The position numbers and the translations under genes are program-made. From assembly GCF_031085375.1 (NCBI RefSeq), contig NZ_JAVCWF010000001.1:2790001-2854000 (forward strand): a stretch of 64,000 nucleotides of DNA, given 5' to 3'. Below are positions 1-64,000 of the stretch, piece by piece. Under the pieces are notes generated by a model that saw nothing but the letters and a program-made list of their open reading frames with translations, was not told the DNA's origin and searched no databases. The stretch is from Lactiplantibacillus brownii (GTDB lineage Bacteria; Bacillota; Bacilli; Lactobacillales; Lactobacillaceae). The stretch's first letter is position 1, and each line of letters opens with the position of its first letter.

Positions 1-683
1 CGGGATGGCGAGGTGTAATCGCCCGGCATGCCTAACGCGCCCGTCCCAGGACCAAAGGCATTCACCGTTAAGTCACCATATTGACGGCTCGCGGTATGTG
101 GCATTGGTTGGAGTTCCACGTAGTTGCTCAAGTTCTTCAGATGCCAGTCAAAATCAGGTGAATTTGTCATGACACCGACTGGATTCTTCATATAATGCAT
201 GCCATCAGCTTCCTGTTCCAAGACGAACGTTTCGCCTTGGCGGTCACTAATGATCCAATGCAATGGCACAACAATGTTCAATAGTGGCGCAGCTGATTCC
301 GTAATCGTTAAATCTGCAAGACGCTGACTTAGTTCAGCCGTACTCTTCACATTACCCAAAATCCACATCACAACTTCGTGTGGGGCCAAATTAATTTGAC
401 CCTCAACCGGTTCAGCCGCATAGTGGGCTTGACCAGCGAAATACAAGGCAGCAGCGCTAACGCCATATTCATTGACGCCGTCAACTAGGATATAACCATT
501 CAGATCCCGTCCAGTCCCCGCAAAGCTATAAGGTGCATCAAAACCTGTTGCATTCGTCACACTCGTAAAATGATGTTGCCGGGGAATTACGACCGGCCGA
601 CCACCGAGCTCAAAGCCAAAATCCATTGTCCGGGCTAAAAACTGATCACCACCCGACGTTTGATACGTTAAACTTGTACACAT
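1..683 (-). CDS. Choloylglycine hydrolase family protein (penicillin V acylase-like), C-terminus outside window
   Basis: N-terminal nucleophile amidase that cleaves an amide bond, in this family of conjugated bile acids, penicillin V or N-acyl homoserine lactones. The product begins MCTSL, so Cys2 becomes the N-terminal nucleophile after Met removal. ARTMDF places the conserved Arg18 and Asp21. The start follows a good Shine-Dalgarno (AAGGAAGTGAG). About 227 residues are visible; the family is usually 310-340 aa, so the C-terminal third lies beyond the window edge. The ARTMDF context and the position beside a copper ATPase recall the L. plantarum paralogue called bsh3, reported to be acylase-like rather than a true bile salt hydrolase. 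Substrate preference cannot be read from this fragment. Confidence 0.88.
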   Translation of the reverse strand, partial: MCTSLTYQTSGGDQFLARTMDFGFELGGRPVVIPRQHHFTSVTNATGFDAPYSFAGTGRDLNGYILVDGVNEYGVSAAALYFAGQAHYAAEPVEGQINLAPHEVVMWILGNVKSTAELSQRLADLTITESAAPLLNIVVPLHWIISDRQGETFVLEQEADGMHYMKNPVGVMTNSPDFDWHLKNLSNYVELQPMPHTASRQYGDLTVNAFGPGTGALGMPGDYTSPS

Positions 684-774
684 GGGACTCACTTCCTTGA
701 TTTAAATAAGACTATTTTAGCACCTAAACCAAGGAGTTACACGCATTTACGACAATTAATTTACGGCCATCAGT

Positions 775-2853
775 TTATTTTCTAAGCCGCAAGGTCATCG
801 CATTAATCGCCACGATCACGGTACTTAGTGACATAACCACCGCACCGACCATAGGGTTCAAAATAAATCCGATAGGTGCTAAGATGCCGGCAGCTAGTGG
901 AATCGTGATGACGTTGTAACCAGCACCCCACCAGAGGTTCTGTGTCATTTTCCGTGTCGTTTGACGAGCCAATTCTAGGAATTCTACCACGTCATTAGGA
1001 TTACTCTTGACTAAGACGATATCAGCTGAATCAATCGCAACGTCGGTCCCAGAACCAATCGCCACACCGATATCCGCTCGTGCCAAACTTGGCGCGTCAT
1101 TGACACCATCACCGATCATCATGACACGACTGCCATCGGCTTGGTACTTTTGAACTAATTTTGCTTTATCTTCTGGTAAAAGACTAGCGTGAACTTCAGT
1201 GATACCAAGTTGTTTCGCAACGACTTGCGCACTTTGTTCATTATCACCAGTTAACATCACTGGCGTAATCTTTTGTGCTTTCAAGCTATCAATTAAGTTC
1301 TTCGATTCAGGCTTAATTTGATCCCCTTGGGCGACGTAACCAAGAACCTGTTGGTCTTGAACCAAGAAGCTTACTGAGTTCCCAGCGGAGGCCAAACGAT
1401 TAAATGTTGCTTGATCATAAGCCAACTTCTGCCGATCCAAATAGGCCGCTGAAACGATTTGATACGTTTGACCAGCAACTGTCCCACTCAAACCAACACC
1501 AGTAATCTGATGACTGTCCGTTACTTCGGCCGCAGTCAATTTTTTAGCTTTGGCAGCTTTTAGAATACCAACTGCGAGCGGATGACTGGACCCATTTTCC
1601 AAGCTAGCCATGATCTTCAAAACATCGTCGGCTTTAACTTGTGGCTCTAAGCTTTGATATTCAGCGACTTTAAAGTTCCCAGCTGTTAACGTCCCAGTTT
1701 TATCCATCAAAGCGTAATTCAACTTTTTCACTTGTTCCATAGCGTCCCGATTCCGAATCAATAAGCCGTGGCTAGCCGCAATCGCAGTACTCCGCGCAAC
1801 GACCAGTGGAATCGCTAACCCTAAAGCATGTGGGCAGGCGATGACTAAGACCGTGACCGCAATGGACAATGCAAGCGCTAAGTTACCGACTAACAACCAA
1901 ACAATAAAAGCGACAATGGAAACGGTCAGCGCCGCGTAGAACAATAACCCAGCGACCCGATCGGCCATATTTTCTTGTGATGACTTCGCTGCTTGGGCAT
2001 CTGTCACTAACTTCATGACTTGTGCTAAATAACCCGTTTCGCCAGTCCCAGTAACACGCATTTCAAAGGTACCTTCACCGTTAACTGAACCACCAACGAC
2101 TTTGGCATCCGTTTGTTTTTCAACTAACCGCGCTTCACCAGTGACCATCGCTTCATTGACACTAGTATTACCACTAACAATGACCCCATCAGCTGGGATC
2201 TTTTCCCCAGCACGAACTTGGATATGGTCATCTTTAACTAAATCCGCAATAGCAACATCCTGTGTTTCACCATTTACTAATTTGTGCGCCGTGCTTGGTA
2301 ATAACTTAGCTAAGTTATCAACCGCAGAGCCCGCATTCATCACGGTGTTCATTTCAATCCAGTGCCCTAACAACATGATGTCAATCAAAGTTGCTAATTC
2401 CCAGAAGAAATCAGTCACTTGCGGCGTGGCATGCATGATGTTGTTCGCAACGACCGCGTAGATACTATAGACAAACGCAACGCCGATACCCATGGCAATC
2501 AAGGTCATCATGGCTGGCTTTTTATTCTTTAGTTCTGCTTTGGCACCGCTAAAGAATGGTTGTCCACCATAGATAAAGATCACGGTCCCAATCAGTGCCA
2601 CGAGGTAATCCGACCACGGGTGAAAAATTAGTTGGAATGGCAATTGCATTCCCATCATCGGACTCATCAAGAGAATTGGCAACGTTAAAATCAAAGAAAC
2701 CCAGAACTTTCGTTTCAAGTTCCCCATGTGCATCATTTGGCCGCCACCCATATCCATGTCCATATTTGACATGTCCATGTTACTCATATCTTTATCTTGA
2801 TCCTTTTTTGACTGATCCATTTGACCCATCTTATTCATTTCTGATTTATTCAT
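775..2853 (-). CDS. copB: Copper-translocating P1B-type ATPase, CopB type
   Basis: ATP-driven copper exporter of the cytoplasmic membrane, 692 aa. The N-terminus (about residues 1-45) is rich in Met, Asp and Lys with repeated SNMDM units, likely a soft-metal-binding tail in place of the usual His-rich CopB tail. The transmembrane metal motif is CPH (residues 340-342), typical of the CopB subgroup rather than CPC of CopA. The phosphorylation motif DKTGT has Asp384, and the hinge GDGVNDAP is present near residue 580. The start follows TTGGGGAGG. The upstream promoter contains CopY-type boxes (separate entry). The likely repressor gene, copY, lies 3.2 kb away on the same strand, separated by a PTS locus. 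Copper specificity is inferred from the operator and CPH motif; silver is also possible. Confidence 0.93.
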   Translation of the reverse strand: MNKSEMNKMGQMDQSKKDQDKDMSNMDMSNMDMDMGGGQMMHMGNLKRKFWVSLILTLPILLMSPMMGMQLPFQLIFHPWSDYLVALIGTVIFIYGGQPFFSGAKAELKNKKPAMMTLIAMGIGVAFVYSIYAVVANNIMHATPQVTDFFWELATLIDIMLLGHWIEMNTVMNAGSAVDNLAKLLPSTAHKLVNGETQDVAIADLVKDDHIQVRAGEKIPADGVIVSGNTSVNEAMVTGEARLVEKQTDAKVVGGSVNGEGTFEMRVTGTGETGYLAQVMKLVTDAQAAKSSQENMADRVAGLLFYAALTVSIVAFIVWLLVGNLALALSIAVTVLVIACPHALGLAIPLVVARSTAIAASHGLLIRNRDAMEQVKKLNYALMDKTGTLTAGNFKVAEYQSLEPQVKADDVLKIMASLENGSSHPLAVGILKAAKAKKLTAAEVTDSHQITGVGLSGTVAGQTYQIVSAAYLDRQKLAYDQATFNRLASAGNSVSFLVQDQQVLGYVAQGDQIKPESKNLIDSLKAQKITPVMLTGDNEQSAQVVAKQLGITEVHASLLPEDKAKLVQKYQADGSRVMMIGDGVNDAPSLARADIGVAIGSGTDVAIDSADIVLVKSNPNDVVEFLELARQTTRKMTQNLWWGAGYNVITIPLAAGILAPIGFILNPMVGAVVMSLSTVIVAINAMTLRLRK

Positions 2854-2889
2854 CGTAACAACCTCCCCAACAAATGCTCTTATGTCGTT

Positions 2890-2940
2890 TACATTTGTAA
2901 TTTATGGTTAAAGTTTACAATCGTAAACGATAAATGTCAA
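2890..2940 (-). promoter_or_regulatory. copB promoter with two CopY-type operator boxes
   Basis: On the minus strand a -35 TTGACA (2935-2940) and -10 TAAACT (2912-2917) are separated by exactly 17 bp. The spacer and -10 contain a dyad with core TACAATCGTA (2916-2925), one mismatch from the cop box TACANNTGTA. A second box, TACATTTGTA (2890-2899), matches the consensus perfectly and lies just downstream of the -10. The copY promoter at 6574-6602 has the same -10, spacer length and dyad, so one repressor probably controls both. Confidence 0.8.
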
Positions 2941-3104
2941 GTCTTGGCCTCATAAAAATTTAAATTATTTGGCCGCTGACGGGAGTATTATGGTTAGCAA
3001 TTGGCCAACGACACGGCATCACAGGATTTGACCGGTTTGTCAATTGAGCATCATTACCCAAACGATTCACGAAAACATTCCATAGAATAAGTGCCGTAAA
3101 GACC
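2941..3104. other. Intergenic stretch, no gene seen
   Basis: Part of the 344-base gap between copB and the small membrane protein gene. Apart from the copB promoter at one end and the forward promoter at the other, I see no convincing ORF, hairpin or repeat here. Confidence 0.5.
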
Positions 3105-3133
3105 TTGTTCAAACCAAATTTTGCTCCTATACT
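3105..3133 (+). promoter_or_regulatory. Probable sigma-A promoter of the small membrane protein gene
   Basis: TTGTTC (3105-3110) and TATACT (3128-3133) with a 17-bp spacer, about 65 bases before the start codon. Confidence 0.5.
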
Positions 3134-3197
3134 GATTATATTGAGGATTTAAGAAAACGCTTACTTTTATAACTATTTTCTAACTGAGGTGAGTTTC

Positions 3198-3413
3198 ATG
3201 AATAGTCTTATCTTCCAAATAATCATCTGTTTGGTATTGGTACTCCTTGGTGCTTATCAAATCAATGCTTCAACAAAGTACTTTCGGCAATTGAAACTCG
3301 CGGGTAATGCGACCACTTCAAATTTTGCCTTACTGGCTTTGTGGGACGGCTTTATCTTTGGCTTAATTTTCATATTAGGTGGCATCTCAATGATGCTAGG
3401 CCTATATGCTTAA
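3198..3413 (+). CDS. Small two-helix membrane protein of unknown function
   Basis: A 71-aa protein with two hydrophobic helices (about residues 3-22 and 48-68) joined by a short basic loop containing KYFRQLK. ATG at 3198 follows the Shine-Dalgarno GAGGTGAG with good spacing; a GTG at 3189 lies inside that ribosome-binding site and is unlikely to be used. It has its own promoter and a strong terminator, which supports a real gene. I do not recognise a family. Its position beside copB may be incidental. Confidence 0.65.
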   Translation: MNSLIFQIIICLVLVLLGAYQINASTKYFRQLKLAGNATTSNFALLALWDGFIFGLIFILGGISMMLGLYA

Positions 3414-3436
3414 ACGCCAGTAAAACAGCCACTCAC

Positions 3437-3483
3437 AACAAAAGCCCGTCACGCTTTCGAAATCCGCGTGACGGGCTTTTGTT
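3437..3483. terminator. Bidirectional terminator
   Basis: Perfect 18-bp inverted repeat (3437-3454 and 3466-3483, core AAAAGCCCGTCACGC) with an 11-base loop and T-runs on both strands. It serves the small forward gene and the converging EIIC gene. Confidence 0.92.
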
Positions 3484-3503
3484 ATCATATCGATTATTAA
3501 AAT

Positions 3504-4868
3504 TTAATTCGTTTCAACACCTTCACCGGTAGTATCGCCATCGGTTTCGGCTTGTAACTTAGCTTGTTCTTGTTTGTATAAAATAGCATCTTGCTTGCGG
3601 GCGAATGGCCAGTAAACGAAGAACGAACCAACAATCATCCCAGCTTGCCAAACAGCGGTTCGCCAGTCACCAACTAATAGACCAGAAATAATTGGCGGCG
3701 TGGTCCATGGCACCATGGGTCCGCGGAAGTATGGGATAATCCCAAACTTGATGGCGAGATAAGTCGCTCCCATCGAGATAGCTGGCATCAAGATAAATGG
3801 TGCTGCCAAAATTGGGTTCATGACGATCGGTGTCCCGAACAAGACTGGTTCGTTAATGTTGAAAATCCCAGTCCCAATACCTAAACGACCAATTGATTTC
3901 ATTTGTTGTGACTTTGCAAAGAAGACCATGAACACAACTAAGCCAAAGGTCATCCCAGAACCCGTTACCGTCCCAAACTGGTCAAGTAATGATTGCGTGA
4001 CAATGTGACCACCGTTGCTAGCAGAAGCAATGTGTCCAGCAGCCGTAATCTTAGCATTCGCTAAAGAGTTCGCTTGCAATAATGGTCCCATGATCCCGCC
4101 AATAATAACGGCACCGTGAACCCCAAAGAACCAGAATAATGGAATGAGTAACGCAATAATTAACATCCCACCAAAAGTATCCGTTAACCCTTGTAATGGG
4201 GTTTGAACAACTTTGTAAATAAATTCAACTAAAGTAGTATTGCCGAAGACGTCGAACAAGCCGTAAACGACTAACCAACCAACGGTAATTGCCGTTGCTG
4301 GGATTAAAGCGGTAAAGGAACCCGCAACCGCAGCAGGAACTTGTTCTGGTAATTTGATTCGAATGTCGCGCTTTAAGAACCATGAATAGATCCAGCCGGA
4401 AACCAAACCAATTAAAATAGCTGCAATCATGCCTTGGCCGCCTAACCAAGTCCGATCAATCATCGGCACTTGAGCAGCTTGGGCTGCGGTGACCGCAATC
4501 TTACCATTGATCATAATGGCAGTTGTGGGCCGCTGAATAATTAAGAAACTGACTAACGCGGTTAATCCCGCTGGCATCGCATCAAAGCCGTCATCTTTAA
4601 CCCAGGTATACGCAATCCCGGAAACCGCAAAGATTGACATAACCCCGAATGACGCATTGTAAATCTGCATACAAATCGCTGACAGTCCGGTCTTAGTCAT
4701 CCACGCTGCCCAAGAAGCTACTGGCAACGAGGCTAAGATCAAGAACACTGAGCCAATCATAATAAATGGTAAGGTGAAAAGCATCCCATTTTTCAGAGCA
4801 GTGATGGCTTTGGTGTTAACGAACTTCATTATTGGTGGCAAGATTTTGTTGTTCATAAAATCGCCCAT
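3504..4868 (-). CDS. PTS lactose/cellobiose-family EIIC permease (orphan)
   Basis: Membrane permease of a sugar phosphotransferase system, 454 aa, the usual length for cellobiose/lactose EIIC. About ten hydrophobic segments are visible, with the family hallmark NINEPVLFGTPIVMNP in the C-terminal half. ATG at 4868 follows GGAGGGGTG; a longer frame to 4907 lacks a better ribosome-binding site. No EIIB or EIIA gene adjoins it, so it must borrow soluble components encoded elsewhere, for example the EIIB/EIIA at 29.4-31.3 kb or a distant set. An RpiR-family regulator lies directly upstream on the same strand and probably controls it. The sugar is unknown. Confidence 0.87.
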   Translation of the reverse strand: MGDFMNNKILPPIMKFVNTKAITALKNGMLFTLPFIMIGSVFLILASLPVASWAAWMTKTGLSAICMQIYNASFGVMSIFAVSGIAYTWVKDDGFDAMPAGLTALVSFLIIQRPTTAIMINGKIAVTAAQAAQVPMIDRTWLGGQGMIAAILIGLVSGWIYSWFLKRDIRIKLPEQVPAAVAGSFTALIPATAITVGWLVVYGLFDVFGNTTLVEFIYKVVQTPLQGLTDTFGGMLIIALLIPLFWFFGVHGAVIIGGIMGPLLQANSLANAKITAAGHIASASNGGHIVTQSLLDQFGTVTGSGMTFGLVVFMVFFAKSQQMKSIGRLGIGTGIFNINEPVLFGTPIVMNPILAAPFILMPAISMGATYLAIKFGIIPYFRGPMVPWTTPPIISGLLVGDWRTAVWQAGMIVGSFFVYWPFARKQDAILYKQEQAKLQAETDGDTTGEGVETN

Positions 4869-5001
4869 AATTGAACACCCCTCCATGTATAATTGCAAAA
4901 TAAGCACGAACCCTGACTGGCCAGTCGGCTTCTGTATCCGCTTTCATTTACAACTATACCGAACGCCACCAGCTTTGAACAGGCTTAACGGCGCTAAAAA
5001 A

Positions 5002-5046
5002 ACAGGTGCTATAAATATAACCTGTCACAAAAAAGTAACTGGTTAC
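5002..5046 (-). promoter_or_regulatory. Operator-like dyads upstream of the orphan EIIC
   Basis: Two dyads sit in the 196-base gap between regulator and permease: ACAGGT-N12-ACCTGT (5002-5025) and GTAAC-TG-GTTAC (5035-5046). Either could bind the adjacent RpiR-type protein. This is inference from symmetry and position only. Confidence 0.4.
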
Positions 5047-5064
5047 ATTTTAGGGCAGCAGTCC

Positions 5065-5835
5065 CTACTGTTCGGCGTTTGCGCGCCGGGCGGCTTGTAG
5101 CTTATGGGTCTTGTGCATGATTTGTTCCATCGTCAAAACGACCGGAACTTGGGTCGTTAGATCAACATCATCATTCACCACATCACGGACTTCATGCGCA
5201 TTATACGCAATGTTAACATCTGACAAACGTGCCAGCGTTGAGATCGCCGTATTCGTAATCGACACAACTTTGGCACCGAGTTCATGGTAAAACTGAGCTT
5301 GCTTAAGCACTTGTTCACGTTCACCAGAAACCGACACATCAACCAAGACGACATTTTCCGCATGGCGTAATTTCGCTGGTTGTGGTTGAAAAGGATCAAC
5401 AATTGATAAAGTGTACAGGCCTAAGTTAGCAAGTAAGCGCGCCCCATATTGGGCAAAGGTTCCACTAGTTCCAATGCCGAAAAATAAAATCAAATCAGCA
5501 TCGACCATCATTTCTGCCACTTGTTGCACATGATCTTGATAAGTTTGATCGTTGAAACGGCTCAAAAATTCGTTGACTGAATCCACGACCCGCGTCATTT
5601 TCGGTTGTTCAAGCTTTTGATGAGCAAGATCGCGCTTAATCACATATTTCAATTCCATAAAGCCATCCAGTCCCACCTTGTTGCAAAAACGTAAGACTGT
5701 CGTCGTTGAGACATGACTCTTGTTCGCCAAGTCGCGTATCGTCATGCCCATCACGGCACTTTTATTTTGAATAATATAATCATAGACCGTTAGCTCTAAT
5801 CGATTTAAGCTTTCAATTTCCTGATAATTAAACAC
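5065..5835 (-). CDS. MurR/RpiR family sugar-responsive regulator
   Basis: Transcription factor of 256 aa with an N-terminal RpiR helix-turn-helix (about residues 5-75; core VSTTTVLRFCNKVG) and a C-terminal SIS phosphosugar-binding domain (about 105-230; ILFFGIGTSG and VDVSVSGERE). GTG at 5835 is preferred: it follows AAAAGGGGG and gives the common family N-terminus FNYQEIESLN. The frame continues upstream to 5931 without a ribosome-binding site. It is transcribed toward the orphan EIIC gene, so it likely senses the phosphosugar that this permease produces. A palindrome TTAAGCGCTTAA lies near 5876-5888, upstream of this start, and could be a weak cre-like or autoregulatory site. Confidence 0.88.
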   Translation of the reverse strand: MFNYQEIESLNRLELTVYDYIIQNKSAVMGMTIRDLANKSHVSTTTVLRFCNKVGLDGFMELKYVIKRDLAHQKLEQPKMTRVVDSVNEFLSRFNDQTYQDHVQQVAEMMVDADLILFFGIGTSGTFAQYGARLLANLGLYTLSIVDPFQPQPAKLRHAENVVLVDVSVSGEREQVLKQAQFYHELGAKVVSITNTAISTLARLSDVNIAYNAHEVRDVVNDDVDLTTQVPVVLTMEQIMHKTHKLQAARRANAEQ

Positions 5836-6010
5836 AGGTTGTTTTCCCCCTTTTGACCTGCTATCATCATACCATTTTAAGCGCTTAATAATTGGCAAAA
5901 CGAGCATCGAATCAAGGCAGCTTATTACCACAGTATCACCCCTTGATGTCTCACAACGCTACCCTGAATTTCTTGTGCCACACTTCGATGATAAACATTA
6001 GGATGAGAAA

Positions 6011-6039
6011 AGGCGTCTAAGAAAAAATCTTAGACGCCT
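6011..6039 (-). terminator. Terminator of copY
   Basis: A 12-bp perfect stem (6011-6022 with 6028-6039), five-base loop, and a T-run on the minus strand, just beyond the copY stop. Confidence 0.85.
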
Positions 6040-6084
6040 GCTTTACTAATTTTTCTTACCTTGACCAGCACTAACAACAATCAT

Positions 6085-6516
6085 TTAGCATTTCATTTCA
6101 CCGGGTAAACAGTCACAGTCGACTGTTTCTGGCGCAGTTTTTGCTTTTTCAGTCAATAAGCCTTGTAGACTATTGATATCACTCTGGCTCAAAGTCAATT
6201 GATCAACTAGATCCGTTAAGGTTTGACCAACACGCATCTGACACAAATGACCAAATAACGTTGTCACAGCTTCATCCATCGACGGCTGTTCTGCGACGGT
6301 CGGATAATACGTGAAGGCGCGGCCGTTCTTTTCGGCTCGGAGTGCGCCTTTCTTAATGAGTCGACCTAACAGGGTTTTGACGGTGGCTGTTTTCCAGCCC
6401 ATTTTTTCAGCCATAATTTCAGCCATCTGACTACTGGTCACACTGCCTAAAGTCCAAGTCACCCGCATGACTTCCCATTCTGCATCACTAATTTCCAACT
6501 TTGTCTGTGCTACCAT
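6085..6516 (-). CDS. copY: CopY/BlaI/MecI family copper-responsive repressor
   Basis: A 143-aa repressor with the winged-helix domain of the BlaI/MecI/CopY family (about residues 5-80; SDAEWEVMRV near the N-terminus and TVKTLLGRLIKKG for the recognition region). It ends with CDCLPGEMKC, a reduced form of the CopY metal site: the first CxC is intact but only one Cys of the second pair remains. ATG at 6516 and GTG at 6528 are both plausible; each has an AGGTGG-type site upstream. Its promoter carries a CopY-type dyad nearly identical to the one at copB, so it probably represses itself and copB until copper binds. Family membership is firm; copper response is inferred from operator and cysteines. 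Confidence 0.88.
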   Translation of the reverse strand: MVAQTKLEISDAEWEVMRVTWTLGSVTSSQMAEIMAEKMGWKTATVKTLLGRLIKKGALRAEKNGRAFTYYPTVAEQPSMDEAVTTLFGHLCQMRVGQTLTDLVDQLTLSQSDINSLQGLLTEKAKTAPETVDCDCLPGEMKC

Positions 6517-6573
6517 TTGATTAGCCACCTTTCAAACCACCTTTAATTTAGTTCCATTCCTAATATTTAATAT

Positions 6574-6602
6574 AGTTTACATCCGTAAACGATAAAATGC
6601 AA
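6574..6602 (-). promoter_or_regulatory. copY promoter with CopY-type operator
   Basis: Minus-strand -35 TTGCAT (6597-6602), 17-bp spacer, -10 TAAACT (6574-6579). The dyad GTTTACATCCGTAAAC with core TACATCCGTA (6578-6587) overlaps the -10. Spacer and -10 closely match the copB promoter. Confidence 0.75.
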
Positions 6603-6721
6603 GCCTAAAACCCGCTAAACCGGTCGTATAACCATCGACTAGTCACGGTCAACTTATTGAACCGAAATGCGATGTATATTACAATTAGTTTAAACTGATT
6701 TACCCACTAAATCACGTATTT

Positions 6722-7393
6722 TTGTTGTCAAAGGAGGAGATTATTATCTATAAATTCTTTGTTCAGCCGCAAGTCGATGAAACAGACCACTCAATTTATG
6801 GTTACGAGGTCTTGTTACGAAAGCGACAAAAGGACACTTGGACGTTACCCACTAATTTTTCTGAAATTTCACTGGATGATCAAGCTAAATTATTGGAACA
6901 AACGGCCGCTGCCTTAAAAACTTCCCTGACCAACAAAGTCATTGCATTCAACTTGAATCATGATCAAATTGAGAACCCACTAACTTTGGGGGTCATCGTG
7001 GCTTTGAAGAAACGGATCAATCCTTCCGCCTTAACCATCGAGCTTACCGATGCGCCAACCCTGGAAGAAGTTCAACGTTACAGTATCCTATTACATCAAA
7101 ACGGGATGCAATTGGTCTTAGACGACGTCGGAACTGGGACCAACACCTATGAAAACATTAAAGATGCCCTCCCATACGTTGACCAAATTAAATTTGCCAT
7201 GCAAAATTTGCGCATGAGTGGCGAGGCTAACCAAATTCCTGAACTACTCGCTTTTTGGACGAAAATTGCTCGCAACTACCGTTTAGATATGGTTCTTGAA
7301 GGTGTTGAGGATCAACATGACCAAGCCCTCGCGGCAAAATTTGGGATTAAGATCCATCAAGGTTATCTTTATGGTAAACCGATGCCTGCCTAA
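6722..7393 (+). CDS. EAL-domain protein, probable c-di-GMP phosphodiesterase or degenerate sensor
   Basis: Stand-alone EAL domain of about 215-223 aa with no sensory or membrane part. The motifs are partly conserved: EVL in place of EAL, the Asn in AFNLN, Glu in IELTDA, DDVGTG for the DDFGTG loop, Lys in DQIKF but without the following Asp, Glu in LEGVED, and QGYLYGKP at the end. Several metal and catalytic residues are kept, so activity is possible but not certain. The start is unusual: the strong Shine-Dalgarno AAAGGAGGAG (6730-6739) is followed by ATT (6743) or ATC (6746), with no ATG, GTG or TTG at a normal distance. The coordinate given uses an upstream TTG that has no ribosome-binding site. 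A GGDEF gene follows after 42 bases. Confidence 0.85.
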   Translation: MLSKEEIIIYKFFVQPQVDETDHSIYGYEVLLRKRQKDTWTLPTNFSEISLDDQAKLLEQTAAALKTSLTNKVIAFNLNHDQIENPLTLGVIVALKKRINPSALTIELTDAPTLEEVQRYSILLHQNGMQLVLDDVGTGTNTYENIKDALPYVDQIKFAMQNLRMSGEANQIPELLAFWTKIARNYRLDMVLEGVEDQHDQALAAKFGIKIHQGYLYGKPMPA

Positions 7394-7435
7394 CATCGAT
7401 TACAACTAGTTTATAGGCAGATGGAGGCCAAACTC

Positions 7436-8566
7436 ATGACACTAACGCATTGGTATGTCCCATCGTTAGTAACCAGTGTTTTTTTCTTACTTGGCATGAT
7501 TACCCTATATTGGAATTTAGCCGACCGCGCCATTCGCTACTTCGAAAAGCGTGGTAAAAAATTCGATAAAGAAGGCGTCCGCACCATGGTCGGAATTATC
7601 TACATGGCCGCGTTCGTCTTACTACTCCAGCTGATTGTTAGTCACCAAACCACGACCTGGGTCTTCATGAACTTCCAGTTATTCGCCGTTGTTTTTGTCA
7701 GTTATTTTCTATTACTTGGCATCAAGCTCTGGCAATGGGTCGTGACCGCCATTCTCTTCATGTTGATCAATGGCACAATCACGGAAACATTATCTTGGCT
7801 CTATACTTTTATCTTTGTGGCGTTTTTCTTCATTATGAAGTTACTCAAACGGCGCAAACACTATGATCACTGGGATTTCGTTAAATATATCGTTGTTGCT
7901 ATGGCGTTTTCAGCAGCGCTATGGGTCGTTGTAGCGTTTCGATTGCACTTAACGGTTAACATCGTCTTAGCCGAATTGCTGTACATGTTTATCATGCTCG
8001 TCATCGTCTACTTTTACGTGAACTTACTCTACCGAGATGCCGCAACGTTAGCTCAATTAACTTACAATACGAACTTTGATGAGTTAACACATGCGAAAAA
8101 CTTCTTCGCCTTTCGCACGACCTTTGGCAAGAGTTTCGAAAATCAACGTACCGAAGACCGACCGTTCAAGGTGATGCTCTTTGATATTGACCATTTTAAG
8201 TCAATCAACGATACGTATGGTCACTTAGCTGGCGACTATGTGCTGGAACGTCTGGCATTACTCATCGAAAAGTATCTGCAAAGCGTTGATAAGGAGCTAG
8301 TGCTCTATCGCACTGGTGGCGAAGAGTTCACGATTTTGTTCGATGACTATGACTTGGCGACAGCCCGTGTTCATGCCGAAAAGATCGGTGAACTGATTCG
8401 ACAAGCCGCGTTCAAATATGAGGATCAAGCGATTCATTTGAGTATCTCAATTGGCTTAACGCAACAACATCCTGATGATGAAGACAGCACCACGCTTTAT
8501 AAACGGGCAGACGGCTATCTGTATCACTCAAAAAATAATGGCCGTGATCAAGTCACCGCGAAATAA
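7436..8566 (+). CDS. Membrane-bound GGDEF-domain protein, probable diguanylate cyclase
   Basis: A 376-aa protein with about six or seven hydrophobic segments in residues 8-205 followed by a GGDEF domain (about 210-375). The active motif is GGEEF (residues 294-298), and DELTHAKN matches the DxLTgLxNR signature at the domain entry. The inhibitory RxxD site appears absent: the equivalent position reads QSVD. ATG at 7436 follows GGAGG with an 8-base spacer; ATG at 7421 overlaps that site. The gene lies just after the EAL gene on the same strand, making a synthesis/degradation pair for c-di-GMP. It ends before a bidirectional terminator. The membrane region may sense a signal, but I do not recognise it. 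Confidence 0.9.
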   Translation: MTLTHWYVPSLVTSVFFLLGMITLYWNLADRAIRYFEKRGKKFDKEGVRTMVGIIYMAAFVLLLQLIVSHQTTTWVFMNFQLFAVVFVSYFLLLGIKLWQWVVTAILFMLINGTITETLSWLYTFIFVAFFFIMKLLKRRKHYDHWDFVKYIVVAMAFSAALWVVVAFRLHLTVNIVLAELLYMFIMLVIVYFYVNLLYRDAATLAQLTYNTNFDELTHAKNFFAFRTTFGKSFENQRTEDRPFKVMLFDIDHFKSINDTYGHLAGDYVLERLALLIEKYLQSVDKELVLYRTGGEEFTILFDDYDLATARVHAEKIGELIRQAAFKYEDQAIHLSISIGLTQQHPDDEDSTTLYKRADGYLYHSKNNGRDQVTAK

Positions 8567-8618
8567 GGCAGGCTTCATTTACCGCGACAGGGTATTAGCC
8601 AATCATTCAAAACAAACT

Positions 8619-8666
8619 AAATGGCAGGTCAAAACTTGGAAGCTTCCGAGTCTTGACCTGCCATTT
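8619..8666. terminator. Bidirectional terminator
   Basis: Inverted repeat 8619-8632 with 8653-8666 (core AAATGGCAGGTCAA), extended by weaker pairs. It lies between the converging GGDEF and adhesin genes. Confidence 0.85.
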
Positions 8667-8686
8667 AATTTTAGTCTCGCTTTAAG

Positions 8687-11650
8687 CTAGCGTTTACGCC
8701 GATAACCTGCAAGGCCTAGTAGTGCTAACAAACTAACCCCCGCAACGGCTAACCACCCCGTTGCACGCTGTTCATCAGTTTGTGGCAACTGTCGTGTCGA
8801 ATTCGTTCTAGCCAGGTTATCAGGGTCTGTTGCCAGTACCGCCGTTGGTGTTTTAACCAACTGATTAGGTTGCTTCTGAACGGGACTTTGACCAGTTGTC
8901 ACGCCACCGTTGAGCTGATCATCAGCAACACCGGTCTGATTACCGCCATTATCTGGTTTAGTGACCTCGTTGTGATCCTCGCTATCATCAATAGTATCGC
9001 CATCACTATCGGTCTCGTTACCTTCATTACCGTTGTTATTACCGTTATTACCGTTATTGTCTTCATTACCATTATTATCGCCAGTGTTGTGATCGTTATC
9101 GTCACCATCATTGTTGTCGCCAGCGCCGTTATCCTCATCCCCGTCACCAGGTTCCTCTGGATCAGCGACCACTGTGACTAGCGCCGTGGCAGTCAAGACA
9201 TTGCCGGCAGCATCCGTATACTCATACGTAATTTTGGTTGTGCCAGCTTTAGTGGTGTCAACCGAACCGGTAACCTTTAGCTGGTCGATCGTGATCGGCT
9301 TGCCGTTGGCATCATGTGCAACCGTGATATTGTCGGCAGCCTTCCAAGTCGCCCCAATGGTTAATTGACTATCTTTAGTCGTTAGCGCTGCTTGACTCGT
9401 AACCACGTGGATCACGGCTTCAAAAGTCTGCGTATTACCTTCAGAATCCGTATAGACCAACTGAATCGTCTGGTCGCCAGGTTTAGTCAAATCTGGTTCT
9501 TGAACCACAGTGACCGTTAATCCGGCTAAGTCTGAAATAGGGTTACCATCAAAGTCCGTCGCCCCGGTGACATTATCTTGCCAAGTCCAAGTGGCTTTGG
9601 GCCCCGCGATGATTGTTATCGGTTGCGTCTCTAAAGCTGCCTTGGTTGCAACCACCGTTACCAGCGCCGTGGTGGTTACTTCATTGCCGTACTTATCAGT
9701 GTAACTCAGGGTTACCGTCTGCGGCCCAGCTGTCGTTAGATCCAAACCTGATGCCTTAACGGTTGCTAACTCGGCCGCAGTCAATGGCTCGCCATCGGCA
9801 TTCATTGATAAAGCCGTGTCGACCGCATCACTCGCCTGCCAGCTGGGATTAGTCCCCATTTTTACGGTCGTGGGCTGACCAACTAATTTGGCGGAACTAG
9901 CTGTCACCGTGACGATTGACGTGGCTTGCTTTTCAATCCCATTGGCATCCGTATAGGTCAGCACAACGGTATACGTCCGATTCGGAATCGTCGCATCGAT
10001 CGTCGTCACATTGGGATCACCGTTGATACTGGTGACTTTGACCAACTGATTCACATCGACCGTATTCAAATCCAAATTATTCCCGTCGCCATCAACAATT
10101 TTCGTCACACTATCTTTAGCAGACCAACTACTTTTAGGCCCTGCCACCAAAGTAACATCTTGTGCAGTGAGCGCCGCATTCGAAACGGGTGACCAAATAT
10201 AAGTTGTGGTAGCGTTTGGCACGGTTGTACCAGTGTAGAGCGCCACCAACTCACTACTCGTGTAGGCTGGATCAGTGGCCGTCGTTGCAGCTTGACTTTG
10301 CCAAGTTCCCGCTTGCGTAGGGACATTTGGTAAGTTCACCCCGGCGGCCAGGCGCGTGTTCGCACCTAGTGTCAACGACCGTAAGCTGGTCGTATTCGTG
10401 AACATGCCCATGAAGCTAGAAGCACCCGTCACATTGCGCAAATCCCAGCTTGAAAGATCCAACGTCTTCAACTGCTGATCATCAGCAAACAAATTCGCAA
10501 CCTGTCTCGTCGTGCTAGTGTCCCAACCCGACACGTTCAAAGATGTGAGATTGGTACAACTAAGGAACATCCCACCTAGTGACACATTCGCTCCGGCAGC
10601 AATCGACTGACCAACTTTCCAACCACTTAAATCTAAACTAGCAATTTTAAGATTACTGAACAAATTATCAAAAGCAGTCACGGCCTCTACCCGCCAATTT
10701 TCGATCGGCAGCTTGGTGCTATCAGTGACTGCATTGTCAGAAAATAGTGACGTCATATTAGTCACTTTACTTGTATCCCAACCGGCCACGCCTGAAAAGT
10801 CTGTGATCTTCGCATTGGTGAATAAATAGCTCATATTCGTTGCTTGGCTTGTATCTATTTTTTCTAAACCTTCAATACTGCTAATCTTTTTACTAAAAGT
10901 ACCACGTTGCGAGAAGACCGAGGAAAAGTTACTGCCGGCCTTGACGGGACCATCAATCACCACTTTAGTAATTGTCCCACGCTGATCGTACCAAGACTGG
11001 GTCGCGGCGGCCGTGATGTTGGCCACATTCCCCGCATGAATGGTCAAAAGCCCCGTATCATCAATCGTCCAGTCACTCCCACCATCAATCTGCAACGTTC
11101 CCTGAGAAACGACTGTCGACGCCGCAGCAGTCGGGGCCGCAACTGACCGTGCAGACTGATTAACTGCCGCTGCTTTAGTCTCAGTTGCTGACGCTGGTGT
11201 TGCTTGACTGGTCTTATCAACCGCTGGAGCTACTGACTCAGGCGTGCTCACAGTGGGTGCCGGGGTGCCTACTGGTTCAGCCACTGATGACGTTGCCGTT
11301 TTATCAGCCGTGGCTGACTGGGTCGCTGGCACCGAACTAGCAGGGCTTGCCGCTGATGGCGCCGTGACTGGTGTCTTAGGCTGCACCGAGTTAACAGCGC
11401 TTTCATTATTGGCTTCAACAGATGTCGGTGTAGTGCCAGACTTTAAAGTGACTTGCGACTGATTCAGTTTGCTTGCACTAACCGTTGCCTCATTGGTGAC
11501 CGGTATTTTAGTGGGTGCCGGGGTGGCTGTTGCAGCCTGACCAGCTAAAGTTCCCAAGTTAATTGTTGCCAATGCGATCCCTGCAGAAACCCAAAAGCGA
11601 CCCTTTTTATACATTTTAAAAGTTAGTTTTTCATTTTGACCATTTTTCAT
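8687..11650 (-). CDS. LPxTG-anchored surface protein, BspA-like LRR plus Ig-like repeats
   Basis: Cell-wall-anchored adhesin of 987 aa. In order: a KxYKxGKxW-type signal peptide (MYKKGRFWVSAGIA), a Thr/Ala/Ser-rich stalk (about 45-185), BspA-type leucine-rich repeats (about 215-430; repeated units such as LDLSSWDLRNVT), four Ig-like units of about 70-80 aa related to Big_3/DUF5011 (about 490-800), an Asp/Asn-rich linker (about 805-880), and the sortase motif LPQTDE with hydrophobic helix and RRKR tail. ATG at 11650 follows GGGGAG; the frame to 11665 lies upstream of that site. It is a smaller paralogue of the giant adhesin encoded upstream in the same orientation. BspA-type proteins bind host matrix or other cells; the ligand here is unknown. 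Confidence 0.9.
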   Translation of the reverse strand: MKNGQNEKLTFKMYKKGRFWVSAGIALATINLGTLAGQAATATPAPTKIPVTNEATVSASKLNQSQVTLKSGTTPTSVEANNESAVNSVQPKTPVTAPSAASPASSVPATQSATADKTATSSVAEPVGTPAPTVSTPESVAPAVDKTSQATPASATETKAAAVNQSARSVAAPTAAASTVVSQGTLQIDGGSDWTIDDTGLLTIHAGNVANITAAATQSWYDQRGTITKVVIDGPVKAGSNFSSVFSQRGTFSKKISSIEGLEKIDTSQATNMSYLFTNAKITDFSGVAGWDTSKVTNMTSLFSDNAVTDSTKLPIENWRVEAVTAFDNLFSNLKIASLDLSGWKVGQSIAAGANVSLGGMFLSCTNLTSLNVSGWDTSTTRQVANLFADDQQLKTLDLSSWDLRNVTGASSFMGMFTNTTSLRSLTLGANTRLAAGVNLPNVPTQAGTWQSQAATTATDPAYTSSELVALYTGTTVPNATTTYIWSPVSNAALTAQDVTLVAGPKSSWSAKDSVTKIVDGDGNNLDLNTVDVNQLVKVTSINGDPNVTTIDATIPNRTYTVVLTYTDANGIEKQATSIVTVTASSAKLVGQPTTVKMGTNPSWQASDAVDTALSMNADGEPLTAAELATVKASGLDLTTAGPQTVTLSYTDKYGNEVTTTALVTVVATKAALETQPITIIAGPKATWTWQDNVTGATDFDGNPISDLAGLTVTVVQEPDLTKPGDQTIQLVYTDSEGNTQTFEAVIHVVTSQAALTTKDSQLTIGATWKAADNITVAHDANGKPITIDQLKVTGSVDTTKAGTTKITYEYTDAAGNVLTATALVTVVADPEEPGDGDEDNGAGDNNDGDDNDHNTGDNNGNEDNNGNNGNNNGNEGNETDSDGDTIDDSEDHNEVTKPDNGGNQTGVADDQLNGGVTTGQSPVQKQPNQLVKTPTAVLATDPDNLARTNSTRQLPQTDEQRATGWLAVAGVSLLALLGLAGYRRKR

Positions 11651-11884
11651 GTGCGTTCTCCCCATTCAAATGACATGCAACCAACCACAACCCAATTAAG
11701 GCCTATTTACTCGAAGATAATATTAATCGCGTTCGATTAGTTTATTAATCAGCTAAATTAATAACCCTCATAAATAAATAAGCACCTCATCTATGACAAA
11801 TGTATCATAGATAACGTCAATAAACCAACAAACAAAAATAATATTTACCGATTTATCATTTAACCGATTTTCTAATGTATTTAC
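11651..11884 (-). promoter_or_regulatory. AT-rich upstream region of the smaller adhesin gene
   Basis: Strongly AT-rich sequence with several TTAATAA-like stretches and the ribosome-binding site GAATGGGGAG near 11660. It should hold the promoter, but I cannot choose one -10/-35 pair with confidence. No ORF is seen. Confidence 0.4.
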
Positions 11885-12237
11885 GGTATAAAACTAAAGG
11901 TTGAAAGACTCAAAAGCATCACAAATGTTGTAGTACCGGTAACCCATAATCCTAAAGTAGACTCACCTAAATTTAGCGCTCCGTCAGTCAAAATCGGTGT
12001 GCTGTGGGGGGACGGCGTTCTTTTGCCGGCCTTACACCACGGACGGTCCGGGAGATTTGCGGTTTTGGCAAAGTTTCCGGGCGAGGCTCAAGACGTTTCT
12101 ATGGCTTGAACCGGTCCCTCGTCCGCGTGTTATCGGCAACAACCGGAAGCGGCAGTAGTCGACTAGTTTTCATTACCGGATTGTTGACGTAGTGGTGCAG
12201 ACCGGCAATTTTTAACTTTCAACCTTTAGGTATAAAA
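11885..12237. mobile_element. MITE-like element with terminal inverted repeats and 9-bp target duplication
   Basis: The direct repeat GGTATAAAA occurs at 11885-11893 and 12229-12237. Immediately inside lie inverted repeats CTAAAGGTTGAAAG (11894-11907) and its complement (12216-12228/9). The body is about 335 bp, with no transposase ORF, and is GC-richer than its flanks. Its central part (about 12005-12190) folds into several stems: CGGACG with CGTCCG as closing pairs, GGCTCAAG with CTTGAACC, and ATTTGC with GCAAAG. This is the signature of a non-autonomous transposable element inserted between the two adhesin genes. The parent transposase is not in this window. Confidence 0.65.
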
Positions 12238-12252
12238 AATTAATTGGTGCGC

Positions 12253-12281
12253 AAAAAAGGATCGCTTCTCAGCGGTCCTTT
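12253..12281 (-). terminator. Terminator of the giant adhesin gene
   Basis: Minus-strand stem AAAGGACCGCT with AGCGATCCTTT (one mismatch), loop GAGA, followed by a T-run. It lies 12 bases beyond the stop. Confidence 0.8.
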
Positions 12282-12292
12282 ACACTTCATTG

Positions 12293-15200
12293 CTAATTAT
12301 GACGCCGTTTCCGACCGATGCCAACCAATCCCGTTAAACCGCTCAAGGCTAACAAGACCACACCGAACCTTTGCTTAGATTTAGTAGTCACTTCATTGGT
12401 CTGCGGTAAAGTGATTCCCGCCTTTGAAAGTGAAACTGGCTTGCCATTAATTGCGGTAGTTGCAGCCAACGGTTTCATTACCGTTGAGACGGCTCTCGGC
12501 TTCGTCACTGGATTAGTCACTTTTTGATTAGCCGTCACTGCATTCTGACTAGGCTTTATCACTGGCTTAATCGGTTTCGTTGGAGTAACAGGTTTCACCG
12601 GCTGATCAGGTTTAATGACGGCTCCTGTACCCGAATTGCCAGTATTCTCGTTACCCGTACCCGGCTGAATTGCCGCGACAACCGTAATATTGGCTGTGGC
12701 CGTATAAACGTTTCCCGCGACATCTGTATACCGATACATTACTGGATAGACCCCAGCTTGAGCCATATTGACCGCCCCAGTGACTGCTAGTTGAGCCATT
12801 GTCACTGGCTGACCATTGCTGTCCTTAGCAACCAAGACATTGTCAGCTGGTTGCCAAGTTTCACCTACTGACAATTTGCTATCCTGAATTTGGAGATCTG
12901 CTTGACTGGTAACAACAGTGATGACGGCATTAGTCGTTACTGTGTTTCCCTGCTGATCAGTATAAAGATACTTGATATGATATTGCCCAGCTGTCGTCAA
13001 GTCAACATTGCCAGAAACAACGACAGTCGTGCCGTTTTTTTGTAAATAGCTTGCCAAAATAGATTCATTCTTAGCGATAATCAAATTGACATTATCTTTT
13101 AAAACTATCTCAGAAGCTTGGATTGTCTGACCATTCGCAGTAACGACACTGACTAAGTTATCCTGCGATTCCCAATGAGTGCTTGGGCCTGCAATCACTG
13201 TCTTACCAACGACATTGACCTTTGCTTGTGTCGCAACAACATGCACAGTAATCTCTTTTGACCGTTCGTTGCCACAACTATCCACAAAATAGTACCGAAT
13301 CTGATAATCATTTGGTATGCCGGTATTCACTGTACCAGCAACTTGAACATTAATAACAGCTAACTGATTCCCTTCAGCGTCAGTAGCGCTCACAAAGTTA
13401 TCCGCAGCATGCCACGCTGTCTTCGGTCCAGCAATCAAATCACTATCTTTAACTTGTAAAGTCGCTTGTGTGGCTTTAACCACAATGATGACTGACTTCA
13501 CAATCAAATTACCTGCAACGTCAGTATAACTATAAGTCACTGGATAATTATTCGCCTTTGTTGGATCAACAACGCCATTAACCGCCAACTGATCAAGTGT
13601 CAAAGTGTTACCATCGGCATCTTGAGCCGTTGAAAAGCTATCAGCAGGCGTCCATTTTGCACTAGGACCAGCAACTAATGCCACATTATGGGCATCAATG
13701 ACTGCTTTTGTTTTCTTGACAACGACTGTCGCAGTTTGATAAAACTCATTACCCGCAGCGTCTACATAACTGTAGGTTACTTGATAATAACCAGTCTTAG
13801 TGAGATCGGCGTAGCCATCAACTTTCACATCAGTGACTCTTAATTGATTCCCCTCATCATCTGTAGCGCTTACAAAATCATCGGCGGCAGACCACGTCGT
13901 TTTTGGCCCAAGTATTAAGTTGCTAGATTTAACGTTTAAACTAGCTTTGCTGTTCTTAACCAAGATAGTCGCATGTGCTTCATGGACATTGCCGACACTA
14001 TCTGTGTAGCTGTATGTCACAGTATTCTTTCCGGCTTGGGTTAAGTCAACCGTTCCTACGACCTTAACATCTGTAGCTTTCAATTTATTACCTTCAGCAT
14101 CAGTGGCACTGACAAAATTGTCGGTTGCATCCCAGGTCATTTTTGGTCCAAGTATTAAGTTGCTAGGTTTAACGTATAAACTAGCTTTGCTGTTCTTAAC
14201 CAAGATAGTCGCGTACGCTTCACGAACATTGCCAGCACTATCTGTGTAACTATACGTCACAGTATTACTACCTGCTTTAGTTAGATCAACAATTCCTATG
14301 GTTTTGACGTCAGCAACGTCCAATTTATTTCCTTCAGCATCAGTGGCACTGACAAAATTGTCGGCCACACGCCAGTCTGTCTTGGGTCCTGCAATTAACT
14401 CACTAGATTTAACATTTAAGCTAGCTTGACTTGCCTTAACCACGATGTTCGCATACGCTTCGTGGCTGTTGCCAACACTATCCGTGTAACTGTATGTCAC
14501 AGTATTACTACCTGCTTTAGTTAGATCAACCGTTCCCACGACTTTAACATCCATAACGTTTAAATTATTACCGACAGCGTCAGTCGCACTTACAAAGTTA
14601 TCCGCAGTATCCCAAGTCGTCTTCGGACCAATAATTAAGTTGCTGTTCATAACATGTAGACTAATTTTAGAACGCTTAACAACTACAACAATTTGCTTTT
14701 CAAGTATATTACCGGCACTATCTTCATAACTGTAAATAATTGTATAGTTGCCAGCTTGCGTTGGTTTCGCGGTACCAGTGACCTTGATAGCCTTTACATT
14801 CAAATCATTACCAGCAGCATCAGTCGCACTTGTAAAGTTATCCGCAACATCCCAGGTCGTCTTTGGACCGGCAATTAATTCACTAGATTTAGCCTTTAAA
14901 CTAGCTTGACTATCTTTTACCGTAATCACCGCTGCCTGCTGATAGACATTTCCGGCACTATCTGTGTAGACATACATCACAGTATTGCTACCAACTTGAG
15001 TTAAGTCCACTGTTCCCACGACTTTAACAGCAGTAATCTTTAAATCATTACCTTCAGCATCAGTGGCACTTACGAAGTTATCAGCCACATGCCAGGTCGT
15101 TTTTGGACCAAGGATTAGCTCACTAGGTTTAACCTTTAAACTAGCTTGGCTGGCCTTGACTAAAATGATTGCATCCGCTTCATAGATATTTCCGGCACTA

Positions 15201-18200
15201 TCTGTATAACTGTACGTCACAGTATTACTACCTGCTTTGGTTAGATCAACGGTTCCCATGGTCTTAACATTAATAACTTTTAATTCGTTTCCTTCAGCAT
15301 CCGTGGCGCTTACGAAGTTATCAGCCACATCCCAGGTCGTCTTTGGACCAAGGATTAAGTCGCTGGATTTAGCATTTAGACTAGCTTGGCTGTCTTTTAC
15401 CATTATCACTGCTACTTGCTGATACATATTTCCGGCACTATCTGTATAGCCATACATCACAGTATTACTGCCCGCTTTAGTCGGATCGACCGTTCCCACG
15501 ACCTTAACATCAGTAACCTTTAAACTATTACCGGCAGCGTCAGTCGCACTCACAAAATTATTGGCTTTAGTCCATTCAACATTCGGTCCAGCAATTATCT
15601 CACTAGATTTAACCTTTAAACTAGCTTGACTCGTCTTAACCATGATGATCGCATTCGCTTCACGGACATTGCCAACACTATCTGTATAACTATATGTCAC
15701 AGTATTACTACCTGCTTTAGTTAAGTTCACTGTTCCCATAACCTTAACATCAATAGCAACTAGTTTTCCTCCTTCAGCATCCGTGGCACTTACGAAGTTA
15801 TCAGCCACATCCCAGGTCGTCTTTGGACCAAGTATTAACTCACTGGATTTAACACTTAGACTAGCTTGACTGGCCTTGACTACAATGTTCGCAATTGCTT
15901 CATAGACATTTCCGGCACTATCTGTATAACTGTACGTCACAGTATTACTACCAGTTTTAGTTAAGTTCACTGTTCCAGCAACTTTAACATCAGTAGCAAC
16001 TAGTTTCACTCCTTCTGCGTCAGTAGCGCTTACAAAGTTATCCGCAGCATCCCAAGTCGTTTTTGGACCAAGGATTAATTTACTGGACTTAACACTTAAA
16101 CTAGCTTCACTAGCTTTAACCACGATAATTGCATTTGCTTCATAGATATTTCCGACACTATCTGTATAACTGTACATTACAGTATTACTACCTGCTTTAG
16201 TTAAGTCCACTGTTCCCAAGACTTTAACATCAGTAACAGCTAGTTTCCCTCCTACAGCATCAGTAGCACTTACGAAGTTATCCGCAGCGTCCCAGGTCGT
16301 TTTTGGGCCAATAGTTAAACTGCTATCCTTAACATTTAGACTAGCTTGGCTGGCCTTAACTAAAATGACTGCGTCCGCTTCATAGACATTTCCGGCACTG
16401 TCTGTATAACTGTATGTCACAGTATTACTACCTGCTCCGGTTAGATCAACAGTTCCTGCGACCTTAACATCAGCAACCTTTAAATCGTTACCTTCAGCAT
16501 CCATGGCACTTACAAAGTTATCAGCCACATGCCAGGTCATTTTTGGACCAATAATTAAGTCACTAGATTTAACCTTTAAACTAGCTTGACTGGCCTTAAC
16601 CGCGATAATCGCATTTGCTTCATAGGTATTCCCGGCACTATCTGCATAACTGTATGTTACAGTATTACTACCAATTTTAGTTAAGTTCACTGTTCCAGCG
16701 ACTTTAACATCAGTAGCAGCTAGTTTCCCTCCTACAGCGTCAGTCGCACTTACGAAGTTATCAACCACATGCCAGGTTGTTTTTGGACCAATAATTAAAC
16801 TGCTATCCTTAACATTTAAACTTGCTTGGCTGGCCTTAACTAAAATGACTGCATCCGTTTCATAGACATTTCCGGCACTATCTTCATAACTATACGTTAC
16901 AGTATTACTACCTGCTCCAGTTAGATCAACAGTTCCTGCAACCTTAACATCAGTAACCTTTAAATCGTTGCCTTCAGCGTCAGTGGCACTTACGAAGTTA
17001 TCCGTAACATCCCAGGTCGTTTTTGGACCAATAATTAAGTCACTAGATTTAACCTTTAAACTAGCTTGACTGGCTTTAACCACGATAATCGCATTTGCTT
17101 CATAGGTATTACCGGCACTATCTTCATAACTGTACATTACAGTATTACTACCAACTTTAGTTAGATCAGCCGTTCCCACGACTTTAACATCAGCAACCTT
17201 TAAATCGTTGCCTTCAGCGTCAGTGGCACTCACGAAGTTATCAGCTGCATCCCAGGTCGTTTTTGGACCAATAATTAAGTCACTGGATTTAGCCTTTAAA
17301 CTGGCTTTGCTGGCCTTGACTAAAACGACTGAATCCGCTTCATAGACATTTCCGGCACTATCTTCATAACTGTACGTTACAGTATCACTACCAACTTTAG
17401 TTAGATCAGCCGTTCCCACGACTTTAACACCAGTAACTTTTAAATCGTTACCTTCAGCATCCGTGGCACTTACAAGGTTATCAGCCACATTCCAGGTCGT
17501 TTTTGGGCCAAGGATTAAACTGCTATCCTTAACATTTAGACTAGCCTGGCTGGCCTTAACCACAATAATCGCATTTGCTTCATAGGTATTCCCGGCACTA
17601 TCTGCATAACTGTACGTTACAGTATTACTACCAATTTTAGTTAAATCAACTGTTCCAGCAACTTTAACATCAGCAGCAACTAGTTTCACTCCTTCAGCGT
17701 CAGTGGCACTTACAAAGTTATCCGCAGCATCCCAGGTCGTTTTTGGACCAAGGATTAACTCACTGGATTTAGCATTTAAACTAGCTTGACTGACTTTGAC
17801 TACAATAATCGCATTTGCTTTATAGGTATTCCCGGCACTATCTGTATAACTGTACGTCACAGTATTACTACCAATTTTAGTTAAGTTCACTGTTCCAGCA
17901 ACTTTAACATCAGCAGCAACTAGTTTTTCTCCTTCAGCGTCAGTAGCACTTACAAAGTTATCCGCAGCATCCCAGGTCGTCTTTGGGCCAAGGATCAACT
18001 CACTGGATTTAGCATTTAAACTAGCTTGACTGGCTTTGACTACGATAATCGCATTTGCTTCATAGGTATTACCGGCACTATCTTCATAACTGTACGTTAC
18101 AGTATTACTACCAATTTTAGTTAAGTTCACTGTTCCAGCGACCTTAACATCAGCAACTTTTAATTCGTTTCCTTCAGCGTCAGTGGCACTTACAAGGTTA

Positions 18201-21200
18201 TCAGCTGCATCCCAGGTCGTTTTTGGACCAATAATTAAGTCACTAGATTTAACTTTTAAACTAGCTTGACTGGCCTTAACCAAGATAATCGCATTTGCTT
18301 CATAAGTATTCCCGGCACTATCTGTATAACTGTACGTCACAGTATTACTACCAATTTTAGTTAAGTTCACTGTTCCAGCGACCTTAACATCAGCAACTTT
18401 TAATTCGTTTCCTTCAGCGTCAGTCGCACTTACAAAGTTATCCGCAGCATCCCAGGTCGTTTTTGGGCCAAGGATTAAACTGCTATCCTTAACATTTAGA
18501 CTAGCCTGGCTGGCCCTAACCACAATAATCGCATGTGCTTCATAGGTATTCCCGGCGCTATCTTCATAACTGTACGTTACAGTATTACTACCAATTTTAG
18601 TTAAATCCACCGTTCCAGCAACTTTAACATCAGTAACAGCTAGTTTCACTCCTTCAGCGTCAGTCGTACTTACGAAGTTATCAACAACATCCCATGTCGT
18701 TTTTGGACCAAGGATCAACTCACTGGATTTAACTTTTAAACTAGCTTGACTTGCCTTAACTAAAATGATTGCATCCGCTTCATAGCCATTTCCAGCACTA
18801 TCTGTATAACTGTACGTCACAGTATTACTACCTGCTCTGGTTAGATCAACAGTTCCCGCGACCTTAACATCAGCAACTTTTAATTCGTTTCCTTCAGCAT
18901 CCATGGCACTTACAAAGTTATCCGCAGCATCCCAGGTTGTCTTTGGACCAAGGGTTAACCCACTGGATTTAGCATTTAAACTTGCTTGACTGGCCTTGAC
19001 TACAATGTTTTCCTTTGCTTCATAGACATTTCCGGCACTATCCGTACAGCTATATGTCACAGTATTACTGCCCACTTTAGTCCGATCGACCGTTCCAGCG
19101 ACCTTAACATCAGTAACCTTTAAACTATTACCGGCAGCGTCAGTCGCACTTACAAAGTTATCCGCAGCATCCCAGGTTGTCTTTGGACCAAGGATTAACT
19201 CACTGGATTTGGCATTTAGACTAGCTTGAGTCTTCATTACATGGACGGCAATATTGCTGATATGTTCAACACCTATACCATCCGTATACGTGACCTTAAC
19301 CGTTTGATCACCAACCGTTAGTAAATTCAATTGACTCATATCAGCTACTAACTTGGCATCCTTAAACACCACATTTTTCCCGTTGACGTCTGTGAGATTA
19401 ATAACAGCCGCTTGCAGGTCAAAATTAGCTGTCGGACCAGCCACGATTGTTACCGGTTTGGTTGCAATCATCGCTTGATTTTCAACTACGTGGACCGTCA
19501 CGACATACCGGTGGGCAACGCCAACGCTATCTGTATAAGTTAACGTAATCGGATAATCACCCACGGTCGTTAAATCAGGCTGATCACTAGCTATCAAATT
19601 GAGCCCTGTCAAATCAGTAACTGTTTTGCCAGCTGCATCCGTAGCTGTCACGATTGGACTCAACTTATCCCAGCCCGTTTGCTGGCCAAGAACAATGGTT
19701 TGGTTAGTAACTGTTAAACTTGCCCGACTTTCCAAAACATGCACAATCGCAGTCGCTTGTTGCGTGTAGCCATAAGTGTCTGTAAATGCGAAAACCACAG
19801 TATAATCTCGATCACCAAGTCCTGGCGTATGAACATCAATTCTGTGAATATCCGCATCACCATTCACACTAAAGATTGTGACCCATGGACTGATGTTATC
19901 ATTGAGCAACAAATCAGTTGTGCCATCACCATCAATTAATTTAGTTAAGCTTTCTTTCCGACCCCAACTTTCATTTGGCCCAGCAATAAAGGTCAAATCT
20001 TTCGTTTCAATGCTTGACCGTACTGCTGGCGACCAAACATAGGTTATCGTACCAGTAGGAATGTTGCTATTAAAATTGCTATACAAATTCATCAATTCAT
20101 CGCTTGTATAAGTTGTCTCACTAGTTGTGTTTTTCCAAGTGTGTTCAGGAGTTGGTACGGCTGGTAATTCAGAATCAGAATATATATCTAGTGCTTTCAT
20201 ATAAAACATTAAACGCATATTTTCACTCAAAGTCAGAGACCTTAAATTCGTATCACCAGAAAATAAATCACCACTATATTTGAAATCCCGTAAATCCCAA
20301 CCAGACATATCTAGAGATTGTAATTGAACAGCATCTTCAAATAAGTATGCAACTTGGGTGGCATGCGTCATATTCCAACCAGAGACATTCAATGATTTCA
20401 TCTTTGGTTCAGTCAAAAACATCCCACCAAAAGTAGTATTCTGACCTCCAACGCCAACGTTCCAATTGCTTAAGTCTAGGCTCTGTATATTGGTACTGCT
20501 GAACATATTATTAAAAGTCTCAACTTTGCCAACATTCCAATGTTCAACTGGCAAATTACTACTGTCAATTACCGGATTAGCAGCAAACATCGAATTCATA
20601 TCAGTCACATTGCTAGTGTCCCAATCCTTTATGCCAGAGAGATCAGCAACTTTATCACCACAAAACAGAAAACCTAAATCTGTTGTTTTCGAAACATCCA
20701 AGTTTTCTAACCCATCAATTTCCGTTAAATCATCATCAGCAGGTAATTTAAAAAACATATGCGTAATAGAGTCTCCAGCAATGACATTGGGGGCAATAAT
20801 CACTTTTGTGATACGTGACCGCAGACTAGAATCTTCCCACGGAACACCAACGGTCCCCAAAGTCCCTGTTCCAATAGTTAGAACACCGTCACTGGTCACA
20901 CACCAAGCACTCGTTCCCCAAGTACTACTACCAAGCACTGTCACATCGTTGGACTTTACTAGGTTAGCTCGTGATAGTTTGTTATCTTGAACCGCGGCAG
21001 CACCCAGTGCATCGTTTGTTAATTGTTGCCGGTTGGTCACTGTTGCTTGTTGTATTAATTGACTGTTGCTATCAGTTTCTGTCTTTGCGAGGTTGGCAAC
21101 AGTTTCAACTGCAGCACCCGTTGCGTCTGCAGTATCGTTAGCTTTGGTTAGAGGTACGTTGGAATCTGCAGTAGTTGTAGTGTTACTTTTGGCAGATGTG

Positions 21201-21697
21201 GCATTATTTCCTGAAATCGTGCTGGTTGACTGACTATCAGCACTGGCTTGTTTAGTGTCAGTTTGCTGGACTTCATCGGTTACTGTTCCAGCAGTTGTCG
21301 CCTTAGTATCGTCACTTGATGAACTTTTAGTCGCATCATCAGCGGCATTTTCAACAGTACCTTGTCCAGATTGTGCAGCACTTTTCTCAGTCTGATCGGC
21401 TTGAGTGTCTTTAGTCACACTTGACGAATCTGCTGATGTTTCAGCGTCACTTTTGTCGTCCGTCCTATTTGATTCACTAGTAGCACTGCTGGACTTCAAA
21501 ACAACTTGCGATTCGCCGCTAGAACTTACGTCAGTTTTTTCACTAGACGTTGCGTTCGCCGTTGTTTGACCCGTCGCATCTGCGTGACTAATCAATGTCC
21601 CCACATTCATTGTCGCCACCGCTACGCCAGCAAAAACCCAGAAACGTCCTTTTTTGTACATTTTATAATATAATTTATTATATTGTTCTTTTCTCAT
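12293..21697 (-). CDS. Giant LPxTG adhesin with 23 tandem 80-aa Ig-like repeats
   Basis: Cell-wall-anchored surface protein of about 3,134 aa. In order: KxYKxGKxW-type signal peptide (MYKKGRFWVFAGVA, about 13-45), a Ser/Thr/Asp-rich stalk (about 45-260), BspA-type leucine-rich repeats (about 290-500), three divergent Ig-like units, 23 closely related 80-aa Ig-like repeats (separate entry), four more divergent units, a Pro/Lys-rich wall-spanning segment with VKPVTPTKPIKPV, and LPQTNE with membrane helix and RKRRHN tail. Repeat hallmarks are LGPKTTWDAADNFVSATDAEG and TVTYSYTDSAGN. ATG at 21697 follows GGGGAA. Ig-like arrays of this kind lift a binding tip away from the wall; the LRR region would be the tip. 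It shares its whole architecture with the 987-aa paralogue downstream. Ligand unknown. Confidence 0.9.
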   Translation of the reverse strand: MRKEQYNKLYYKMYKKGRFWVFAGVAVATMNVGTLISHADATGQTTANATSSEKTDVSSSGESQVVLKSSSATSESNRTDDKSDAETSADSSSVTKDTQADQTEKSAAQSGQGTVENAADDATKSSSSDDTKATTAGTVTDEVQQTDTKQASADSQSTSTISGNNATSAKSNTTTTADSNVPLTKANDTADATGAAVETVANLAKTETDSNSQLIQQATVTNRQQLTNDALGAAAVQDNKLSRANLVKSNDVTVLGSSTWGTSAWCVTSDGVLTIGTGTLGTVGVPWEDSSLRSRITKVIIAPNVIAGDSITHMFFKLPADDDLTEIDGLENLDVSKTTDLGFLFCGDKVADLSGIKDWDTSNVTDMNSMFAANPVIDSSNLPVEHWNVGKVETFNNMFSSTNIQSLDLSNWNVGVGGQNTTFGGMFLTEPKMKSLNVSGWNMTHATQVAYLFEDAVQLQSLDMSGWDLRDFKYSGDLFSGDTNLRSLTLSENMRLMFYMKALDIYSDSELPAVPTPEHTWKNTTSETTYTSDELMNLYSNFNSNIPTGTITYVWSPAVRSSIETKDLTFIAGPNESWGRKESLTKLIDGDGTTDLLLNDNISPWVTIFSVNGDADIHRIDVHTPGLGDRDYTVVFAFTDTYGYTQQATAIVHVLESRASLTVTNQTIVLGQQTGWDKLSPIVTATDAAGKTVTDLTGLNLIASDQPDLTTVGDYPITLTYTDSVGVAHRYVVTVHVVENQAMIATKPVTIVAGPTANFDLQAAVINLTDVNGKNVVFKDAKLVADMSQLNLLTVGDQTVKVTYTDGIGVEHISNIAVHVMKTQASLNAKSSELILGPKTTWDAADNFVSATDAAGNSLKVTDVKVAGTVDRTKVGSNTVTYSCTDSAGNVYEAKENIVVKASQASLNAKSSGLTLGPKTTWDAADNFVSAMDAEGNELKVADVKVAGTVDLTRAGSNTVTYSYTDSAGNGYEADAIILVKASQASLKVKSSELILGPKTTWDVVDNFVSTTDAEGVKLAVTDVKVAGTVDLTKIGSNTVTYSYEDSAGNTYEAHAIIVVRASQASLNVKDSSLILGPKTTWDAADNFVSATDAEGNELKVADVKVAGTVNLTKIGSNTVTYSYTDSAGNTYEANAIILVKASQASLKVKSSDLIIGPKTTWDAADNLVSATDAEGNELKVADVKVAGTVNLTKIGSNTVTYSYEDSAGNTYEANAIIVVKASQASLNAKSSELILGPKTTWDAADNFVSATDAEGEKLVAADVKVAGTVNLTKIGSNTVTYSYTDSAGNTYKANAIIVVKVSQASLNAKSSELILGPKTTWDAADNFVSATDAEGVKLVAADVKVAGTVDLTKIGSNTVTYSYADSAGNTYEANAIIVVKASQASLNVKDSSLILGPKTTWNVADNLVSATDAEGNDLKVTGVKVVGTADLTKVGSDTVTYSYEDSAGNVYEADSVVLVKASKASLKAKSSDLIIGPKTTWDAADNFVSATDAEGNDLKVADVKVVGTADLTKVGSNTVMYSYEDSAGNTYEANAIIVVKASQASLKVKSSDLIIGPKTTWDVTDNFVSATDAEGNDLKVTDVKVAGTVDLTGAGSNTVTYSYEDSAGNVYETDAVILVKASQASLNVKDSSLIIGPKTTWHVVDNFVSATDAVGGKLAATDVKVAGTVNLTKIGSNTVTYSYADSAGNTYEANAIIAVKASQASLKVKSSDLIIGPKMTWHVADNFVSAMDAEGNDLKVADVKVAGTVDLTGAGSNTVTYSYTDSAGNVYEADAVILVKASQASLNVKDSSLTIGPKTTWDAADNFVSATDAVGGKLAVTDVKVLGTVDLTKAGSNTVMYSYTDSVGNIYEANAIIVVKASEASLSVKSSKLILGPKTTWDAADNFVSATDAEGVKLVATDVKVAGTVNLTKTGSNTVTYSYTDSAGNVYEAIANIVVKASQASLSVKSSELILGPKTTWDVADNFVSATDAEGGKLVAIDVKVMGTVNLTKAGSNTVTYSYTDSVGNVREANAIIMVKTSQASLKVKSSEIIAGPNVEWTKANNFVSATDAAGNSLKVTDVKVVGTVDPTKAGSNTVMYGYTDSAGNMYQQVAVIMVKDSQASLNAKSSDLILGPKTTWDVADNFVSATDAEGNELKVINVKTMGTVDLTKAGSNTVTYSYTDSAGNIYEADAIILVKASQASLKVKPSELILGPKTTWHVADNFVSATDAEGNDLKITAVKVVGTVDLTQVGSNTVMYVYTDSAGNVYQQAAVITVKDSQASLKAKSSELIAGPKTTWDVADNFTSATDAAGNDLNVKAIKVTGTAKPTQAGNYTIIYSYEDSAGNILEKQIVVVVKRSKISLHVMNSNLIIGPKTTWDTADNFVSATDAVGNNLNVMDVKVVGTVDLTKAGSNTVTYSYTDSVGNSHEAYANIVVKASQASLNVKSSELIAGPKTDWRVADNFVSATDAEGNKLDVADVKTIGIVDLTKAGSNTVTYSYTDSAGNVREAYATILVKNSKASLYVKPSNLILGPKMTWDATDNFVSATDAEGNKLKATDVKVVGTVDLTQAGKNTVTYSYTDSVGNVHEAHATILVKNSKASLNVKSSNLILGPKTTWSAADDFVSATDDEGNQLRVTDVKVDGYADLTKTGYYQVTYSYVDAAGNEFYQTATVVVKKTKAVIDAHNVALVAGPSAKWTPADSFSTAQDADGNTLTLDQLAVNGVVDPTKANNYPVTYSYTDVAGNLIVKSVIIVVKATQATLQVKDSDLIAGPKTAWHAADNFVSATDAEGNQLAVINVQVAGTVNTGIPNDYQIRYYFVDSCGNERSKEITVHVVATQAKVNVVGKTVIAGPSTHWESQDNLVSVVTANGQTIQASEIVLKDNVNLIIAKNESILASYLQKNGTTVVVSGNVDLTTAGQYHIKYLYTDQQGNTVTTNAVITVVTSQADLQIQDSKLSVGETWQPADNVLVAKDSNGQPVTMAQLAVTGAVNMAQAGVYPVMYRYTDVAGNVYTATANITVVAAIQPGTGNENTGNSGTGAVIKPDQPVKPVTPTKPIKPVIKPSQNAVTANQKVTNPVTKPRAVSTVMKPLAATTAINGKPVSLSKAGITLPQTNEVTTKSKQRFGVVLLALSGLTGLVGIGRKRRHN
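13709..19228 (-). repeat. Coding tandem array, 23 units of exactly 240 bp
   Basis: Each unit runs from (Q/K/E)ASL to VVKAS and is 80 codons. Counted from the protein, 23 units follow without insertion or deletion; unit 1 begins at 19228 and unit 23 ends at 13709. Flanking Ig-like units are divergent. Units 10-11 and 12-13 share rare variants (LTGAGSNT in 10 and 12, DAVGGKL in 11 and 13), which indicates duplication of a 480-bp pair. The array is a likely site of length variation by recombination, and of collapse in short-read assemblies. Confidence 0.93.
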
Positions 21698-22273
21698 GAT
21701 TATATTCCCCATTCCAAATCCATTTTGAAAATGTTAAAAATACACAATCACACTAATTTAAGTATAAAATGATTAAGTTCAATTTGATTCATTAATAAAA
21801 TAAACTTACATACTTCTATGCACTGATAGTTTAATGATATTTATCGATAAATAATTGATAAATATATTTATATGTGTCATTAATAGATAAACACTTTGCT
21901 CATTCACAATGTACCACAATCTATCTGTATAATTCAATTATTATTTCTTATATACTAATTATAAATATATTAATGTAGTTGAAGCTAAAAATAAGATTAT
22001 TTAGCTTACCAACTATCTAATGATTCGCACAATTCCAGCTATACCAATTACGTTGTTTATTAAGAAGGTATTTTTTAACCAAAAAGACGACCCTGATATC
22101 AAGATTTAAGAAACAAAAATTGGGTCAATCCATCGCAACATAAATGCTGTCGGCGCACCCATCCTTTTACTAGCATTCACAAAGCATCACTGATATTAAA
22201 CAAGTCTTTTTAAATTACAGAATTAGCCTAATCAATATGACTTCGGCCACAACGAAAAAATCATTGGCCAAAC
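21698..22273 (-). promoter_or_regulatory. Long AT-rich upstream region of the giant adhesin
   Basis: About 575 bases without a gene. The first 300 are extremely AT-rich with runs such as TGATAAATATATTTATATG, typical of promoter and UP-element regions of surface-protein genes. The remainder shows no supported ORF or strong hairpin. Confidence 0.4.
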
Positions 22274-22319
22274 AAAAAAGCTCAATCACCATCACTATTG
22301 ATGGGGTTGAACTTTTTTT
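22274..22319 (-). terminator. Terminator overlapping the stop of the 91-aa gene
   Basis: Imperfect hairpin with arms AAAAAAGCTCAATCACCATC and GATGGGGTTGAACTTTTTT. On the minus strand it ends in a T-run. The stop codon of the upstream gene (22318-22320) lies at its base. Confidence 0.7.
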
Positions 22320-22593
22320 AGTGACCTTGTTTAACGAATTGTGCCAACAACGTCATCAATGTTGTGACCGTTGTGGGATAATCCGTGGTATTTTGTAGTA
22401 AATAACTGACTAACTTACTCTGATACAAAACGGTCGTGGCCGTTTGACCATTTGTTTGTAATAATGTCCGGCGAAACTCATTCAATAATTGCTGTAGCTT
22501 CGCTTGCATTGGATCGGCACGATCTAAGGTCAGAGCCGCCCGACTAATCGCGTCCAATACCATCGCTTGCGTAATTTTTTGTTTTGTTGTCAT
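22318..22593 (-). CDS. Small helical protein, possible bacteriocin immunity protein
   Basis: A 91-aa soluble protein predicted to be almost entirely alpha-helical, with four amphipathic segments (about 5-20, 27-45, 56-69, 74-88). Size and four-helix pattern resemble the enterocin A/pediocin immunity family, but I see no diagnostic motif and no bacteriocin precursor or leader nearby. The start has a G-rich upstream stretch (GGGTGGGGG) at about 10 bases. It stands alone with its own terminator, divergent from the zinc-ribbon gene. Naming should remain tentative. Confidence 0.55.
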   Translation of the reverse strand: MTTKQKITQAMVLDAISRAALTLDRADPMQAKLQQLLNEFRRTLLQTNGQTATTVLYQSKLVSYLLQNTTDYPTTVTTLMTLLAQFVKQGH

Positions 22594-22733
22594 GTGATTA
22601 AGGCCCCCACCCTTTTGAATACCCCTAAGTATACACTGACTTTTCAGAAAAGCGTTAGCAAAAGTTTACAAATTGCCGACTAACAGTAAATATGTTAGGA
22701 TATGCCATCACCTATCTTGGGAGGTTTGTTGGT

Positions 22734-23150
22734 TTGAAACCAAATTCTAAATTTTTACAACGTCTACAACGGTTCATGGTTGGTCGTTACGGGCAAAATG
22801 ATACGCTAAACAAGTTTTTAAATAACCTAGCTTTTATTTTAATTGTGGTTAGTTTTTTCCCAAAGGTTACTTGGCTCGCTTTAGTCGCCCTATTACTGTT
22901 AGTACTGAGCTATTGGCGACTCTTTTCAAAAAAGATCTATACGCAAGTTGCGATTAATCGTGGCTTTCAGCACGTTTGGTTCCCACTGGTACGACCGTTT
23001 ACGCGTTTAGGTTACCAGATCAAACAACATTGGCAGTATCGTTTCTTCCATTGTTCTGCGTGTCATCAGCGCATCCGGATTCCGCGGCATCATGGTCACG
23101 TGCGAATTACTTGTCCCAACTGTGGTCATCAATTTGACGCCCGAACTTAA
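22734..23150 (+). CDS. Membrane protein with C-terminal zinc ribbon
   Basis: A protein of about 138 aa with two adjacent hydrophobic segments (about 30-65) and a C-terminal zinc ribbon with two CxxC pairs, CSACH and CPNCG, separated by 16 residues. TTG at 22734 is preferred: it lies 9 bases after GGGAGG and gives the N-terminus LKPNSKFLQRLQRF. The frame runs to an ATG at 22692 with no ribosome-binding site. The two pairs of cysteines probably bind zinc structurally. Function unknown. Confidence 0.75.
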   Translation: MKPNSKFLQRLQRFMVGRYGQNDTLNKFLNNLAFILIVVSFFPKVTWLALVALLLLVLSYWRLFSKKIYTQVAINRGFQHVWFPLVRPFTRLGYQIKQHWQYRFFHCSACHQRIRIPRHHGHVRITCPNCGHQFDART

Positions 23151-23260
23151 TGACAACATTTCAGAAATATTAAAATATTTTTCAGAAATTACTTACGAAG
23201 CGCGCCTTTTTCTGTTACAGTGACCTATTGTGTTCACTGTACGGAAAAGGAGAAAATGAA

Positions 23261-24712
23261 ATGCAAACCAAGTCACACTCAAACCCTAATCTGATCATGA
23301 TTGGGTTATTGCTTGGGGGCTTTGTGGGGATGTTTAGTGAAACCGCTTTGAATATCGCCCTCCCTCAATTAGAACAACAATTACACGTCAATACCGGGAC
23401 GATTCAATGGCTCGTCACTGGTTATTTGCTGATGGTCGGCATTGTGTTGCCACTATCAAGCATGTTGACCAAACACTTTACCACCCGCCAATTATTGATC
23501 TTCGCTTTATGCGATTTTATTGTCGGCGCCATCGTTTCAGCACTCGCAGGTAACTTTGCGTTACTACTCGTTGGTCGGATGATTCAAGGAATTGCGACCG
23601 GACTGATTTTACCCTTGATCTTTATTGTTTTGTTGGCCGTCTATCCACCGCAAAAACGCGGCGCTGCCATGGGTCTCGTCGGTTTAGTCATCATGTTTGC
23701 CCCAGCTTTAGGACCGACCTTAGCCGGCTTAATCTTAGGCGCACTCTCATGGCATTGGATTTTTTGGTTATTCGTGCCATTATTAGCAATCGCATTAATT
23801 ATTACGTTAATTTTCATGCAAAATGTCTCAGAAGTAACCAAGCCAAAAGTTGATGTTTTATCAATTATTTTATCATCCGTTGGTTTTGGTGGCTTAGTCG
23901 TTGGTGCCAGTCTCGCCGGTGACCGTGGTTGGGGTAATCCCATGGTTTTAATGGCTTTAGTCATTGGGATTGTCTTCCTTTATTTCTATTGCCACCGTCA
24001 ATTACACTTAGAGACGCCAATCTTGAACTTGCGGGCTTTTAGCTTTAAAAAGTTCAGTGTCGGCACCGTTTTGGTCATGATTGATTTCGGAATCATCATG
24101 TCATCCATGTATCTCTTACCTATGTACTGGCAAAAAGGGCTAGTCGTTCCCGTAGCATTGACCGGGATTTTGATGTTACCTGGTGGGATCATCAACGCGG
24201 TGGTTTCTGCCACTTCTGGTCGGTTATTTGATAACTACGGCGCTAAATATCTCACTCGTGCTGGTTTTGGTTTATCCTTCATCGGAGCCTTGATGTTGAT
24301 CTTCACAACCACCCATTCTGCCTACTGGTATGTCGTTTTAGCGCATGTTATTTTGATGATTGGGGCACCGTTAGCAATGTCACCAGCACAAACTTACGGC
24401 CTAAATGCCTTGCGTGGTCCAGTGGCTGCGGACGGTAGTACCATTTTGAACACGTTGCAACAGATTCTAGGTGCTTTAGCGACTGCAATCGCAACAAGTT
24501 TACTCGGAATTGGTCAAGCAGCGAGCCATGCGACTGGATCGACCGCTTTTGTTCATGGGGTCCATTATGGTTTCTGGTTCACACTAGCCTTAGCCGTACT
24601 AGGTTTCTTCCTCTCGATGTTGGTCAGCAACGAGCCTGAAAAGTCCGTTGATCCGCTGGCTGAAAAACGGGCGGCCGAATCAACTAAAACCACAACCGCT
24701 GAAGAAAATTAA
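23261..24712 (+). CDS. MFS drug exporter, DHA2 (EmrB/QacA) family
   Basis: Proton-driven exporter of 483 aa with about 14 membrane helices, the DHA2 number. The conserved motif near helix 5 is seen as GLVGLVIMFAPALGPTLAG (motif C, antiporter signature), and helix 1 begins LLGGFVGMFSETALNIALPQ. ATG at 23261 follows AAAAGGAG; the longer frame to 23228 overlaps upstream non-coding sequence. It is a monocistronic unit ended by a good terminator. The substrate cannot be read from sequence; no dedicated regulator lies beside it. Confidence 0.9.
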   Translation: MQTKSHSNPNLIMIGLLLGGFVGMFSETALNIALPQLEQQLHVNTGTIQWLVTGYLLMVGIVLPLSSMLTKHFTTRQLLIFALCDFIVGAIVSALAGNFALLLVGRMIQGIATGLILPLIFIVLLAVYPPQKRGAAMGLVGLVIMFAPALGPTLAGLILGALSWHWIFWLFVPLLAIALIITLIFMQNVSEVTKPKVDVLSIILSSVGFGGLVVGASLAGDRGWGNPMVLMALVIGIVFLYFYCHRQLHLETPILNLRAFSFKKFSVGTVLVMIDFGIIMSSMYLLPMYWQKGLVVPVALTGILMLPGGIINAVVSATSGRLFDNYGAKYLTRAGFGLSFIGALMLIFTTTHSAYWYVVLAHVILMIGAPLAMSPAQTYGLNALRGPVAADGSTILNTLQQILGALATAIATSLLGIGQAASHATGSTAFVHGVHYGFWFTLALAVLGFFLSMLVSNEPEKSVDPLAEKRAAESTKTTTAEEN

Positions 24713-24723
24713 ATTTGCTTATT

Positions 24724-24761
24724 AAAAACGTTGGGGCGTAACTTAAACCCAACGTTTTTTT
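24724..24761 (+). terminator. Terminator of the DHA2 exporter
   Basis: Stem AAAAACGTTGGG with CCCAACGTTTTT, 12-base loop, followed by more T residues. Confidence 0.9.
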
Positions 24762-24829
24762 GATTGCACTTTTAACCGCTATCCGCCACAATGGAATAGT
24801 AGCGTTAAACAAGGAGCTTATAAAATCCA

Positions 24830-25021
24830 ATGGCACTCACAATCAATTTTATTATCGGAACCAGCGTGATCTTAGCATTAATTTGTTGGGGATTAACCTT
24901 TTATTATTTTCGCCAAGTCCAAAAATTCATGGCCACCATCTGGCTTATCGCTGGCTTTGCGGCAGCCGGTTTAGCTGGCTTCTTTATCTGGGCCGCAATC
25001 CCACTTTGGACGAGCATTTAA
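24830..25021 (+). CDS. Small two-helix membrane protein
   Basis: A 63-aa protein with two transmembrane helices (about 4-25 and 34-58) and a short basic loop FRQVQKF. It follows AAGGAG. Its stop overlaps the ribosome-binding site of the next gene, so the two are co-transcribed and probably coupled. No family recognised. Confidence 0.65.
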   Translation: MALTINFIIGTSVILALICWGLTFYYFRQVQKFMATIWLIAGFAAAGLAGFFIWAAIPLWTSI

Positions 25022-25035
25022 GGAGTTGAAAAGAA

Positions 25036-25332
25036 ATGATGAATCCAGCTGATATTTTCACTAAGTACCTCACGAAATACCAGATTACCATGCAACATCC
25101 TGAGCACGGCCTGGTGATGTTGACTTCGCCAGTTTGGCCCGTGCATCCAGAACTGCAAGCACAGACGTTGCAAGCACTGGAAAGCTTCAACGGGGTTCAC
25201 CAAGTAACCGTGAATAGTCCTGAACAACTCGTCATGCGCTATGACTCTGAACAATTACGCAAAATGAACCCATTAACTTTATTTTCAGTTGAACGACGTT
25301 TAAGTCGCCAATATCACCATGCTGGGTACTAA
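25036..25332 (+). CDS. Hypothetical protein, second gene of a two-gene unit
   Basis: A 98-aa soluble protein with mixed alpha/beta character and no membrane segment. It follows AGGAG; ATG at 25036 or 25039 could be used. It shares a transcript with the small membrane protein before it and ends at a terminator. I do not recognise a domain. Confidence 0.65.
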   Translation: MMNPADIFTKYLTKYQITMQHPEHGLVMLTSPVWPVHPELQAQTLQALESFNGVHQVTVNSPEQLVMRYDSEQLRKMNPLTLFSVERRLSRQYHHAGY

Positions 25333-25360
25333 AAAAGCCGGACACTGTCCGACTTTTTTT
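25331..25360. terminator. Bidirectional terminator
   Basis: Short hairpin AAAAAAGCCGGAC with GTCCGACTTTTTTT. It has T-runs on both strands and serves the two-gene unit and the converging beta-glucoside operon. Confidence 0.82.
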
Positions 25361-25369
25361 ATACCATAA

Positions 25370-26002
25370 TTACTCGTATGCTTTAGTTCCAGTATGAATT
25401 TTTTTAATTTGCTTTAAAAACAACTGAATCAAAGGTCCAAGCCCAAACATTGCTATCAAGGTTGCAAAGCCAACCTTAGCACCCATCAAGAATCCTAAAG
25501 CAATAAAACTGGAGTCCAAGACAACCCGTGCACAACGCAAAGACCACTGAAAATGAGTGACTAAACAATTCATTAGAGCTTCCGTGGGACCACTACCTAA
25601 ATCTGAGGCTAAATAGACTGCTGTTCCAAAAGCCATCAATATGAAACCAATCATTGAAATAACTAAATCATAACTAGTCGCAACATAATTTTTAAATAGT
25701 GGTGCTAATACATTGACTGTTGCACCAACTATTAAACCATTAATAATACTACCAATTCCAAGTAATGAGCGATTCCAAAAGAAGGTAACCAATAAAAACA
25801 GTATACTTAGGATTTGACTCCACGTGCCAAAACTAATAGTAGACCATGCCTGAATCTCATTCATAATTCCTAAAATCAACGTACTAATTGAATCAAATCC
25901 TGCATTAGCAACAACTATCAATTTTACTCCAACACCACAGATTGTACTTCCGAGAATTGTAAATACAATCCTTTTTGCTAGCTTAAGTTCTTTAACATTC
26001 AC
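25370..26002 (-). CDS. YczE/YitT-family membrane protein
   Basis: A 210-aa integral membrane protein with about five or six helices. The features SDLGSGPTEALMNCL and an N-terminal GVKLIVVANAGFDSIS are typical of YczE/YyaS/YitT relatives, whose transport role is unproven. It starts with GTG at 26002 and overlaps the stop of the preceding regulator as GTGA, so translation is coupled. It is the last gene of the beta-glucoside operon, and might export or import something related to that pathway, but this is inference from position. Confidence 0.8.
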   Translation of the reverse strand: MNVKELKLAKRIVFTILGSTICGVGVKLIVVANAGFDSISTLILGIMNEIQAWSTISFGTWSQILSILFLLVTFFWNRSLLGIGSIINGLIVGATVNVLAPLFKNYVATSYDLVISMIGFILMAFGTAVYLASDLGSGPTEALMNCLVTHFQWSLRCARVVLDSSFIALGFLMGAKVGFATLIAMFGLGPLIQLFLKQIKKIHTGTKAYE

Positions 26003-27903
26003 AATTCACCTACATTTTCCGTTTGTAACTGTTCCTTTAATACATCTAAGAACTGCTGATAAGAGATTGTTTCAGCAAGCTTATTAACATTTATTGGTTC
26101 ACTTAAAACGTTGACTAATGTTTCAAAGATATCATTAAATTGTTGTGCATCTTTTCGATTAATCCCTATCAAGAATATAATTTTAACTGATTGGTTTTGC
26201 CACATGATTGGTCTTGAGCATCGATAAACAGCGATGAAACTTTTAAGTGCATCCATTCTAAATGCATGTGGAATTGCTACACCTGATGGAAATCCTGTCG
26301 ACGACATATTTTCACGTTTATCGACAGCCGTACCAAATTTATCAGGAATATATTTTTTCTGTTTCAACAAATCCAAAAGATAGGTAAGTATTGCTTGTCG
26401 AGACGTTAAGTCCATATCGGCAACGTAAACTTCTTTGGTCATATATTTTTGAATTTGATTGATCAGCTTAGGCATGAACTTCGACTGTTTAACTATTCCA
26501 ATTTGCCGCCTAATTAGTGCTTGGTCAGCTTGTGTTAAAAACGGATGAACTAGCAATACTGGCTTATCCGACTGATGTACACTCTGAATAGTACTAATTA
26601 TGAGATCTGCCTGACGTGCTACTTTATCATTCAGCAATGAGGCTACTGAAAATATATCAATCTCATCTGTATACAAATATTTCAACTTATTTATCAACGA
26701 AACCCGTATATCTTCATATGCATCAGTGACTAGGTATACCTTCAATAATTGTTGCTTATTCTTTTGCTCTAAATATGCACCTAAATGTAACGCAATAAAT
26801 GTTATTTCATCTTCTGTAAAAGTTATTCCTAATTTTTGATTTAAGGAAACCGCTAAATATACAGAAATGTCATAAATCAATGGATAAGTTGTCTTTATAT
26901 CTAATAAACTTGTGCTGCGATTGAAATGATCTACTGAGAAGCGTCGATACAAATTTTGAACATGAATCGCTAGTTTCGTAAAAAAATCCTCATCTGATAA
27001 ATCCAGAAAATAATTTTGTTCCGCCTCATGTAATGCAGCCTTTAATGCCATTTTTATTTTGGGTTGAATAAAGGTTTCAATCTTTACAGCATGTTTCCCA
27101 TTCACAGCACCTTGATTACCAACAAATAAAATTGCCAATTGTTGTTTTTCGGGATTAGGAAGTTCAATATTATAGTTTTCTTTTAACTGAGTTGCAATTT
27201 CTTGAACAACTGCTTGCTCCATTGGCAGTTCAACAACATTATCTGATTCAGGAATGTCATTTCCTTGTTGAATACGCTGCAGAGCAATCGCAAAATGCAA
27301 TACAATGTTATTTAATGCATAATTATTTATTTCTAATCCTTTGATTTGAGCTGCTTGTTTAATTATCTTTTGCAAATCTACTAAGGGAATGTCTTCAATT
27401 AACTTTTGAATACTTTTTCGAACATTATCTTGGAAATTAGCTTCTCCGTACAATATTCCAAGAATTAATTTTCGTTTTGCCCGTTCGGTACCAATTAGTC
27501 GGTAATTAAATTCATTTCCTTGAATACGCACAGCATAGTTTTCAATTTTCTTTTGTAATTTGTTTATATCGTTACGGATAACTGCATCGGAGACGAACAT
27601 TTTATCCGCATAGTCATACAAATTAATACCGTGACTACCATCATGAATCAGAGCCATTAATAACTTAGTACTCCGCTCATCACTAGTTGATATACTAATG
27701 GTCGTGGGCTCAGCACTTTTATCAAACTTATAGCCATTTCGACCGGAAGAAATACACCCATCATATTCATTGTTCAACCTTGCAACAACGTTTCTAATAG
27801 TTCGAGTTGTACATTCAAAACGTTCAGCCAATTCTTTGGCACTTGTCCATTTATAAGCATGTGCTTTTAAATAGTCCAACACTTCGATATCCCGTTTTGA
27901 CAT
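25999..27903 (-). CDS. PRD-containing transcriptional activator with EIIA domain (LicR/ManR type)
   Basis: A 634-aa PTS-controlled activator. In order: two N-terminal DNA-binding domains (about 5-60 and 80-140), two PRD domains (about 180-290 and 295-400; candidate phosphohistidines in VLHFAIAL and IALHLGAY), an EIIB-like domain (about 400-490) that lacks the phosphocysteine, and a mannitol-type EIIA domain (about 500-634) with His in GVAIPHAF. It follows GGAGGAAG. There is no CAT RNA-binding domain, so it acts on DNA rather than as an antiterminator. It is encoded within the EIIB-EIIC-EIIA-glycosidase operon it most likely activates when the sugar is present. Confidence 0.9.
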   Translation of the reverse strand: MSKRDIEVLDYLKAHAYKWTSAKELAERFECTTRTIRNVVARLNNEYDGCISSGRNGYKFDKSAEPTTISISTSDERSTKLLMALIHDGSHGINLYDYADKMFVSDAVIRNDINKLQKKIENYAVRIQGNEFNYRLIGTERAKRKLILGILYGEANFQDNVRKSIQKLIEDIPLVDLQKIIKQAAQIKGLEINNYALNNIVLHFAIALQRIQQGNDIPESDNVVELPMEQAVVQEIATQLKENYNIELPNPEKQQLAILFVGNQGAVNGKHAVKIETFIQPKIKMALKAALHEAEQNYFLDLSDEDFFTKLAIHVQNLYRRFSVDHFNRSTSLLDIKTTYPLIYDISVYLAVSLNQKLGITFTEDEITFIALHLGAYLEQKNKQQLLKVYLVTDAYEDIRVSLINKLKYLYTDEIDIFSVASLLNDKVARQADLIISTIQSVHQSDKPVLLVHPFLTQADQALIRRQIGIVKQSKFMPKLINQIQKYMTKEVYVADMDLTSRQAILTYLLDLLKQKKYIPDKFGTAVDKRENMSSTGFPSGVAIPHAFRMDALKSFIAVYRCSRPIMWQNQSVKIIFLIGINRKDAQQFNDIFETLVNVLSEPINVNKLAETISYQQFLDVLKEQLQTENVGEL

Positions 27904-27934
27904 AGTCTTCCTCCAAACTGGTTATAGTTAATAA

Positions 27935-29732
<1,798 letters not shown>

Positions 29733-29742
29733 ATTTCTACCT

Positions 29743-31002
29743 CTAATCTGAAATCACTGTCTGTTGTGACATTTCTTCTTTCTCTTTAACTACTAATGAA
29801 TTGTCATATGCTTTGAAGAATGGCCAAAATACAATCCAAGAAATCGCAAAGATAATGATTGCTAAAATGATTGCACGCCAATCTTGTGTTGCTAAATAGG
29901 ATGTAATAGGATATGGAATATACCAAAGTAAGAATGTCTTTGTTGGGATTGCCACCCAATTCCAAGCCATTGAGATATAAACAATCGTTGGAATCAAAAT
30001 GCTATTAATCCACATTGGTACCATTAGGTAAGGGTTAAAAGCAATTGGAGCACCAAAGACTAAGGGTTCATTAATATTAAATAGTGAGGGAACAAACACT
30101 GCCTTACCAATTGCCTTTAACTGTGCAGACTTACTGAAAAACAACATAATGAAAGCTAAAGCTAACGTTGTACCAACACCACCCATACTAGAAAATGCGT
30201 AACATGTTTCTTGAGTAGCAATATGTGTCGCAATACCGCCATTAGCGACTTGCTTTGCATTTTCAGCTAATCCTGCCATATATACTGGATAGATTACTGG
30301 CATCATTACCCAACCACTGATCCCAAACGTATACAGAAAAACCGGAATAAAAACTGAAAGAACAAATCCAGGATAACTCTGGACAATTGACGCTAAAGGA
30401 CTGAACACTAGTAAAACAACATTAAAGAAATCTATTTTGAATTGAATTGTAATTAACCAACCAACTAACAGTAAAAAGGTAATTGGTAATAAACTATCAA
30501 ACCATCCAATCACAAAATCTGGAATTGCGGTGTCTTCACCAAAGAACGAATGTTTAGCAGCCAAGTTCATTACTGCTGCAACTACTAATCCGGTGATAAT
30601 AGCTAAAAACATACCGGTTGCACCAAAACGGCTCATAATAAATTGGATATTTCCAGATTTAGTCATTGTTGGAGAAAGCAACATCATAAACAAAACCAAA
30701 GAGGTCGCACCACTAATAATTTTGCTACTGTTATTCTTCTTTTTTTCCATAACATAATAAGGAATTAAGAATGAAACAACTAACCCAAACATACCGAATG
30801 AAAAATCACTTATAACACTAAAATCTGGCATCCCTTTAAATACATTTTGTAAAAGAGAAATAATTGTAATCAAGGACCCAACGAATACTAATGGCAACGC
30901 CGTCATAATTGAGTCTTGAATTGCAGCAATCCACGGATTTTTCACAATCTTATTTACCTTAGGTGCAAATGAATTGGTCATGAAATCCATTATTTTATGC
31001 AT
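29743..31002 (-). CDS. PTS lactose/cellobiose-family EIIC
   Basis: Membrane permease of 419 aa with about ten helices and the hallmark NINEPLVFGAPIAFNPYL. It transports the beta-glucoside that EIIB phosphorylates. ATG at 31002 follows GGAAGGGTGA; a GTG at 31011 lies within that site. It is distantly related to the orphan EIIC at 3.5 kb. The sugar may be cellobiose or an aryl-beta-glucoside; the sequence alone does not decide. Confidence 0.92.
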   Translation of the reverse strand: MHKIMDFMTNSFAPKVNKIVKNPWIAAIQDSIMTALPLVFVGSLITIISLLQNVFKGMPDFSVISDFSFGMFGLVVSFLIPYYVMEKKKNNSSKIISGATSLVLFMMLLSPTMTKSGNIQFIMSRFGATGMFLAIITGLVVAAVMNLAAKHSFFGEDTAIPDFVIGWFDSLLPITFLLLVGWLITIQFKIDFFNVVLLVFSPLASIVQSYPGFVLSVFIPVFLYTFGISGWVMMPVIYPVYMAGLAENAKQVANGGIATHIATQETCYAFSSMGGVGTTLALAFIMLFFSKSAQLKAIGKAVFVPSLFNINEPLVFGAPIAFNPYLMVPMWINSILIPTIVYISMAWNWVAIPTKTFLLWYIPYPITSYLATQDWRAIILAIIIFAISWIVFWPFFKAYDNSLVVKEKEEMSQQTVISD

Positions 31003-31007
31003 TATAT

Positions 31008-31313
31008 TCACCCTTCCATCTGTTCAATTAATTCCAATGCCTTGGGACCATTTAGTGAACCATAAATTGCCTGAGGAATAACTGCAATCTTTATGCTTCG
31101 GTCTCCCACTTCCTGTTTTAAATCATCAACCATGTACGCTAAATGTGGCCCAATCAACAAAATGTCTGTTGTATCAATGCGATCATCTAGCTGTGATTCA
31201 CTGGTCGCTTTGACGCTTACTTCTACACCCGTTTTCTTTGCTGCCTTGCGAATTGCAGCTGCCATAAACCCACTTGATGCACCAGAACCACAAATTAATA
31301 AAACATTTTTCAT
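31008..31313 (-). CDS. PTS lactose/cellobiose-family EIIB
   Basis: Cytoplasmic EIIB of 101 aa, first gene of the operon. The phosphocysteine loop is LLICGSGASSGF with Cys8 of the ATG start at 31313. That start follows GAGGGGTG; the frame continues to 31370 without a better site. IIB precedes IIC, IIA, the glycosidase, the PRD activator and YczE, giving a complete uptake and cleavage unit. Confidence 0.92.
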   Translation of the reverse strand: MKNVLLICGSGASSGFMAAAIRKAAKKTGVEVSVKATSESQLDDRIDTTDILLIGPHLAYMVDDLKQEVGDRSIKIAVIPQAIYGSLNGPKALELIEQMEG

Positions 31314-31359
31314 TTCAATCACCCCTCGTATTTGATTACAGTTACATTGTGCCAATTTA

Positions 31360-31373
31360 TGTAAGCGCACACA
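31360..31373 (-). promoter_or_regulatory. cre-like site upstream of the beta-glucoside operon
   Basis: TGTAAGCGCACACA has one mismatch to TGWAANCGNTNWCA read on the plus strand. It lies about 50 bases before the EIIB start, where CcpA could repress the operon. Confidence 0.5.
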
Positions 31374-31404
31374 ATTACACTTTTTTCCCCCTAAGCGGAA
31401 ACAT

Positions 31405-31452
31405 TAAAAAAGTGCACATAAAGTCCAGCTTTGACTTCATGTACACTTCTTA
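31405..31452 (-). terminator. Terminator of the 111-aa gene
   Basis: Hairpin with arms AAGTGCACAT and ATGTACACTT (one mismatch), and inner AAGTC/GACTT pairs. On the minus strand a T-run follows. Confidence 0.78.
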
Positions 31453-31466
31453 ATAAAATTTACTTT

Positions 31467-31802
31467 TTAGTTGTTCTTAGTCAACGCCCATTTGCCACCA
31501 AAGGATGTATTCTTCATGGTATAACGGTAGGCACGCTGTTGTTGGTATGCTGTCACTAATTGACCTAATTGAACCGTCGTCTTCGGGATAATCTCAAATT
31601 GTGGCACATGGCCCTGTAAAGCGGTTCGTTCGCCAGTAGGATCATCGAAACTGTTCAACGTCACTTGTCCATCCGCTGCCACGTGTGCCAGATAGCAAAA
31701 ACTCGTTTCAGCCGTGTCAGTATGGCGTTTCAACACGTAAATCGTCGTTGATCCTTGCTTAGCCGTATAGTAATAATAGTGCGCTTTGACAGCATTTCGC
31801 AT
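31467..31802 (-). CDS. Hypothetical protein
   Basis: A 111-aa soluble protein rich in Tyr near the N-terminus (HYYYYT), likely beta-strand rich. The ATG at 31802 has no clear ribosome-binding site, so it may depend on translation of the gene 16 bases upstream. The frame stays open a little further upstream without a normal start codon. I do not recognise a family. Confidence 0.5.
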   Translation of the reverse strand: MRNAVKAHYYYYTAKQGSTTIYVLKRHTDTAETSFCYLAHVAADGQVTLNSFDDPTGERTALQGHVPQFEIIPKTTVQLGQLVTAYQQQRAYRYTMKNTSFGGKWALTKNN

Positions 31803-31818
31803 GCGCCATAAGTCTTGA

Positions 31819-32568
31819 TTAGTGGCCGCGGTGTAGTATAAGAGAAAGTAACCCCACAGTTTGTTTTTGCGTCAACGATTGTGTCGAACTTGTCGCTAAT
31901 TTTCGGACATATTGGGCGTCATTAAGCGTGCGCTCATCTCTGGTTAGCGGTCGCGGTTTCGACTGCTTCAACTTGTCCACTAAGAAAGTCACCGTCCACG
32001 TCACAGTCTGGTCTCGTAGTCCACCAACCGGCCACAAATTGACCAAGCTAGCAAACAGTCCTATGCAAACGATCGTCACCCAAGCGGTTCGCGACTTAAC
32101 GTGATGCTTTGCCGCGGCCGTGCCCAAGTCCGCTGGGGTACTCGCCAATGTGACAACACCATCCTTGATCGCAGTCAGTTGCACAATTGCCTGATTGAAC
32201 AGCCAATGACCATAAGTGTTCAGTGCTAATCCTAAGACCACTCCACCAAGACTTTCACTAAACCAAAGTTGCGCATTCGGTGTGCCATCAAATAAACCCA
32301 GCAATTCCAGTCCAACCAAAATAGCGCAGCCAATCGCAATCAATTTACCCACCCGCGCATAACGTTGGGCTCGAACAATCTCTGGTTGTCGCCAGTAATC
32401 ACTTTGTAAGGCAAAGCGGCGGCCCGCTTGAATTTGTTGGATCGTCATGGTTTTATGATAATCTGACAAATAATCAAGCAATTTTCGATGATCCTGTCGC
32501 AATCGCCATTGATAATAGCTTGCCACAATGACCAATATCCCGGTAATCACTAAAACTAATTTCATCAT
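31819..32568 (-). CDS. Hypothetical membrane protein
   Basis: A 249-aa protein with an N-terminal helix (about 2-18) and further hydrophobic segments near 75-93, 107-125 and 163-182. The remainder is charged and Gln-rich. It follows GGAGGGG. It is probably co-transcribed with the small gene that follows. No domain recognised. Confidence 0.65.
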   Translation of the reverse strand: MMKLVLVITGILVIVASYYQWRLRQDHRKLLDYLSDYHKTMTIQQIQAGRRFALQSDYWRQPEIVRAQRYARVGKLIAIGCAILVGLELLGLFDGTPNAQLWFSESLGGVVLGLALNTYGHWLFNQAIVQLTAIKDGVVTLASTPADLGTAAAKHHVKSRTAWVTIVCIGLFASLVNLWPVGGLRDQTVTWTVTFLVDKLKQSKPRPLTRDERTLNDAQYVRKLATSSTQSLTQKQTVGLLSLILHRGH

Positions 32569-32667
32569 CTCAACTTTGCCCCTCCAAATGTTGTCGGATC
32601 ACGTCCGTTACTGCTAGGTTAAAGTTTATCATGCCAAATATTTTGTTGACAAGGCCTTCATTAAGCC

Positions 32668-32703
32668 GAAAAAAGGCTCAACGATGTCATTAAATCGTTG
32701 AGT
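32668..32703 (-). terminator. Terminator of the DUF1398 gene
   Basis: Minus-strand hairpin GACTCAACGAT with ATCGTTGAGCC followed by TTTTTT. Confidence 0.85.
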
Positions 32704-32718
32704 CTAAATTGATAATCA

Positions 32719-33102
32719 TTAAAATTTAATCGTCGCCATGAACTTACCTTCGGCACCACTGAAATCGATCACTTGGCGCTTCAAGTTAGCGGTCCAAGCT
32801 TGACAACCAGCTGCCGCTAAACGTTTGACCGCATCCGCTAATGATAATTTACCATCAACATATTCCTGACCAACTTTAGCAACCTCCTTGGCGTCTTCTT
32901 CCATAGCTACCTTGGTCCCTAAACCATTGGTCCGGCGTTCTACTAAGTAACCGTCAGCACCAAAATAAGTCGTGGAACCAGCCGCAACGTCATATTGAAA
33001 ATGTTGGACTCCCAAATCAGCTTGTTTTTTAGCGACCGTGGCAAAGTCCACGTGATCTCCGAGTTCAGCTAATACTTTATCAATTGCATCTAATTTAAAC
33101 AT
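32719..33102 (-). CDS. DUF1398 family protein
   Basis: A 127-aa cytoplasmic protein whose pattern (LGVQHFQYDVAAGSTTYFG in the middle, and AAGCQAWTANLKRQ followed by VIDF near the end) matches the DUF1398/YbcV family. No enzymatic role is established for this family. It follows AAAGGGGCG. It is monocistronic with its own terminator. Confidence 0.8.
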   Translation of the reverse strand: MFKLDAIDKVLAELGDHVDFATVAKKQADLGVQHFQYDVAAGSTTYFGADGYLVERRTNGLGTKVAMEEDAKEVAKVGQEYVDGKLSLADAVKRLAAAGCQAWTANLKRQVIDFSGAEGKFMATIKF

Positions 33103-33148
33103 AGTTACGCCCCTTTAAATTTCGTTTACTTCTCCATTGTAATCCAAA

Positions 33149-34522
33149 TTAAGCAGATTTGGTTTTCATTGGGTAGAAAATCCGCATTAAGCCCATATAA
33201 ATGAAACCGATGATGACCATATCAATAAACGTCGCGCCAGTGACATTCGCCACAAACGGGAGTCGTTTTAACCCTAAATAGATGGCAACACCTAGTACCC
33301 AGCAACCTAGGGCAATCCAGTTCACGCCATGCGCATACCAATATTGCCCTTTAGAACTTGCTAATTCATTGACGTCATAATTTTGATGATGCCGCCAATA
33401 ATAATCGATCAGCATCACCGCAATCATCGGTCCTAAAACCATCCCAATATAATCCAGAAAAGCCGTGAAGGCCGCTAAAAAGCTGCCAATGGCGAATGGA
33501 ATCAGCGTCACTAAAGTCGCAATTGCCGTAACGGCCCACAAAGCTGGCCGTAATCTAATTTTCGGAAAAATATTCGACAAGGCTGAACCCGCTGCCAATA
33601 GGTTGACCGCATTGGCTGTCATACTCGTCAAGATAATCACTAGTAAGGCCAACACACCCAGCCCTAAACGACTGGCAATCGTGCTAGGATCAGAATTATT
33701 AGGATCATAAGTTCCTGAAGTAATGGCAATGCTCATCGTGGCCGCTAAACCAATAAAAGCAAACCAAAATACCCCGGTAAAAGCACCTAAGAATGGCATC
33801 TTAGTTGCCCCGGATCGTTTACGCGTGAACCGTGTAAAGTCCGCTCCAGCAATTACCCATGCCAAATTAAACGCCGCCAAAGTATCCATCCCAGCTCCCG
33901 CAGTCATGTGCAATTTAGCTGGTGCCTGCCATGACAGTAATTGGGAGAAGGTGACCGTTTTGAAAACAACCACAGATTCCCATAGCACGAATAGAATCAC
34001 TAAAATAATCCCAATCCGTTCCACAATTTGTACGGAACGCTGGCCGACTGAAACGCTTAGAAAATGGAGGATACTCATCACAACGACCCCCATGATCAAG
34101 CCTTTGGCACCCCCAGGCTGACCATAAACCGGCCAACCGATAATATCATGTAACAGATAACTCACCGAAGTCGCGGCAATAAAAGTGTTGACGGCCGTCC
34201 AGCCAATATAAATCGTCAAATTGACGAATGACGGCACGTAACTCCCACGAACGCCAAATGACCCCCGAATTAAACTCATCGTTGAAGCCCCAGTTTTATA
34301 GCCCATAAACCCGACCAACGATAAACATAAATACGACAACGTCGACGAAGCAACGATTACTTTCAAAGCAGTCAATAACCCACAGGCTGCTAAGACCCCA
34401 CCAACATACCATGTCCCATTGTTGGCATTGGCACCAATCCAGGTGGCAAACATGTCCCAATTCGACATGTGCCGATGTTTTGGTGCCACGATTTCAATCT
34501 GATACTTCGTTTCCTGCTTCAC
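33149..34522 (-). CDS. NCS1-family nucleobase permease (cytosine/purine type)
   Basis: Membrane transporter of 457 aa with about 12 helices. N-terminal features (MSNWDMFATWIGANANNGTW) and GVRGSYVPSFVNL match nucleobase:cation symporter-1 proteins of the CodB/PurCyt group. GTG at 34522 follows AAAGGGTG; the frame continues upstream to 34594 over sequence with no suitable site. It stands alone. Cytosine, a purine, thiamine precursor or hydantoin are all possible substrates. Confidence 0.87.
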   Translation of the reverse strand: MKQETKYQIEIVAPKHRHMSNWDMFATWIGANANNGTWYVGGVLAACGLLTALKVIVASSTLSYLCLSLVGFMGYKTGASTMSLIRGSFGVRGSYVPSFVNLTIYIGWTAVNTFIAATSVSYLLHDIIGWPVYGQPGGAKGLIMGVVVMSILHFLSVSVGQRSVQIVERIGIILVILFVLWESVVVFKTVTFSQLLSWQAPAKLHMTAGAGMDTLAAFNLAWVIAGADFTRFTRKRSGATKMPFLGAFTGVFWFAFIGLAATMSIAITSGTYDPNNSDPSTIASRLGLGVLALLVIILTSMTANAVNLLAAGSALSNIFPKIRLRPALWAVTAIATLVTLIPFAIGSFLAAFTAFLDYIGMVLGPMIAVMLIDYYWRHHQNYDVNELASSKGQYWYAHGVNWIALGCWVLGVAIYLGLKRLPFVANVTGATFIDMVIIGFIYMGLMRIFYPMKTKSA

Positions 34523-34740
34523 GACGTTCACCCTTTCTACAATGTTAACCATTGTCCGTTTTTCAGCGGCAATGGTCAAGTCACTTTTACCCAAACTTGG
34601 TCGTTGTACTTACTTTTAAAAAGCCGTAAGATGAAGAGAGATTAATGATCCCATCAGTTTCAAAAAAATAGTTGCTCAAAAAAATGAAACGCCATTAATT
34701 TTCGTATTTATTAAATAACAGGCTAAGGAAGGTGACATAG

Positions 34741-35958
34741 TTGAAGGGCGCTCTTGAAGGTTGGCGGCGAAATCTAGCCGTTTTATGGTTAGGCACATTT
34801 ATTGCCGGCATGGGCTTCTCCGAAGTGATGCCGTTTTTATCATTATACGTGAGTGAACTGGGCCATTTTACCCGGGGACAGCTCACGATGTACAGTGGGC
34901 TCACTTATGCGGTCACTTTTTTCGTCATCGCCGTCGTCTCGCCACTTTGGGGCAAACTCGCCGACCGCCGTGGCCGTAAAATCATGTTACTACGTTCTTC
35001 CTTAGGGATGGCCGTAGTCATTGGTGCCATGGGATTTGTACATAACATTTGGATGCTGATTTTCTTGCGGTTCTTACAAGGATTATGCGCTGGCTACATT
35101 CCTAACGCCAGTGCGCTAATTGCCACCGAAACACCTAAAGAAAGCAGTGGGACCGCCATTGGGATTCTCACAACAGGCTATGTTTCTGGCAACTTAATTG
35201 GCCCTATTCTTGGCGGCGTTTTGGCGCAAGTCTTCTCAATTCGTTTAACGTTCATCATTACGGGGATTCTATTGTTGATTGTCTTCGTGCTAAGCTTAAC
35301 GCTCGTTCATGAAAACTATCATCCCGCACCGATTACCGCTCAAAAAGAAACTGGCAGTTTACTTAGCCAATTCAAAAATCCAACTTTGATCGTGACCCTC
35401 TTAGTTTCCACAATGATTATTCAAATGGGAAATAACTCGATCACCCCAATTATCAGTCTGTACGTGAAACAGTTGATGCATAACGTTGGTCCTATTACCG
35501 TCGTGGCCGGAATCATCGCCGCACTACCGGGGATCTCAACACTTTTGTCTGCGCCACGGTTGGGGCATTTAGGAGATACTCGTGGAACCGACCGCATTTT
35601 AGTCTTTGGCTTCGTATTCGCAATCTTAATGTACTTCCCACAAGGCTTCGTTTCCAGCATTTGGACACTTGGCCTATTGCGCTTCATGATTGGGATCTCC
35701 GATGGGGCCCTTTTCCCCACGGTACAAACGTTACTTTCAAAAAATACGCCCTATCATTTAACGGGGACCATTTTCAGTTGGAACCAATCCTTCCAAGCCC
35801 TGGGTAGTATGTTAGGTTCTTTACTCGGTGGGGTCGTCTCAAATTGGTTTGACTATAATGGGGTGTTCATTTTTACGGCACTATCGCTATTATTGAACTT
35901 TATCGTGGTTCTAATCTTCATTCCAACGATGCGGCATCCATTTAAAAATAAAGCTTAA
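34741..35958 (+). CDS. MFS multidrug exporter, DHA1 family
   Basis: A 405-aa transporter with 12 helices. The loop 2-3 motif A reads GKLADRRGRKIML, and motif C is seen as GILTTGYVSGNLIGPILGG. It begins with TTG at 34741 after AAGGAAGGTGA, a good site. It resembles the MdtG/NorA-like drug:H+ antiporters common in lactobacilli. No adjacent regulator is obvious, though an XRE-type gene converges on it. Confidence 0.88.
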   Translation: MKGALEGWRRNLAVLWLGTFIAGMGFSEVMPFLSLYVSELGHFTRGQLTMYSGLTYAVTFFVIAVVSPLWGKLADRRGRKIMLLRSSLGMAVVIGAMGFVHNIWMLIFLRFLQGLCAGYIPNASALIATETPKESSGTAIGILTTGYVSGNLIGPILGGVLAQVFSIRLTFIITGILLLIVFVLSLTLVHENYHPAPITAQKETGSLLSQFKNPTLIVTLLVSTMIIQMGNNSITPIISLYVKQLMHNVGPITVVAGIIAALPGISTLLSAPRLGHLGDTRGTDRILVFGFVFAILMYFPQGFVSSIWTLGLLRFMIGISDGALFPTVQTLLSKNTPYHLTGTIFSWNQSFQALGSMLGSLLGGVVSNWFDYNGVFIFTALSLLLNFIVVLIFIPTMRHPFKNKA

Positions 35959-36105
35959 CCGTTAAAAAGGCTTTCATCTTCTCTTCTAAATTAGTTTCTG
36001 TTATTGCCCCTTCGTACATCATGGGTAAAGAGAATGAAAAAGATTCGGAAAATTATTGTCGCAAGACTGCTTGTATTGATCGTATCTCTGTACGTGCATA
36101 AGCTT

Positions 36106-36155
36106 AAAAAAGGTAGTTCTGAGAAATCAAACGATTTCTCAGAACTACCTTTTTT
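36106..36155. terminator. Bidirectional terminator
   Basis: Perfect 23-bp inverted repeat (36106-36128 with 36133-36155, core GGTAGTTCTGAGAAATC) with a 4-base loop. It lies between the converging MFS and XRE genes. Confidence 0.92.
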
Positions 36156-36200
36156 AATGTGAGCCAAGCGTTTTGTCACGGACGCTTATGACTACTTGTA

Positions 36201-36947
36201 TTAAGTCGTATGAAAGTGTTCATATAACGATTGACCACTGATAATAACGGGTAGCACGGCCTGGTCATCGTTGACTTGAACCCCGTTCCGCGTTAAATAA
36301 TTCACTAACTGTGGCAAATATTGATCGACTTGTGCGTTTAACGCTAACGTCCTCGTCATGGTAGCAGTCGTTAACACTAACTGAAAGTAATCCGGGTTAA
36401 TATCAAACGGTGAGACCCGCTGGCGCACTCGGTAATGAAGCGTGACGGTTTGCAACTGATCATAGCAGATCACCGTTTGCGTCGGGTGACGTAACACTTG
36501 TTTGAATTTGGCCCATATGGTCGTGGCATAGTGATTCAAGACTAGTCCATCATGCGTGATGACCCAATAATCGTCCACCGCAACCGGTAAAACCACGACG
36601 ATTCCGAAACCCATTATCGCCACGAATAACCACCATGGCTGAGTACCAAAACCCGTGAATAGCAAACTGACAGCTAACCAAAACAAGCCCAAGCTAATGG
36701 CCCGACCAAAACTAAACCGTTTACCAACCAGATAGGGCTTCTTAAAGAACGGACTCCCCTGAATCAATTCATCCAACGAAACATTGTAAAAACCCGACAA
36801 AGCTAATAGGTTGTCAATCGACGGCACCGCCTTACCAGTTTTCCACTTAGAAACGGCCTGGGTCGTGACAAATAACTGGCGTGCGAGCTGTACTTGAGTC
36901 AGCCCTCGCTGCTGACGACGTATTCTTAACATTTCTTGTAATTGCAC
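36201..36947 (-). CDS. XRE-family regulator with membrane domain
   Basis: A 248-aa protein with an N-terminal Cro/CI-type helix-turn-helix (about 5-62; QVQLARQLFVTTQAVSKWKTG), two transmembrane helices (about 80-100 and 106-124) and a C-terminal cytoplasmic or wall-side beta-rich domain (about 125-245). GTG at 36947 follows AGGGGGCG. Membrane-tethered XRE proteins of this form are common in lactobacilli, but their signals are unknown. It faces a terminator shared with the MFS gene. Confidence 0.85.
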   Translation of the reverse strand: MQLQEMLRIRRQQRGLTQVQLARQLFVTTQAVSKWKTGKAVPSIDNLLALSGFYNVSLDELIQGSPFFKKPYLVGKRFSFGRAISLGLFWLAVSLLFTGFGTQPWWLFVAIMGFGIVVVLPVAVDDYWVITHDGLVLNHYATTIWAKFKQVLRHPTQTVICYDQLQTVTLHYRVRQRVSPFDINPDYFQLVLTTATMTRTLALNAQVDQYLPQLVNYLTRNGVQVNDDQAVLPVIISGQSLYEHFHTT

Positions 36948-37027
36948 GTTGTTCGCCCCCTAATCCTCACTTTCATCATAGCGGTAAGTCTCATTTTTAA
37001 CCATCAACTGGTGGTTGAACTTACCTT

Positions 37028-37126
37028 TTAATCGGTATTTAAGTCCGTTAAAGTTTGATGACGAACAACGATGGTCTGAAAGTCCACGTTAAAATAATAG
37101 GGCAACGTGCGTGCAAATACCAATGC
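37028..37126 (-). pseudogene. Possible decayed gene remnant downstream of the EIIB-PRD chimera
   Basis: A 32-codon open stretch between an in-frame TAG and TAA, encoding a protein-like end segment (LPYYFNVDFQTIVVRH within it). It has no start codon or ribosome-binding site. It may be the tail of a former operon gene deleted together with parts of the bgl genes upstream. The evidence is weak. Confidence 0.25.
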
Positions 37127-37174
37127 CTATTGATCGAACAGTTGTGCTATCAATCATTTCAACTCGTCTCTCGG

Positions 37175-37963
37175 CTACTTCAAGATTCGTTGAATTTGCA
37201 TTGCCATCAACATCACTTCTTCATCTGGTAACGGTTTAGTAAATTTCATATTTAAATAAACGGCAACCTTTTGCGCAATTTGATAGGCACGTTGATTTTG
37301 GCTTTGGACTAACGCAACCATGGCCGGGTCACTATCCGTTAGCAAGTTATGTGCAATAGCTCGTTCAACCAAAAACTTAACGTGAACTAAGCAACGTTGA
37401 TAATTCGGACTCGCTTCGTCCAAAGCACCACCAGCTTGATACTTGATAATATTAATTACCCGACCAATCAGTTGGCCAGCTTTTAGCGCATCTTTACGCT
37501 CATCTGTACCATTTTCGGCATTGATTACATGTGCAGCAATATTTGCCGCTTCCTGATCAGAAAATACCGTACCTAGTTGCTGATTCATTATGGTAACGGC
37601 AAAACTTCCAGTAGCAAATTCAGCAGCATAGTAAGTTTTAATTTCCCAGTAAACTCGATTTGTAATCACAATTCCTTTTTCGGCGCGCTCCAGTGCAAAC
37701 TTCAAATGGTCTAATAGTGAAATAAACAACGTATCGCTAAGCTTCAAATGTAAATGTTCCGTTGCATGATTGATGATCTGCTGAGTAATTTCAATCAACT
37801 GTGGAGATGATGAAGCAATGGTCGTCAGTAACTGTTCGAGATTTGCCTTATCAAAATCATTTAATGTGAATCGTAGTCGCGTTGAACAGTGAATTAAAGT
37901 AACAACATTTTTTGTACCACCAACACCAGCAATAATTGCCTGAGCACTTGCTTTAAAATCCAT
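37175..37963 (-). CDS. Chimeric protein: truncated PTS EIIB head fused to BglG-type PRD1-PRD2
   Basis: A 262-aa protein. Residues 1-41 are the start of a beta-glucoside EIIB domain, with GVGGTKNVVTLIHCSTRLRF and candidate phosphocysteine Cys26. From about residue 42 the sequence is instead that of a BglG/LicT antiterminator PRD1 and PRD2: His86 in LLDHLKFALER, His in NIAAHVINAEN, and His in VHVKFLVERAI. The last PRD2 His is replaced (MQIQRIL). The CAT RNA-binding domain and the EIIC/EIIA parts are absent. The ORF is intact, follows AAGGAG, and keeps a RAT/terminator leader. It most likely arose by an in-frame deletion between a bglP-like and a bglG-like gene. It may be a non-functional relic or a dominant regulator that pairs with other PRD proteins. 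Confidence 0.8.
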   Translation of the reverse strand: MDFKASAQAIIAGVGGTKNVVTLIHCSTRLRFTLNDFDKANLEQLLTTIASSSPQLIEITQQIINHATEHLHLKLSDTLFISLLDHLKFALERAEKGIVITNRVYWEIKTYYAAEFATGSFAVTIMNQQLGTVFSDQEAANIAAHVINAENGTDERKDALKAGQLIGRVINIIKYQAGGALDEASPNYQRCLVHVKFLVERAIAHNLLTDSDPAMVALVQSQNQRAYQIAQKVAVYLNMKFTKPLPDEEVMLMAMQIQRILK

Positions 37964-37992
37964 CTTATAACACTCCTTCAGACATAAAAAAA

Positions 37993-38061
37993 CAGGACCT
38001 GAAAAGATACTGAGTCGTCACCCAATGTCCTTTTAGATCCTGCCTGCTTTACCAGTTACAT
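37993..38061 (-). promoter_or_regulatory. RAT antiterminator and overlapping terminator leader
   Basis: On the minus strand the ribonucleic antiterminator-like sequence TGTAACTGGTAAAGCAGGC runs into GGATCT (about 38035-38060). Its 3' part overlaps the 5' arm of a terminator: CAGGATCTAAAAG (38030-38042) pairs with CTTTTCAGGTCCTG (37993-38006), followed by seven T. This is the classic BglG/LicT leader, placed directly before the EIIB-PRD chimera. Confidence 0.82.
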
Positions 38062-38154
38062 GTCTAGTTTTATTCGTTTGTATGAATTAAATGTAAGCCC
38101 TTACTTTAAAACTGTCAAGTCCCATTTATGCTCAATTATATCTTTTACACCAAA

Positions 38155-38199
38155 AATGCCTGGTTGATGGGGATCGACTATTCCCATCAACTAGGCATT
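38155..38199 (-). terminator. Terminator of the alpha/beta hydrolase gene
   Basis: Arms AATGCCTGGTTGATGGGG and TTCCCATCAACTAGGCATT with one mismatch, and a minus-strand T-run. Confidence 0.85.
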
Positions 38200-38204
38200 C
38201 TTAG

Positions 38205-39143
38205 CTACTTCATATGTGACGCCATAAATACGGCTACTTTTTCTTCATACTGATCTGGCTGCTTGTTTAAGGCTTCCCCGTGCTTAGCACCCGGTACGAC
38301 CCAGAGCTTTTTATCTTTGACCGTTGTGGCCCGATAGTTTTCATACACCATCTTCGTGGGGACAAAAGTATCGTCTGCCCCATGAATGAAGAAGATCGGT
38401 AGTTTATTCTTCTTCAATTGGTTCACTGAACTCGCCTCTAAAAAGTTAAAATGAGCCTTCCAGTCTGCGACCCAGCTCGCCGTATAAATTAGCGGGAACT
38501 TCGGCAAGTGATACAATTGCTTCAATTCATACGCGAGTTCATCGGTGACACTCGTATAGCCACAATCTTCAATAATCGCCTTCACTTGTGAGGGCAGTTT
38601 TTCGCCGCTCATCATCATCACAGTCGCACCACCCATCGAAACGCCAAACAGGCCAATTTGGCTGTCAGATCCTAAACGACGGACGATTTGTTTGGTCCAT
38701 TTGACATAATCTAACCGATCAGGCCAGCCAAAGCCATAATAGTTTCCTTGGCTTTGACCATTTCCGCGATCATCTGGTGCCAGCACATTATACCCTTGAC
38801 GATGCCATAACCGAATATAGCTCGCCATCTGTTCTTTATTACCCATATAACCATGCGCGATCACAATCGTACGCGTCGTCTTTTTGGTTGCTGGGACAAA
38901 ATCCGCGACCAACTTCAGATGATCCGTAGCCGAGGTTTCATGCCACGTTTGCTTGTTCACCTTTTTCAACCAGGCTTTATTTTTCAACAACGTGGTGTGG
39001 CTTGTTTTTGATGTCGATGTCAGTACCTTAGGCGTGGGTTCAAAAGCAAAATGATACAGATAGAAACTACCGCCAGTAATACCAATAATTAAAACAGTGA
39101 CCAGTCCCACTAATACCAAAATCCATTTTTTCTTGGTCGTCAT
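38205..39143 (-). CDS. Membrane-anchored alpha/beta hydrolase
   Basis: A 312-aa serine hydrolase with an N-terminal signal anchor (about residues 7-30) that places the enzyme outside the cell. The triad is visible: nucleophile elbow GVSMGG, Asp in HGADDTFVP, His in GAKHGEA. IAHGYMGN forms the oxyanion region. ATG at 39143 follows GAGAGGAA; the frame continues 6 codons upstream. The family contains peptidase/esterase-like enzymes such as YqkD relatives. The substrate is unknown. It is followed closely by the DUF1836 gene's position upstream, suggesting possible co-transcription. Confidence 0.88.
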   Translation of the reverse strand: MTTKKKWILVLVGLVTVLIIGITGGSFYLYHFAFEPTPKVLTSTSKTSHTTLLKNKAWLKKVNKQTWHETSATDHLKLVADFVPATKKTTRTIVIAHGYMGNKEQMASYIRLWHRQGYNVLAPDDRGNGQSQGNYYGFGWPDRLDYVKWTKQIVRRLGSDSQIGLFGVSMGGATVMMMSGEKLPSQVKAIIEDCGYTSVTDELAYELKQLYHLPKFPLIYTASWVADWKAHFNFLEASSVNQLKKNKLPIFFIHGADDTFVPTKMVYENYRATTVKDKKLWVVPGAKHGEALNKQPDQYEEKVAVFMASHMK

Positions 39144-39170
39144 CAGTTCAATTCCTCTCATGCCGCAAGC

Positions 39171-39626
39171 TTATGCCAAAGTTTGCTGGGTTAATAGATG
39201 ATATGCCACCGTCTGAGCAGCTAATTGCACCGCTTGAGTCGTTCGATCAGTAGGCTTGACTGACACGGTTTGCCCATGTAACGTTTGTTCAAATGCCATA
39301 GCGAATGCCTCATAGCGTTTCTCAACCAAACGTGATTCACGAATGCCGTTGATTGCCTGACTAATCGTTGCCAATGAAAAGTCCTGCTTTAAAATGGTGA
39401 CAACCATCACGGCAACCACATGATTACGTTGATATTGCCGCCCCACTGGCCGACTAAAAAAATGCTGTTTCACATAACTATTCACCATGGTTTTCGTTAC
39501 CGCTGGCAATGCCAGTGGCGCCAAGGCTTGATTCACTAATTGCAATAATTGATCCATGTAAATGGGCATCGCGGGCAGTTGGTCCCACGGAGTCATTTTA
39601 AACGTTGCTAGAGCCGTTGTTGCCAT
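39171..39626 (-). CDS. DUF1836 family protein
   Basis: A 151-aa cytoplasmic protein of the DUF1836 type, with a MerR-like helix-turn-helix in the first 100 residues (PAMPIYMDQLLQLVNQAL, VTKTMVNSYVKQ and QYQRNHVVAVMVV). ATG at 39626 follows GGAGGAATGAGA. It precedes the hydrolase gene by 27 bases, so the two may form an operon. A DNA-binding role is inferred from the fold. Confidence 0.82.
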   Translation of the reverse strand: MATTALATFKMTPWDQLPAMPIYMDQLLQLVNQALAPLALPAVTKTMVNSYVKQHFFSRPVGRQYQRNHVVAVMVVTILKQDFSLATISQAINGIRESRLVEKRYEAFAMAFEQTLHGQTVSVKPTDRTTQAVQLAAQTVAYHLLTQQTLA

Positions 39627-39835
39627 TCTCATTCCTCCAATGTTAAATCTTAATTTACCTGAAACTAGCTTCGATTACAAGCAAATTCACTATATACATT
39701 AGATTATGTAGAATTATAATCTACATAATATGTATAAACAATTAACTTAATGCCAAGACTACTTGAAACCACTACCCGCTTTCCGCTAAAATAAGACATA
39801 CCCAAAACTACTGCAACAAAGAAAGGACTTTCTTC

Positions 39836-40309
39836 ATGAATAACGTTTATTTAGCAGCTCCCTTTTTTGACGATGCGCAACAAGCACGTATCGAACAAGT
39901 AAAGGCCGCATTAATTGCGAATCCAACGATCAATTCCGATGGCATTTTCCAGCCACAAGAACACCAATTTGAAGATGAGCCTTTTGGTAGCCGTGCTTGG
40001 CAACAATACGTCTACGCTTCTGACATGCGCCAAGTCCACCGGGCAGATTTAGTGGTCGCACTCTTAGATTTCGACATGACGAGCGACAATAACGAACCTG
40101 ATTCTGGCACAATGTTTGAAATCGGCGCCGCCGTCGCAGAAAAGACTCCCGTTCTGGTAGTCCAATTTGATGCGGACAAACAGTTGAACCTCATGATTGC
40201 TCAAGGTTTGACCGCTTACTTTGATGCCAGCAAAGACGGTTTACAGGAATTAGCCACTTATAACTGTGATGATTTGAAATCTAAACCTGCTAAACGGCCG
40301 GTTTTCTAA
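39836..40309 (+). CDS. ntd: Nucleoside 2-deoxyribosyltransferase
   Basis: A 157-aa enzyme that transfers 2-deoxyribose between nucleobases, a salvage function typical of lactobacilli. The N-terminus MNNVYLAAPFFDDAQ is the family signature. The nucleophile is Glu95 in DSGTMFEIGAA, and the C-terminus ends in aromatic Phe as usual. It follows AAAGGAC. Monocistronic, with its own terminator. Confidence 0.93.
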   Translation: MNNVYLAAPFFDDAQQARIEQVKAALIANPTINSDGIFQPQEHQFEDEPFGSRAWQQYVYASDMRQVHRADLVVALLDFDMTSDNNEPDSGTMFEIGAAVAEKTPVLVVQFDADKQLNLMIAQGLTAYFDASKDGLQELATYNCDDLKSKPAKRPVF

Positions 40310-40325
40310 ATTTTAAGATAACTCG

Positions 40326-40357
40326 AACGCCTGGAGATCAACTGCCAAGCGTTTTTT
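40326..40357 (+). terminator. Terminator of ntd
   Basis: AACGCCTGG pairs with CCAAGCGTT (one mismatch), followed by TTTTTT. Confidence 0.82.
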
Positions 40358-40399
40358 ATTTTAGCTGATATTATTCACCGAATGCGCTTAAAGATATGA

Positions 40400-40579
40400 A
40401 AGCCCCACGCTATCTATGATGCCAAGCAGCAATACAAGAAGGCTGCAAAATACTATCAAGCCGCTTACAAATCTGTTGATATTACTGGGGACATTAATTT
40501 GGCACAACTTTATCTAGACGGCAAAGGTGTCAAATTAGGCAGCGATACTGCAAAACAAGCGTTAGCTAAACTTAATTAG
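40400..40579 (+). pseudogene. 3' remnant of a Sel1-repeat protein gene
   Basis: An open frame of 59 codons after an in-frame TGA, with no start codon or ribosome-binding site. Its translation contains a clear Sel1-like repeat (INLAQLYLDGKGVKLGSDTA) ending in KQALAKLN. A terminator follows. It looks like the surviving end of a larger gene, deleted at its 5' side next to ntd. Confidence 0.55.
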
Positions 40580-40595
40580 TGATAATTTGCCAGTA

Positions 40596-40633
40596 AAAAA
40601 GCCACACCTTTTCATACGAAGATGTGGCTTTTT
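40596..40633 (+). terminator. Terminator after the Sel1 remnant
   Basis: AAAAAGCCACACCTT pairs with AAGATGTGGCTTTTT (one mismatch). The loop is eight bases. Confidence 0.82.
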
Positions 40634-40753
40634 GCTATCTATAATGGTCATTCGAAAACGCGTACCATCTTATTTGAATAATTAGGTTTATCAACAACCA
40701 ACTATTGTAGCCCAGCTGTCGTATTTATAGCTGTAGTCTTAACTTTTCGCTCC

Positions 40754-40865
40754 GGTTGGTCCGGGCCCCAAAGTGCGGTCTCACAAGCTGATCTTTCTCT
40801 AAACTGGAAGTGAACCAGCAAAGGGAAACTTCGCCACTAAGCACCAGCCATCCCTGTGCTAAATC
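40754..40865. repeat. Structured intergenic repeat, diverged copy of the 58.8 kb element
   Basis: Contains GCGGTCTCACAAGCTGA and TTCGCCACTAAGCACC, which match in order the reverse complement of parts of 58774-58917 (GCGGTCTCACAAGCCGA and TTCACCACTGAGCCC). Weak arms GGTTGGT and ACCAGCC close it. It lies in the 820-base gene-free gap between ntd and the LysR gene. Confidence 0.5.
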
Positions 40866-40945
40866 AGAAAATCTAATCAATCGACTTTCGTTGAGCCCTG
40901 ATTATGTCAGTGCTTTATTGATTACAACCAGTATTTTACGTCAGA

Positions 40946-41099
40946 GTGGGCCAGTTCGTTCGCCGTGTCGAGACACTTAGCTGGGTGATTTCCCCAGGTT
41001 AGTGTCTGGCCGACTTTTAAGACGCGATTTTCGGCTTGAAAGCGCCCTGCAGACCGGTCTTTGGCTGTAGGTCACCTCACAGCGAACGTGCTGGCCCAC
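40946..41099. repeat. 154-nt multi-stem structured element
   Basis: Long closing arms: GTGGGCCAG-TT-CGTTCGC (40946-40963) pair with GCGAACG-TG-CTGGCCCAC (41082-41099). Inside are three hairpins: GACACT...TGGG with CCCCAG...AGTGTC, CTTTTAAG with CTTGAAAG, and CTGCAGACC with GGTCTTTGGCTGTAG. Part of the second hairpin (41000-41014) can pair instead with 41121-41135, which reaches the LysR stop. There is no ORF. It resembles a cloverleaf RNA or a structured insertion repeat, but no tRNA features are present. Confidence 0.6.
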
Positions 41100-41132
41100 G
41101 GAGACGGATAACTTTAGGTCGTCGACCAGACA

Positions 41133-41999
41133 CTAGTCTCGATCACCATTAAAATAATCCACAAACTGTTGTTGATAACGATTTAACTTGGCCTGCCTCA
41201 AATAACAGAGATTGATATCCGCCACAACGGTAGGTTCAATGGGTAAAGCCACTAAGTCTGGATCTGCTGGCACCAACTTTTGCATCAATAGTGAGACTCC
41301 GAGCCCTTTTTTGACAAAATTCAAAATGTTTTCAACAATCCGATCCGCATAAATCACATTGGGCGTAAAACCGTTTTTCTGACAAATCTGGACACAAAGT
41401 TCATAGGGCCGTGAATTGACTGGCTGAAAAATGAAGTCCTCCGTTGCTAACTGCTTAATATGCACACTTTTCTGTTGCGCTAGCGGATGCTCCTTCGGTA
41501 AAACTGCCACTAAATGGTCTTCGGTATACGGTAATTGCGTGAAAAGTTCCCCATTTTGAACATCCTTGACGAAGGCAAAATCAATCGTCTTATTTGCTAA
41601 CATCGGCTCCAAGTCTTCCGATGGCCCCGTTTTCACTCTACAACGAATCTGTTGCGAACTCATAAAACCAGTGATCAAATCTAAGATGCCATATTCATTG
41701 ATTGACGGAATACCACCAATGACTAAACCGCTATCTTCGGAATGCCGCCGATTGATTTCATCAGCCGCTTGCTCAGATAATAGTTTGATCTTGGTGGCGT
41801 ACTTTAAATAGATCTCACCATACGGCGTCAACTTAACTTGCCGAGTGGTCCGTTCAAACAACGGTACACCTAACTCACCTTCCAAGCGCTTGATTCTTTT
41901 CGAAAAGGACGACTGTGAAATGTAACAAGCATCCGCCGCTTCCGAAAAGTTCTGCGTTTTGACTAGGGCTAAAAAATTATCTAAATATTTCAAATCCAT
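41133..41999 (-). CDS. LysR-family transcriptional regulator
   Basis: A 288-aa LTTR with the N-terminal winged helix-turn-helix (FSEAADACYISQSSFSKRI, about 17-35) and a C-terminal periplasmic-binding-type effector domain (about 88-285). It is divergent from the ceramidase-fold/PTS/amidohydrolase operon across a 162-base gap, the classic arrangement of an LTTR with its target. The effector is probably a pathway intermediate. Its 3' end overlaps the edge of a structured element. Confidence 0.9.
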   Translation of the reverse strand: MDLKYLDNFLALVKTQNFSEAADACYISQSSFSKRIKRLEGELGVPLFERTTRQVKLTPYGEIYLKYATKIKLLSEQAADEINRRHSEDSGLVIGGIPSINEYGILDLITGFMSSQQIRCRVKTGPSEDLEPMLANKTIDFAFVKDVQNGELFTQLPYTEDHLVAVLPKEHPLAQQKSVHIKQLATEDFIFQPVNSRPYELCVQICQKNGFTPNVIYADRIVENILNFVKKGLGVSLLMQKLVPADPDLVALPIEPTVVADINLCYLRQAKLNRYQQQFVDYFNGDRD

Positions 42000-42059
42000 G
42001 TTCCGACACTCCCATCAATGCGAAATTGGTCTAATTAAGCTTTTTATTCCTTACAGGCA

Positions 42060-42109
42060 TAAGTATAGTCAGACTTAGAATTGCGTGTCAATGGTTAGCG
42101 GACCATAAT
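42060..42109 (+). promoter_or_regulatory. Divergent promoter of the ceramidase-fold operon with LTTR-like dyad
   Basis: TTGCGT (42081-42086), 17-bp spacer, CATAAT (42104-42109). Just upstream of the -35 lies AAGT-N8-ACTT (42061-42076), a weak dyad where LysR-type activators often bind. Transcription from here excludes the ATG at 42108 and supports the TTG start at 42162. Confidence 0.6.
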
Positions 42110-42161
42110 GGGCACTGTAAAGAAAACGGTTACACAGATAATTAGAAAGGAGCACAGGCTT

Positions 42162-43400
42162 TTGAAAACAATTCAAGTGGGATTTGGTAAAGCTGTGATT
42201 GATTTTAAACCAACCGACTTCCCCATCCGAGAATTTGCTAAACAATTGGATACGCTTAATAGTCGAATCATGTTGATTGCTGGGCCTCAGCCATTTGTAC
42301 TCGTTTCATTGGATCTGACCTCATTACCCAATCACCGAGTCATTGAACTTTTCAAAGACAAGGTGGCAGCAACATTGTCAGTGGCACCAGCCAATATTTG
42401 GATCACGGTAACGCACACTTTCGCTGCGCCGCATCTACCAAGCAACCCGCAAACCGCTGCTGCTCATCAAATTTACGATTTCATTCTCGCCAAATTGATG
42501 GCTAGCTTAGTGATGAGTTGCCAAGCCGCGCAACAAGATCTGCAACCAGTTAAGTTGGGGCACGCGGTGGTTGACTGCCCACTAAACGTCAACCGCAATG
42601 TTGCCACTCCGGCTGGCTGGTGGCTCGGTCGAAATTTTGCAGGCTATTCCAATCATCAACTACGTGTCTGGGCCTTTCAAAAAGCGGACGGTCAGCGCCA
42701 CTTGCTTGTTAATTACGACCTACAACCAAGCGTCTTAGACCACCTCACCGATGATGCCGACCAACGCATGATTTCCAGTGATTTAGTGGGTTTTGGCTTA
42801 AAGAAATATGAAACAGATCAGCAAGTGGCCATCTTCTTACCCGGTGCCGCCGGTGATCAGCGACCATTGTTTGTTGGTCATAACGATGAACCCTTTGCCG
42901 TGGCTAAAAGTTTAATGCAACGTCAAGGTGACGTCTTCTATGAAAGTATTCAACAAGCCGTCCAAACAATCACCACTTGGACAACACTCAGCCAAGTTCA
43001 ACAGGTTGCGCAACCAATGACGTTACCGACAAAGGTTCAAAAATTGACGACGTTTGAGTTAACCCCAACCCATCAAGACGACTTCGAGCCCACTGGTGCC
43101 ACGGTTGATCTAAGTGTTGTTGGGATAAAGCTCAACCAGTTATTATTAATTGGCACGCAACCAGAATTGAACAGTCAATTTGGTAACAAGTGCCGCCATG
43201 CTTTAGGTACTGACCAAACGACCATGGTTGCCACACTCGTTAATGGAGCGGCCAAGTATTTACCAGAAGCCCGCGACTTCGATCAGGTCACCTATCAAGC
43301 CATGAACACGCACTTAGGTCGTGGTTCAGATCAGCTCGTTTTGAAGGCTTGCACCCAGTTAGGCCAAAAATTAATTAAGGAGGATGCTGCCAAATGTTAG
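42162..43400 (+). CDS. Neutral-ceramidase-fold protein A, likely altered active site
   Basis: A 412-aa cytoplasmic protein. TTG at 42162 follows AAAGGAG, and the start MKTIQVGFGKAVIDF matches the usual opening of neutral/alkaline ceramidase N-terminal domains (GxGkxDIT). Residues 84-87 read THTF where the family has THTH. The second Zn-His region is replaced (LLVNYDLQP before ISSDLVG). The nucleophile-loop equivalent GAAGDQRP (Gly228-Pro235) is well kept. No signal peptide. It overlaps the next gene by 7 bases. With a paralogue of nearly equal length following, it may form a heteromer. The family hydrolyses N-acyl amide bonds; the substrate here is unknown. Confidence 0.7.
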   Translation: MKTIQVGFGKAVIDFKPTDFPIREFAKQLDTLNSRIMLIAGPQPFVLVSLDLTSLPNHRVIELFKDKVAATLSVAPANIWITVTHTFAAPHLPSNPQTAAAHQIYDFILAKLMASLVMSCQAAQQDLQPVKLGHAVVDCPLNVNRNVATPAGWWLGRNFAGYSNHQLRVWAFQKADGQRHLLVNYDLQPSVLDHLTDDADQRMISSDLVGFGLKKYETDQQVAIFLPGAAGDQRPLFVGHNDEPFAVAKSLMQRQGDVFYESIQQAVQTITTWTTLSQVQQVAQPMTLPTKVQKLTTFELTPTHQDDFEPTGATVDLSVVGIKLNQLLLIGTQPELNSQFGNKCRHALGTDQTTMVATLVNGAAKYLPEARDFDQVTYQAMNTHLGRGSDQLVLKACTQLGQKLIKEDAAKC

Positions 43401-44635
43401 TTGGACATGCTAGAAAAGATATTACCCCAACCGCACCATTTTATTTGTTGGGCTATAAAACACCGTTACGCAATCAACCTGCGAAAGGCGTCCATGATCA
43501 TATTTTTATCAATGCGTTACTTTTCTACGATGAAAAAGGTGATGAATGCTTCTTAGCTACCGGGGATCTGTTGGAATTAGAAGACGTCGTTGCGGCCGAT
43601 ATTCGACAACGCATCAGTCGCCAGTATGGCATCGCGATGGATCACGTCATTATTGGCGTCACCCATGACCACCATTCCGTTCGGGATTATCACCGAACCT
43701 GGGAATTTGGTAAGTTCAGTCAAAGTTACTACGACTTCTTCGTAAACAGTTTCCTAGCTGCCTTCGAAGAATGTCGTGAAACATTAACCGATGTGACCGT
43801 GCAATATGGTCAGCGTGAAATTTTCGGTTACTACAGCAATCGAAATCATCCCAACAAGCCATCAGATAATGCCGTCAGTGTCATCAAGTTTATGCAAAAC
43901 GGTCAAGCCGTGGCTGGCATCGTTAATATGGCCGTCCACTCCACCGTGTTAGGTCCAGATAACCAATATTTAACCGCAGATTTAGCCGGCAATACCTGCG
44001 CGAAACTCGCTGAAGATTGGGGCTTTTTCCCCTTAATGTTAATTGGCTGTGCCGCGGATTCTAGCAATCGCTATGAACGCCAAGGTCGTGACTTCTCCGA
44101 ACTAGAACGGGTCACAACGGGTTTATCACAAGCGATTGCCAAGATTCAAACGCCTAAGACCATCGAGCTGGGCAAAATTCGAACTTTGACTTTAAGCCAT
44201 GAAGTGGTTAACGATAAGAAGCTTTATGATGAACAATTGACTCAGATGATTGCGGATTTGAAGAGTGGCGCTAAAAAGTCGGTTGGGTCACAACCAGTCG
44301 CTGCCATCATTGAAAAATGTGAAGGCCAACTGCAACAACCGCAGTTCCATGACTTACTCAGTCTACAAATTCTGGATCTTGGTAACTTACGGCTTTTCAT
44401 TTTTCCAGGCGAGCTAGCTTCAGCTGGTGCTAAGTTGCTCCGCGCTTCCACTGACAAAACCGTCTTGATTGCTGGGTACTGCGATGGGTTCCACTATTAT
44501 TTCCTACAAGCTCAAGATTACGGCTTATCGTTTGAAACGATTGGTAATCCAGTCCCCGCGGGTACCTTCGAGGAGATCATTGCAAAATTTGTCAGTGGCA
44601 GTCGCTTACTAGATGTGTACGAGAAAAACAACTAA
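43394..44635 (+). CDS. Neutral-ceramidase-fold protein B, metal-site histidines present
   Basis: A 413-aa protein opening with MLVGHARKDITPTAPFYLLG, the family signature. Candidate Zn ligands are His91 and His93 in THDHHS and His182 in MAVHSTVLG, followed by LTADLAG. The nucleophile-loop equivalent reads GCAADSSNR, with serines at the right place. It follows AAGGAGG and overlaps the stop of paralogue A. No signal peptide, so it acts inside the cell, presumably on a compound brought in by the PTS encoded next. Amide or N-acyl hydrolysis is inferred from the fold only. Confidence 0.75.
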   Translation: MLVGHARKDITPTAPFYLLGYKTPLRNQPAKGVHDHIFINALLFYDEKGDECFLATGDLLELEDVVAADIRQRISRQYGIAMDHVIIGVTHDHHSVRDYHRTWEFGKFSQSYYDFFVNSFLAAFEECRETLTDVTVQYGQREIFGYYSNRNHPNKPSDNAVSVIKFMQNGQAVAGIVNMAVHSTVLGPDNQYLTADLAGNTCAKLAEDWGFFPLMLIGCAADSSNRYERQGRDFSELERVTTGLSQAIAKIQTPKTIELGKIRTLTLSHEVVNDKKLYDEQLTQMIADLKSGAKKSVGSQPVAAIIEKCEGQLQQPQFHDLLSLQILDLGNLRLFIFPGELASAGAKLLRASTDKTVLIAGYCDGFHYYFLQAQDYGLSFETIGNPVPAGTFEEIIAKFVSGSRLLDVYEKNN

Positions 44636-44731
44636 CTCATTAAGGAGCCATAATCGGGACTCCATCATAAAAATCGATTATTGTATGTCAATTAAATTTG
44701 ATAAATACAACAATTGAAAGGGTTGTTCAAA

Positions 44732-46681
44732 ATGGATTACAAACCATTAGCTAAAGACATTCTTGAAAATGTCGGTACCAAAAGTAACGTTCAAAGCATT
44801 ACCCACTGTGTCACCCGAGTGCGATTCGTTTTAAAAGACGAGTCCCAGGCCAACGATGCCGCCATCAAAAATTTAGATGGTGTGCTGGATGTGGTGAAGC
44901 AAGGTGGTCAATACCAAGTGGTCATCGGTCCTAGTGTTGGCAGTGTTTATGAGGCTATTTTAGCCGTTGCAAAGTTTCCAGATAGCGTCGTTGCCGGTAA
45001 TGATACCGCAGCGCCAACTGGTGGCGACGATGATGAAAAGGGCTTTTTGAACAAAGCCCTCGGTTTAATCAGTTCAATCTTTATTCCCGTTTTAGGCCTA
45101 TTGTCTGGCGCCGGGATGATCAAAGCGATTCTTTCACTTTGTACCGTCACTGGCCTCTTAACTGACAAGAGCGGTACTTATATTATTCTAAGTGCTTTAG
45201 GTGACACGCTATTCTACTTCTTCCCAGTCGTCATTGGCTGGAGTGCCGCTCGTAAGTTTGGTTTGAAGGAAATTTATGGGGTTACCTTAGGCGCATTCTT
45301 GGTCTATCCAACCTTGGCAACTGCCGCCAGCAGTACCGCCGTTTCAACCATTTTCAAAGGAACCATCTTTGCTTTGAAATATAAATTGACCTTCTTAGGA
45401 ATTCCGGTCGCATTACAGTCATACGCTAGCACGGTCATTCCTATCATTATCATCGTTTGGTTCGCAAGCTACGTTTACAAGTACTGCGACAAAGTCATTC
45501 CAGATGTTTTAAAGATGGTCTTTGTCCCCTTCTTCACACTACTCATTGCCGGAATCGTTAGTTTGATTATCATCGGCCCAATCGCCATGATTTTGCAAAA
45601 CATCTTGAGTGATACGGTTCTCTGGTTAGTTGGTTTGAACAAAGGGATTGCCGGTTTCCTGCTTGGTTTCTTCTGGAGTATTTTGGTTATGTTTGGCTTA
45701 CATTGGGCCGTTATCCCATTCTTTGCCATCGACGTTGCGCACTATGGCTACGATGTGATCAACCCCTTGATTTTTGCTGGTGGTTTAGCCGTTTTGGGCT
45801 CCGCAGTTGGGGTTGCAATTCGTGCTCGCGATGAACGTGTCAAGAGTATGTCTGTCGCTGCTGCCATTTCAGCCTTCTTCGGGATTAATGAACCAGCCCT
45901 TTACGGTGTCTTGATTCCACGTAAAAAGATCCTGTTATCTTCGTTCACTGCTGCTGGGATTGGTGGGGCCATCGCTGGCTTCTCTGGTTCAAAACTTTAC
46001 TCATTCGGTGCGAGTGGGATCTTAGGCCTACCTTGTTTCATTAATCCTAAAGGGATCGATGCTGGTTTCATTGGTTTATGTCTCAGTGGGGTCATTGCCT
46101 TTGCAATTGCTTTAGTTGCCGCCTTAGTCTTAGGCGCTAAAAAGGATGCTGCTGATCCTAAACAAGCTCAAAAAGCCGTTGAACATAGTGACGTTTATGC
46201 CCCAGTTGCTGGCGAAAGTTTCGATTTAACGACCGTCAACGATGATGTTTTCTCAAAATTGATCTTAGGTGATGGGATTGCCATCAAGCCTAGTGAAGGC
46301 AACGTTTACGCACCAGCTGCTGGCGTTATCCGCGTCGCTTATCCGACCGGCCATGCCGTGGGGATGGTCACAGATGATGGTGAAGAACTCTTAATTCATA
46401 TCGGGATTGACACCGTTAATTTACAAGGCAAACACTTTAAAATGCATGTGAACCAGGGGATGCGGGTCAAGAAAGGTGAATTGCTCGTTGAATTTGACGA
46501 ACCAGCCATTACCGCTGCAGGCTACGACACAACTGTCATGATGGTCGTCACCAAGACTGATCGGTTGAAGAGCGTTATGCCGACCCAATTCGGTCCAGTT
46601 ACAAAAGACACTAAAGTTTTAAATGTTGAATTAAAAGAATTGACGACTGATGCGGATACCGCAGCAATCGCAAGTCACTAA
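44732..46681 (+). CDS. PTS beta-glucoside-family EIIBCA permease
   Basis: A 649-aa three-domain permease: EIIB (about 1-85; phosphocysteine in ITHCVTRVRF), EIIC with about ten helices (about 110-475; FFGINEPALYGV), and glucose-type EIIA (about 500-640; His in LLIHIGIDTVNLQG). ATG at 44732 follows GAAAGGG. It has no BglG-type leader; control probably comes from the divergent LysR gene. No phospho-beta-glucosidase is encoded nearby. Instead the partners are ceramidase-fold and amidohydrolase-fold proteins, which suggests an unusual glycoside or amino-sugar derivative as substrate. Confidence 0.92.
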   Translation: MDYKPLAKDILENVGTKSNVQSITHCVTRVRFVLKDESQANDAAIKNLDGVLDVVKQGGQYQVVIGPSVGSVYEAILAVAKFPDSVVAGNDTAAPTGGDDDEKGFLNKALGLISSIFIPVLGLLSGAGMIKAILSLCTVTGLLTDKSGTYIILSALGDTLFYFFPVVIGWSAARKFGLKEIYGVTLGAFLVYPTLATAASSTAVSTIFKGTIFALKYKLTFLGIPVALQSYASTVIPIIIIVWFASYVYKYCDKVIPDVLKMVFVPFFTLLIAGIVSLIIIGPIAMILQNILSDTVLWLVGLNKGIAGFLLGFFWSILVMFGLHWAVIPFFAIDVAHYGYDVINPLIFAGGLAVLGSAVGVAIRARDERVKSMSVAAAISAFFGINEPALYGVLIPRKKILLSSFTAAGIGGAIAGFSGSKLYSFGASGILGLPCFINPKGIDAGFIGLCLSGVIAFAIALVAALVLGAKKDAADPKQAQKAVEHSDVYAPVAGESFDLTTVNDDVFSKLILGDGIAIKPSEGNVYAPAAGVIRVAYPTGHAVGMVTDDGEELLIHIGIDTVNLQGKHFKMHVNQGMRVKKGELLVEFDEPAITAAGYDTTVMMVVTKTDRLKSVMPTQFGPVTKDTKVLNVELKELTTDADTAAIASH

Positions 46682-46707
46682 GTTTTAACGACAAGGAGAG
46701 ATTCAGA

Positions 46708-47730
46708 ATGATTATTGATGCCAATGTCTACTGGTTACCAGCCGAGTTATTCACTGATGAACAGCTACAACAAAAGTTTGTGCAAGCCGTTAATCACGGC
46801 CATGATTCTAAGGCCACCGTTAGTCAATTACCTGATGGCTCGAAAAAATTCGTGATTGAAGAACCCATCGGTCAAAGTAGCCTAGATTATTTTCAAAATG
46901 ACTATACGCTTGACCATCAACTTCATGATATGGACGCTGGCCACGTTGATAAAGCCGTGTTGAAGCTACCCGGTTGTCAAGAATGGCTGGATTTAGACCT
47001 ATGTAAGATCTTTAATCGCGCTGTGGCGAAGCACGTCCAGGCTAGTCATGGTCGGATGGTCGCATTAGCTACGGTTCCCCCTTATGACACGCCGGAAAAT
47101 TTGGCGGAACTGGATTATGCTATTGATGAACTAGGCTTAAACGGCCTTCAGCTCTCAACACATTATCAAGACGGCTATCTCGACAACCCAGCTTACCGGA
47201 GCTTCTTCAAGCACGTTGCGGCAAAAAAGATTCCCGTTTACATTCACCATTCACCCGTTCCAATTGAGTACGAATCGATCAAGGATTATGAAAATTTACG
47301 GCGATCCTATGGTCGTTGTGAGGACCAGATCATTGCGATTAGTCGTGAAGTCTTCAGTGATCTGTTCGAAGACCTACCTGACCTAAAGTTGATTCACTCG
47401 ATGCTGGGTGGCGGTTACTTCACGTACAAGACGATGTTTCTTCCACACGATTCCGGTAACGGCCGCTTTGATACGAATACCAGCAGTGTTCAGGACCGCT
47501 TGGAAAACAACATTTTCTACGAAGTTTCACATGCACAGCCTTGGGGTCCTGACAACCTCGAAATTGCGATGAAAGTTCTCGGCGCGAACAATGTCATTTA
47601 TGGTTCCTCTTACCCAGTTAAAACGGCTTGGATGACGGAAGGTCCGGCGATGATTCAGCATTTAAACGTTGCCGCAACTGACCGTGAACAAGTTTTAGCC
47701 GGTAACGCTGAACGGTTATACAACCTATAA
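46708..47730 (+). CDS. Amidohydrolase-2-fold protein with altered metal motifs
   Basis: A 340-aa TIM-barrel protein of the ACMSD/amidohydrolase-2 type. The N-terminal HxH metal motif is replaced by IIDANVYWLP (Asn and Tyr), and the C-terminal catalytic Asp of GSDYP is Ser in YGSSYP. The barrel His residues in VYIHHSP and LKLIHSMLGGG are kept. It follows AAGGAGAG and closes the LysR-controlled operon before a strong terminator. Members of this fold decarboxylate, hydrate or hydrolyse small acids. Loss of the usual ligands implies changed chemistry or a binding role. Confidence 0.78.
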   Translation: MIIDANVYWLPAELFTDEQLQQKFVQAVNHGHDSKATVSQLPDGSKKFVIEEPIGQSSLDYFQNDYTLDHQLHDMDAGHVDKAVLKLPGCQEWLDLDLCKIFNRAVAKHVQASHGRMVALATVPPYDTPENLAELDYAIDELGLNGLQLSTHYQDGYLDNPAYRSFFKHVAAKKIPVYIHHSPVPIEYESIKDYENLRRSYGRCEDQIIAISREVFSDLFEDLPDLKLIHSMLGGGYFTYKTMFLPHDSGNGRFDTNTSSVQDRLENNIFYEVSHAQPWGPDNLEIAMKVLGANNVIYGSSYPVKTAWMTEGPAMIQHLNVAATDREQVLAGNAERLYNL

Positions 47731-47742
47731 GACTTAACACCT

Positions 47743-47792
47743 AAAAACAGGTCCAAAGATCCTCAACCTTGAGAATCTTCGAACCTGTTTTT
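47743..47792. terminator. Bidirectional terminator
   Basis: Arms AAAAACAGGT...AAAGAT and ATCTTC...ACCTGTTTTT with minor mismatches. It lies between the amidohydrolase operon and the converging ATPase gene. Confidence 0.85.
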
Positions 47793-47811
47793 GATTTTCA
47801 TTCAGAATTCT

Positions 47812-50424
47812 TTATTCGGCTAAATCCGTCACATAACCCTGACGGCGCCGCTGCCAACGCTTGTTGAGTTCTAAGACGATTGTTGGCACAAACATGCCGA
47901 CAATCGCGATGACCCAAGCACTTGCTGGTAGTGCCACCAGACCAATCAAGCTGCCTAATCCTGGAATAGCTGCGATCGCAATGACGACGGCAACACCGAC
48001 TAGTAACGCCCAATTTAAAGTTGGATTACGTTTCAAACTCGCTAATGTCAATGGTTGGCGGTCCTTGATCGCGTAAATATCGATCATCGACCCGACTGCC
48101 AAGACTAGGAAGACCATCGTCATCCCAACAGTCGCTTGGTTGGCCGTTAAAACGAACCGACCCAGCGCATAAATGCCTAACGTGAGGATCGTAAACGTCA
48201 CCGCTCGCAAGCCTAAACGACGACCCAGACCACGTGCTAAGATACTTTCATCACTGCCAACTGGCGCTTGTTGCATCGCGGTTGGTTCGCCGGGTTCCCG
48301 ACTAATATAGAAACCAGGAATTCCATCCGCTAACACGTTAACGATCAGGAGTTGTTCCGCTAAGAGTGGCGCACCCCAACCGAATAACACGGCTCCAACC
48401 ATCAGGAAGATTTGGGCAAAGTTCACACCGACTAAGAACTCAACGGCTTTCAAAATGTTTTGGTAAACGGTCCGACCTTCTTTGACCGCGGCAATGATCG
48501 TGGCAAAATTATCATCCGTCAAAATCATATCAGCCGCACCCTTGGAAACCTCGGTCCCGGTGATTCCCATGGCAATCCCAACATCCGCCGCTTTCAAGGC
48601 GGGCGCATCATTAACGCCGTCACCCGTCATCGCGACCGTGGCACCGGTTGCCTGCCAAGCTTGCACGATTCGAATCTTATCTTTCGGTGACACACGAGCA
48701 TACACCGCAATCGTTTTAATTTGTGCCGTCAACTCATCATCTGACAAGCCACGCAACGTTTCACCAGACATCACTTGTTGATCATCCGTCAAAATGCCAA
48801 TATCTTTAGCGATAGCGGTCGCAGTCACCAAGTGATCACCCGTAATCATCACCGGTTTAATCCCGGCACGCTTAGCTTCACGGATGGCAGGAATCACTTC
48901 TGGCCGTGGTGGATCAATAATACCAACAATGCCGGCCAACGTTAGGCCTTCATTAACCGCCGCCCAATTTGCGCTAGGATCAGCTTGGCTGGGCATCACT
49001 TTATAACCCACCGCTAAGACTCGCAACGCGGCTTCCCCAAATTGATCATGGGCCTGCTGAGCAGCGGTATAACTCGTACTATCCGCCTTCAACGGTAACC
49101 GATCCAGCGCACCTTTGACGATCACCAATTGCTGGTCATCATTTAGCGTATGCACCGTCGTCATCATCTTTTTCTTCGAGTCAAACGGATCTTCGGCAAC
49201 CCGTGGATAGTCTTTTTCAAAATCGGCCCGACTGGTCTTGTTATGGGCTAGCCAACGTACAATCGCCAATTCAGTGGCATCACCTAAGGTCTGTTCTTCC
49301 CCCGCCACTTGCTTGATTTCAGCGTTGGTCGCCAGTCCTAATGCTTGCATCAATTGGCGCCCAGCTGCGGGCACGGCTTCAGTCGCCGCTTTAATCCCGG
49401 TTTTAGGCGTCCAGTATTTGGTAATCGTCATTTTATTTTGCGTCAACGTACCGGTCTTATCGGAGGCAATCACATCAACGCCACCAATCGTTTCCACCGC
49501 ACTGACCCGACGCATAATCGCATTGCGTTCCGCCATTCGCCGCACTCCATGTGACAAACTAATCGTTACAATAATCGGTAACGTTTCTGGGACGGCCGCG
49601 ACCGCCAACGAGATTCCAATCATTAAACTATCCGCAACCCCTTGATGTTGAACCCAAATGCTGAGGCCGAAGATGACCATGCCACCTAATACGGCAAAGG
49701 TGGTCAACCAACCGGATAAGCGATTTAAGCGTCCTTGCAAAGGCGTCGCACGTTTTTTGGTTTTATTCAATAGACCGGCAATTTGCCCTAATTCGGTCGC
49801 CATCCCGGTCGCCACAATTTGAATCACTGCCGTACCACCGGTGACCGCTGTTCCTGCGAAAGCTTGTTGTGACTCAAGCGGTTCCGTTGTGGGGTCATAG
49901 GTTATTTTTTCAACTGGCACACTTTCCCCAGTCAAGACGGCCTCGTCAATGGTTAAATTGGTGCTCTCAATAACAATAGCATCCGCTGGCACCTGATCCC
50001 CTGCTTTTAAATGGACCAGATCACCCGGCACCACTTGTTCGGCGGCAATCGTTTGTGTCACGTTGTCACGACGCACCGTCGTTGTCGGTAAACTCATTGA
50101 TTTCAACGCAGCGAGCGCTTTTTCTGCCGAAGCCTCTTGATAGAGACCGATTGCGACGTTGATGATCAAAATCGCACCAATCACGATCGTCTTCATCCAG
50201 CCACCACCTTGGGCTACGGCCATATAAGTCGCCAGGCCCACGGCAAATAACAGCACTAAAGATGAAACGTCACTGAGATGTTGCCAAATTTTCCGCCATA
50301 ACGGGGGTTGCCGGCTAGCAATCAATTCATTGACACCGAATTCTTCCAGTCGCGCAGCCACCTCGGTCGCATTTAACCCAGACTTGGGCGTTAAGTTAAT
50401 TTTGCTTAGCTTAGCGTTGTTCAT
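47812..50424 (-). CDS. pacL: P2A-type cation-transporting ATPase (calcium-pump-like)
   Basis: An 870-aa P-type ATPase with an N-terminal cation-ATPase domain, PETLP in helix 4 (the family has PEGLP), the phosphorylation motif DKTGTLTQNK, and the hinge TGDGVNDAPALKAADVG. It has about ten helices, with a C-terminal six-helix region. ATG at 50424 follows GGAGGAGG. Such proteins pump Ca2+, Na+ or Mn2+ out of the cell. The order and motifs suit a PacL/LMCA1-type calcium exporter, but ion choice is not decided by sequence alone. Confidence 0.9.
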   Translation of the reverse strand: MNNAKLSKINLTPKSGLNATEVAARLEEFGVNELIASRQPPLWRKIWQHLSDVSSLVLLFAVGLATYMAVAQGGGWMKTIVIGAILIINVAIGLYQEASAEKALAALKSMSLPTTTVRRDNVTQTIAAEQVVPGDLVHLKAGDQVPADAIVIESTNLTIDEAVLTGESVPVEKITYDPTTEPLESQQAFAGTAVTGGTAVIQIVATGMATELGQIAGLLNKTKKRATPLQGRLNRLSGWLTTFAVLGGMVIFGLSIWVQHQGVADSLMIGISLAVAAVPETLPIIVTISLSHGVRRMAERNAIMRRVSAVETIGGVDVIASDKTGTLTQNKMTITKYWTPKTGIKAATEAVPAAGRQLMQALGLATNAEIKQVAGEEQTLGDATELAIVRWLAHNKTSRADFEKDYPRVAEDPFDSKKKMMTTVHTLNDDQQLVIVKGALDRLPLKADSTSYTAAQQAHDQFGEAALRVLAVGYKVMPSQADPSANWAAVNEGLTLAGIVGIIDPPRPEVIPAIREAKRAGIKPVMITGDHLVTATAIAKDIGILTDDQQVMSGETLRGLSDDELTAQIKTIAVYARVSPKDKIRIVQAWQATGATVAMTGDGVNDAPALKAADVGIAMGITGTEVSKGAADMILTDDNFATIIAAVKEGRTVYQNILKAVEFLVGVNFAQIFLMVGAVLFGWGAPLLAEQLLIVNVLADGIPGFYISREPGEPTAMQQAPVGSDESILARGLGRRLGLRAVTFTILTLGIYALGRFVLTANQATVGMTMVFLVLAVGSMIDIYAIKDRQPLTLASLKRNPTLNWALLVGVAVVIAIAAIPGLGSLIGLVALPASAWVIAIVGMFVPTIVLELNKRWQRRRQGYVTDLAE

Positions 50425-50654
50425 ATGTTCCTCCTCCACTGTGATTATCGTTACAATTGCTATTACCTAATGATAGCGTAAACATTTAGTCGAATTTTGC
50501 CCGATTTATGAAGAAAGTTTGAGGATTGCACGGGGTGGCGTTGGTTAGCGCCATTTGATCAGAAAAAAAGTTGACTTGTAAACTGTCATGATTAACTTTA
50601 TTAGCGTTAATATTGTTATAATAGACATTAAAATAATAAGTGGAGGCCCGGCGA

Positions 50655-52205
50655 ATGCAAATCAAATTAATCTCAACCAGCGATGTTCATGGCTACTTAG
50701 CGCCCACCGACTATAGCCGGCGCGACCGGGTGGTGCCTTTCGGTTTGAGTCGCGCGGCGACCATGATCCAGCAACTAACCGCGACCGATAATGACCAAGT
50801 CTGGCCAATCGTGATTGAGAACGGTGATTTCGTGCAAGGTTCACCGTTAACCTATTTCATCGCGCGGCGCCATCAAGAAGCCGCCCCGTTATATTCACGG
50901 CTAGCTAACTGCAACCACGTTCAAGCGGGTGTTTTTGGCAATCATGAATTTAATTATGGTTTAGACTTTTTGGACTTATGTGAATCGAGTCGTCATTATC
51001 CGATGCTGGCCGCAAATATTCACGATGACTTGCAACGGACGTTGTTTGCTAAGCCTTATACGATTCTTGAACGGGCCGGCGTTAAAGTAGCTATTTTAGG
51101 GTTAACGACCCAATTTGTGTCACGCTGGGAATTGCCACGGCATCTCACTGGATTACATTTTACGGATGTCGTCGAAACCGCCAAAGCCTACGTTCCTAAG
51201 TTGCACAAGCTCGCGGATGTCGTCGTCGTTGCCTATCATGGCGGACTCGAACGTGACCCTAAAACTGACGCCCCAACAGAACGGCTCAACGGCGAAAACC
51301 GCGGCTCAGCGCTCTTGGCGGAAGTTCCCGGAATCGATGCCATGATTACCGGTCATCAACATCGTCGCCTAGCCGTGACGGTTCACGGCGTTCCCGTGAC
51401 ACAACCCGGCATGAAGGGTGCTAATGTGGCCATGATCACGCTCGACTTAGATGATCACAAACAAGTCACTAAACGCAAACCAGAAGTCTTCAGCGTCAAA
51501 AACACCGCACCCGATGACGCGATGATGGCGTTGTTAGCACCGATCAACACACAGATGGAAAATTGGCTCGACACACCATTAGGCAAGATCAATGGCAGTA
51601 TGTTGGTTCATAGCCATCTACAAGCGCGGTTACATAACCATCCCTATCTCAATTTCATTAACCAAGTTGAAATGGCGGCAACTGGCACAGATATCGCGGC
51701 GACGGCCCTGTTCAACGATGAGGTGCCGGGCTTAAAACAGCATGTCACGATGCGCGAAGTGATGAATAGTTACGTTTATCCGAACAAATTAGCAGTCGAG
51801 ACGATTACCGGCGCTGATTTGAAACAAGCGTTAGAACGTTGTGCCAGCTATTTCTTACTAGTCGCCGGCAAAGTTATCGTCAATCCTGAATTTTTGAAAC
51901 CAAAATTACGCCATTATATTTATGATATTTATAGTGGGATTGATTATACTTTTGATCTCACGCGACCGATTGGTGATCGCGTCGTTCAGCTGGATTACCA
52001 TGGCACCCCTGTTCAACCTGAACAATCTTTGACAGTGACATTGAATCATTATCGGGCTGGCGGTGGCGGCAACTATCCCATGTTTGGTACCGACAAGATC
52101 CAACGGCAGCTTTCAACGGATATGACCGTCTTAATTGCGGATTATTTCGCTGAGCACCCCGTGGTAACGGCAACGCGCCCAACAAACTTTAAAGTAACCT
52201 ATTAA
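50655..52205 (+). CDS. Cytoplasmic 5'-nucleotidase/2',3'-cyclic phosphodiesterase-like protein
   Basis: A 516-aa metallophosphoesterase. The N-terminal calcineurin-like domain has TSDVHGYL, ENGDFVQG, GNHEFNYG and GHQHRRLA, supplying the two-metal site. The C-terminal 5_nucleotid_C domain (about 310-490) has NHYRAGGGGNYPMF, which binds the base. ATG at 50655 follows GTGGAGG. There is no signal peptide or wall anchor, unlike the exported UshA/CpdB enzymes, so it likely acts on intracellular nucleotides or cyclic dinucleotides. Monocistronic. Confidence 0.9.
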   Translation: MQIKLISTSDVHGYLAPTDYSRRDRVVPFGLSRAATMIQQLTATDNDQVWPIVIENGDFVQGSPLTYFIARRHQEAAPLYSRLANCNHVQAGVFGNHEFNYGLDFLDLCESSRHYPMLAANIHDDLQRTLFAKPYTILERAGVKVAILGLTTQFVSRWELPRHLTGLHFTDVVETAKAYVPKLHKLADVVVVAYHGGLERDPKTDAPTERLNGENRGSALLAEVPGIDAMITGHQHRRLAVTVHGVPVTQPGMKGANVAMITLDLDDHKQVTKRKPEVFSVKNTAPDDAMMALLAPINTQMENWLDTPLGKINGSMLVHSHLQARLHNHPYLNFINQVEMAATGTDIAATALFNDEVPGLKQHVTMREVMNSYVYPNKLAVETITGADLKQALERCASYFLLVAGKVIVNPEFLKPKLRHYIYDIYSGIDYTFDLTRPIGDRVVQLDYHGTPVQPEQSLTVTLNHYRAGGGGNYPMFGTDKIQRQLSTDMTVLIADYFAEHPVVTATRPTNFKVTY

Positions 52206-52206
52206 C

Positions 52207-52266
52207 AAAAAATCGACTCACTTTAAAACCGGGAGACTTCCCGAAACTAAAGTGAGTCGATTTTTT
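52207..52266 (+). terminator. Terminator of the nucleotidase gene
   Basis: 19-bp arms (52207-52225 with 52248-52266; core ATCGACTCACTTTA) with a small internal hairpin in the loop, and a T-run. Confidence 0.92.
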
Positions 52267-52345
52267 TGTTAGTCAGCTTGGACAAAAATGCCATTATCAG
52301 GTCAGGTTCACCGAATGCTCGCTGCTGAACCGGAAAGAATCCAAC

Positions 52346-52372
52346 AAAAAAGAGCCCAGATTCAGGCTCTTA
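52346..52372 (-). terminator. Terminator of the aldo/keto reductase gene
   Basis: Minus-strand hairpin AAGAGCC with GGCTCTT, then TTTTT. Confidence 0.8.
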
Positions 52373-52403
52373 AGATTTAGCGTCAAAAAACTAATGGTTT
52401 AAC

Positions 52404-53264
52404 TTAGAAATCAACTTGGTCAGGGTCGTTGGCTAAGCCAGCTACACCATGCATCCCATCGATGGTTTCCATGTCAGCCGCACTCAATTCAAAATCGAAC
52501 AATTCGGTATTTTGCTGAATTCGGTCCGCATGCACTGATTTTGGCAATGGTAAGAAGCCATTTTGTAGTGACCAACGTAGCACAACTTGCGCAACACTCT
52601 TGTGATACTTGTCCGCAATCGTCTTCAATTCTGGAATACCGAAAATTTTACCGGTACCTAAAGGACTGTAAGCTTCGGATAAAATGCCATGGCTTTCGTT
52701 ATAAGCCACTACATCTGCTTCCATATCACTAGGATTCAAGAAAATTTGGTTTACCGCTGGCACCACTTTGGCCGTCTTTAATAAAACGTCTAAGTGCTTT
52801 GGTCGGAAGTTTGAGACCCCGATTGCACGGGCTTTACGGCTGGCGTACAATTCTTCCATCGCGCGCCAAGTATCCGCGGTCAATTGTTCGAAATTATTCC
52901 GCATTGCTACTGGATTTGGCCAATGAATTAAATAAAGATCAACATAATCCAAACCTAGTTTTTTTAATGAAGTCGCTAAAGCGGCCTTAGTTTGTTCGTA
53001 ACCATGATCTGCGTTCCATAACTTAGTTGTGACGAAAAGATCTTCACGCGCAACCCCGCTATCCGCAATCGCCTTGCCAACACTATCTTCGTTGCCATAA
53101 GCAGCGGCCGTGTCAATGTGGCGGTAACCCGCTTTCAACGCAGCTAAGACTGAATCATAAGCCACTTGACCATCTGGCGTTTGCCAGGTCCCAAAACCAA
53201 CGATTGGAATCTTGGTGCCGTTATTCAAAGCATACGTATCGGTAAGCTTAGTTAATTCTGTCAT
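52404..53264 (-). CDS. Aldo/keto reductase
   Basis: A 286-aa NADPH-dependent carbonyl reductase of the AKR5-like bacterial group (2,5-diketogluconate reductase/YvgN relatives). The active-site residues are visible: Asp and Tyr in GYRHIDTAAAYGNE, Lys in VTTKLW, His in LIHWPNP. The cofactor-phosphate region is LPKSVHADRIQQN. It follows TGGAGG. Monocistronic with a terminator. The physiological carbonyl is unknown. Confidence 0.92.
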   Translation of the reverse strand: MTELTKLTDTYALNNGTKIPIVGFGTWQTPDGQVAYDSVLAALKAGYRHIDTAAAYGNEDSVGKAIADSGVAREDLFVTTKLWNADHGYEQTKAALATSLKKLGLDYVDLYLIHWPNPVAMRNNFEQLTADTWRAMEELYASRKARAIGVSNFRPKHLDVLLKTAKVVPAVNQIFLNPSDMEADVVAYNESHGILSEAYSPLGTGKIFGIPELKTIADKYHKSVAQVVLRWSLQNGFLPLPKSVHADRIQQNTELFDFELSAADMETIDGMHGVAGLANDPDQVDF

Positions 53265-53404
53265 CGTGATGCCTCCAGTATTTTATTTACAGCTTAATTT
53301 TCCCGTATAAGTAGGGCAATGGTCAAGCAATCTGTCCCAAACGAGTGACGATTCGCATTTTTCGTGAGAAAATACAAGTATTCTATTCAAGGGAGATGGC
53401 CCTC

Positions 53405-54157
53405 ATGGCCGAAACAAAATTACTCATGCAGACCACCTTGCTGGCGGGGGCCATTCTGCTCGAAAACGGGGCCGAAATTGCGCGCGTTGAAGATACGATG
53501 CACCGGATTGCCGCCAACGCGGGGCATCCCGAAGCGCAGGTCTTCGTCCTTTTGACGGGAATTACCGTCTCCTTGCCAGACGCTGACGCCAGCCAAGTTC
53601 GTGCGATTCACCAACGTGGCATGGATTTAGAAAAGGTTGATCAAGTGAACACCCTATCACGGCAATTTGCAGCACATGACATTGATCTTAATGAATTTGC
53701 GACCGCTTTAACCCATGTTAATCAAGCGGTGCCAACTTTTCCTTTTAGTTGGCTAGTTATTGCGGCACTTGTTGTCAGCGTGCCATTGATGATTGCCTTT
53801 ACTGGTCACGCGACCCCCGCTGATTTAATCACTTGCGGACTCGCTGGTATGGCAGGCTTTGCGACGTATTATTGGGTCAACCGACTCGGGCATATCCGCT
53901 TTTTAAGTGAGTTTATTGGGGCCTTTCTCATTGGGTTGATCACGCTGATTGGTTTTTACTTAACACACGCGCCATACCATCCAGACGCAATCATTATCGG
54001 TGCCGTGATGCCCCTCGTTCCCGGCGTCGCCATCACAAATGCCGTCCGCGATACCATGACCGGCAATTTACTCAGCGGCCCGGCACGTGCCATCGAAGCG
54101 ATTCTATCCGCGTGCGCTATTGGCCTCGGCATCGCGTTAACATCAATTTTTTACTAA
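53405..54157 (+). CDS. Threonine/serine exporter, ThrE N-terminal half
   Basis: A 250-aa protein of the DUF1212/ThrE type: a soluble N-terminal region (about 1-115) with LLENGAEIARVEDTMHRIA, followed by five helices (about 117-250). ATG at 53405 follows AAGGGAG; the upstream frame to 53345 has no site. In lactobacilli ThrE is split into two genes; the second follows after 15 bases. Confidence 0.9.
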   Translation: MAETKLLMQTTLLAGAILLENGAEIARVEDTMHRIAANAGHPEAQVFVLLTGITVSLPDADASQVRAIHQRGMDLEKVDQVNTLSRQFAAHDIDLNEFATALTHVNQAVPTFPFSWLVIAALVVSVPLMIAFTGHATPADLITCGLAGMAGFATYYWVNRLGHIRFLSEFIGAFLIGLITLIGFYLTHAPYHPDAIIIGAVMPLVPGVAITNAVRDTMTGNLLSGPARAIEAILSACAIGLGIALTSIFY

Positions 54158-54172
54158 CTGGAGGTGACACAC

Positions 54173-54652
54173 TTGTGGCATTGGCTTTTAACCACTGGCT
54201 TATTACAAACAATTCTCGCTTACCTCGCTACCGCGGGCTTCGGTGTGCTGCTTAACATTCCACGCCGAGCAGTTAACTTGAGCGGTTGGGTCGGCGCGGC
54301 TGGCTGGGTGACTTACGAAGCCCTCTACCAGATCTTACCCACTACTATTGACGTTAAACTCGCCATTGGTAACCTCGTCGCCGCCATTGTCATCGGCGTT
54401 GCCAGTGGCCTGGCCGCTCACTATAAGCACATGCCAATGATCATTTTTAATATTCCCAGTCTAGTGCCACTAGTCCCTGGTGGCCAATCTTATCGGGTCG
54501 TGCGCAACTTAGTCACCGGCCATCCTGATATCGCCAATCAATATTTAGCGCAAGTCGTCATCATTGCCGGTGTCATCGCCATTGGCTTTCTGATTGCTGA
54601 ATTCATTAACCGTATGACTTGGCATTTAGCTCAGAGTTTAAAACAGCTTTAA
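54173..54652 (+). CDS. Threonine/serine exporter, ThrE C-terminal half (DUF3815)
   Basis: A 159-aa membrane protein with about five helices and the motif PSLVPLVPGG, partner of the preceding gene. TTG at 54173 follows GGAGGTG; a GTG at 54164 lies inside that site. Together the two proteins form one exporter for Thr, Ser or small related solutes. Confidence 0.9.
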   Translation: MWHWLLTTGLLQTILAYLATAGFGVLLNIPRRAVNLSGWVGAAGWVTYEALYQILPTTIDVKLAIGNLVAAIVIGVASGLAAHYKHMPMIIFNIPSLVPLVPGGQSYRVVRNLVTGHPDIANQYLAQVVIIAGVIAIGFLIAEFINRMTWHLAQSLKQL

Positions 54653-54784
54653 GCAATGAACGTGTCGAATGACAAATTACGACTTTAACGGTTGTCACGG
54701 CAGAATCATTGGTCATTTATCCTCAAATGTTGTTAAGAATTGGGTTAAATGTGCAAAACAAATCAATATCCTGATACTAAATCA

Positions 54785-54841
54785 AAAACACCACTTTAAA
54801 CTAGCAACGATTGACCTCGTTGCGGTTTAAAGTGGTGTTTT
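54785..54841. terminator. Bidirectional terminator
   Basis: 17-bp arms (54785-54801 with 54825-54841; core ACACCACTTTAAAC) plus an inner GCAACGA/TCGTTGC stem. Confidence 0.92.
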
Positions 54842-54856
54842 AAAAAATTTCAATTT

Positions 54857-55684
54857 TTAGTTAATTAAGGTAAAGTATGCAATGACTACAGCCCCTAAGA
54901 CAATTCGGTACCAACCGAAAGCCTTAAAGTCGTTCTTCTTGATGTAGTCTAGCAAGAAGCGGATGGATAAGTAGGCAACTACGAAGGACACAATGACCCC
55001 AACCGCTAAGACTGCCCCTTGTAAGCCGGCCAAAGAATTGCCGTGATCGAAATACTTATACAGTTTCAACAGTGACGCCCCAAACATCGTTGGAATCGCC
55101 ATGAAGAAGGAGAATTCAGTTGCGACGTAACGCGACGTCCCAATCAAAATGGCCCCTAAGATCGTGGCACCAGAACGTGATGTCCCTGGCACTAACGAAA
55201 GCAATTGGAAACAACCGATGAAGAGCGCTGTCGTATAAGGCAACGTCTTCAAATCACCAAATTTTGGTGTGAGTTGCTTGTTATGATTTTCAATCACAAT
55301 GAAGAGAATCCCATAAATGATCAGGGTCGCCGAAACGACTGCCCAATTCATCAAATGTGCATCCATCCAGTCATTTAATGGCAAGCCAATAATTACTGAT
55401 GGAATTACGGCTAAGATGACTTTGCTCCATAAGATCCAAGTATCATGCTTTTCAGTGCGGTTCTTTCGTGGGGATAGCGGATTTAATTTATGGAAATATA
55501 GCACAACCACCGCCATAATCGCCCCTAATTGGATCACAACATTGAACATATCCGTGAATTGCGTTGACTGTTGCATCTTAATGAATTCATCAACTAACAC
55601 TAAATGTCCAGTTGAACTAATTGGTAAGAATTCGGTAATCCCTTCGACAATCCCCAGGATCACCGCTTTAATCATATCTAACAA
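54857..55684 (-). CDS. uppP: Undecaprenyl-diphosphate phosphatase UppP (BacA)
   Basis: A 275-aa membrane enzyme that recycles the undecaprenyl lipid carrier for peptidoglycan synthesis and can give bacitracin tolerance. Both signatures are intact: [15 protein letters not shown] near the N-terminus and PGTSRSGAT in the middle. About eight helices. The start is TTG at 55684 after AAAGGA; ATG at 55675 is less well spaced. The 194-base gap upstream shows no gene. Confidence 0.95.
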
Positions 55685-55878
55685 GGTCAGATTCCTTTCT
55701 TTTAAGCCGGCGCGTGCCCCATATGCAAGCCCGGTTTGATCACAACTTCCCCGACAGTTCTGCCAGCTGCATGGTTAGTTAAAGAACGTTTCACTGACTT
55801 GCAGCCGGATTAAGCTATTTAATTATAGCAATGCTGACGGCTAGTGAATAGCGTTTGAAGGTAAGAAATTTGTAAAGT

Positions 55879-56397
55879 TTAGGCTAACAACGACGCTAAG
55901 GCAGTCTCGTAGGCCTTTTTGGTTTGTTCATCAAAACAAACCATCTGAATCAACTGGACGCCTTTAGCCGTCGCCGCGGCAGTATCCCGTAGCGTCCGCA
56001 AAGCAATTTCAGCTGCCATGGCTAACGGGAAATGATACACCCCGGTGCTGATCGATGGAAAAGCGACCGTTTGACAACCATGCTCAGCGGCCAAGTTTAA
56101 ACTGTTCCGATAACTGTTCGCCAGTAGTGTCAACTCATGATGCTGACCACCTTGCCAAATGGGTCCTGGCGTATGTACCACATATTTTGCTGGTAGTCGA
56201 AAACCAGGCGTGATCTTGGCTTCTCCAGTGGCACAACCGTGCAATGGCCGACACGCGGCTAGTAATTCTGGCCCAGCCGCGCGATGAATCGCACCATCCA
56301 CACCGCCGCCACCTAATAAACTTGTATTTGCGGCATTTACAATCGCATCTACCGGACATTTCGTAATATCACCTAAAACAATTTCAATTTTTACCAC
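55879..56397 (-). CDS. Macro-domain protein (O-acetyl-ADP-ribose deacetylase-like)
   Basis: A 172-aa macro domain that binds ADP-ribose and in this group usually hydrolyses O-acetyl-ADP-ribose or ADP-ribosyl esters. The loop NAANTSLLGGGGVDGAIH and the SISTGVYHFP motif are intact. GTG at 56397 is preceded by GGGGGC. Two bases separate it from the stop of the TetR gene upstream, so they form an operon. Confidence 0.92.
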   Translation of the reverse strand: MVKIEIVLGDITKCPVDAIVNAANTSLLGGGGVDGAIHRAAGPELLAACRPLHGCATGEAKITPGFRLPAKYVVHTPGPIWQGGQHHELTLLANSYRNSLNLAAEHGCQTVAFPSISTGVYHFPLAMAAEIALRTLRDTAAATAKGVQLIQMVCFDEQTKKAYETALASLLA

Positions 56398-56399
56398 GC

Positions 56400-56981
56400 T
56401 TATTGCCCCCTAATGATCAAGTCAACACTTGCCATGGCCTGTTGTTTTAACTGTGCAGCACTCGGATGTTGTTTGGCTAGCACTTGTAACCCGGTACGCA
56501 CTTGCATCAAACTCGTCGCGACCATTGACACCGTTACAGCTAGATCACTCGCATGCGGACTCAATAATCCCACCAATCGCGTTTGCAGATCAGCGTAGAT
56601 GGCTTGGGTTTGATCCGCAATCAAGGCATCTTGATCCCCTAATTCTGCCATCAAATTAACCATTAAACAGCCCGCGGGCCAACGTTCACTTTGAAATGGC
56701 ATCAATAGACAATCGGCTAACAATGCCGTTAGTGGCGTTCCCATGGCGTGATCACGTTGAATGAGTTGAGTCAACTGTTCGTCCAAGATGGTTTGATAGG
56801 CTTGCAAACTCCGTCGTAACGCAACCGATTTACTGCGATAGTGCCGATAAAATTGTGACCGTGATAACTGACCAACTGTAATTAATTCATCAACGGTTGT
56901 TTGCGCGTAGCCGTGCTGCCAAAACTGAACCATGAAAGCTTCAGTGGTCGCTTGCGGCGTTAATTTTTGTGAGTTTGTCAT
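56400..56981 (-). CDS. TetR-family regulator
   Basis: A 193-aa repressor with a TetR helix-turn-helix (about 10-55; TVDELITVGQLSRSQFYRHY) and a C-terminal ligand domain of the TetR_C type. ATG at 56981 follows AAGGAAGGTG. It is co-transcribed with the macro-domain gene and probably controls itself, perhaps with the DUF4870 gene just upstream. Confidence 0.9.
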   Translation of the reverse strand: MTNSQKLTPQATTEAFMVQFWQHGYAQTTVDELITVGQLSRSQFYRHYRSKSVALRRSLQAYQTILDEQLTQLIQRDHAMGTPLTALLADCLLMPFQSERWPAGCLMVNLMAELGDQDALIADQTQAIYADLQTRLVGLLSPHASDLAVTVSMVATSLMQVRTGLQVLAKQHPSAAQLKQQAMASVDLIIRGQ

Positions 56982-57005
56982 CACTAACACCTTCCTTATA
57001 GAAAA

Positions 57006-57329
57006 CTACTCACTGACCAGGTACATAATCCCACGAACGAGCGCGTATAAATAACTCCCCAACGCGACGAGGACTAAAACGGCTAGGAGTACGATTGCCA
57101 GCCAACCACTATGCACCAAATTATCCATATAAAATCCTGAAACAGCTAAAGTAATCAAAAAGATGAGTCCCATGATTGTGGGGAGTAGTTGGACCCAAAA
57201 CGCTTGACCAGCCGGCCGATGAATTTCTGGGTCATCGCCTGTCAAGGCCCAAACAATCAGTGGAAATAAGACTGGTAGAAATAAAATACTAAGATAGCTC
57301 AAACTGTTAATGACGCGATGTCGTGTCAT
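57006..57329 (-). CDS. DUF4870-like membrane protein
   Basis: A 107-aa protein with three helices (about 10-28, 46-63, 73-98) and a motif HRPAGQAFWVQLLPTIMG typical of DUF4870-like small membrane proteins. ATG at 57329 follows AAGGGTGGGCGG. It lies 24 bases before the TetR gene, so it may be the first gene of that operon. Function unknown. Confidence 0.75.
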   Translation of the reverse strand: MTRHRVINSLSYLSILFLPVLFPLIVWALTGDDPEIHRPAGQAFWVQLLPTIMGLIFLITLAVSGFYMDNLVHSGWLAIVLLAVLVLVALGSYLYALVRGIMYLVSE

Positions 57330-57439
57330 AATACCGCCCACCCTTCATTAGTTACCCCGAGTATAGCGAACCCCAGCGTTATCGGCAAATAATAAATAAA
57401 TCTAAAAATGTTTATGAGTCTATCAAATTATGGCAGTCA

Positions 57440-57470
57440 TTGAACACTTGAATCATCAGTCTGCTATAAT
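57440..57470 (+). promoter_or_regulatory. Probable promoter of the DUF1002 gene
   Basis: Perfect -10 TATAAT (57465-57470) with a TTGAAC (57440-57445) at a long 19-bp spacing. Confidence 0.5.
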
Positions 57471-57507
57471 TCAAGGTGCATTAGTTAAGATGCGGAGGGA
57501 ATCTTTT

Positions 57508-58467
57508 ATGATGAAACGACAGTTTAAATGGCTCGGCTTAATAGCCGCCATATTATTAAGTATCGGTAGCTATCAACTCGTTGCTCACGCTGATGATAGT
57601 TCCGACGAACCAATCGTCACCTTGGGTAGTAGCCTAACTAGTAGTCAAAAGAGCGGTACCATTAGCACCTTGACTGCCAGCTTGAATGGCGATAATTACC
57701 AAACTTTGACGGTCAATGGCGATACCTTGGTCAAATATCTTAATCCAGCTGGTGAAAGTTTCACGAGTAGCTCAGGGGTTTGGTCAAGTGCCATGATTCA
57801 AAAAACCAGTTCTGGTTCCGGTATCAATGTTAAAATTCTTGATTACAACGGCACAAACAACATTACCACGATTACTGCTGATCAATACAAAAATGCGGCT
57901 TTAACTGCCGGGATCACCGACGCCAACATTTACGTGACTTCAGCGACTTCCATTGACGGTTCTGGTGCCTTAGCAGGCGTCTACGCAGCTTATGCGAAGA
58001 ATGGTAATGCATTAAATACGCAACAAGTTAATGCCGCACAGAGCGAGCTAAGCACCTTGAGTGGCATTACTAGCGCCAACAAGAACAAAGATGGCTACTC
58101 TGATGCCCAATTAAATAATGCCGTGGCCGGTGCCAAGGCCGCTATGGCTAAAAAGGGCAGTAATGTAACCAAAAATGAAATCACAACTATTGTGAACCAA
58201 CAGATCACTAATAATAACTTAACTAATGTCATTACCAATAATCAGAAAACAGAAATTATTAACTTATTAGTCAAAATCCGTGATTCTGGGGCTTTGGACT
58301 CTTCAAGTTTCAAAACTCAGGCCAATTCATTGATGAAGAATATTCAATCGAATGCCAAAGGGATCTTTAGCAAATTAAATACGCCCGAAAATCAAAACTT
58401 ACTGCAAAAAGTCTGGACCGCCGTGGTGAACTTCTTTAGTTCCATCATCAAATCCATTTTCGGTTAG
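57508..58467 (+). CDS. Secreted DUF1002 family protein
   Basis: A 319-aa exported protein. The signal peptide is MMKRQFKWLGLIAAILL onward, with likely cleavage after LVAHA. The mature part has the DUF1002 pattern: TVNGDTLVKYLNPAGESF, ITADQYKNAALTAGI and ALAGVYAAYAKNG. No wall anchor, so it is released or held non-covalently. ATG at 57508 follows CGGAGGG; the frame to 57430 overlaps the promoter. The role of the family is unknown. Confidence 0.88.
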   Translation: MMKRQFKWLGLIAAILLSIGSYQLVAHADDSSDEPIVTLGSSLTSSQKSGTISTLTASLNGDNYQTLTVNGDTLVKYLNPAGESFTSSSGVWSSAMIQKTSSGSGINVKILDYNGTNNITTITADQYKNAALTAGITDANIYVTSATSIDGSGALAGVYAAYAKNGNALNTQQVNAAQSELSTLSGITSANKNKDGYSDAQLNNAVAGAKAAMAKKGSNVTKNEITTIVNQQITNNNLTNVITNNQKTEIINLLVKIRDSGALDSSSFKTQANSLMKNIQSNAKGIFSKLNTPENQNLLQKVWTAVVNFFSSIIKSIFG

Positions 58468-58478
58468 TCTTGATCATT

Positions 58479-58527
58479 AAAAAGACCAGTCACACCCGCG
58501 ATGTTTAGGCGTGTGACTGGTCTTTTT
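58479..58527 (+). terminator. Terminator of the DUF1002 gene
   Basis: Perfect 17-bp arms (58479-58495 with 58511-58527; core AGACCAGTCACAC) and a T-run. Confidence 0.92.
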
Positions 58528-58773
58528 ATTTGGCGTTTTTTGGCATCAAAGATGGGTAGATCGACTAAGTTCGTTGCACTGGTTGGTCGGAAACGACACG
58601 GAAACGTGACCTAAGTGGCAGTCGGCTAGAACCTTATTTTAACCGGCATCACACCCAATATATTGTGACTAAAACAACTAATAGCAATACCTATTAACAA
58701 AATTGCTATATGAATCATTTGGCCGATCAAGTCTAATTGAATGGCTTCTTTACTGACACTCTCAAAGCCGTGA
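58528..58773. other. Intergenic stretch, no gene seen
   Basis: First part of the 700-base gap before the MarR gene. I see no ORF with a ribosome-binding site. The phrase AGTGGCAGTCGGCTAGAACC looks like part of the structured intergenic repeats, but no partner arm is clear. Confidence 0.4.
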
Positions 58774-58917
58774 GGTTGGGTCATTTTAGGGCTCAGTGGT
58801 GAAATTTGACTTAGCTGGCGGTGAACTTTCCGGCAGGTTAGTCAAAGGTCGGCTTGTGAGACCGCCGTTTGGCTCACAAACGTGCCCACCACGTTCCAGC
58901 CCTAAAATGACCCAACC
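58774..58917. repeat. 144-nt structured element with perfect 20-bp arms
   Basis: GGTTGGGTCATTTTAGGGCT (58774-58793) is perfectly complementary to 58898-58917. Inside are the second-level pairs GTGGTG/CACCAC, TTTGAC/GTCAAA (58805-58810 with 58841-58846) and TTGTGAG/CTCACAA (58854-58860 with 58873-58879). It has no target duplication that I can see. A diverged, inverted copy lies at 40754-40865. Confidence 0.65.
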
Positions 58918-58977
58918 GGTAAGGCGACAATCAAACCACTATTTTGTTCTTAGTCTCCCTATCATTATAGTCGAAAC

Positions 58978-59087
58978 GTGTTCATCAAGCCTGCGTCCTC
59001 CGCTTAGCTACGCCATTAGCACCATGCCAAACCCGCATGATACTAATGGCTAGGCTATGCTCGGAAGCAAACCGGCTTGATGAACAC
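58978..59087. repeat. 110-nt structured hairpin element
   Basis: Closing arms GTGTTCATCAAGCC (58978-58991) and GGCTTGATGAACAC (59074-59087) are perfectly complementary. An inner stem pairs CCATTAG with CTAATGG and CATGC with GCATG. No U-run follows on either strand at the right place, so it is not a simple terminator. Confidence 0.55.
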
Positions 59088-59171
59088 TCTACAAAAAAAG
59101 CCGTCGACCCAGCCCTCTTAAGCCAGTTCAACGACTTGATTTAAATGATTGACACTTGGTACTGGTACGTT

Positions 59172-59669
59172 TTAGGCTTCGGCACGCTTGTCCTCGGCAT
59201 AACTGGCCTTTTCAGATTGCTTGCCGGCATTTTCATTGACAAACTTATCCATAAATTCTTCAACTAAGTCCAAAGTTTGATATTGTTTAGCTGAACTGAA
59301 GGCTTGACGCCATTCGCGGTTCCGTTGTAACAATTCACTAAAGACAACATGTTCTACTCGTGCGCCTTCTGGTGTTAATTTCAAAACTTTATTCCGACGA
59401 TCATGATCTTCGGCTTCTTGATATAAGTAATCTTTGCGTAATAACCGGCCGATTAACCGTGAAATCGCTGACCGCGTTACGCCATGAGTTTCCGCAATAT
59501 CCATTAAACGAATCTTACCCTTAGCTTCTGCAATGTCATAAAGGATGTAAAATTCGTCTAGCGTAATTCCGTGCTCCGTGGCTGGTTCCGCGAACATGTC
59601 AGCTAGGTTCTTGAAGCCGTGTAAATACATATGGCTGAATCGGTTAAAAAACTCCATATCTTCGTTCAT
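59172..59669 (-). CDS. MarR-family transcriptional regulator
   Basis: A 165-aa winged-helix protein with the MarR recognition region and wing (VTRSAISRLIGRLLRKDYL, then EDHDRRNKVLKLTPEG) and helical dimerisation ends. It follows AAGGGAG. The last 25 residues are a charged tail rich in Lys, Glu and Ala. No target gene adjoins it. Confidence 0.9.
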   Translation of the reverse strand: MNEDMEFFNRFSHMYLHGFKNLADMFAEPATEHGITLDEFYILYDIAEAKGKIRLMDIAETHGVTRSAISRLIGRLLRKDYLYQEAEDHDRRNKVLKLTPEGARVEHVVFSELLQRNREWRQAFSSAKQYQTLDLVEEFMDKFVNENAGKQSEKASYAEDKRAEA

Positions 59670-59832
59670 ATTAAAATCTCCCTTTCAATCTAACGGTCGA
59701 ATCTGAATCAGTCAATAATTCATAATTCGCTCCAAAGTTATTCTTAATTAGTAAGCGTCTTTTATCATTTCCCCGATTTAAAGTGTACTAGTATATTTTA
59801 CATAATACAAGGAAATTAAGTTATTTTTTATA

Positions 59833-60501
59833 TTAAATTTTTATTTCTGAAGCCAAATCAATTGTGGCATGCGTATGCAGGTAATCAATAAAGTGCTGAT
59901 AGTAGCGATCCGTATTATACTTGGCTGTACTCAAGTAAATCTGGTTGATTTTCTGGGCGTCCTCGCCTAGTAACAAGTAGAACGCCTGTGCAATATTCTC
60001 TGATATCGCCTCAACACTAGTTCTTAACAACTTGCGCTTGAAAAAGACGGCCATCCCACCAGATACTGAGAAATTAATCGCATACCGAATCACTGCGGTC
60101 TCACCGTCGACCCCAATCGCTTCTAGCCAGTCAAGCGTTACTAGTACTAATTCCGTCGTGAGTTCCGGGCTCTCAAACACGTCACGAATAAAATGTTCGA
60201 TCTTCGGATTTTCATCCAGCGTCCGTAACAAAAAGCTCATCTGAATCATCGTCCGCTGCTCGGCTGACAGTGCAGTTAACTGCTCATTACTATAAGTAAA
60301 CGCACTTAACATCAACTCATTTAACATCGTACTTAGTAGAACGATTTTTTTAGGAAAATAGTGTTGTAGCAACGATTTACTGATGTCGCAAGCTTCCGCA
60401 ATATCCTTCATTTGGACCATATCATAACCACTTTCGGCAAATAACCGAAACGCCGTATTCACGATCTCCATCCGGCGCTGTGTGTTTCTTTTGCGGGGCA
60501 C
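59833..60501 (-). CDS. TetR-family regulator
   Basis: A 222-aa repressor-like protein with an N-terminal TetR domain (about 8-55; DIAEACDISKSLLQHYFPKK). GTG at 60501 lies 8 bases after AAGGAGGTGG and is preferred to the ATG at 60519, which is upstream of that site. It is divergent from pckA. Repeated CCTCATTAAT sequences in the shared gap are candidate operators. Confidence 0.88.
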   Translation of the reverse strand: MPRKRNTQRRMEIVNTAFRLFAESGYDMVQMKDIAEACDISKSLLQHYFPKKIVLLSTMLNELMLSAFTYSNEQLTALSAEQRTMIQMSFLLRTLDENPKIEHFIRDVFESPELTTELVLVTLDWLEAIGVDGETAVIRYAINFSVSGGMAVFFKRKLLRTSVEAISENIAQAFYLLLGEDAQKINQIYLSTAKYNTDRYYQHFIDYLHTHATIDLASEIKI

Positions 60502-60520
60502 CGAAGCCACCTCCTTCATT

Positions 60521-60638
60521 ATTAATGAGGACAGCCGACAGTGCCACTGATTACACTTGTCACCGATTAAATAAACCTCATTAATGATTGATTACGCGAA
60601 TAGACTATTCGCTCATTTAAGTCTGAATCCTCATTAAA
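60521..60638. promoter_or_regulatory. Repeated CCTCATTAAT boxes, candidate TetR operators
   Basis: ATTAATGAGG (60521-60530) and its inverse CCTCATTAAT (60576-60585) are perfectly complementary; a third copy CCTCATTAAA lies at 60629-60638. They sit just upstream of the TetR start and within the 413-base gap before pckA. Autoregulation is the simplest reading. Confidence 0.45.
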
Positions 60639-60845
60639 TAAACTATACTAATATACCTTTCAGTGCAACTTATTTTTCGCAAATTCTAAAAATAGCTGAT
60701 CTAGCTTATTTTTATTAAAATTCATGCTCAATAATTATCAATATAATTAAATCCTGAAGTCGACACAATTCTCAGCTGAGAATATTGACCAAAACGAATT
60801 TGTTACAATAGTTTTAAGAAGTCTATATGCCAATGATAATAATAA

Positions 60846-60859
60846 ATTAAGCGCTTTCA
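60846..60859 (+). promoter_or_regulatory. cre site upstream of pckA
   Basis: ATTAAGCGCTTTCA matches 12 of 14 positions of TGWAANCGNTNWCA, with the core AAGCGCTTTCA intact. It is about 55 bases before the pckA start, consistent with CcpA repression of gluconeogenesis on good sugars. Confidence 0.65.
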
Positions 60860-60914
60860 CATGCTGAGAACTGTGGTAGAATTAAATCATCAAATGTTCG
60901 AGGAGGCTTTCAAC

Positions 60915-62576
60915 ATGAGTACTAACAATTCATACAAATTAGCCGATATCGGTCGTAGTAACCCAATTTTTTCACAAATTCGTTCCACGATTGAAACCGC
61001 CTTTTATGGTAACAACATGACTCACATTCCTAATGTCGCTACAGCCTATGAACTAGCCGTCCAAGGTCCGGGGACGATTCAAACCGATTTACCAATCTAT
61101 CGGCCAACCGATCTCGGCTTACCAGCGGATGCTAAAATGTTAATCGACAACACCGGTAAAGTCGTTGGTCGGACCGCCCAAGCCCGCCGAATCCTTGGCG
61201 ACGCTGGCGTGGATGAGACTGATATGGCTGGTCGCTTACGTCAAGCCGTTTATAACGGACAACAAAAACATTTTATCAAAACCGATGTCCTCGTTGGTTT
61301 AGATGAAGATTTCATCGTCCGTGCACATTTAGCCATTCCGGATGGTTATGCCAACAACTTACTTTCATATATGCTGAACTTCCAACCCATTACCGAGCAT
61401 TACCAAGCGATGTTCGATAACTCCGTAGCCTATCCTGAAGGCGATATTTACATCTATGCTGACCCAAGTTATCATGATCCAGACTATCCAGATGGCTTGG
61501 CGTTATTCGATCCTAAACATAATGTGGCCGCTATTTTGGGCATGCCATACTTTGGCGAACTCAAAAAGTCCACACTGACTTTAGCTTGGTCCATTGCACA
61601 TCGGCATGGTTACGTTTCTTGTCATGGCGGCTTAAAGGCTTTCCACTTCAAGGACAAACAAGATCAAGTCTTTGCCATGTTTGGTCTCTCAGGTTCTGGC
61701 AAATCAACTTTGACCCATGCTAAACACGGTTATAAATATGACATTACCGTGTTACATGATGACGCCTTCGTGATCAATCGGAAAAACGGGAGCTCCGTTG
61801 CCTTGGAGCCTTCTTATTTCGATAAGACCAACGACTATCCGATGACCTCAAACGAAACTAAATACTTTATGACAATCCAAAATGTCGGCGTAACGCTCGA
61901 TGATCAGGGTCGTAAAGTTCTCGTCACCGAAGATCTACGCAATGGTAATGGTCGGACAATCAAATCACGTTATGCTTCCACTAACCGTGTCGATAAGGAA
62001 AATGCCCCCATTAATGCGATTTTCTGGATCATGAAAGACGACAGTTTGCCACCAGTCATTAAAGTGGATGACCCCATCTTGGCCGCCACTTTCGGCGCCA
62101 CTTTGGCAACTAAACGGAGTTCTGCCGAAAATATCGTCGGCGATGTTGATCGGAATGCGCTAGTCATCGAACCATTTGCTAATCCTTTCCGAGTTTATCC
62201 CCTATCGGAAGATTATCATGATTTCAAAGCATTATTTGAAGAACAGCATTTAGATTGCTACCTATTAAATACCGGCTTTTTCGGTGACAAGAAGATCCCT
62301 AAGGAAATTACGTTAGGCGCGCTTGAAGCCATCGTCAATAATACGACTGAATGGGAATCATTCGCTGGTTTGGATCACATGCAGAACTTAAAGCTAGCTG
62401 ACTTTCCAGTAGATTATGATAACGAGGACTATCGTCACTTAGTTGCCACTCGTTTAGGGATTCGAGCTAACTTCGTTGATCATTATCAACATACCCATAA
62501 TGACCGCTTGCCACATGAAATTACCGATGTGCTAGTTAATTTGCAAAAACAATTAACTGACAAAGTAACTCGTTAG
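60915..62576 (+). CDS. pckA: Phosphoenolpyruvate carboxykinase (ATP)
   Basis: A 553-aa enzyme converting oxaloacetate and ATP to PEP, ADP and CO2, or the reverse in anaplerosis. The kinase-1a loop is GLSGSGKSTLTHA; HDDAFVIN gives the metal-binding Asp; HGGLKAFHFKDKQDQVFAMF precedes the P-loop. ATG at 60915 follows CGAGGAGG; the frame to 60861 overlaps the promoter region. It is monocistronic, with a cre site upstream. Confidence 0.95.
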   Translation: MSTNNSYKLADIGRSNPIFSQIRSTIETAFYGNNMTHIPNVATAYELAVQGPGTIQTDLPIYRPTDLGLPADAKMLIDNTGKVVGRTAQARRILGDAGVDETDMAGRLRQAVYNGQQKHFIKTDVLVGLDEDFIVRAHLAIPDGYANNLLSYMLNFQPITEHYQAMFDNSVAYPEGDIYIYADPSYHDPDYPDGLALFDPKHNVAAILGMPYFGELKKSTLTLAWSIAHRHGYVSCHGGLKAFHFKDKQDQVFAMFGLSGSGKSTLTHAKHGYKYDITVLHDDAFVINRKNGSSVALEPSYFDKTNDYPMTSNETKYFMTIQNVGVTLDDQGRKVLVTEDLRNGNGRTIKSRYASTNRVDKENAPINAIFWIMKDDSLPPVIKVDDPILAATFGATLATKRSSAENIVGDVDRNALVIEPFANPFRVYPLSEDYHDFKALFEEQHLDCYLLNTGFFGDKKIPKEITLGALEAIVNNTTEWESFAGLDHMQNLKLADFPVDYDNEDYRHLVATRLGIRANFVDHYQHTHNDRLPHEITDVLVNLQKQLTDKVTR

Positions 62577-62671
62577 CCATTCTTGCCCCGTTTTTCCCGA
62601 TTTAAGGTTATAATAAAAGTATCAGTTACCGCACTGAACTTTTACGAATTCTAATAATCGGGGTGAGGAGC

Positions 62672-62869
62672 ATGGAACTACCATTGAGCCAATTGTCAGA
62701 GAAACTGATTGCTTTCGAACGTCAGCACCATCTCACAGACGGTGATTTAGCTTTCGGCAGCCAAATATCTGTCGAGCGGATTCATAATATTAAATCTGGC
62801 GAAGCAACACCAACGCAAGACGAATTACAACTGTTGAAAAAGTATATGAACAGCAAAGCGAAGGCCTAA
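62672..62869 (+). CDS. Small HTH-like protein (LBP_cg2779-type)
   Basis: A 65-aa protein with a short helix-turn-helix-like arrangement: LSEKLIAFERQHHLTDGDLA, then SVERIHNIKSG and ELQLLKKYM. ATG at 62672 follows GGTGAGGAG. It resembles small Lactobacillus proteins annotated LBP_cg2779. DNA binding is plausible but unproven. Confidence 0.7.
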   Translation: MELPLSQLSEKLIAFERQHHLTDGDLAFGSQISVERIHNIKSGEATPTQDELQLLKKYMNSKAKA

Positions 62870-62885
62870 ATAAGCCGGCCGTTTT

Positions 62886-62914
62886 AGACATCCATCTCAT
62901 TGGGTGTCTTTTTT
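62886..62914 (+). terminator. Terminator of the small HTH-like gene
   Basis: AGACATCC pairs with GGGTGTCT (one G-T pair), followed by TTTTTTG. Confidence 0.8.
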
Positions 62915-62977
62915 GTTTTCAACGTTATTCGAGCAGCCCAATTTGCCAGTTTTCCTGGTTAAGCACCCTAAGACAGC

Positions 62978-63010
62978 AAAAAAAAAGCCGCTCATCAAAG
63001 ATGAACGACT
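62978..63010 (-). terminator. Terminator of the NlpC/P60 gene
   Basis: Minus-strand stem GTCGTTCATC with GATGAGCGGC, loop TTT, then nine T. A separate palindrome ATTAACGTCAATGACGTTAAT lies at 63015-63035, between it and the stop codon. Confidence 0.85.
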
Positions 63011-63040
63011 CGTGATTAACGTCAATGACGTTAATTTTGA

Positions 63041-64000
63041 TTACATATGGATTGCAAAGCTTGGTGTGTAGTAAGCGGTACTCTTAACAGAAGCTGGATC
63101 ACCATAGTCATGGGCACCAATATATTGGCCGCCGCCTAAGTAGATCGCAACGTGATAAGGTGCACTGTCAGAACCCCAGAATACTAAGTCGCCAGCTTGA
63201 GCTTGGCCGAATGAAACATGTGAGCCAATTGTTGCTTGAGCGTAAGTAGTCCGGCCAATTTGACGTCCAGCCATTGCAAAGGCTTTTTGCGTAAATGCTG
63301 AACAGTCTAATTGTTCGTAAGGTGTGCCCACCAAAGTGTAAGCAGCTGAAATAGCTGAGCTGGCACTTACAGCAGTACTAGTTGATGCTGAACGAGTCGT
63401 TGTTGAAGCGGCACGGTAAGCAGTAGCCGTTGTCCGAGTTGAACTTTGGCTAGCAGTACTGTTTGAGCTTTGTGAACTGGTACTTTGTGAGCTAGTGTTT
63501 TGTGAAGAATAGCTAGTTGTGTTTGAACTTTGTGACGTTACTGCACTTTGGCTCGTTGAACTTTGTGAAGCAACTGAACTTTGACTAGCTTGGCTAACAA
63601 CACTTGAGCTTTGTGAAGTAGAAGCGGCGCTTGATGCGACACTGCTGCTTGCACTAGCAGTTGAAGTGCTTGATTGAACAGCGGCACTCGTTGAAGCTAC
63701 GCTGCTGCTTGAAGCTGCTTGGCTCGTGCTACTTGCACTAGTAACAGTTGAGCTCGTTGCAACGGCGCTGGTTGCTTGACTACTTGTTGAAGTAGCAGCA
63801 CTCGTTGACTTAACACTGCTTGCACTAGCAGTAGTTGTTGTCTTTGAGTTGTCAGAAGTTTTAACACCAGGGATGTTAATCTTTTGGCCAGCGATGATTA
63901 AGTCTGCGCTACCTAAATGGTTTTGCTTAACAATATCGTTAATGGCAACGTGATATTTTTGTGAATAGGCCCAAACCGTGTCCCCAGATTTGATGGTCAT
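63041..64000 (-). CDS. lytA: Peptidoglycan endopeptidase, LysM plus NlpC/P60 (LytA-like), N-terminus outside window
   Basis: Exported cell-wall hydrolase, 319 codons visible. In order: a LysM domain (about 1-45; IKSGDTVWAYSQKY, LIIAGQKINIPG), a long Ser/Thr/Ala/Gln-rich linker (about 50-205), and an NlpC/P60 domain with catalytic Cys in LDCSAFTQKAF and His in PYHVAIYLGGG. The ATG at the very edge falls inside LysM, so the true start and signal peptide lie beyond the window. Gene order beside pckA fits the L. plantarum gamma-D-Glu-mDAP muropeptidase LytA, which acts in cell shape and autolysis. The low-complexity linker is probably glycosylated. Confidence 0.88.
   Translation of the reverse strand: MTIKSGDTVWAYSQKYHVAINDIVKQNHLGSADLIIAGQKINIPGVKTSDNSKTTTTASASSVKSTSAATSTSSQATSAVATSSTVTSASSTSQAASSSSVASTSAAVQSSTSTASASSSVASSAASTSQSSSVVSQASQSSVASQSSTSQSAVTSQSSNTTSYSSQNTSSQSTSSQSSNSTASQSSTRTTATAYRAASTTTRSASTSTAVSASSAISAAYTLVGTPYEQLDCSAFTQKAFAMAGRQIGRTTYAQATIGSHVSFGQAQAGDLVFWGSDSAPYHVAIYLGGGQYIGAHDYGDPASVKSTAYYTPSFAIHM

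Follow-up and report, generated by a model that had tools for sequence, protein, structure and literature searches.

What does a lactobacillus take up and break down with a beta-glucoside-type PTS permease whose neighbouring genes encode ceramidase-fold proteins and an amidohydrolase-like barrel? The question is raised by one locus in a 64,000-nucleotide stretch of Lactiplantibacillus brownii DNA (the window). The first-pass annotation read the locus as a LysR gene divergent from a four-gene operon. This arrangement held up among the predicted genes: all five were recovered at the positions given in Table 1, with LysR facing cer1, cer2, a PTS EIIBCA gene and an Amidohydro_2 barrel gene, and the set recurs in 13 loci. 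Because the ATG of cer1 at 42108 overlaps the -10 box and the sequence AAAGGAG precedes a TTG at 42162, the latter is the likely start of cer1. For EIIBCA, the in-frame ATG at 44732 is a likelier start than 44714.

Table 1. Predicted genes and sequence features of the locus (positions in the window).
Feature	Position	Strand	Basis and remarks
LysR-type regulator	41133..41999	-	PF00126 78.1 bits, PF03466 111.4 bits; divergent from operon
LTTR-like dyad TTATTC-N7-GAATAA, proposed LysR site	42044..42062	+	1 mismatch in window
Proposed promoter TTGCGT-17-CATAAT	42081..42109	+	By-eye reading of conserved intergenic block
cre-like site (CcpA)	42120..42134	+	1 mismatch to presumed consensus
cer1, ceramidase-fold homologue without two active-site histidines	42162..43400	+	Profile comparison; start corrected from 42108
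cer2, ceramidase-fold protein, four zinc-ligand positions intact	43394..44635	+	PF04734 55 bits
PTS EIIBCA, beta-glucoside (bgl) subfamily	44714..46681	+	TIGR01995; PF00367, PF02378, PF00358
Amidohydro_2 barrel, remodelled active site (N6, Y8, H180, M232, S301)	46708..47730	+	PF04909 81.3 bits
Terminator hairpin	47742..47793	+	-21.4 kcal/mol; separates operon from convergent P-type ATPase gene

Co-occurrence across genomes had been set beforehand as a test of the first-pass reading, and the genes do co-occur. The 13 loci come from several lactic acid bacteria under three family labels, with the gene order shuffled, and chance neighbourhood was rejected on these grounds. cer1 and cer2 are present in each of the 10 genomes that matched the profile of the barrel, the set in G011 being divided over two contig ends. 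In this survey, a back-translation scan of genome contigs yielded only 2 relatives; neighbourhoods on plasmid records were taken from 4 of the 35 with a cer2 relative and 2 of the 225 with a barrel relative; and the insertion-site comparison used flanks from 7 of 21 Lactiplantibacillus genomes. Two genome counts, of seven and of twelve, include the window's own genome.

The upstream regions share candidate control elements. An LTTR-like dyad with at most 3 mismatches is present in 13/13 upstream regions (500 shuffles: mean 3.0, maximum 8), its consensus having been derived from the very loci in which the dyads were counted; genome-wide, a reversed control pattern found about as many matches as the dyad. 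A LysR orthologue adjoins the set in 12 of the 13 loci, as two broken ORFs in L064, and the dyad is retained upstream in G149 although LysR is unlinked there. The dyad also falls within a conserved block of four Lactiplantibacillus loci, and we propose it as the LysR site. A cre-like site, scored with no more than 2 mismatches against what we take to be the CcpA consensus, was found in 11/13 regions (shuffles: mean 1.3, maximum 6). Judged from sequence, these comparisons show that the five genes are inherited together, with the dyad common to them and the cre-like site in most.

The first-pass annotation gave the operon one promoter and one terminator. The terminator hairpin is strong, with a z of -5.2 and none of 200 shuffles equally stable. 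The proposed promoter is based on conservation between loci; in a consensus scan, promoter-like sites were at chance (13 versus 10.8 expected) and the proposed one was absent from the list. A consensus scan for terminators was likewise at chance (5 sites versus 7.0 expected), and its list did not include the hairpin.

cer2 exceeds the PF04734 cut-off of 32.1 bits. In the alignment with the Pseudomonas enzyme (PDB 2zws), H91, H182, E340 and Y369 of cer2 fall on chain positions 97, 204, 411 and 448, presumably the zinc ligands His, His, Glu and Tyr. The first three are conserved in 13/13 loci; about 33 residues are missing at the start of cer2 in L013. The window's cer1 protein matched no Pfam or NCBIfam family, fell below the PF04734 cut-off and, as a single sequence, matched nothing in the PDB. 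By profile, cer1 is nevertheless a ceramidase homologue: hhalign aligned it to cer2 with a probability of 99.5 (E 1.6e-22), its profile matched human neutral ceramidase (4wgk) at E 1.2e-7, and among its relatives the L016 protein narrowly passes the PF04734 cut-off (33.9 bits) and the L044 protein fails it (25.3 bits). At the level of sequence profiles, the ceramidase-fold pair announced by the first-pass annotation is upheld. Structure models of cer1 (2 sequences, pLDDT 30.7) and of the barrel (3 sequences, pLDDT 53.4) were unusable, and the readings of both proteins rest on sequence profiles.

The earlier claim that both ceramidase-fold proteins open the substrate is not supported, because cer1 has lost two active-site histidines: phenylalanine replaces H93 in 12/12 loci, and the position of zinc ligand H182 is glutamine in 11 and proline in 1. 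These counts cover 12 loci, excluding the broken LysR, barrel and cer1 genes of L064 and counting its intact cer2; the residue table and the tree exclude L051, in which cer is split by a stop. The equivalents of H91, E340 and Y369 are retained in cer1, and cer1 is found in 13/13 loci (broken in L064), both of which would suit a cer1 that is active with a different chemistry, the pair catalysing two separate steps. We hold this to be very unlikely given the missing histidines and the faster divergence of cer1, whose sequences average 36.1% pairwise identity across 11 shared loci, versus 58.3% for cer2. The tree places cer1 with a distant Agrobacterium sequence and not with cer2, so a recent cer1/cer2 duplication is without support.

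The barrel protein clears the PF04909 cut-off of 26.4 bits. Among proteins of solved structure it is closest to 5-carboxyvanillate decarboxylases and ACMSD, and LigW2 is its top PDB hit (E 5.9e-16). Aligned to LigW2, it retains His188 as H180 and has M232 for the active-site His241 and S301 for Asp314. LigW Asp314, at the end of strand 8, is a metal ligand and proton donor (PMC8187880; active site also described in PMC6031855). N6 and Y8 stand where the strand-1 Glu/His motif is expected, a region missed by the LigW2 alignment, which starts at residue 69-95; N6, Y8, H180, M232 and S301 are all invariant in 12/12 loci. By sequence comparison, then, the barrel is kin to the LigW/ACMSD decarboxylases with the metal-binding, proton-donating aspartate replaced by serine, and the variant amidohydrolase of the first-pass annotation is supported.

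These relatives invite a phenolic route, in which an aroyl-glucose or aryl glucoside enters through the PTS, cer2 splits an ester or amide in it, and the barrel modifies the freed aromatic acid. A barrel relative in Thioclava (about 40% identity) is clustered with an FAD monooxygenase gene and a fumarylacetoacetate-hydrolase family gene, about 5 kb from an aromatic ring-cleavage dioxygenase, and the L044 set is adjoined by a second LysR and by UbiD-like, UbiX-like and BD-FAE esterase genes. However, such a neighbourhood occurs in 1 of the 13 loci, the UbiD-like and UbiX-like proteins of L044 fall short of the NCBIfam cut-offs for hydroxyarylic-acid decarboxylase (383.5 versus 650 bits for VdcC; 263.6 versus 290 bits for VdcB), and the decarboxylase aspartate is the residue changed in the barrel. 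On balance we regard the phenolic route as unlikely.

The permease contains EIIB, EIIC and EIIA_1 domains and scores 655.9 bits against the TIGR01995 beta-glucoside IIABC model (cut-off 614.7); as first annotated, it is a bgl-type PTS with no phospho-glycosidase among the five genes. Elsewhere, the EIIC of L046 is of the Lac family, as is that of L064 by 92% similarity to it; the L014 EIIBCA gene is interrupted by a transposase pair, and EIIBC of L067 reads as two ORFs. GH1 genes lie near the set in L063 and L065.

A different substrate would follow from the known reaction of the ceramidase fold, N-acyl hydrolysis: the PTS would import an unusual N-acyl glucosamine derivative, cer2 would deacylate it to glucosamine-6-phosphate, and the barrel would handle the acyl acid. 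Distant cer genes adjoin glucosamine-isomerase-like, SIS and Amidohydro_1 genes in Nitratireductor and SIS and Amidohydro_1 genes in L047, but these relatives share only ~22-26% identity, and the transporter is of the beta-glucoside rather than the GlcNAc subfamily. In L016 a YdjC-like gene precedes the barrel gene by 157 bases; its product scores 127.2 bits against a chitin-disaccharide deacetylase cut-off of 227, and among the other 12 loci no such gene could be recognised next to the set. We consider this amino-sugar route unlikely. The hints to the substrate are therefore in conflict, the distant cer relatives and the YdjC-like gene of L016 pointing to an amino sugar and L044 and Thioclava to an aromatic compound. 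In L017, L018 and L045, distant cer genes adjoin an EIIC gene and an RpiR-like regulator (Pfam identifies EIIC in L017 and L045 and RpiR in L045; the other assignments are by similarity), an arrangement suggesting that central metabolism can receive the cer product directly.

Our tentatively favoured explanation, held at a little under even confidence, is an accessory cassette for use of a sugar conjugate, controlled by LysR and CcpA and combining PTS import, a cer1/cer2 heteromer and a barrel step; its mechanism and substrate we infer as follows. LysR would sense the substrate or a product and activate the operon, and CcpA would repress it while better sugars are available. The PTS would import the conjugate, probably a beta-glucoside-like molecule, and phosphorylate its sugar part. 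cer1 and cer2 may form one heteromeric enzyme, with cer2 as the zinc-bearing catalytic subunit cutting an amide (or ester) bond of the phosphorylated conjugate and cer1 as a partner that is not itself catalytic but helps in folding or in binding the substrate. Hexose-6-phosphate or glucosamine-6-phosphate would be released into central metabolism, so that a dedicated sugar enzyme would be unnecessary, and the barrel would then convert the other half with a site devoid of the usual metal-binding, proton-donating aspartate. Candidate substrates may include plant glycosides that bear an amide or lactam moiety.

A literature search found no named pathway for this gene set, in agreement with the first-pass annotation. 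It is possible, if doubtful, that the locus represents a Lactobacillales pathway that our literature search did not find described. In it, a heteromer of active and pseudo-enzyme ceramidase-fold subunits would hydrolyse a PTS-phosphorylated glycoconjugate, and the acid set free would undergo a new reaction in a barrel that lacks the canonical metal site. If this is right, part of PF04734, a family named for ceramide hydrolysis, acts intracellularly on PTS-imported sugar conjugates. The active/degenerate cer pair and the rebuilt barrel pose two testable enzyme questions, and the substrate can be looked for by induction screening because the cassette is small, its operator is predictable and its hosts are growable, manipulable lactobacilli.

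The closest known systems share some features with the cassette and differ in others. Like the neutral ceramidases (PF04734; PDB 4wgk and 2zws), cer2 has all four zinc-ligand positions, but at 413 aa it is shorter than the solved chains (688 and 646) and matches only their N-terminal parts; cer1 differs from them in its two missing histidines. Unlike these enzymes, cer2 is encoded within a PTS operon and has no obvious signal peptide by eye, and a secreted lipid ceramidase was rejected on both counts. With LigW/ACMSD-type decarboxylases the barrel shares the Amidohydro_2 family and the histidine retained as H180, whereas S301 and M232 depart from them, and a LigW-type decarboxylase was rejected for loss of the aspartate. 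The beta-glucoside (bgl) operons have in common with the locus the EIIBCA subfamily and a cre-like site; here, LysR takes the place of an adjoining BglG antiterminator, a BglG-type one lying near the set only in L016, and a canonical bgl operon was rejected because antiterminator and phospho-beta-glucosidase are both absent. The amino-sugar operons (nag, chb), whose NagA-, NagB- and YdjC/ChbG-like genes have no counterpart in the five-gene set, resemble it in the presence of a YdjC-like gene near the L016 set and in the proposed logic of PTS import followed by amide hydrolysis.

The LysR gene is divergent from an operon of cer1 and cer2 (two ceramidase-fold genes), a PTS EIIBCA gene and an Amidohydro_2 barrel gene in a host genome of 3,347,921 bases. 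There is a 7-base overlap between cer1 and cer2, and gaps of 78 and 26 bases follow cer2 and EIIBCA. To judge by sequence, cer1 most likely starts at TTG 42162 rather than at ATG 42108, because the ATG shares bases with the conserved -10 box and the TTG has a ribosome-binding site ahead of it.

Coordinates of the features discussed, in the window or in the compared loci
Feature	Location	Coordinates	Strand
LysR gene	window	41133-41999	-
Hairpin at operon end	window	47742-47793	
262-aa EIIB-PRD fusion ORF	window	37175-37963	-
3139-aa repeat protein gene	window	12293-21712	-
Repeats of 240-base unit	window	13821-19229	
Decaying cassette (G1207)	L064	5263-11123	
Gene row with EIIBC	L049	6489-12494	
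Distant ceramidase-fold gene and flanks	L048	8293-11267	
Distant ceramidase-fold gene and flanks	L050	8213-11169	
Genes resembling another PTS cassette (G014)	L077	2905-7718	

A cer2 search (150 relatives) matched 7 genomes, and relatives of cer2 were found in the named genomes of Lactiplantibacillus mudanjiangensis and L. pingfangensis. In an order-wide sample, a mixed ceramidase profile matched 12 of 395 genomes. The barrel profile (E<=1e-40) had matches in 2/398 genomes of the class, 1/398 of the phylum, 3/105 of the family of genome G338 and 6/251 of the host's own family; these four samples overlap and yield 10 distinct genomes, and the set is therefore rare. Cer1 and cer2 accompany the barrel gene in all 10, the set being divided between two contig ends in G011. 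Adding G003, G015 and Enterococcus raffinosus brought the total to 13 loci, which fall under the labels f1, f3 and f4 for family and, for E. raffinosus, under Enterococcaceae. The barrel gene stands at the end of the set in L044, L065 and the four Lactiplantibacillus loci, and at its head in L016, L020, L046, L063, L064, L066 and L067. EIIBCA is the PTS component of nine loci, and is broken up by a transposase pair in L014; EIIA plus EIIBC take this part in L066 and L067, the EIIBC of L067 appearing as two ORFs, and in L046 and, as assigned by similarity, L064 it is taken by a Lac-family EIIC. The L064 cassette is decaying: LysR, barrel and cer1 are broken, and open reading frames persist for cer2 and the EIIC-like gene.

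In profile comparisons, cer2 matched the human (4wgk, E 8.3e-15) and Pseudomonas (2zws, E 1e-11) neutral ceramidases. Its H91, H182, E340 and Y369 align to 2zws chain positions 97, 204, 411 and 448, which we take to be the zinc ligands. H91, H93, H182 and E340 are conserved in 13/13 cer2 proteins and 12/12 distant homologues, and Y369 is invariant in an alignment of 12 sequences. Profile comparison likewise made cer1 a homologue of the ceramidase fold, with F replacing H93 in 12/12 loci and Q (11) or P (1) replacing H182. Cer1 diverges faster, with a mean identity of 36.1% versus 58.3% for cer2 (11 loci). Each forms a fully supported clade in a tree with many long branches, where cer1 branches beside a distant Agrobacterium sequence, not beside cer2.

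The barrel resembles 5-carboxyvanillate decarboxylases. Matched to LigW by a numbering offset of 22 counted by hand, its H180 is equivalent to His188, S301 stands at the position of Asp314, which PMC8187880 gives as metal ligand and proton donor, and M232 at that of His241, listed among active-site pocket residues in PMC6031855. Given these residues, canonical decarboxylase chemistry is unlikely. Despite the replaced residues the active site is conserved: N6, H180, M232 and S301 are invariant in 12/12 loci and also present in a Thioclava relative, and Y8 is invariant in 12/12 loci and His in that relative.

Two groups of substrate hints disagree. An aromatic part is suggested by the barrel's kinship with 5-carboxyvanillate decarboxylases, by the gene cluster around the Thioclava relative, and by UbiD-like, UbiX-like and esterase genes adjoining the set in L044. 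An amino-sugar is suggested by the genes that surround distant cer homologues in L022 and L047, by SIS proteins adjoining the L019 cer gene and by a YdjC-like gene in L016. PTS genes lie near five of the ten distant cer loci read in Lactobacillales (L017, L018, L019, L045, L047-L052): L017, L045 and L049 and, as assessed from similarity or by eye, L018 and L047. At loci that show no apparent partner besides an EIIC and an RpiR-like gene, the cer product probably goes straight into central metabolism. We propose that the set would hydrolyse an amide or ester within a PTS-phosphorylated sugar conjugate, without committing to the acid part. In L049, a distant ceramidase-fold gene is lined up with genes for a PTS EIIBC and an M81/MlrC-like metallopeptidase and with a 474-aa ORF that has no Pfam match, which looks like a further undescribed combination. 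In L048 and L050, from two genomes, Gfo/Idh/MocA-type oxidoreductase and SIS-like genes (the latter identified by eye) flank the ceramidase-fold gene, and no adjoining PTS gene was recognised.

A dyad, TTATTC-N7-GAATAA (<=3 mismatches), lies upstream of the operon in 13/13 loci, against a mean of 3.0 and maximum of 8 in 500 shuffles of the upstream regions, a comparison that flatters the dyad, its consensus having been derived from the same loci. A cre-like site (<=2 mismatches) occurs in 11/13 loci (shuffles: mean 1.3, maximum 6), the position of the best match varying between loci. Among seven genomes scanned, an exact longer form of the dyad occurs at the locus and nowhere else in G015, G003, G149 and G1195, has one occurrence elsewhere in G011, and is absent from G000 and G1254, whose sites differ by one base or in the flank. 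Across these genomes as a whole, a control with the pattern reversed matched about as often as the dyad; the scan therefore shows rarity, not enrichment. G149 keeps the exact dyad although no LysR gene lies within the 19 kb fetched around its set; its best LysR match, at 51% to the protein of E. raffinosus with the runner-up at 26%, is on another contig. In the window, the dyad centre is ~63 bases upstream of the transcription start that TTGCGT-17-CATAAT would give, close to the ~-65 usual for LTTR sites.

The locus behaves as an accessory cassette. When flanks were compared in seven Lactiplantibacillus genomes, the orthologue of the gene at 39836 directly adjoined the P-type ATPase gene, without insert, in G009, G020 and G003; that ATPase gene is missing at the site in G001, G007 and G015. 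In G003 and G015 the set is found at another site, and L. pingfangensis has it at the window's position. G014 has different genes at the insertion site (L077), which by eye resemble another PTS cassette; this suggests that the site is a place of sugar-cassette exchange. Nearby, a 262-aa ORF combines the start of an EIIB with PRD domains from a BglG-type antiterminator; it looks like the deletion scar of a bgl-type operon, since in L. pingfangensis (L015) its place is taken by an EII gene, a 483-aa ORF and the antiterminator. The window also encodes a 3139-aa repeat protein, probably surface-exposed, whose gene contains ~22.5 copies of its repeat unit.

Full-text searches of open-licence papers found no description of the set. 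As a PTS catabolic operon it is of a known kind, and its enzyme set is the new part.
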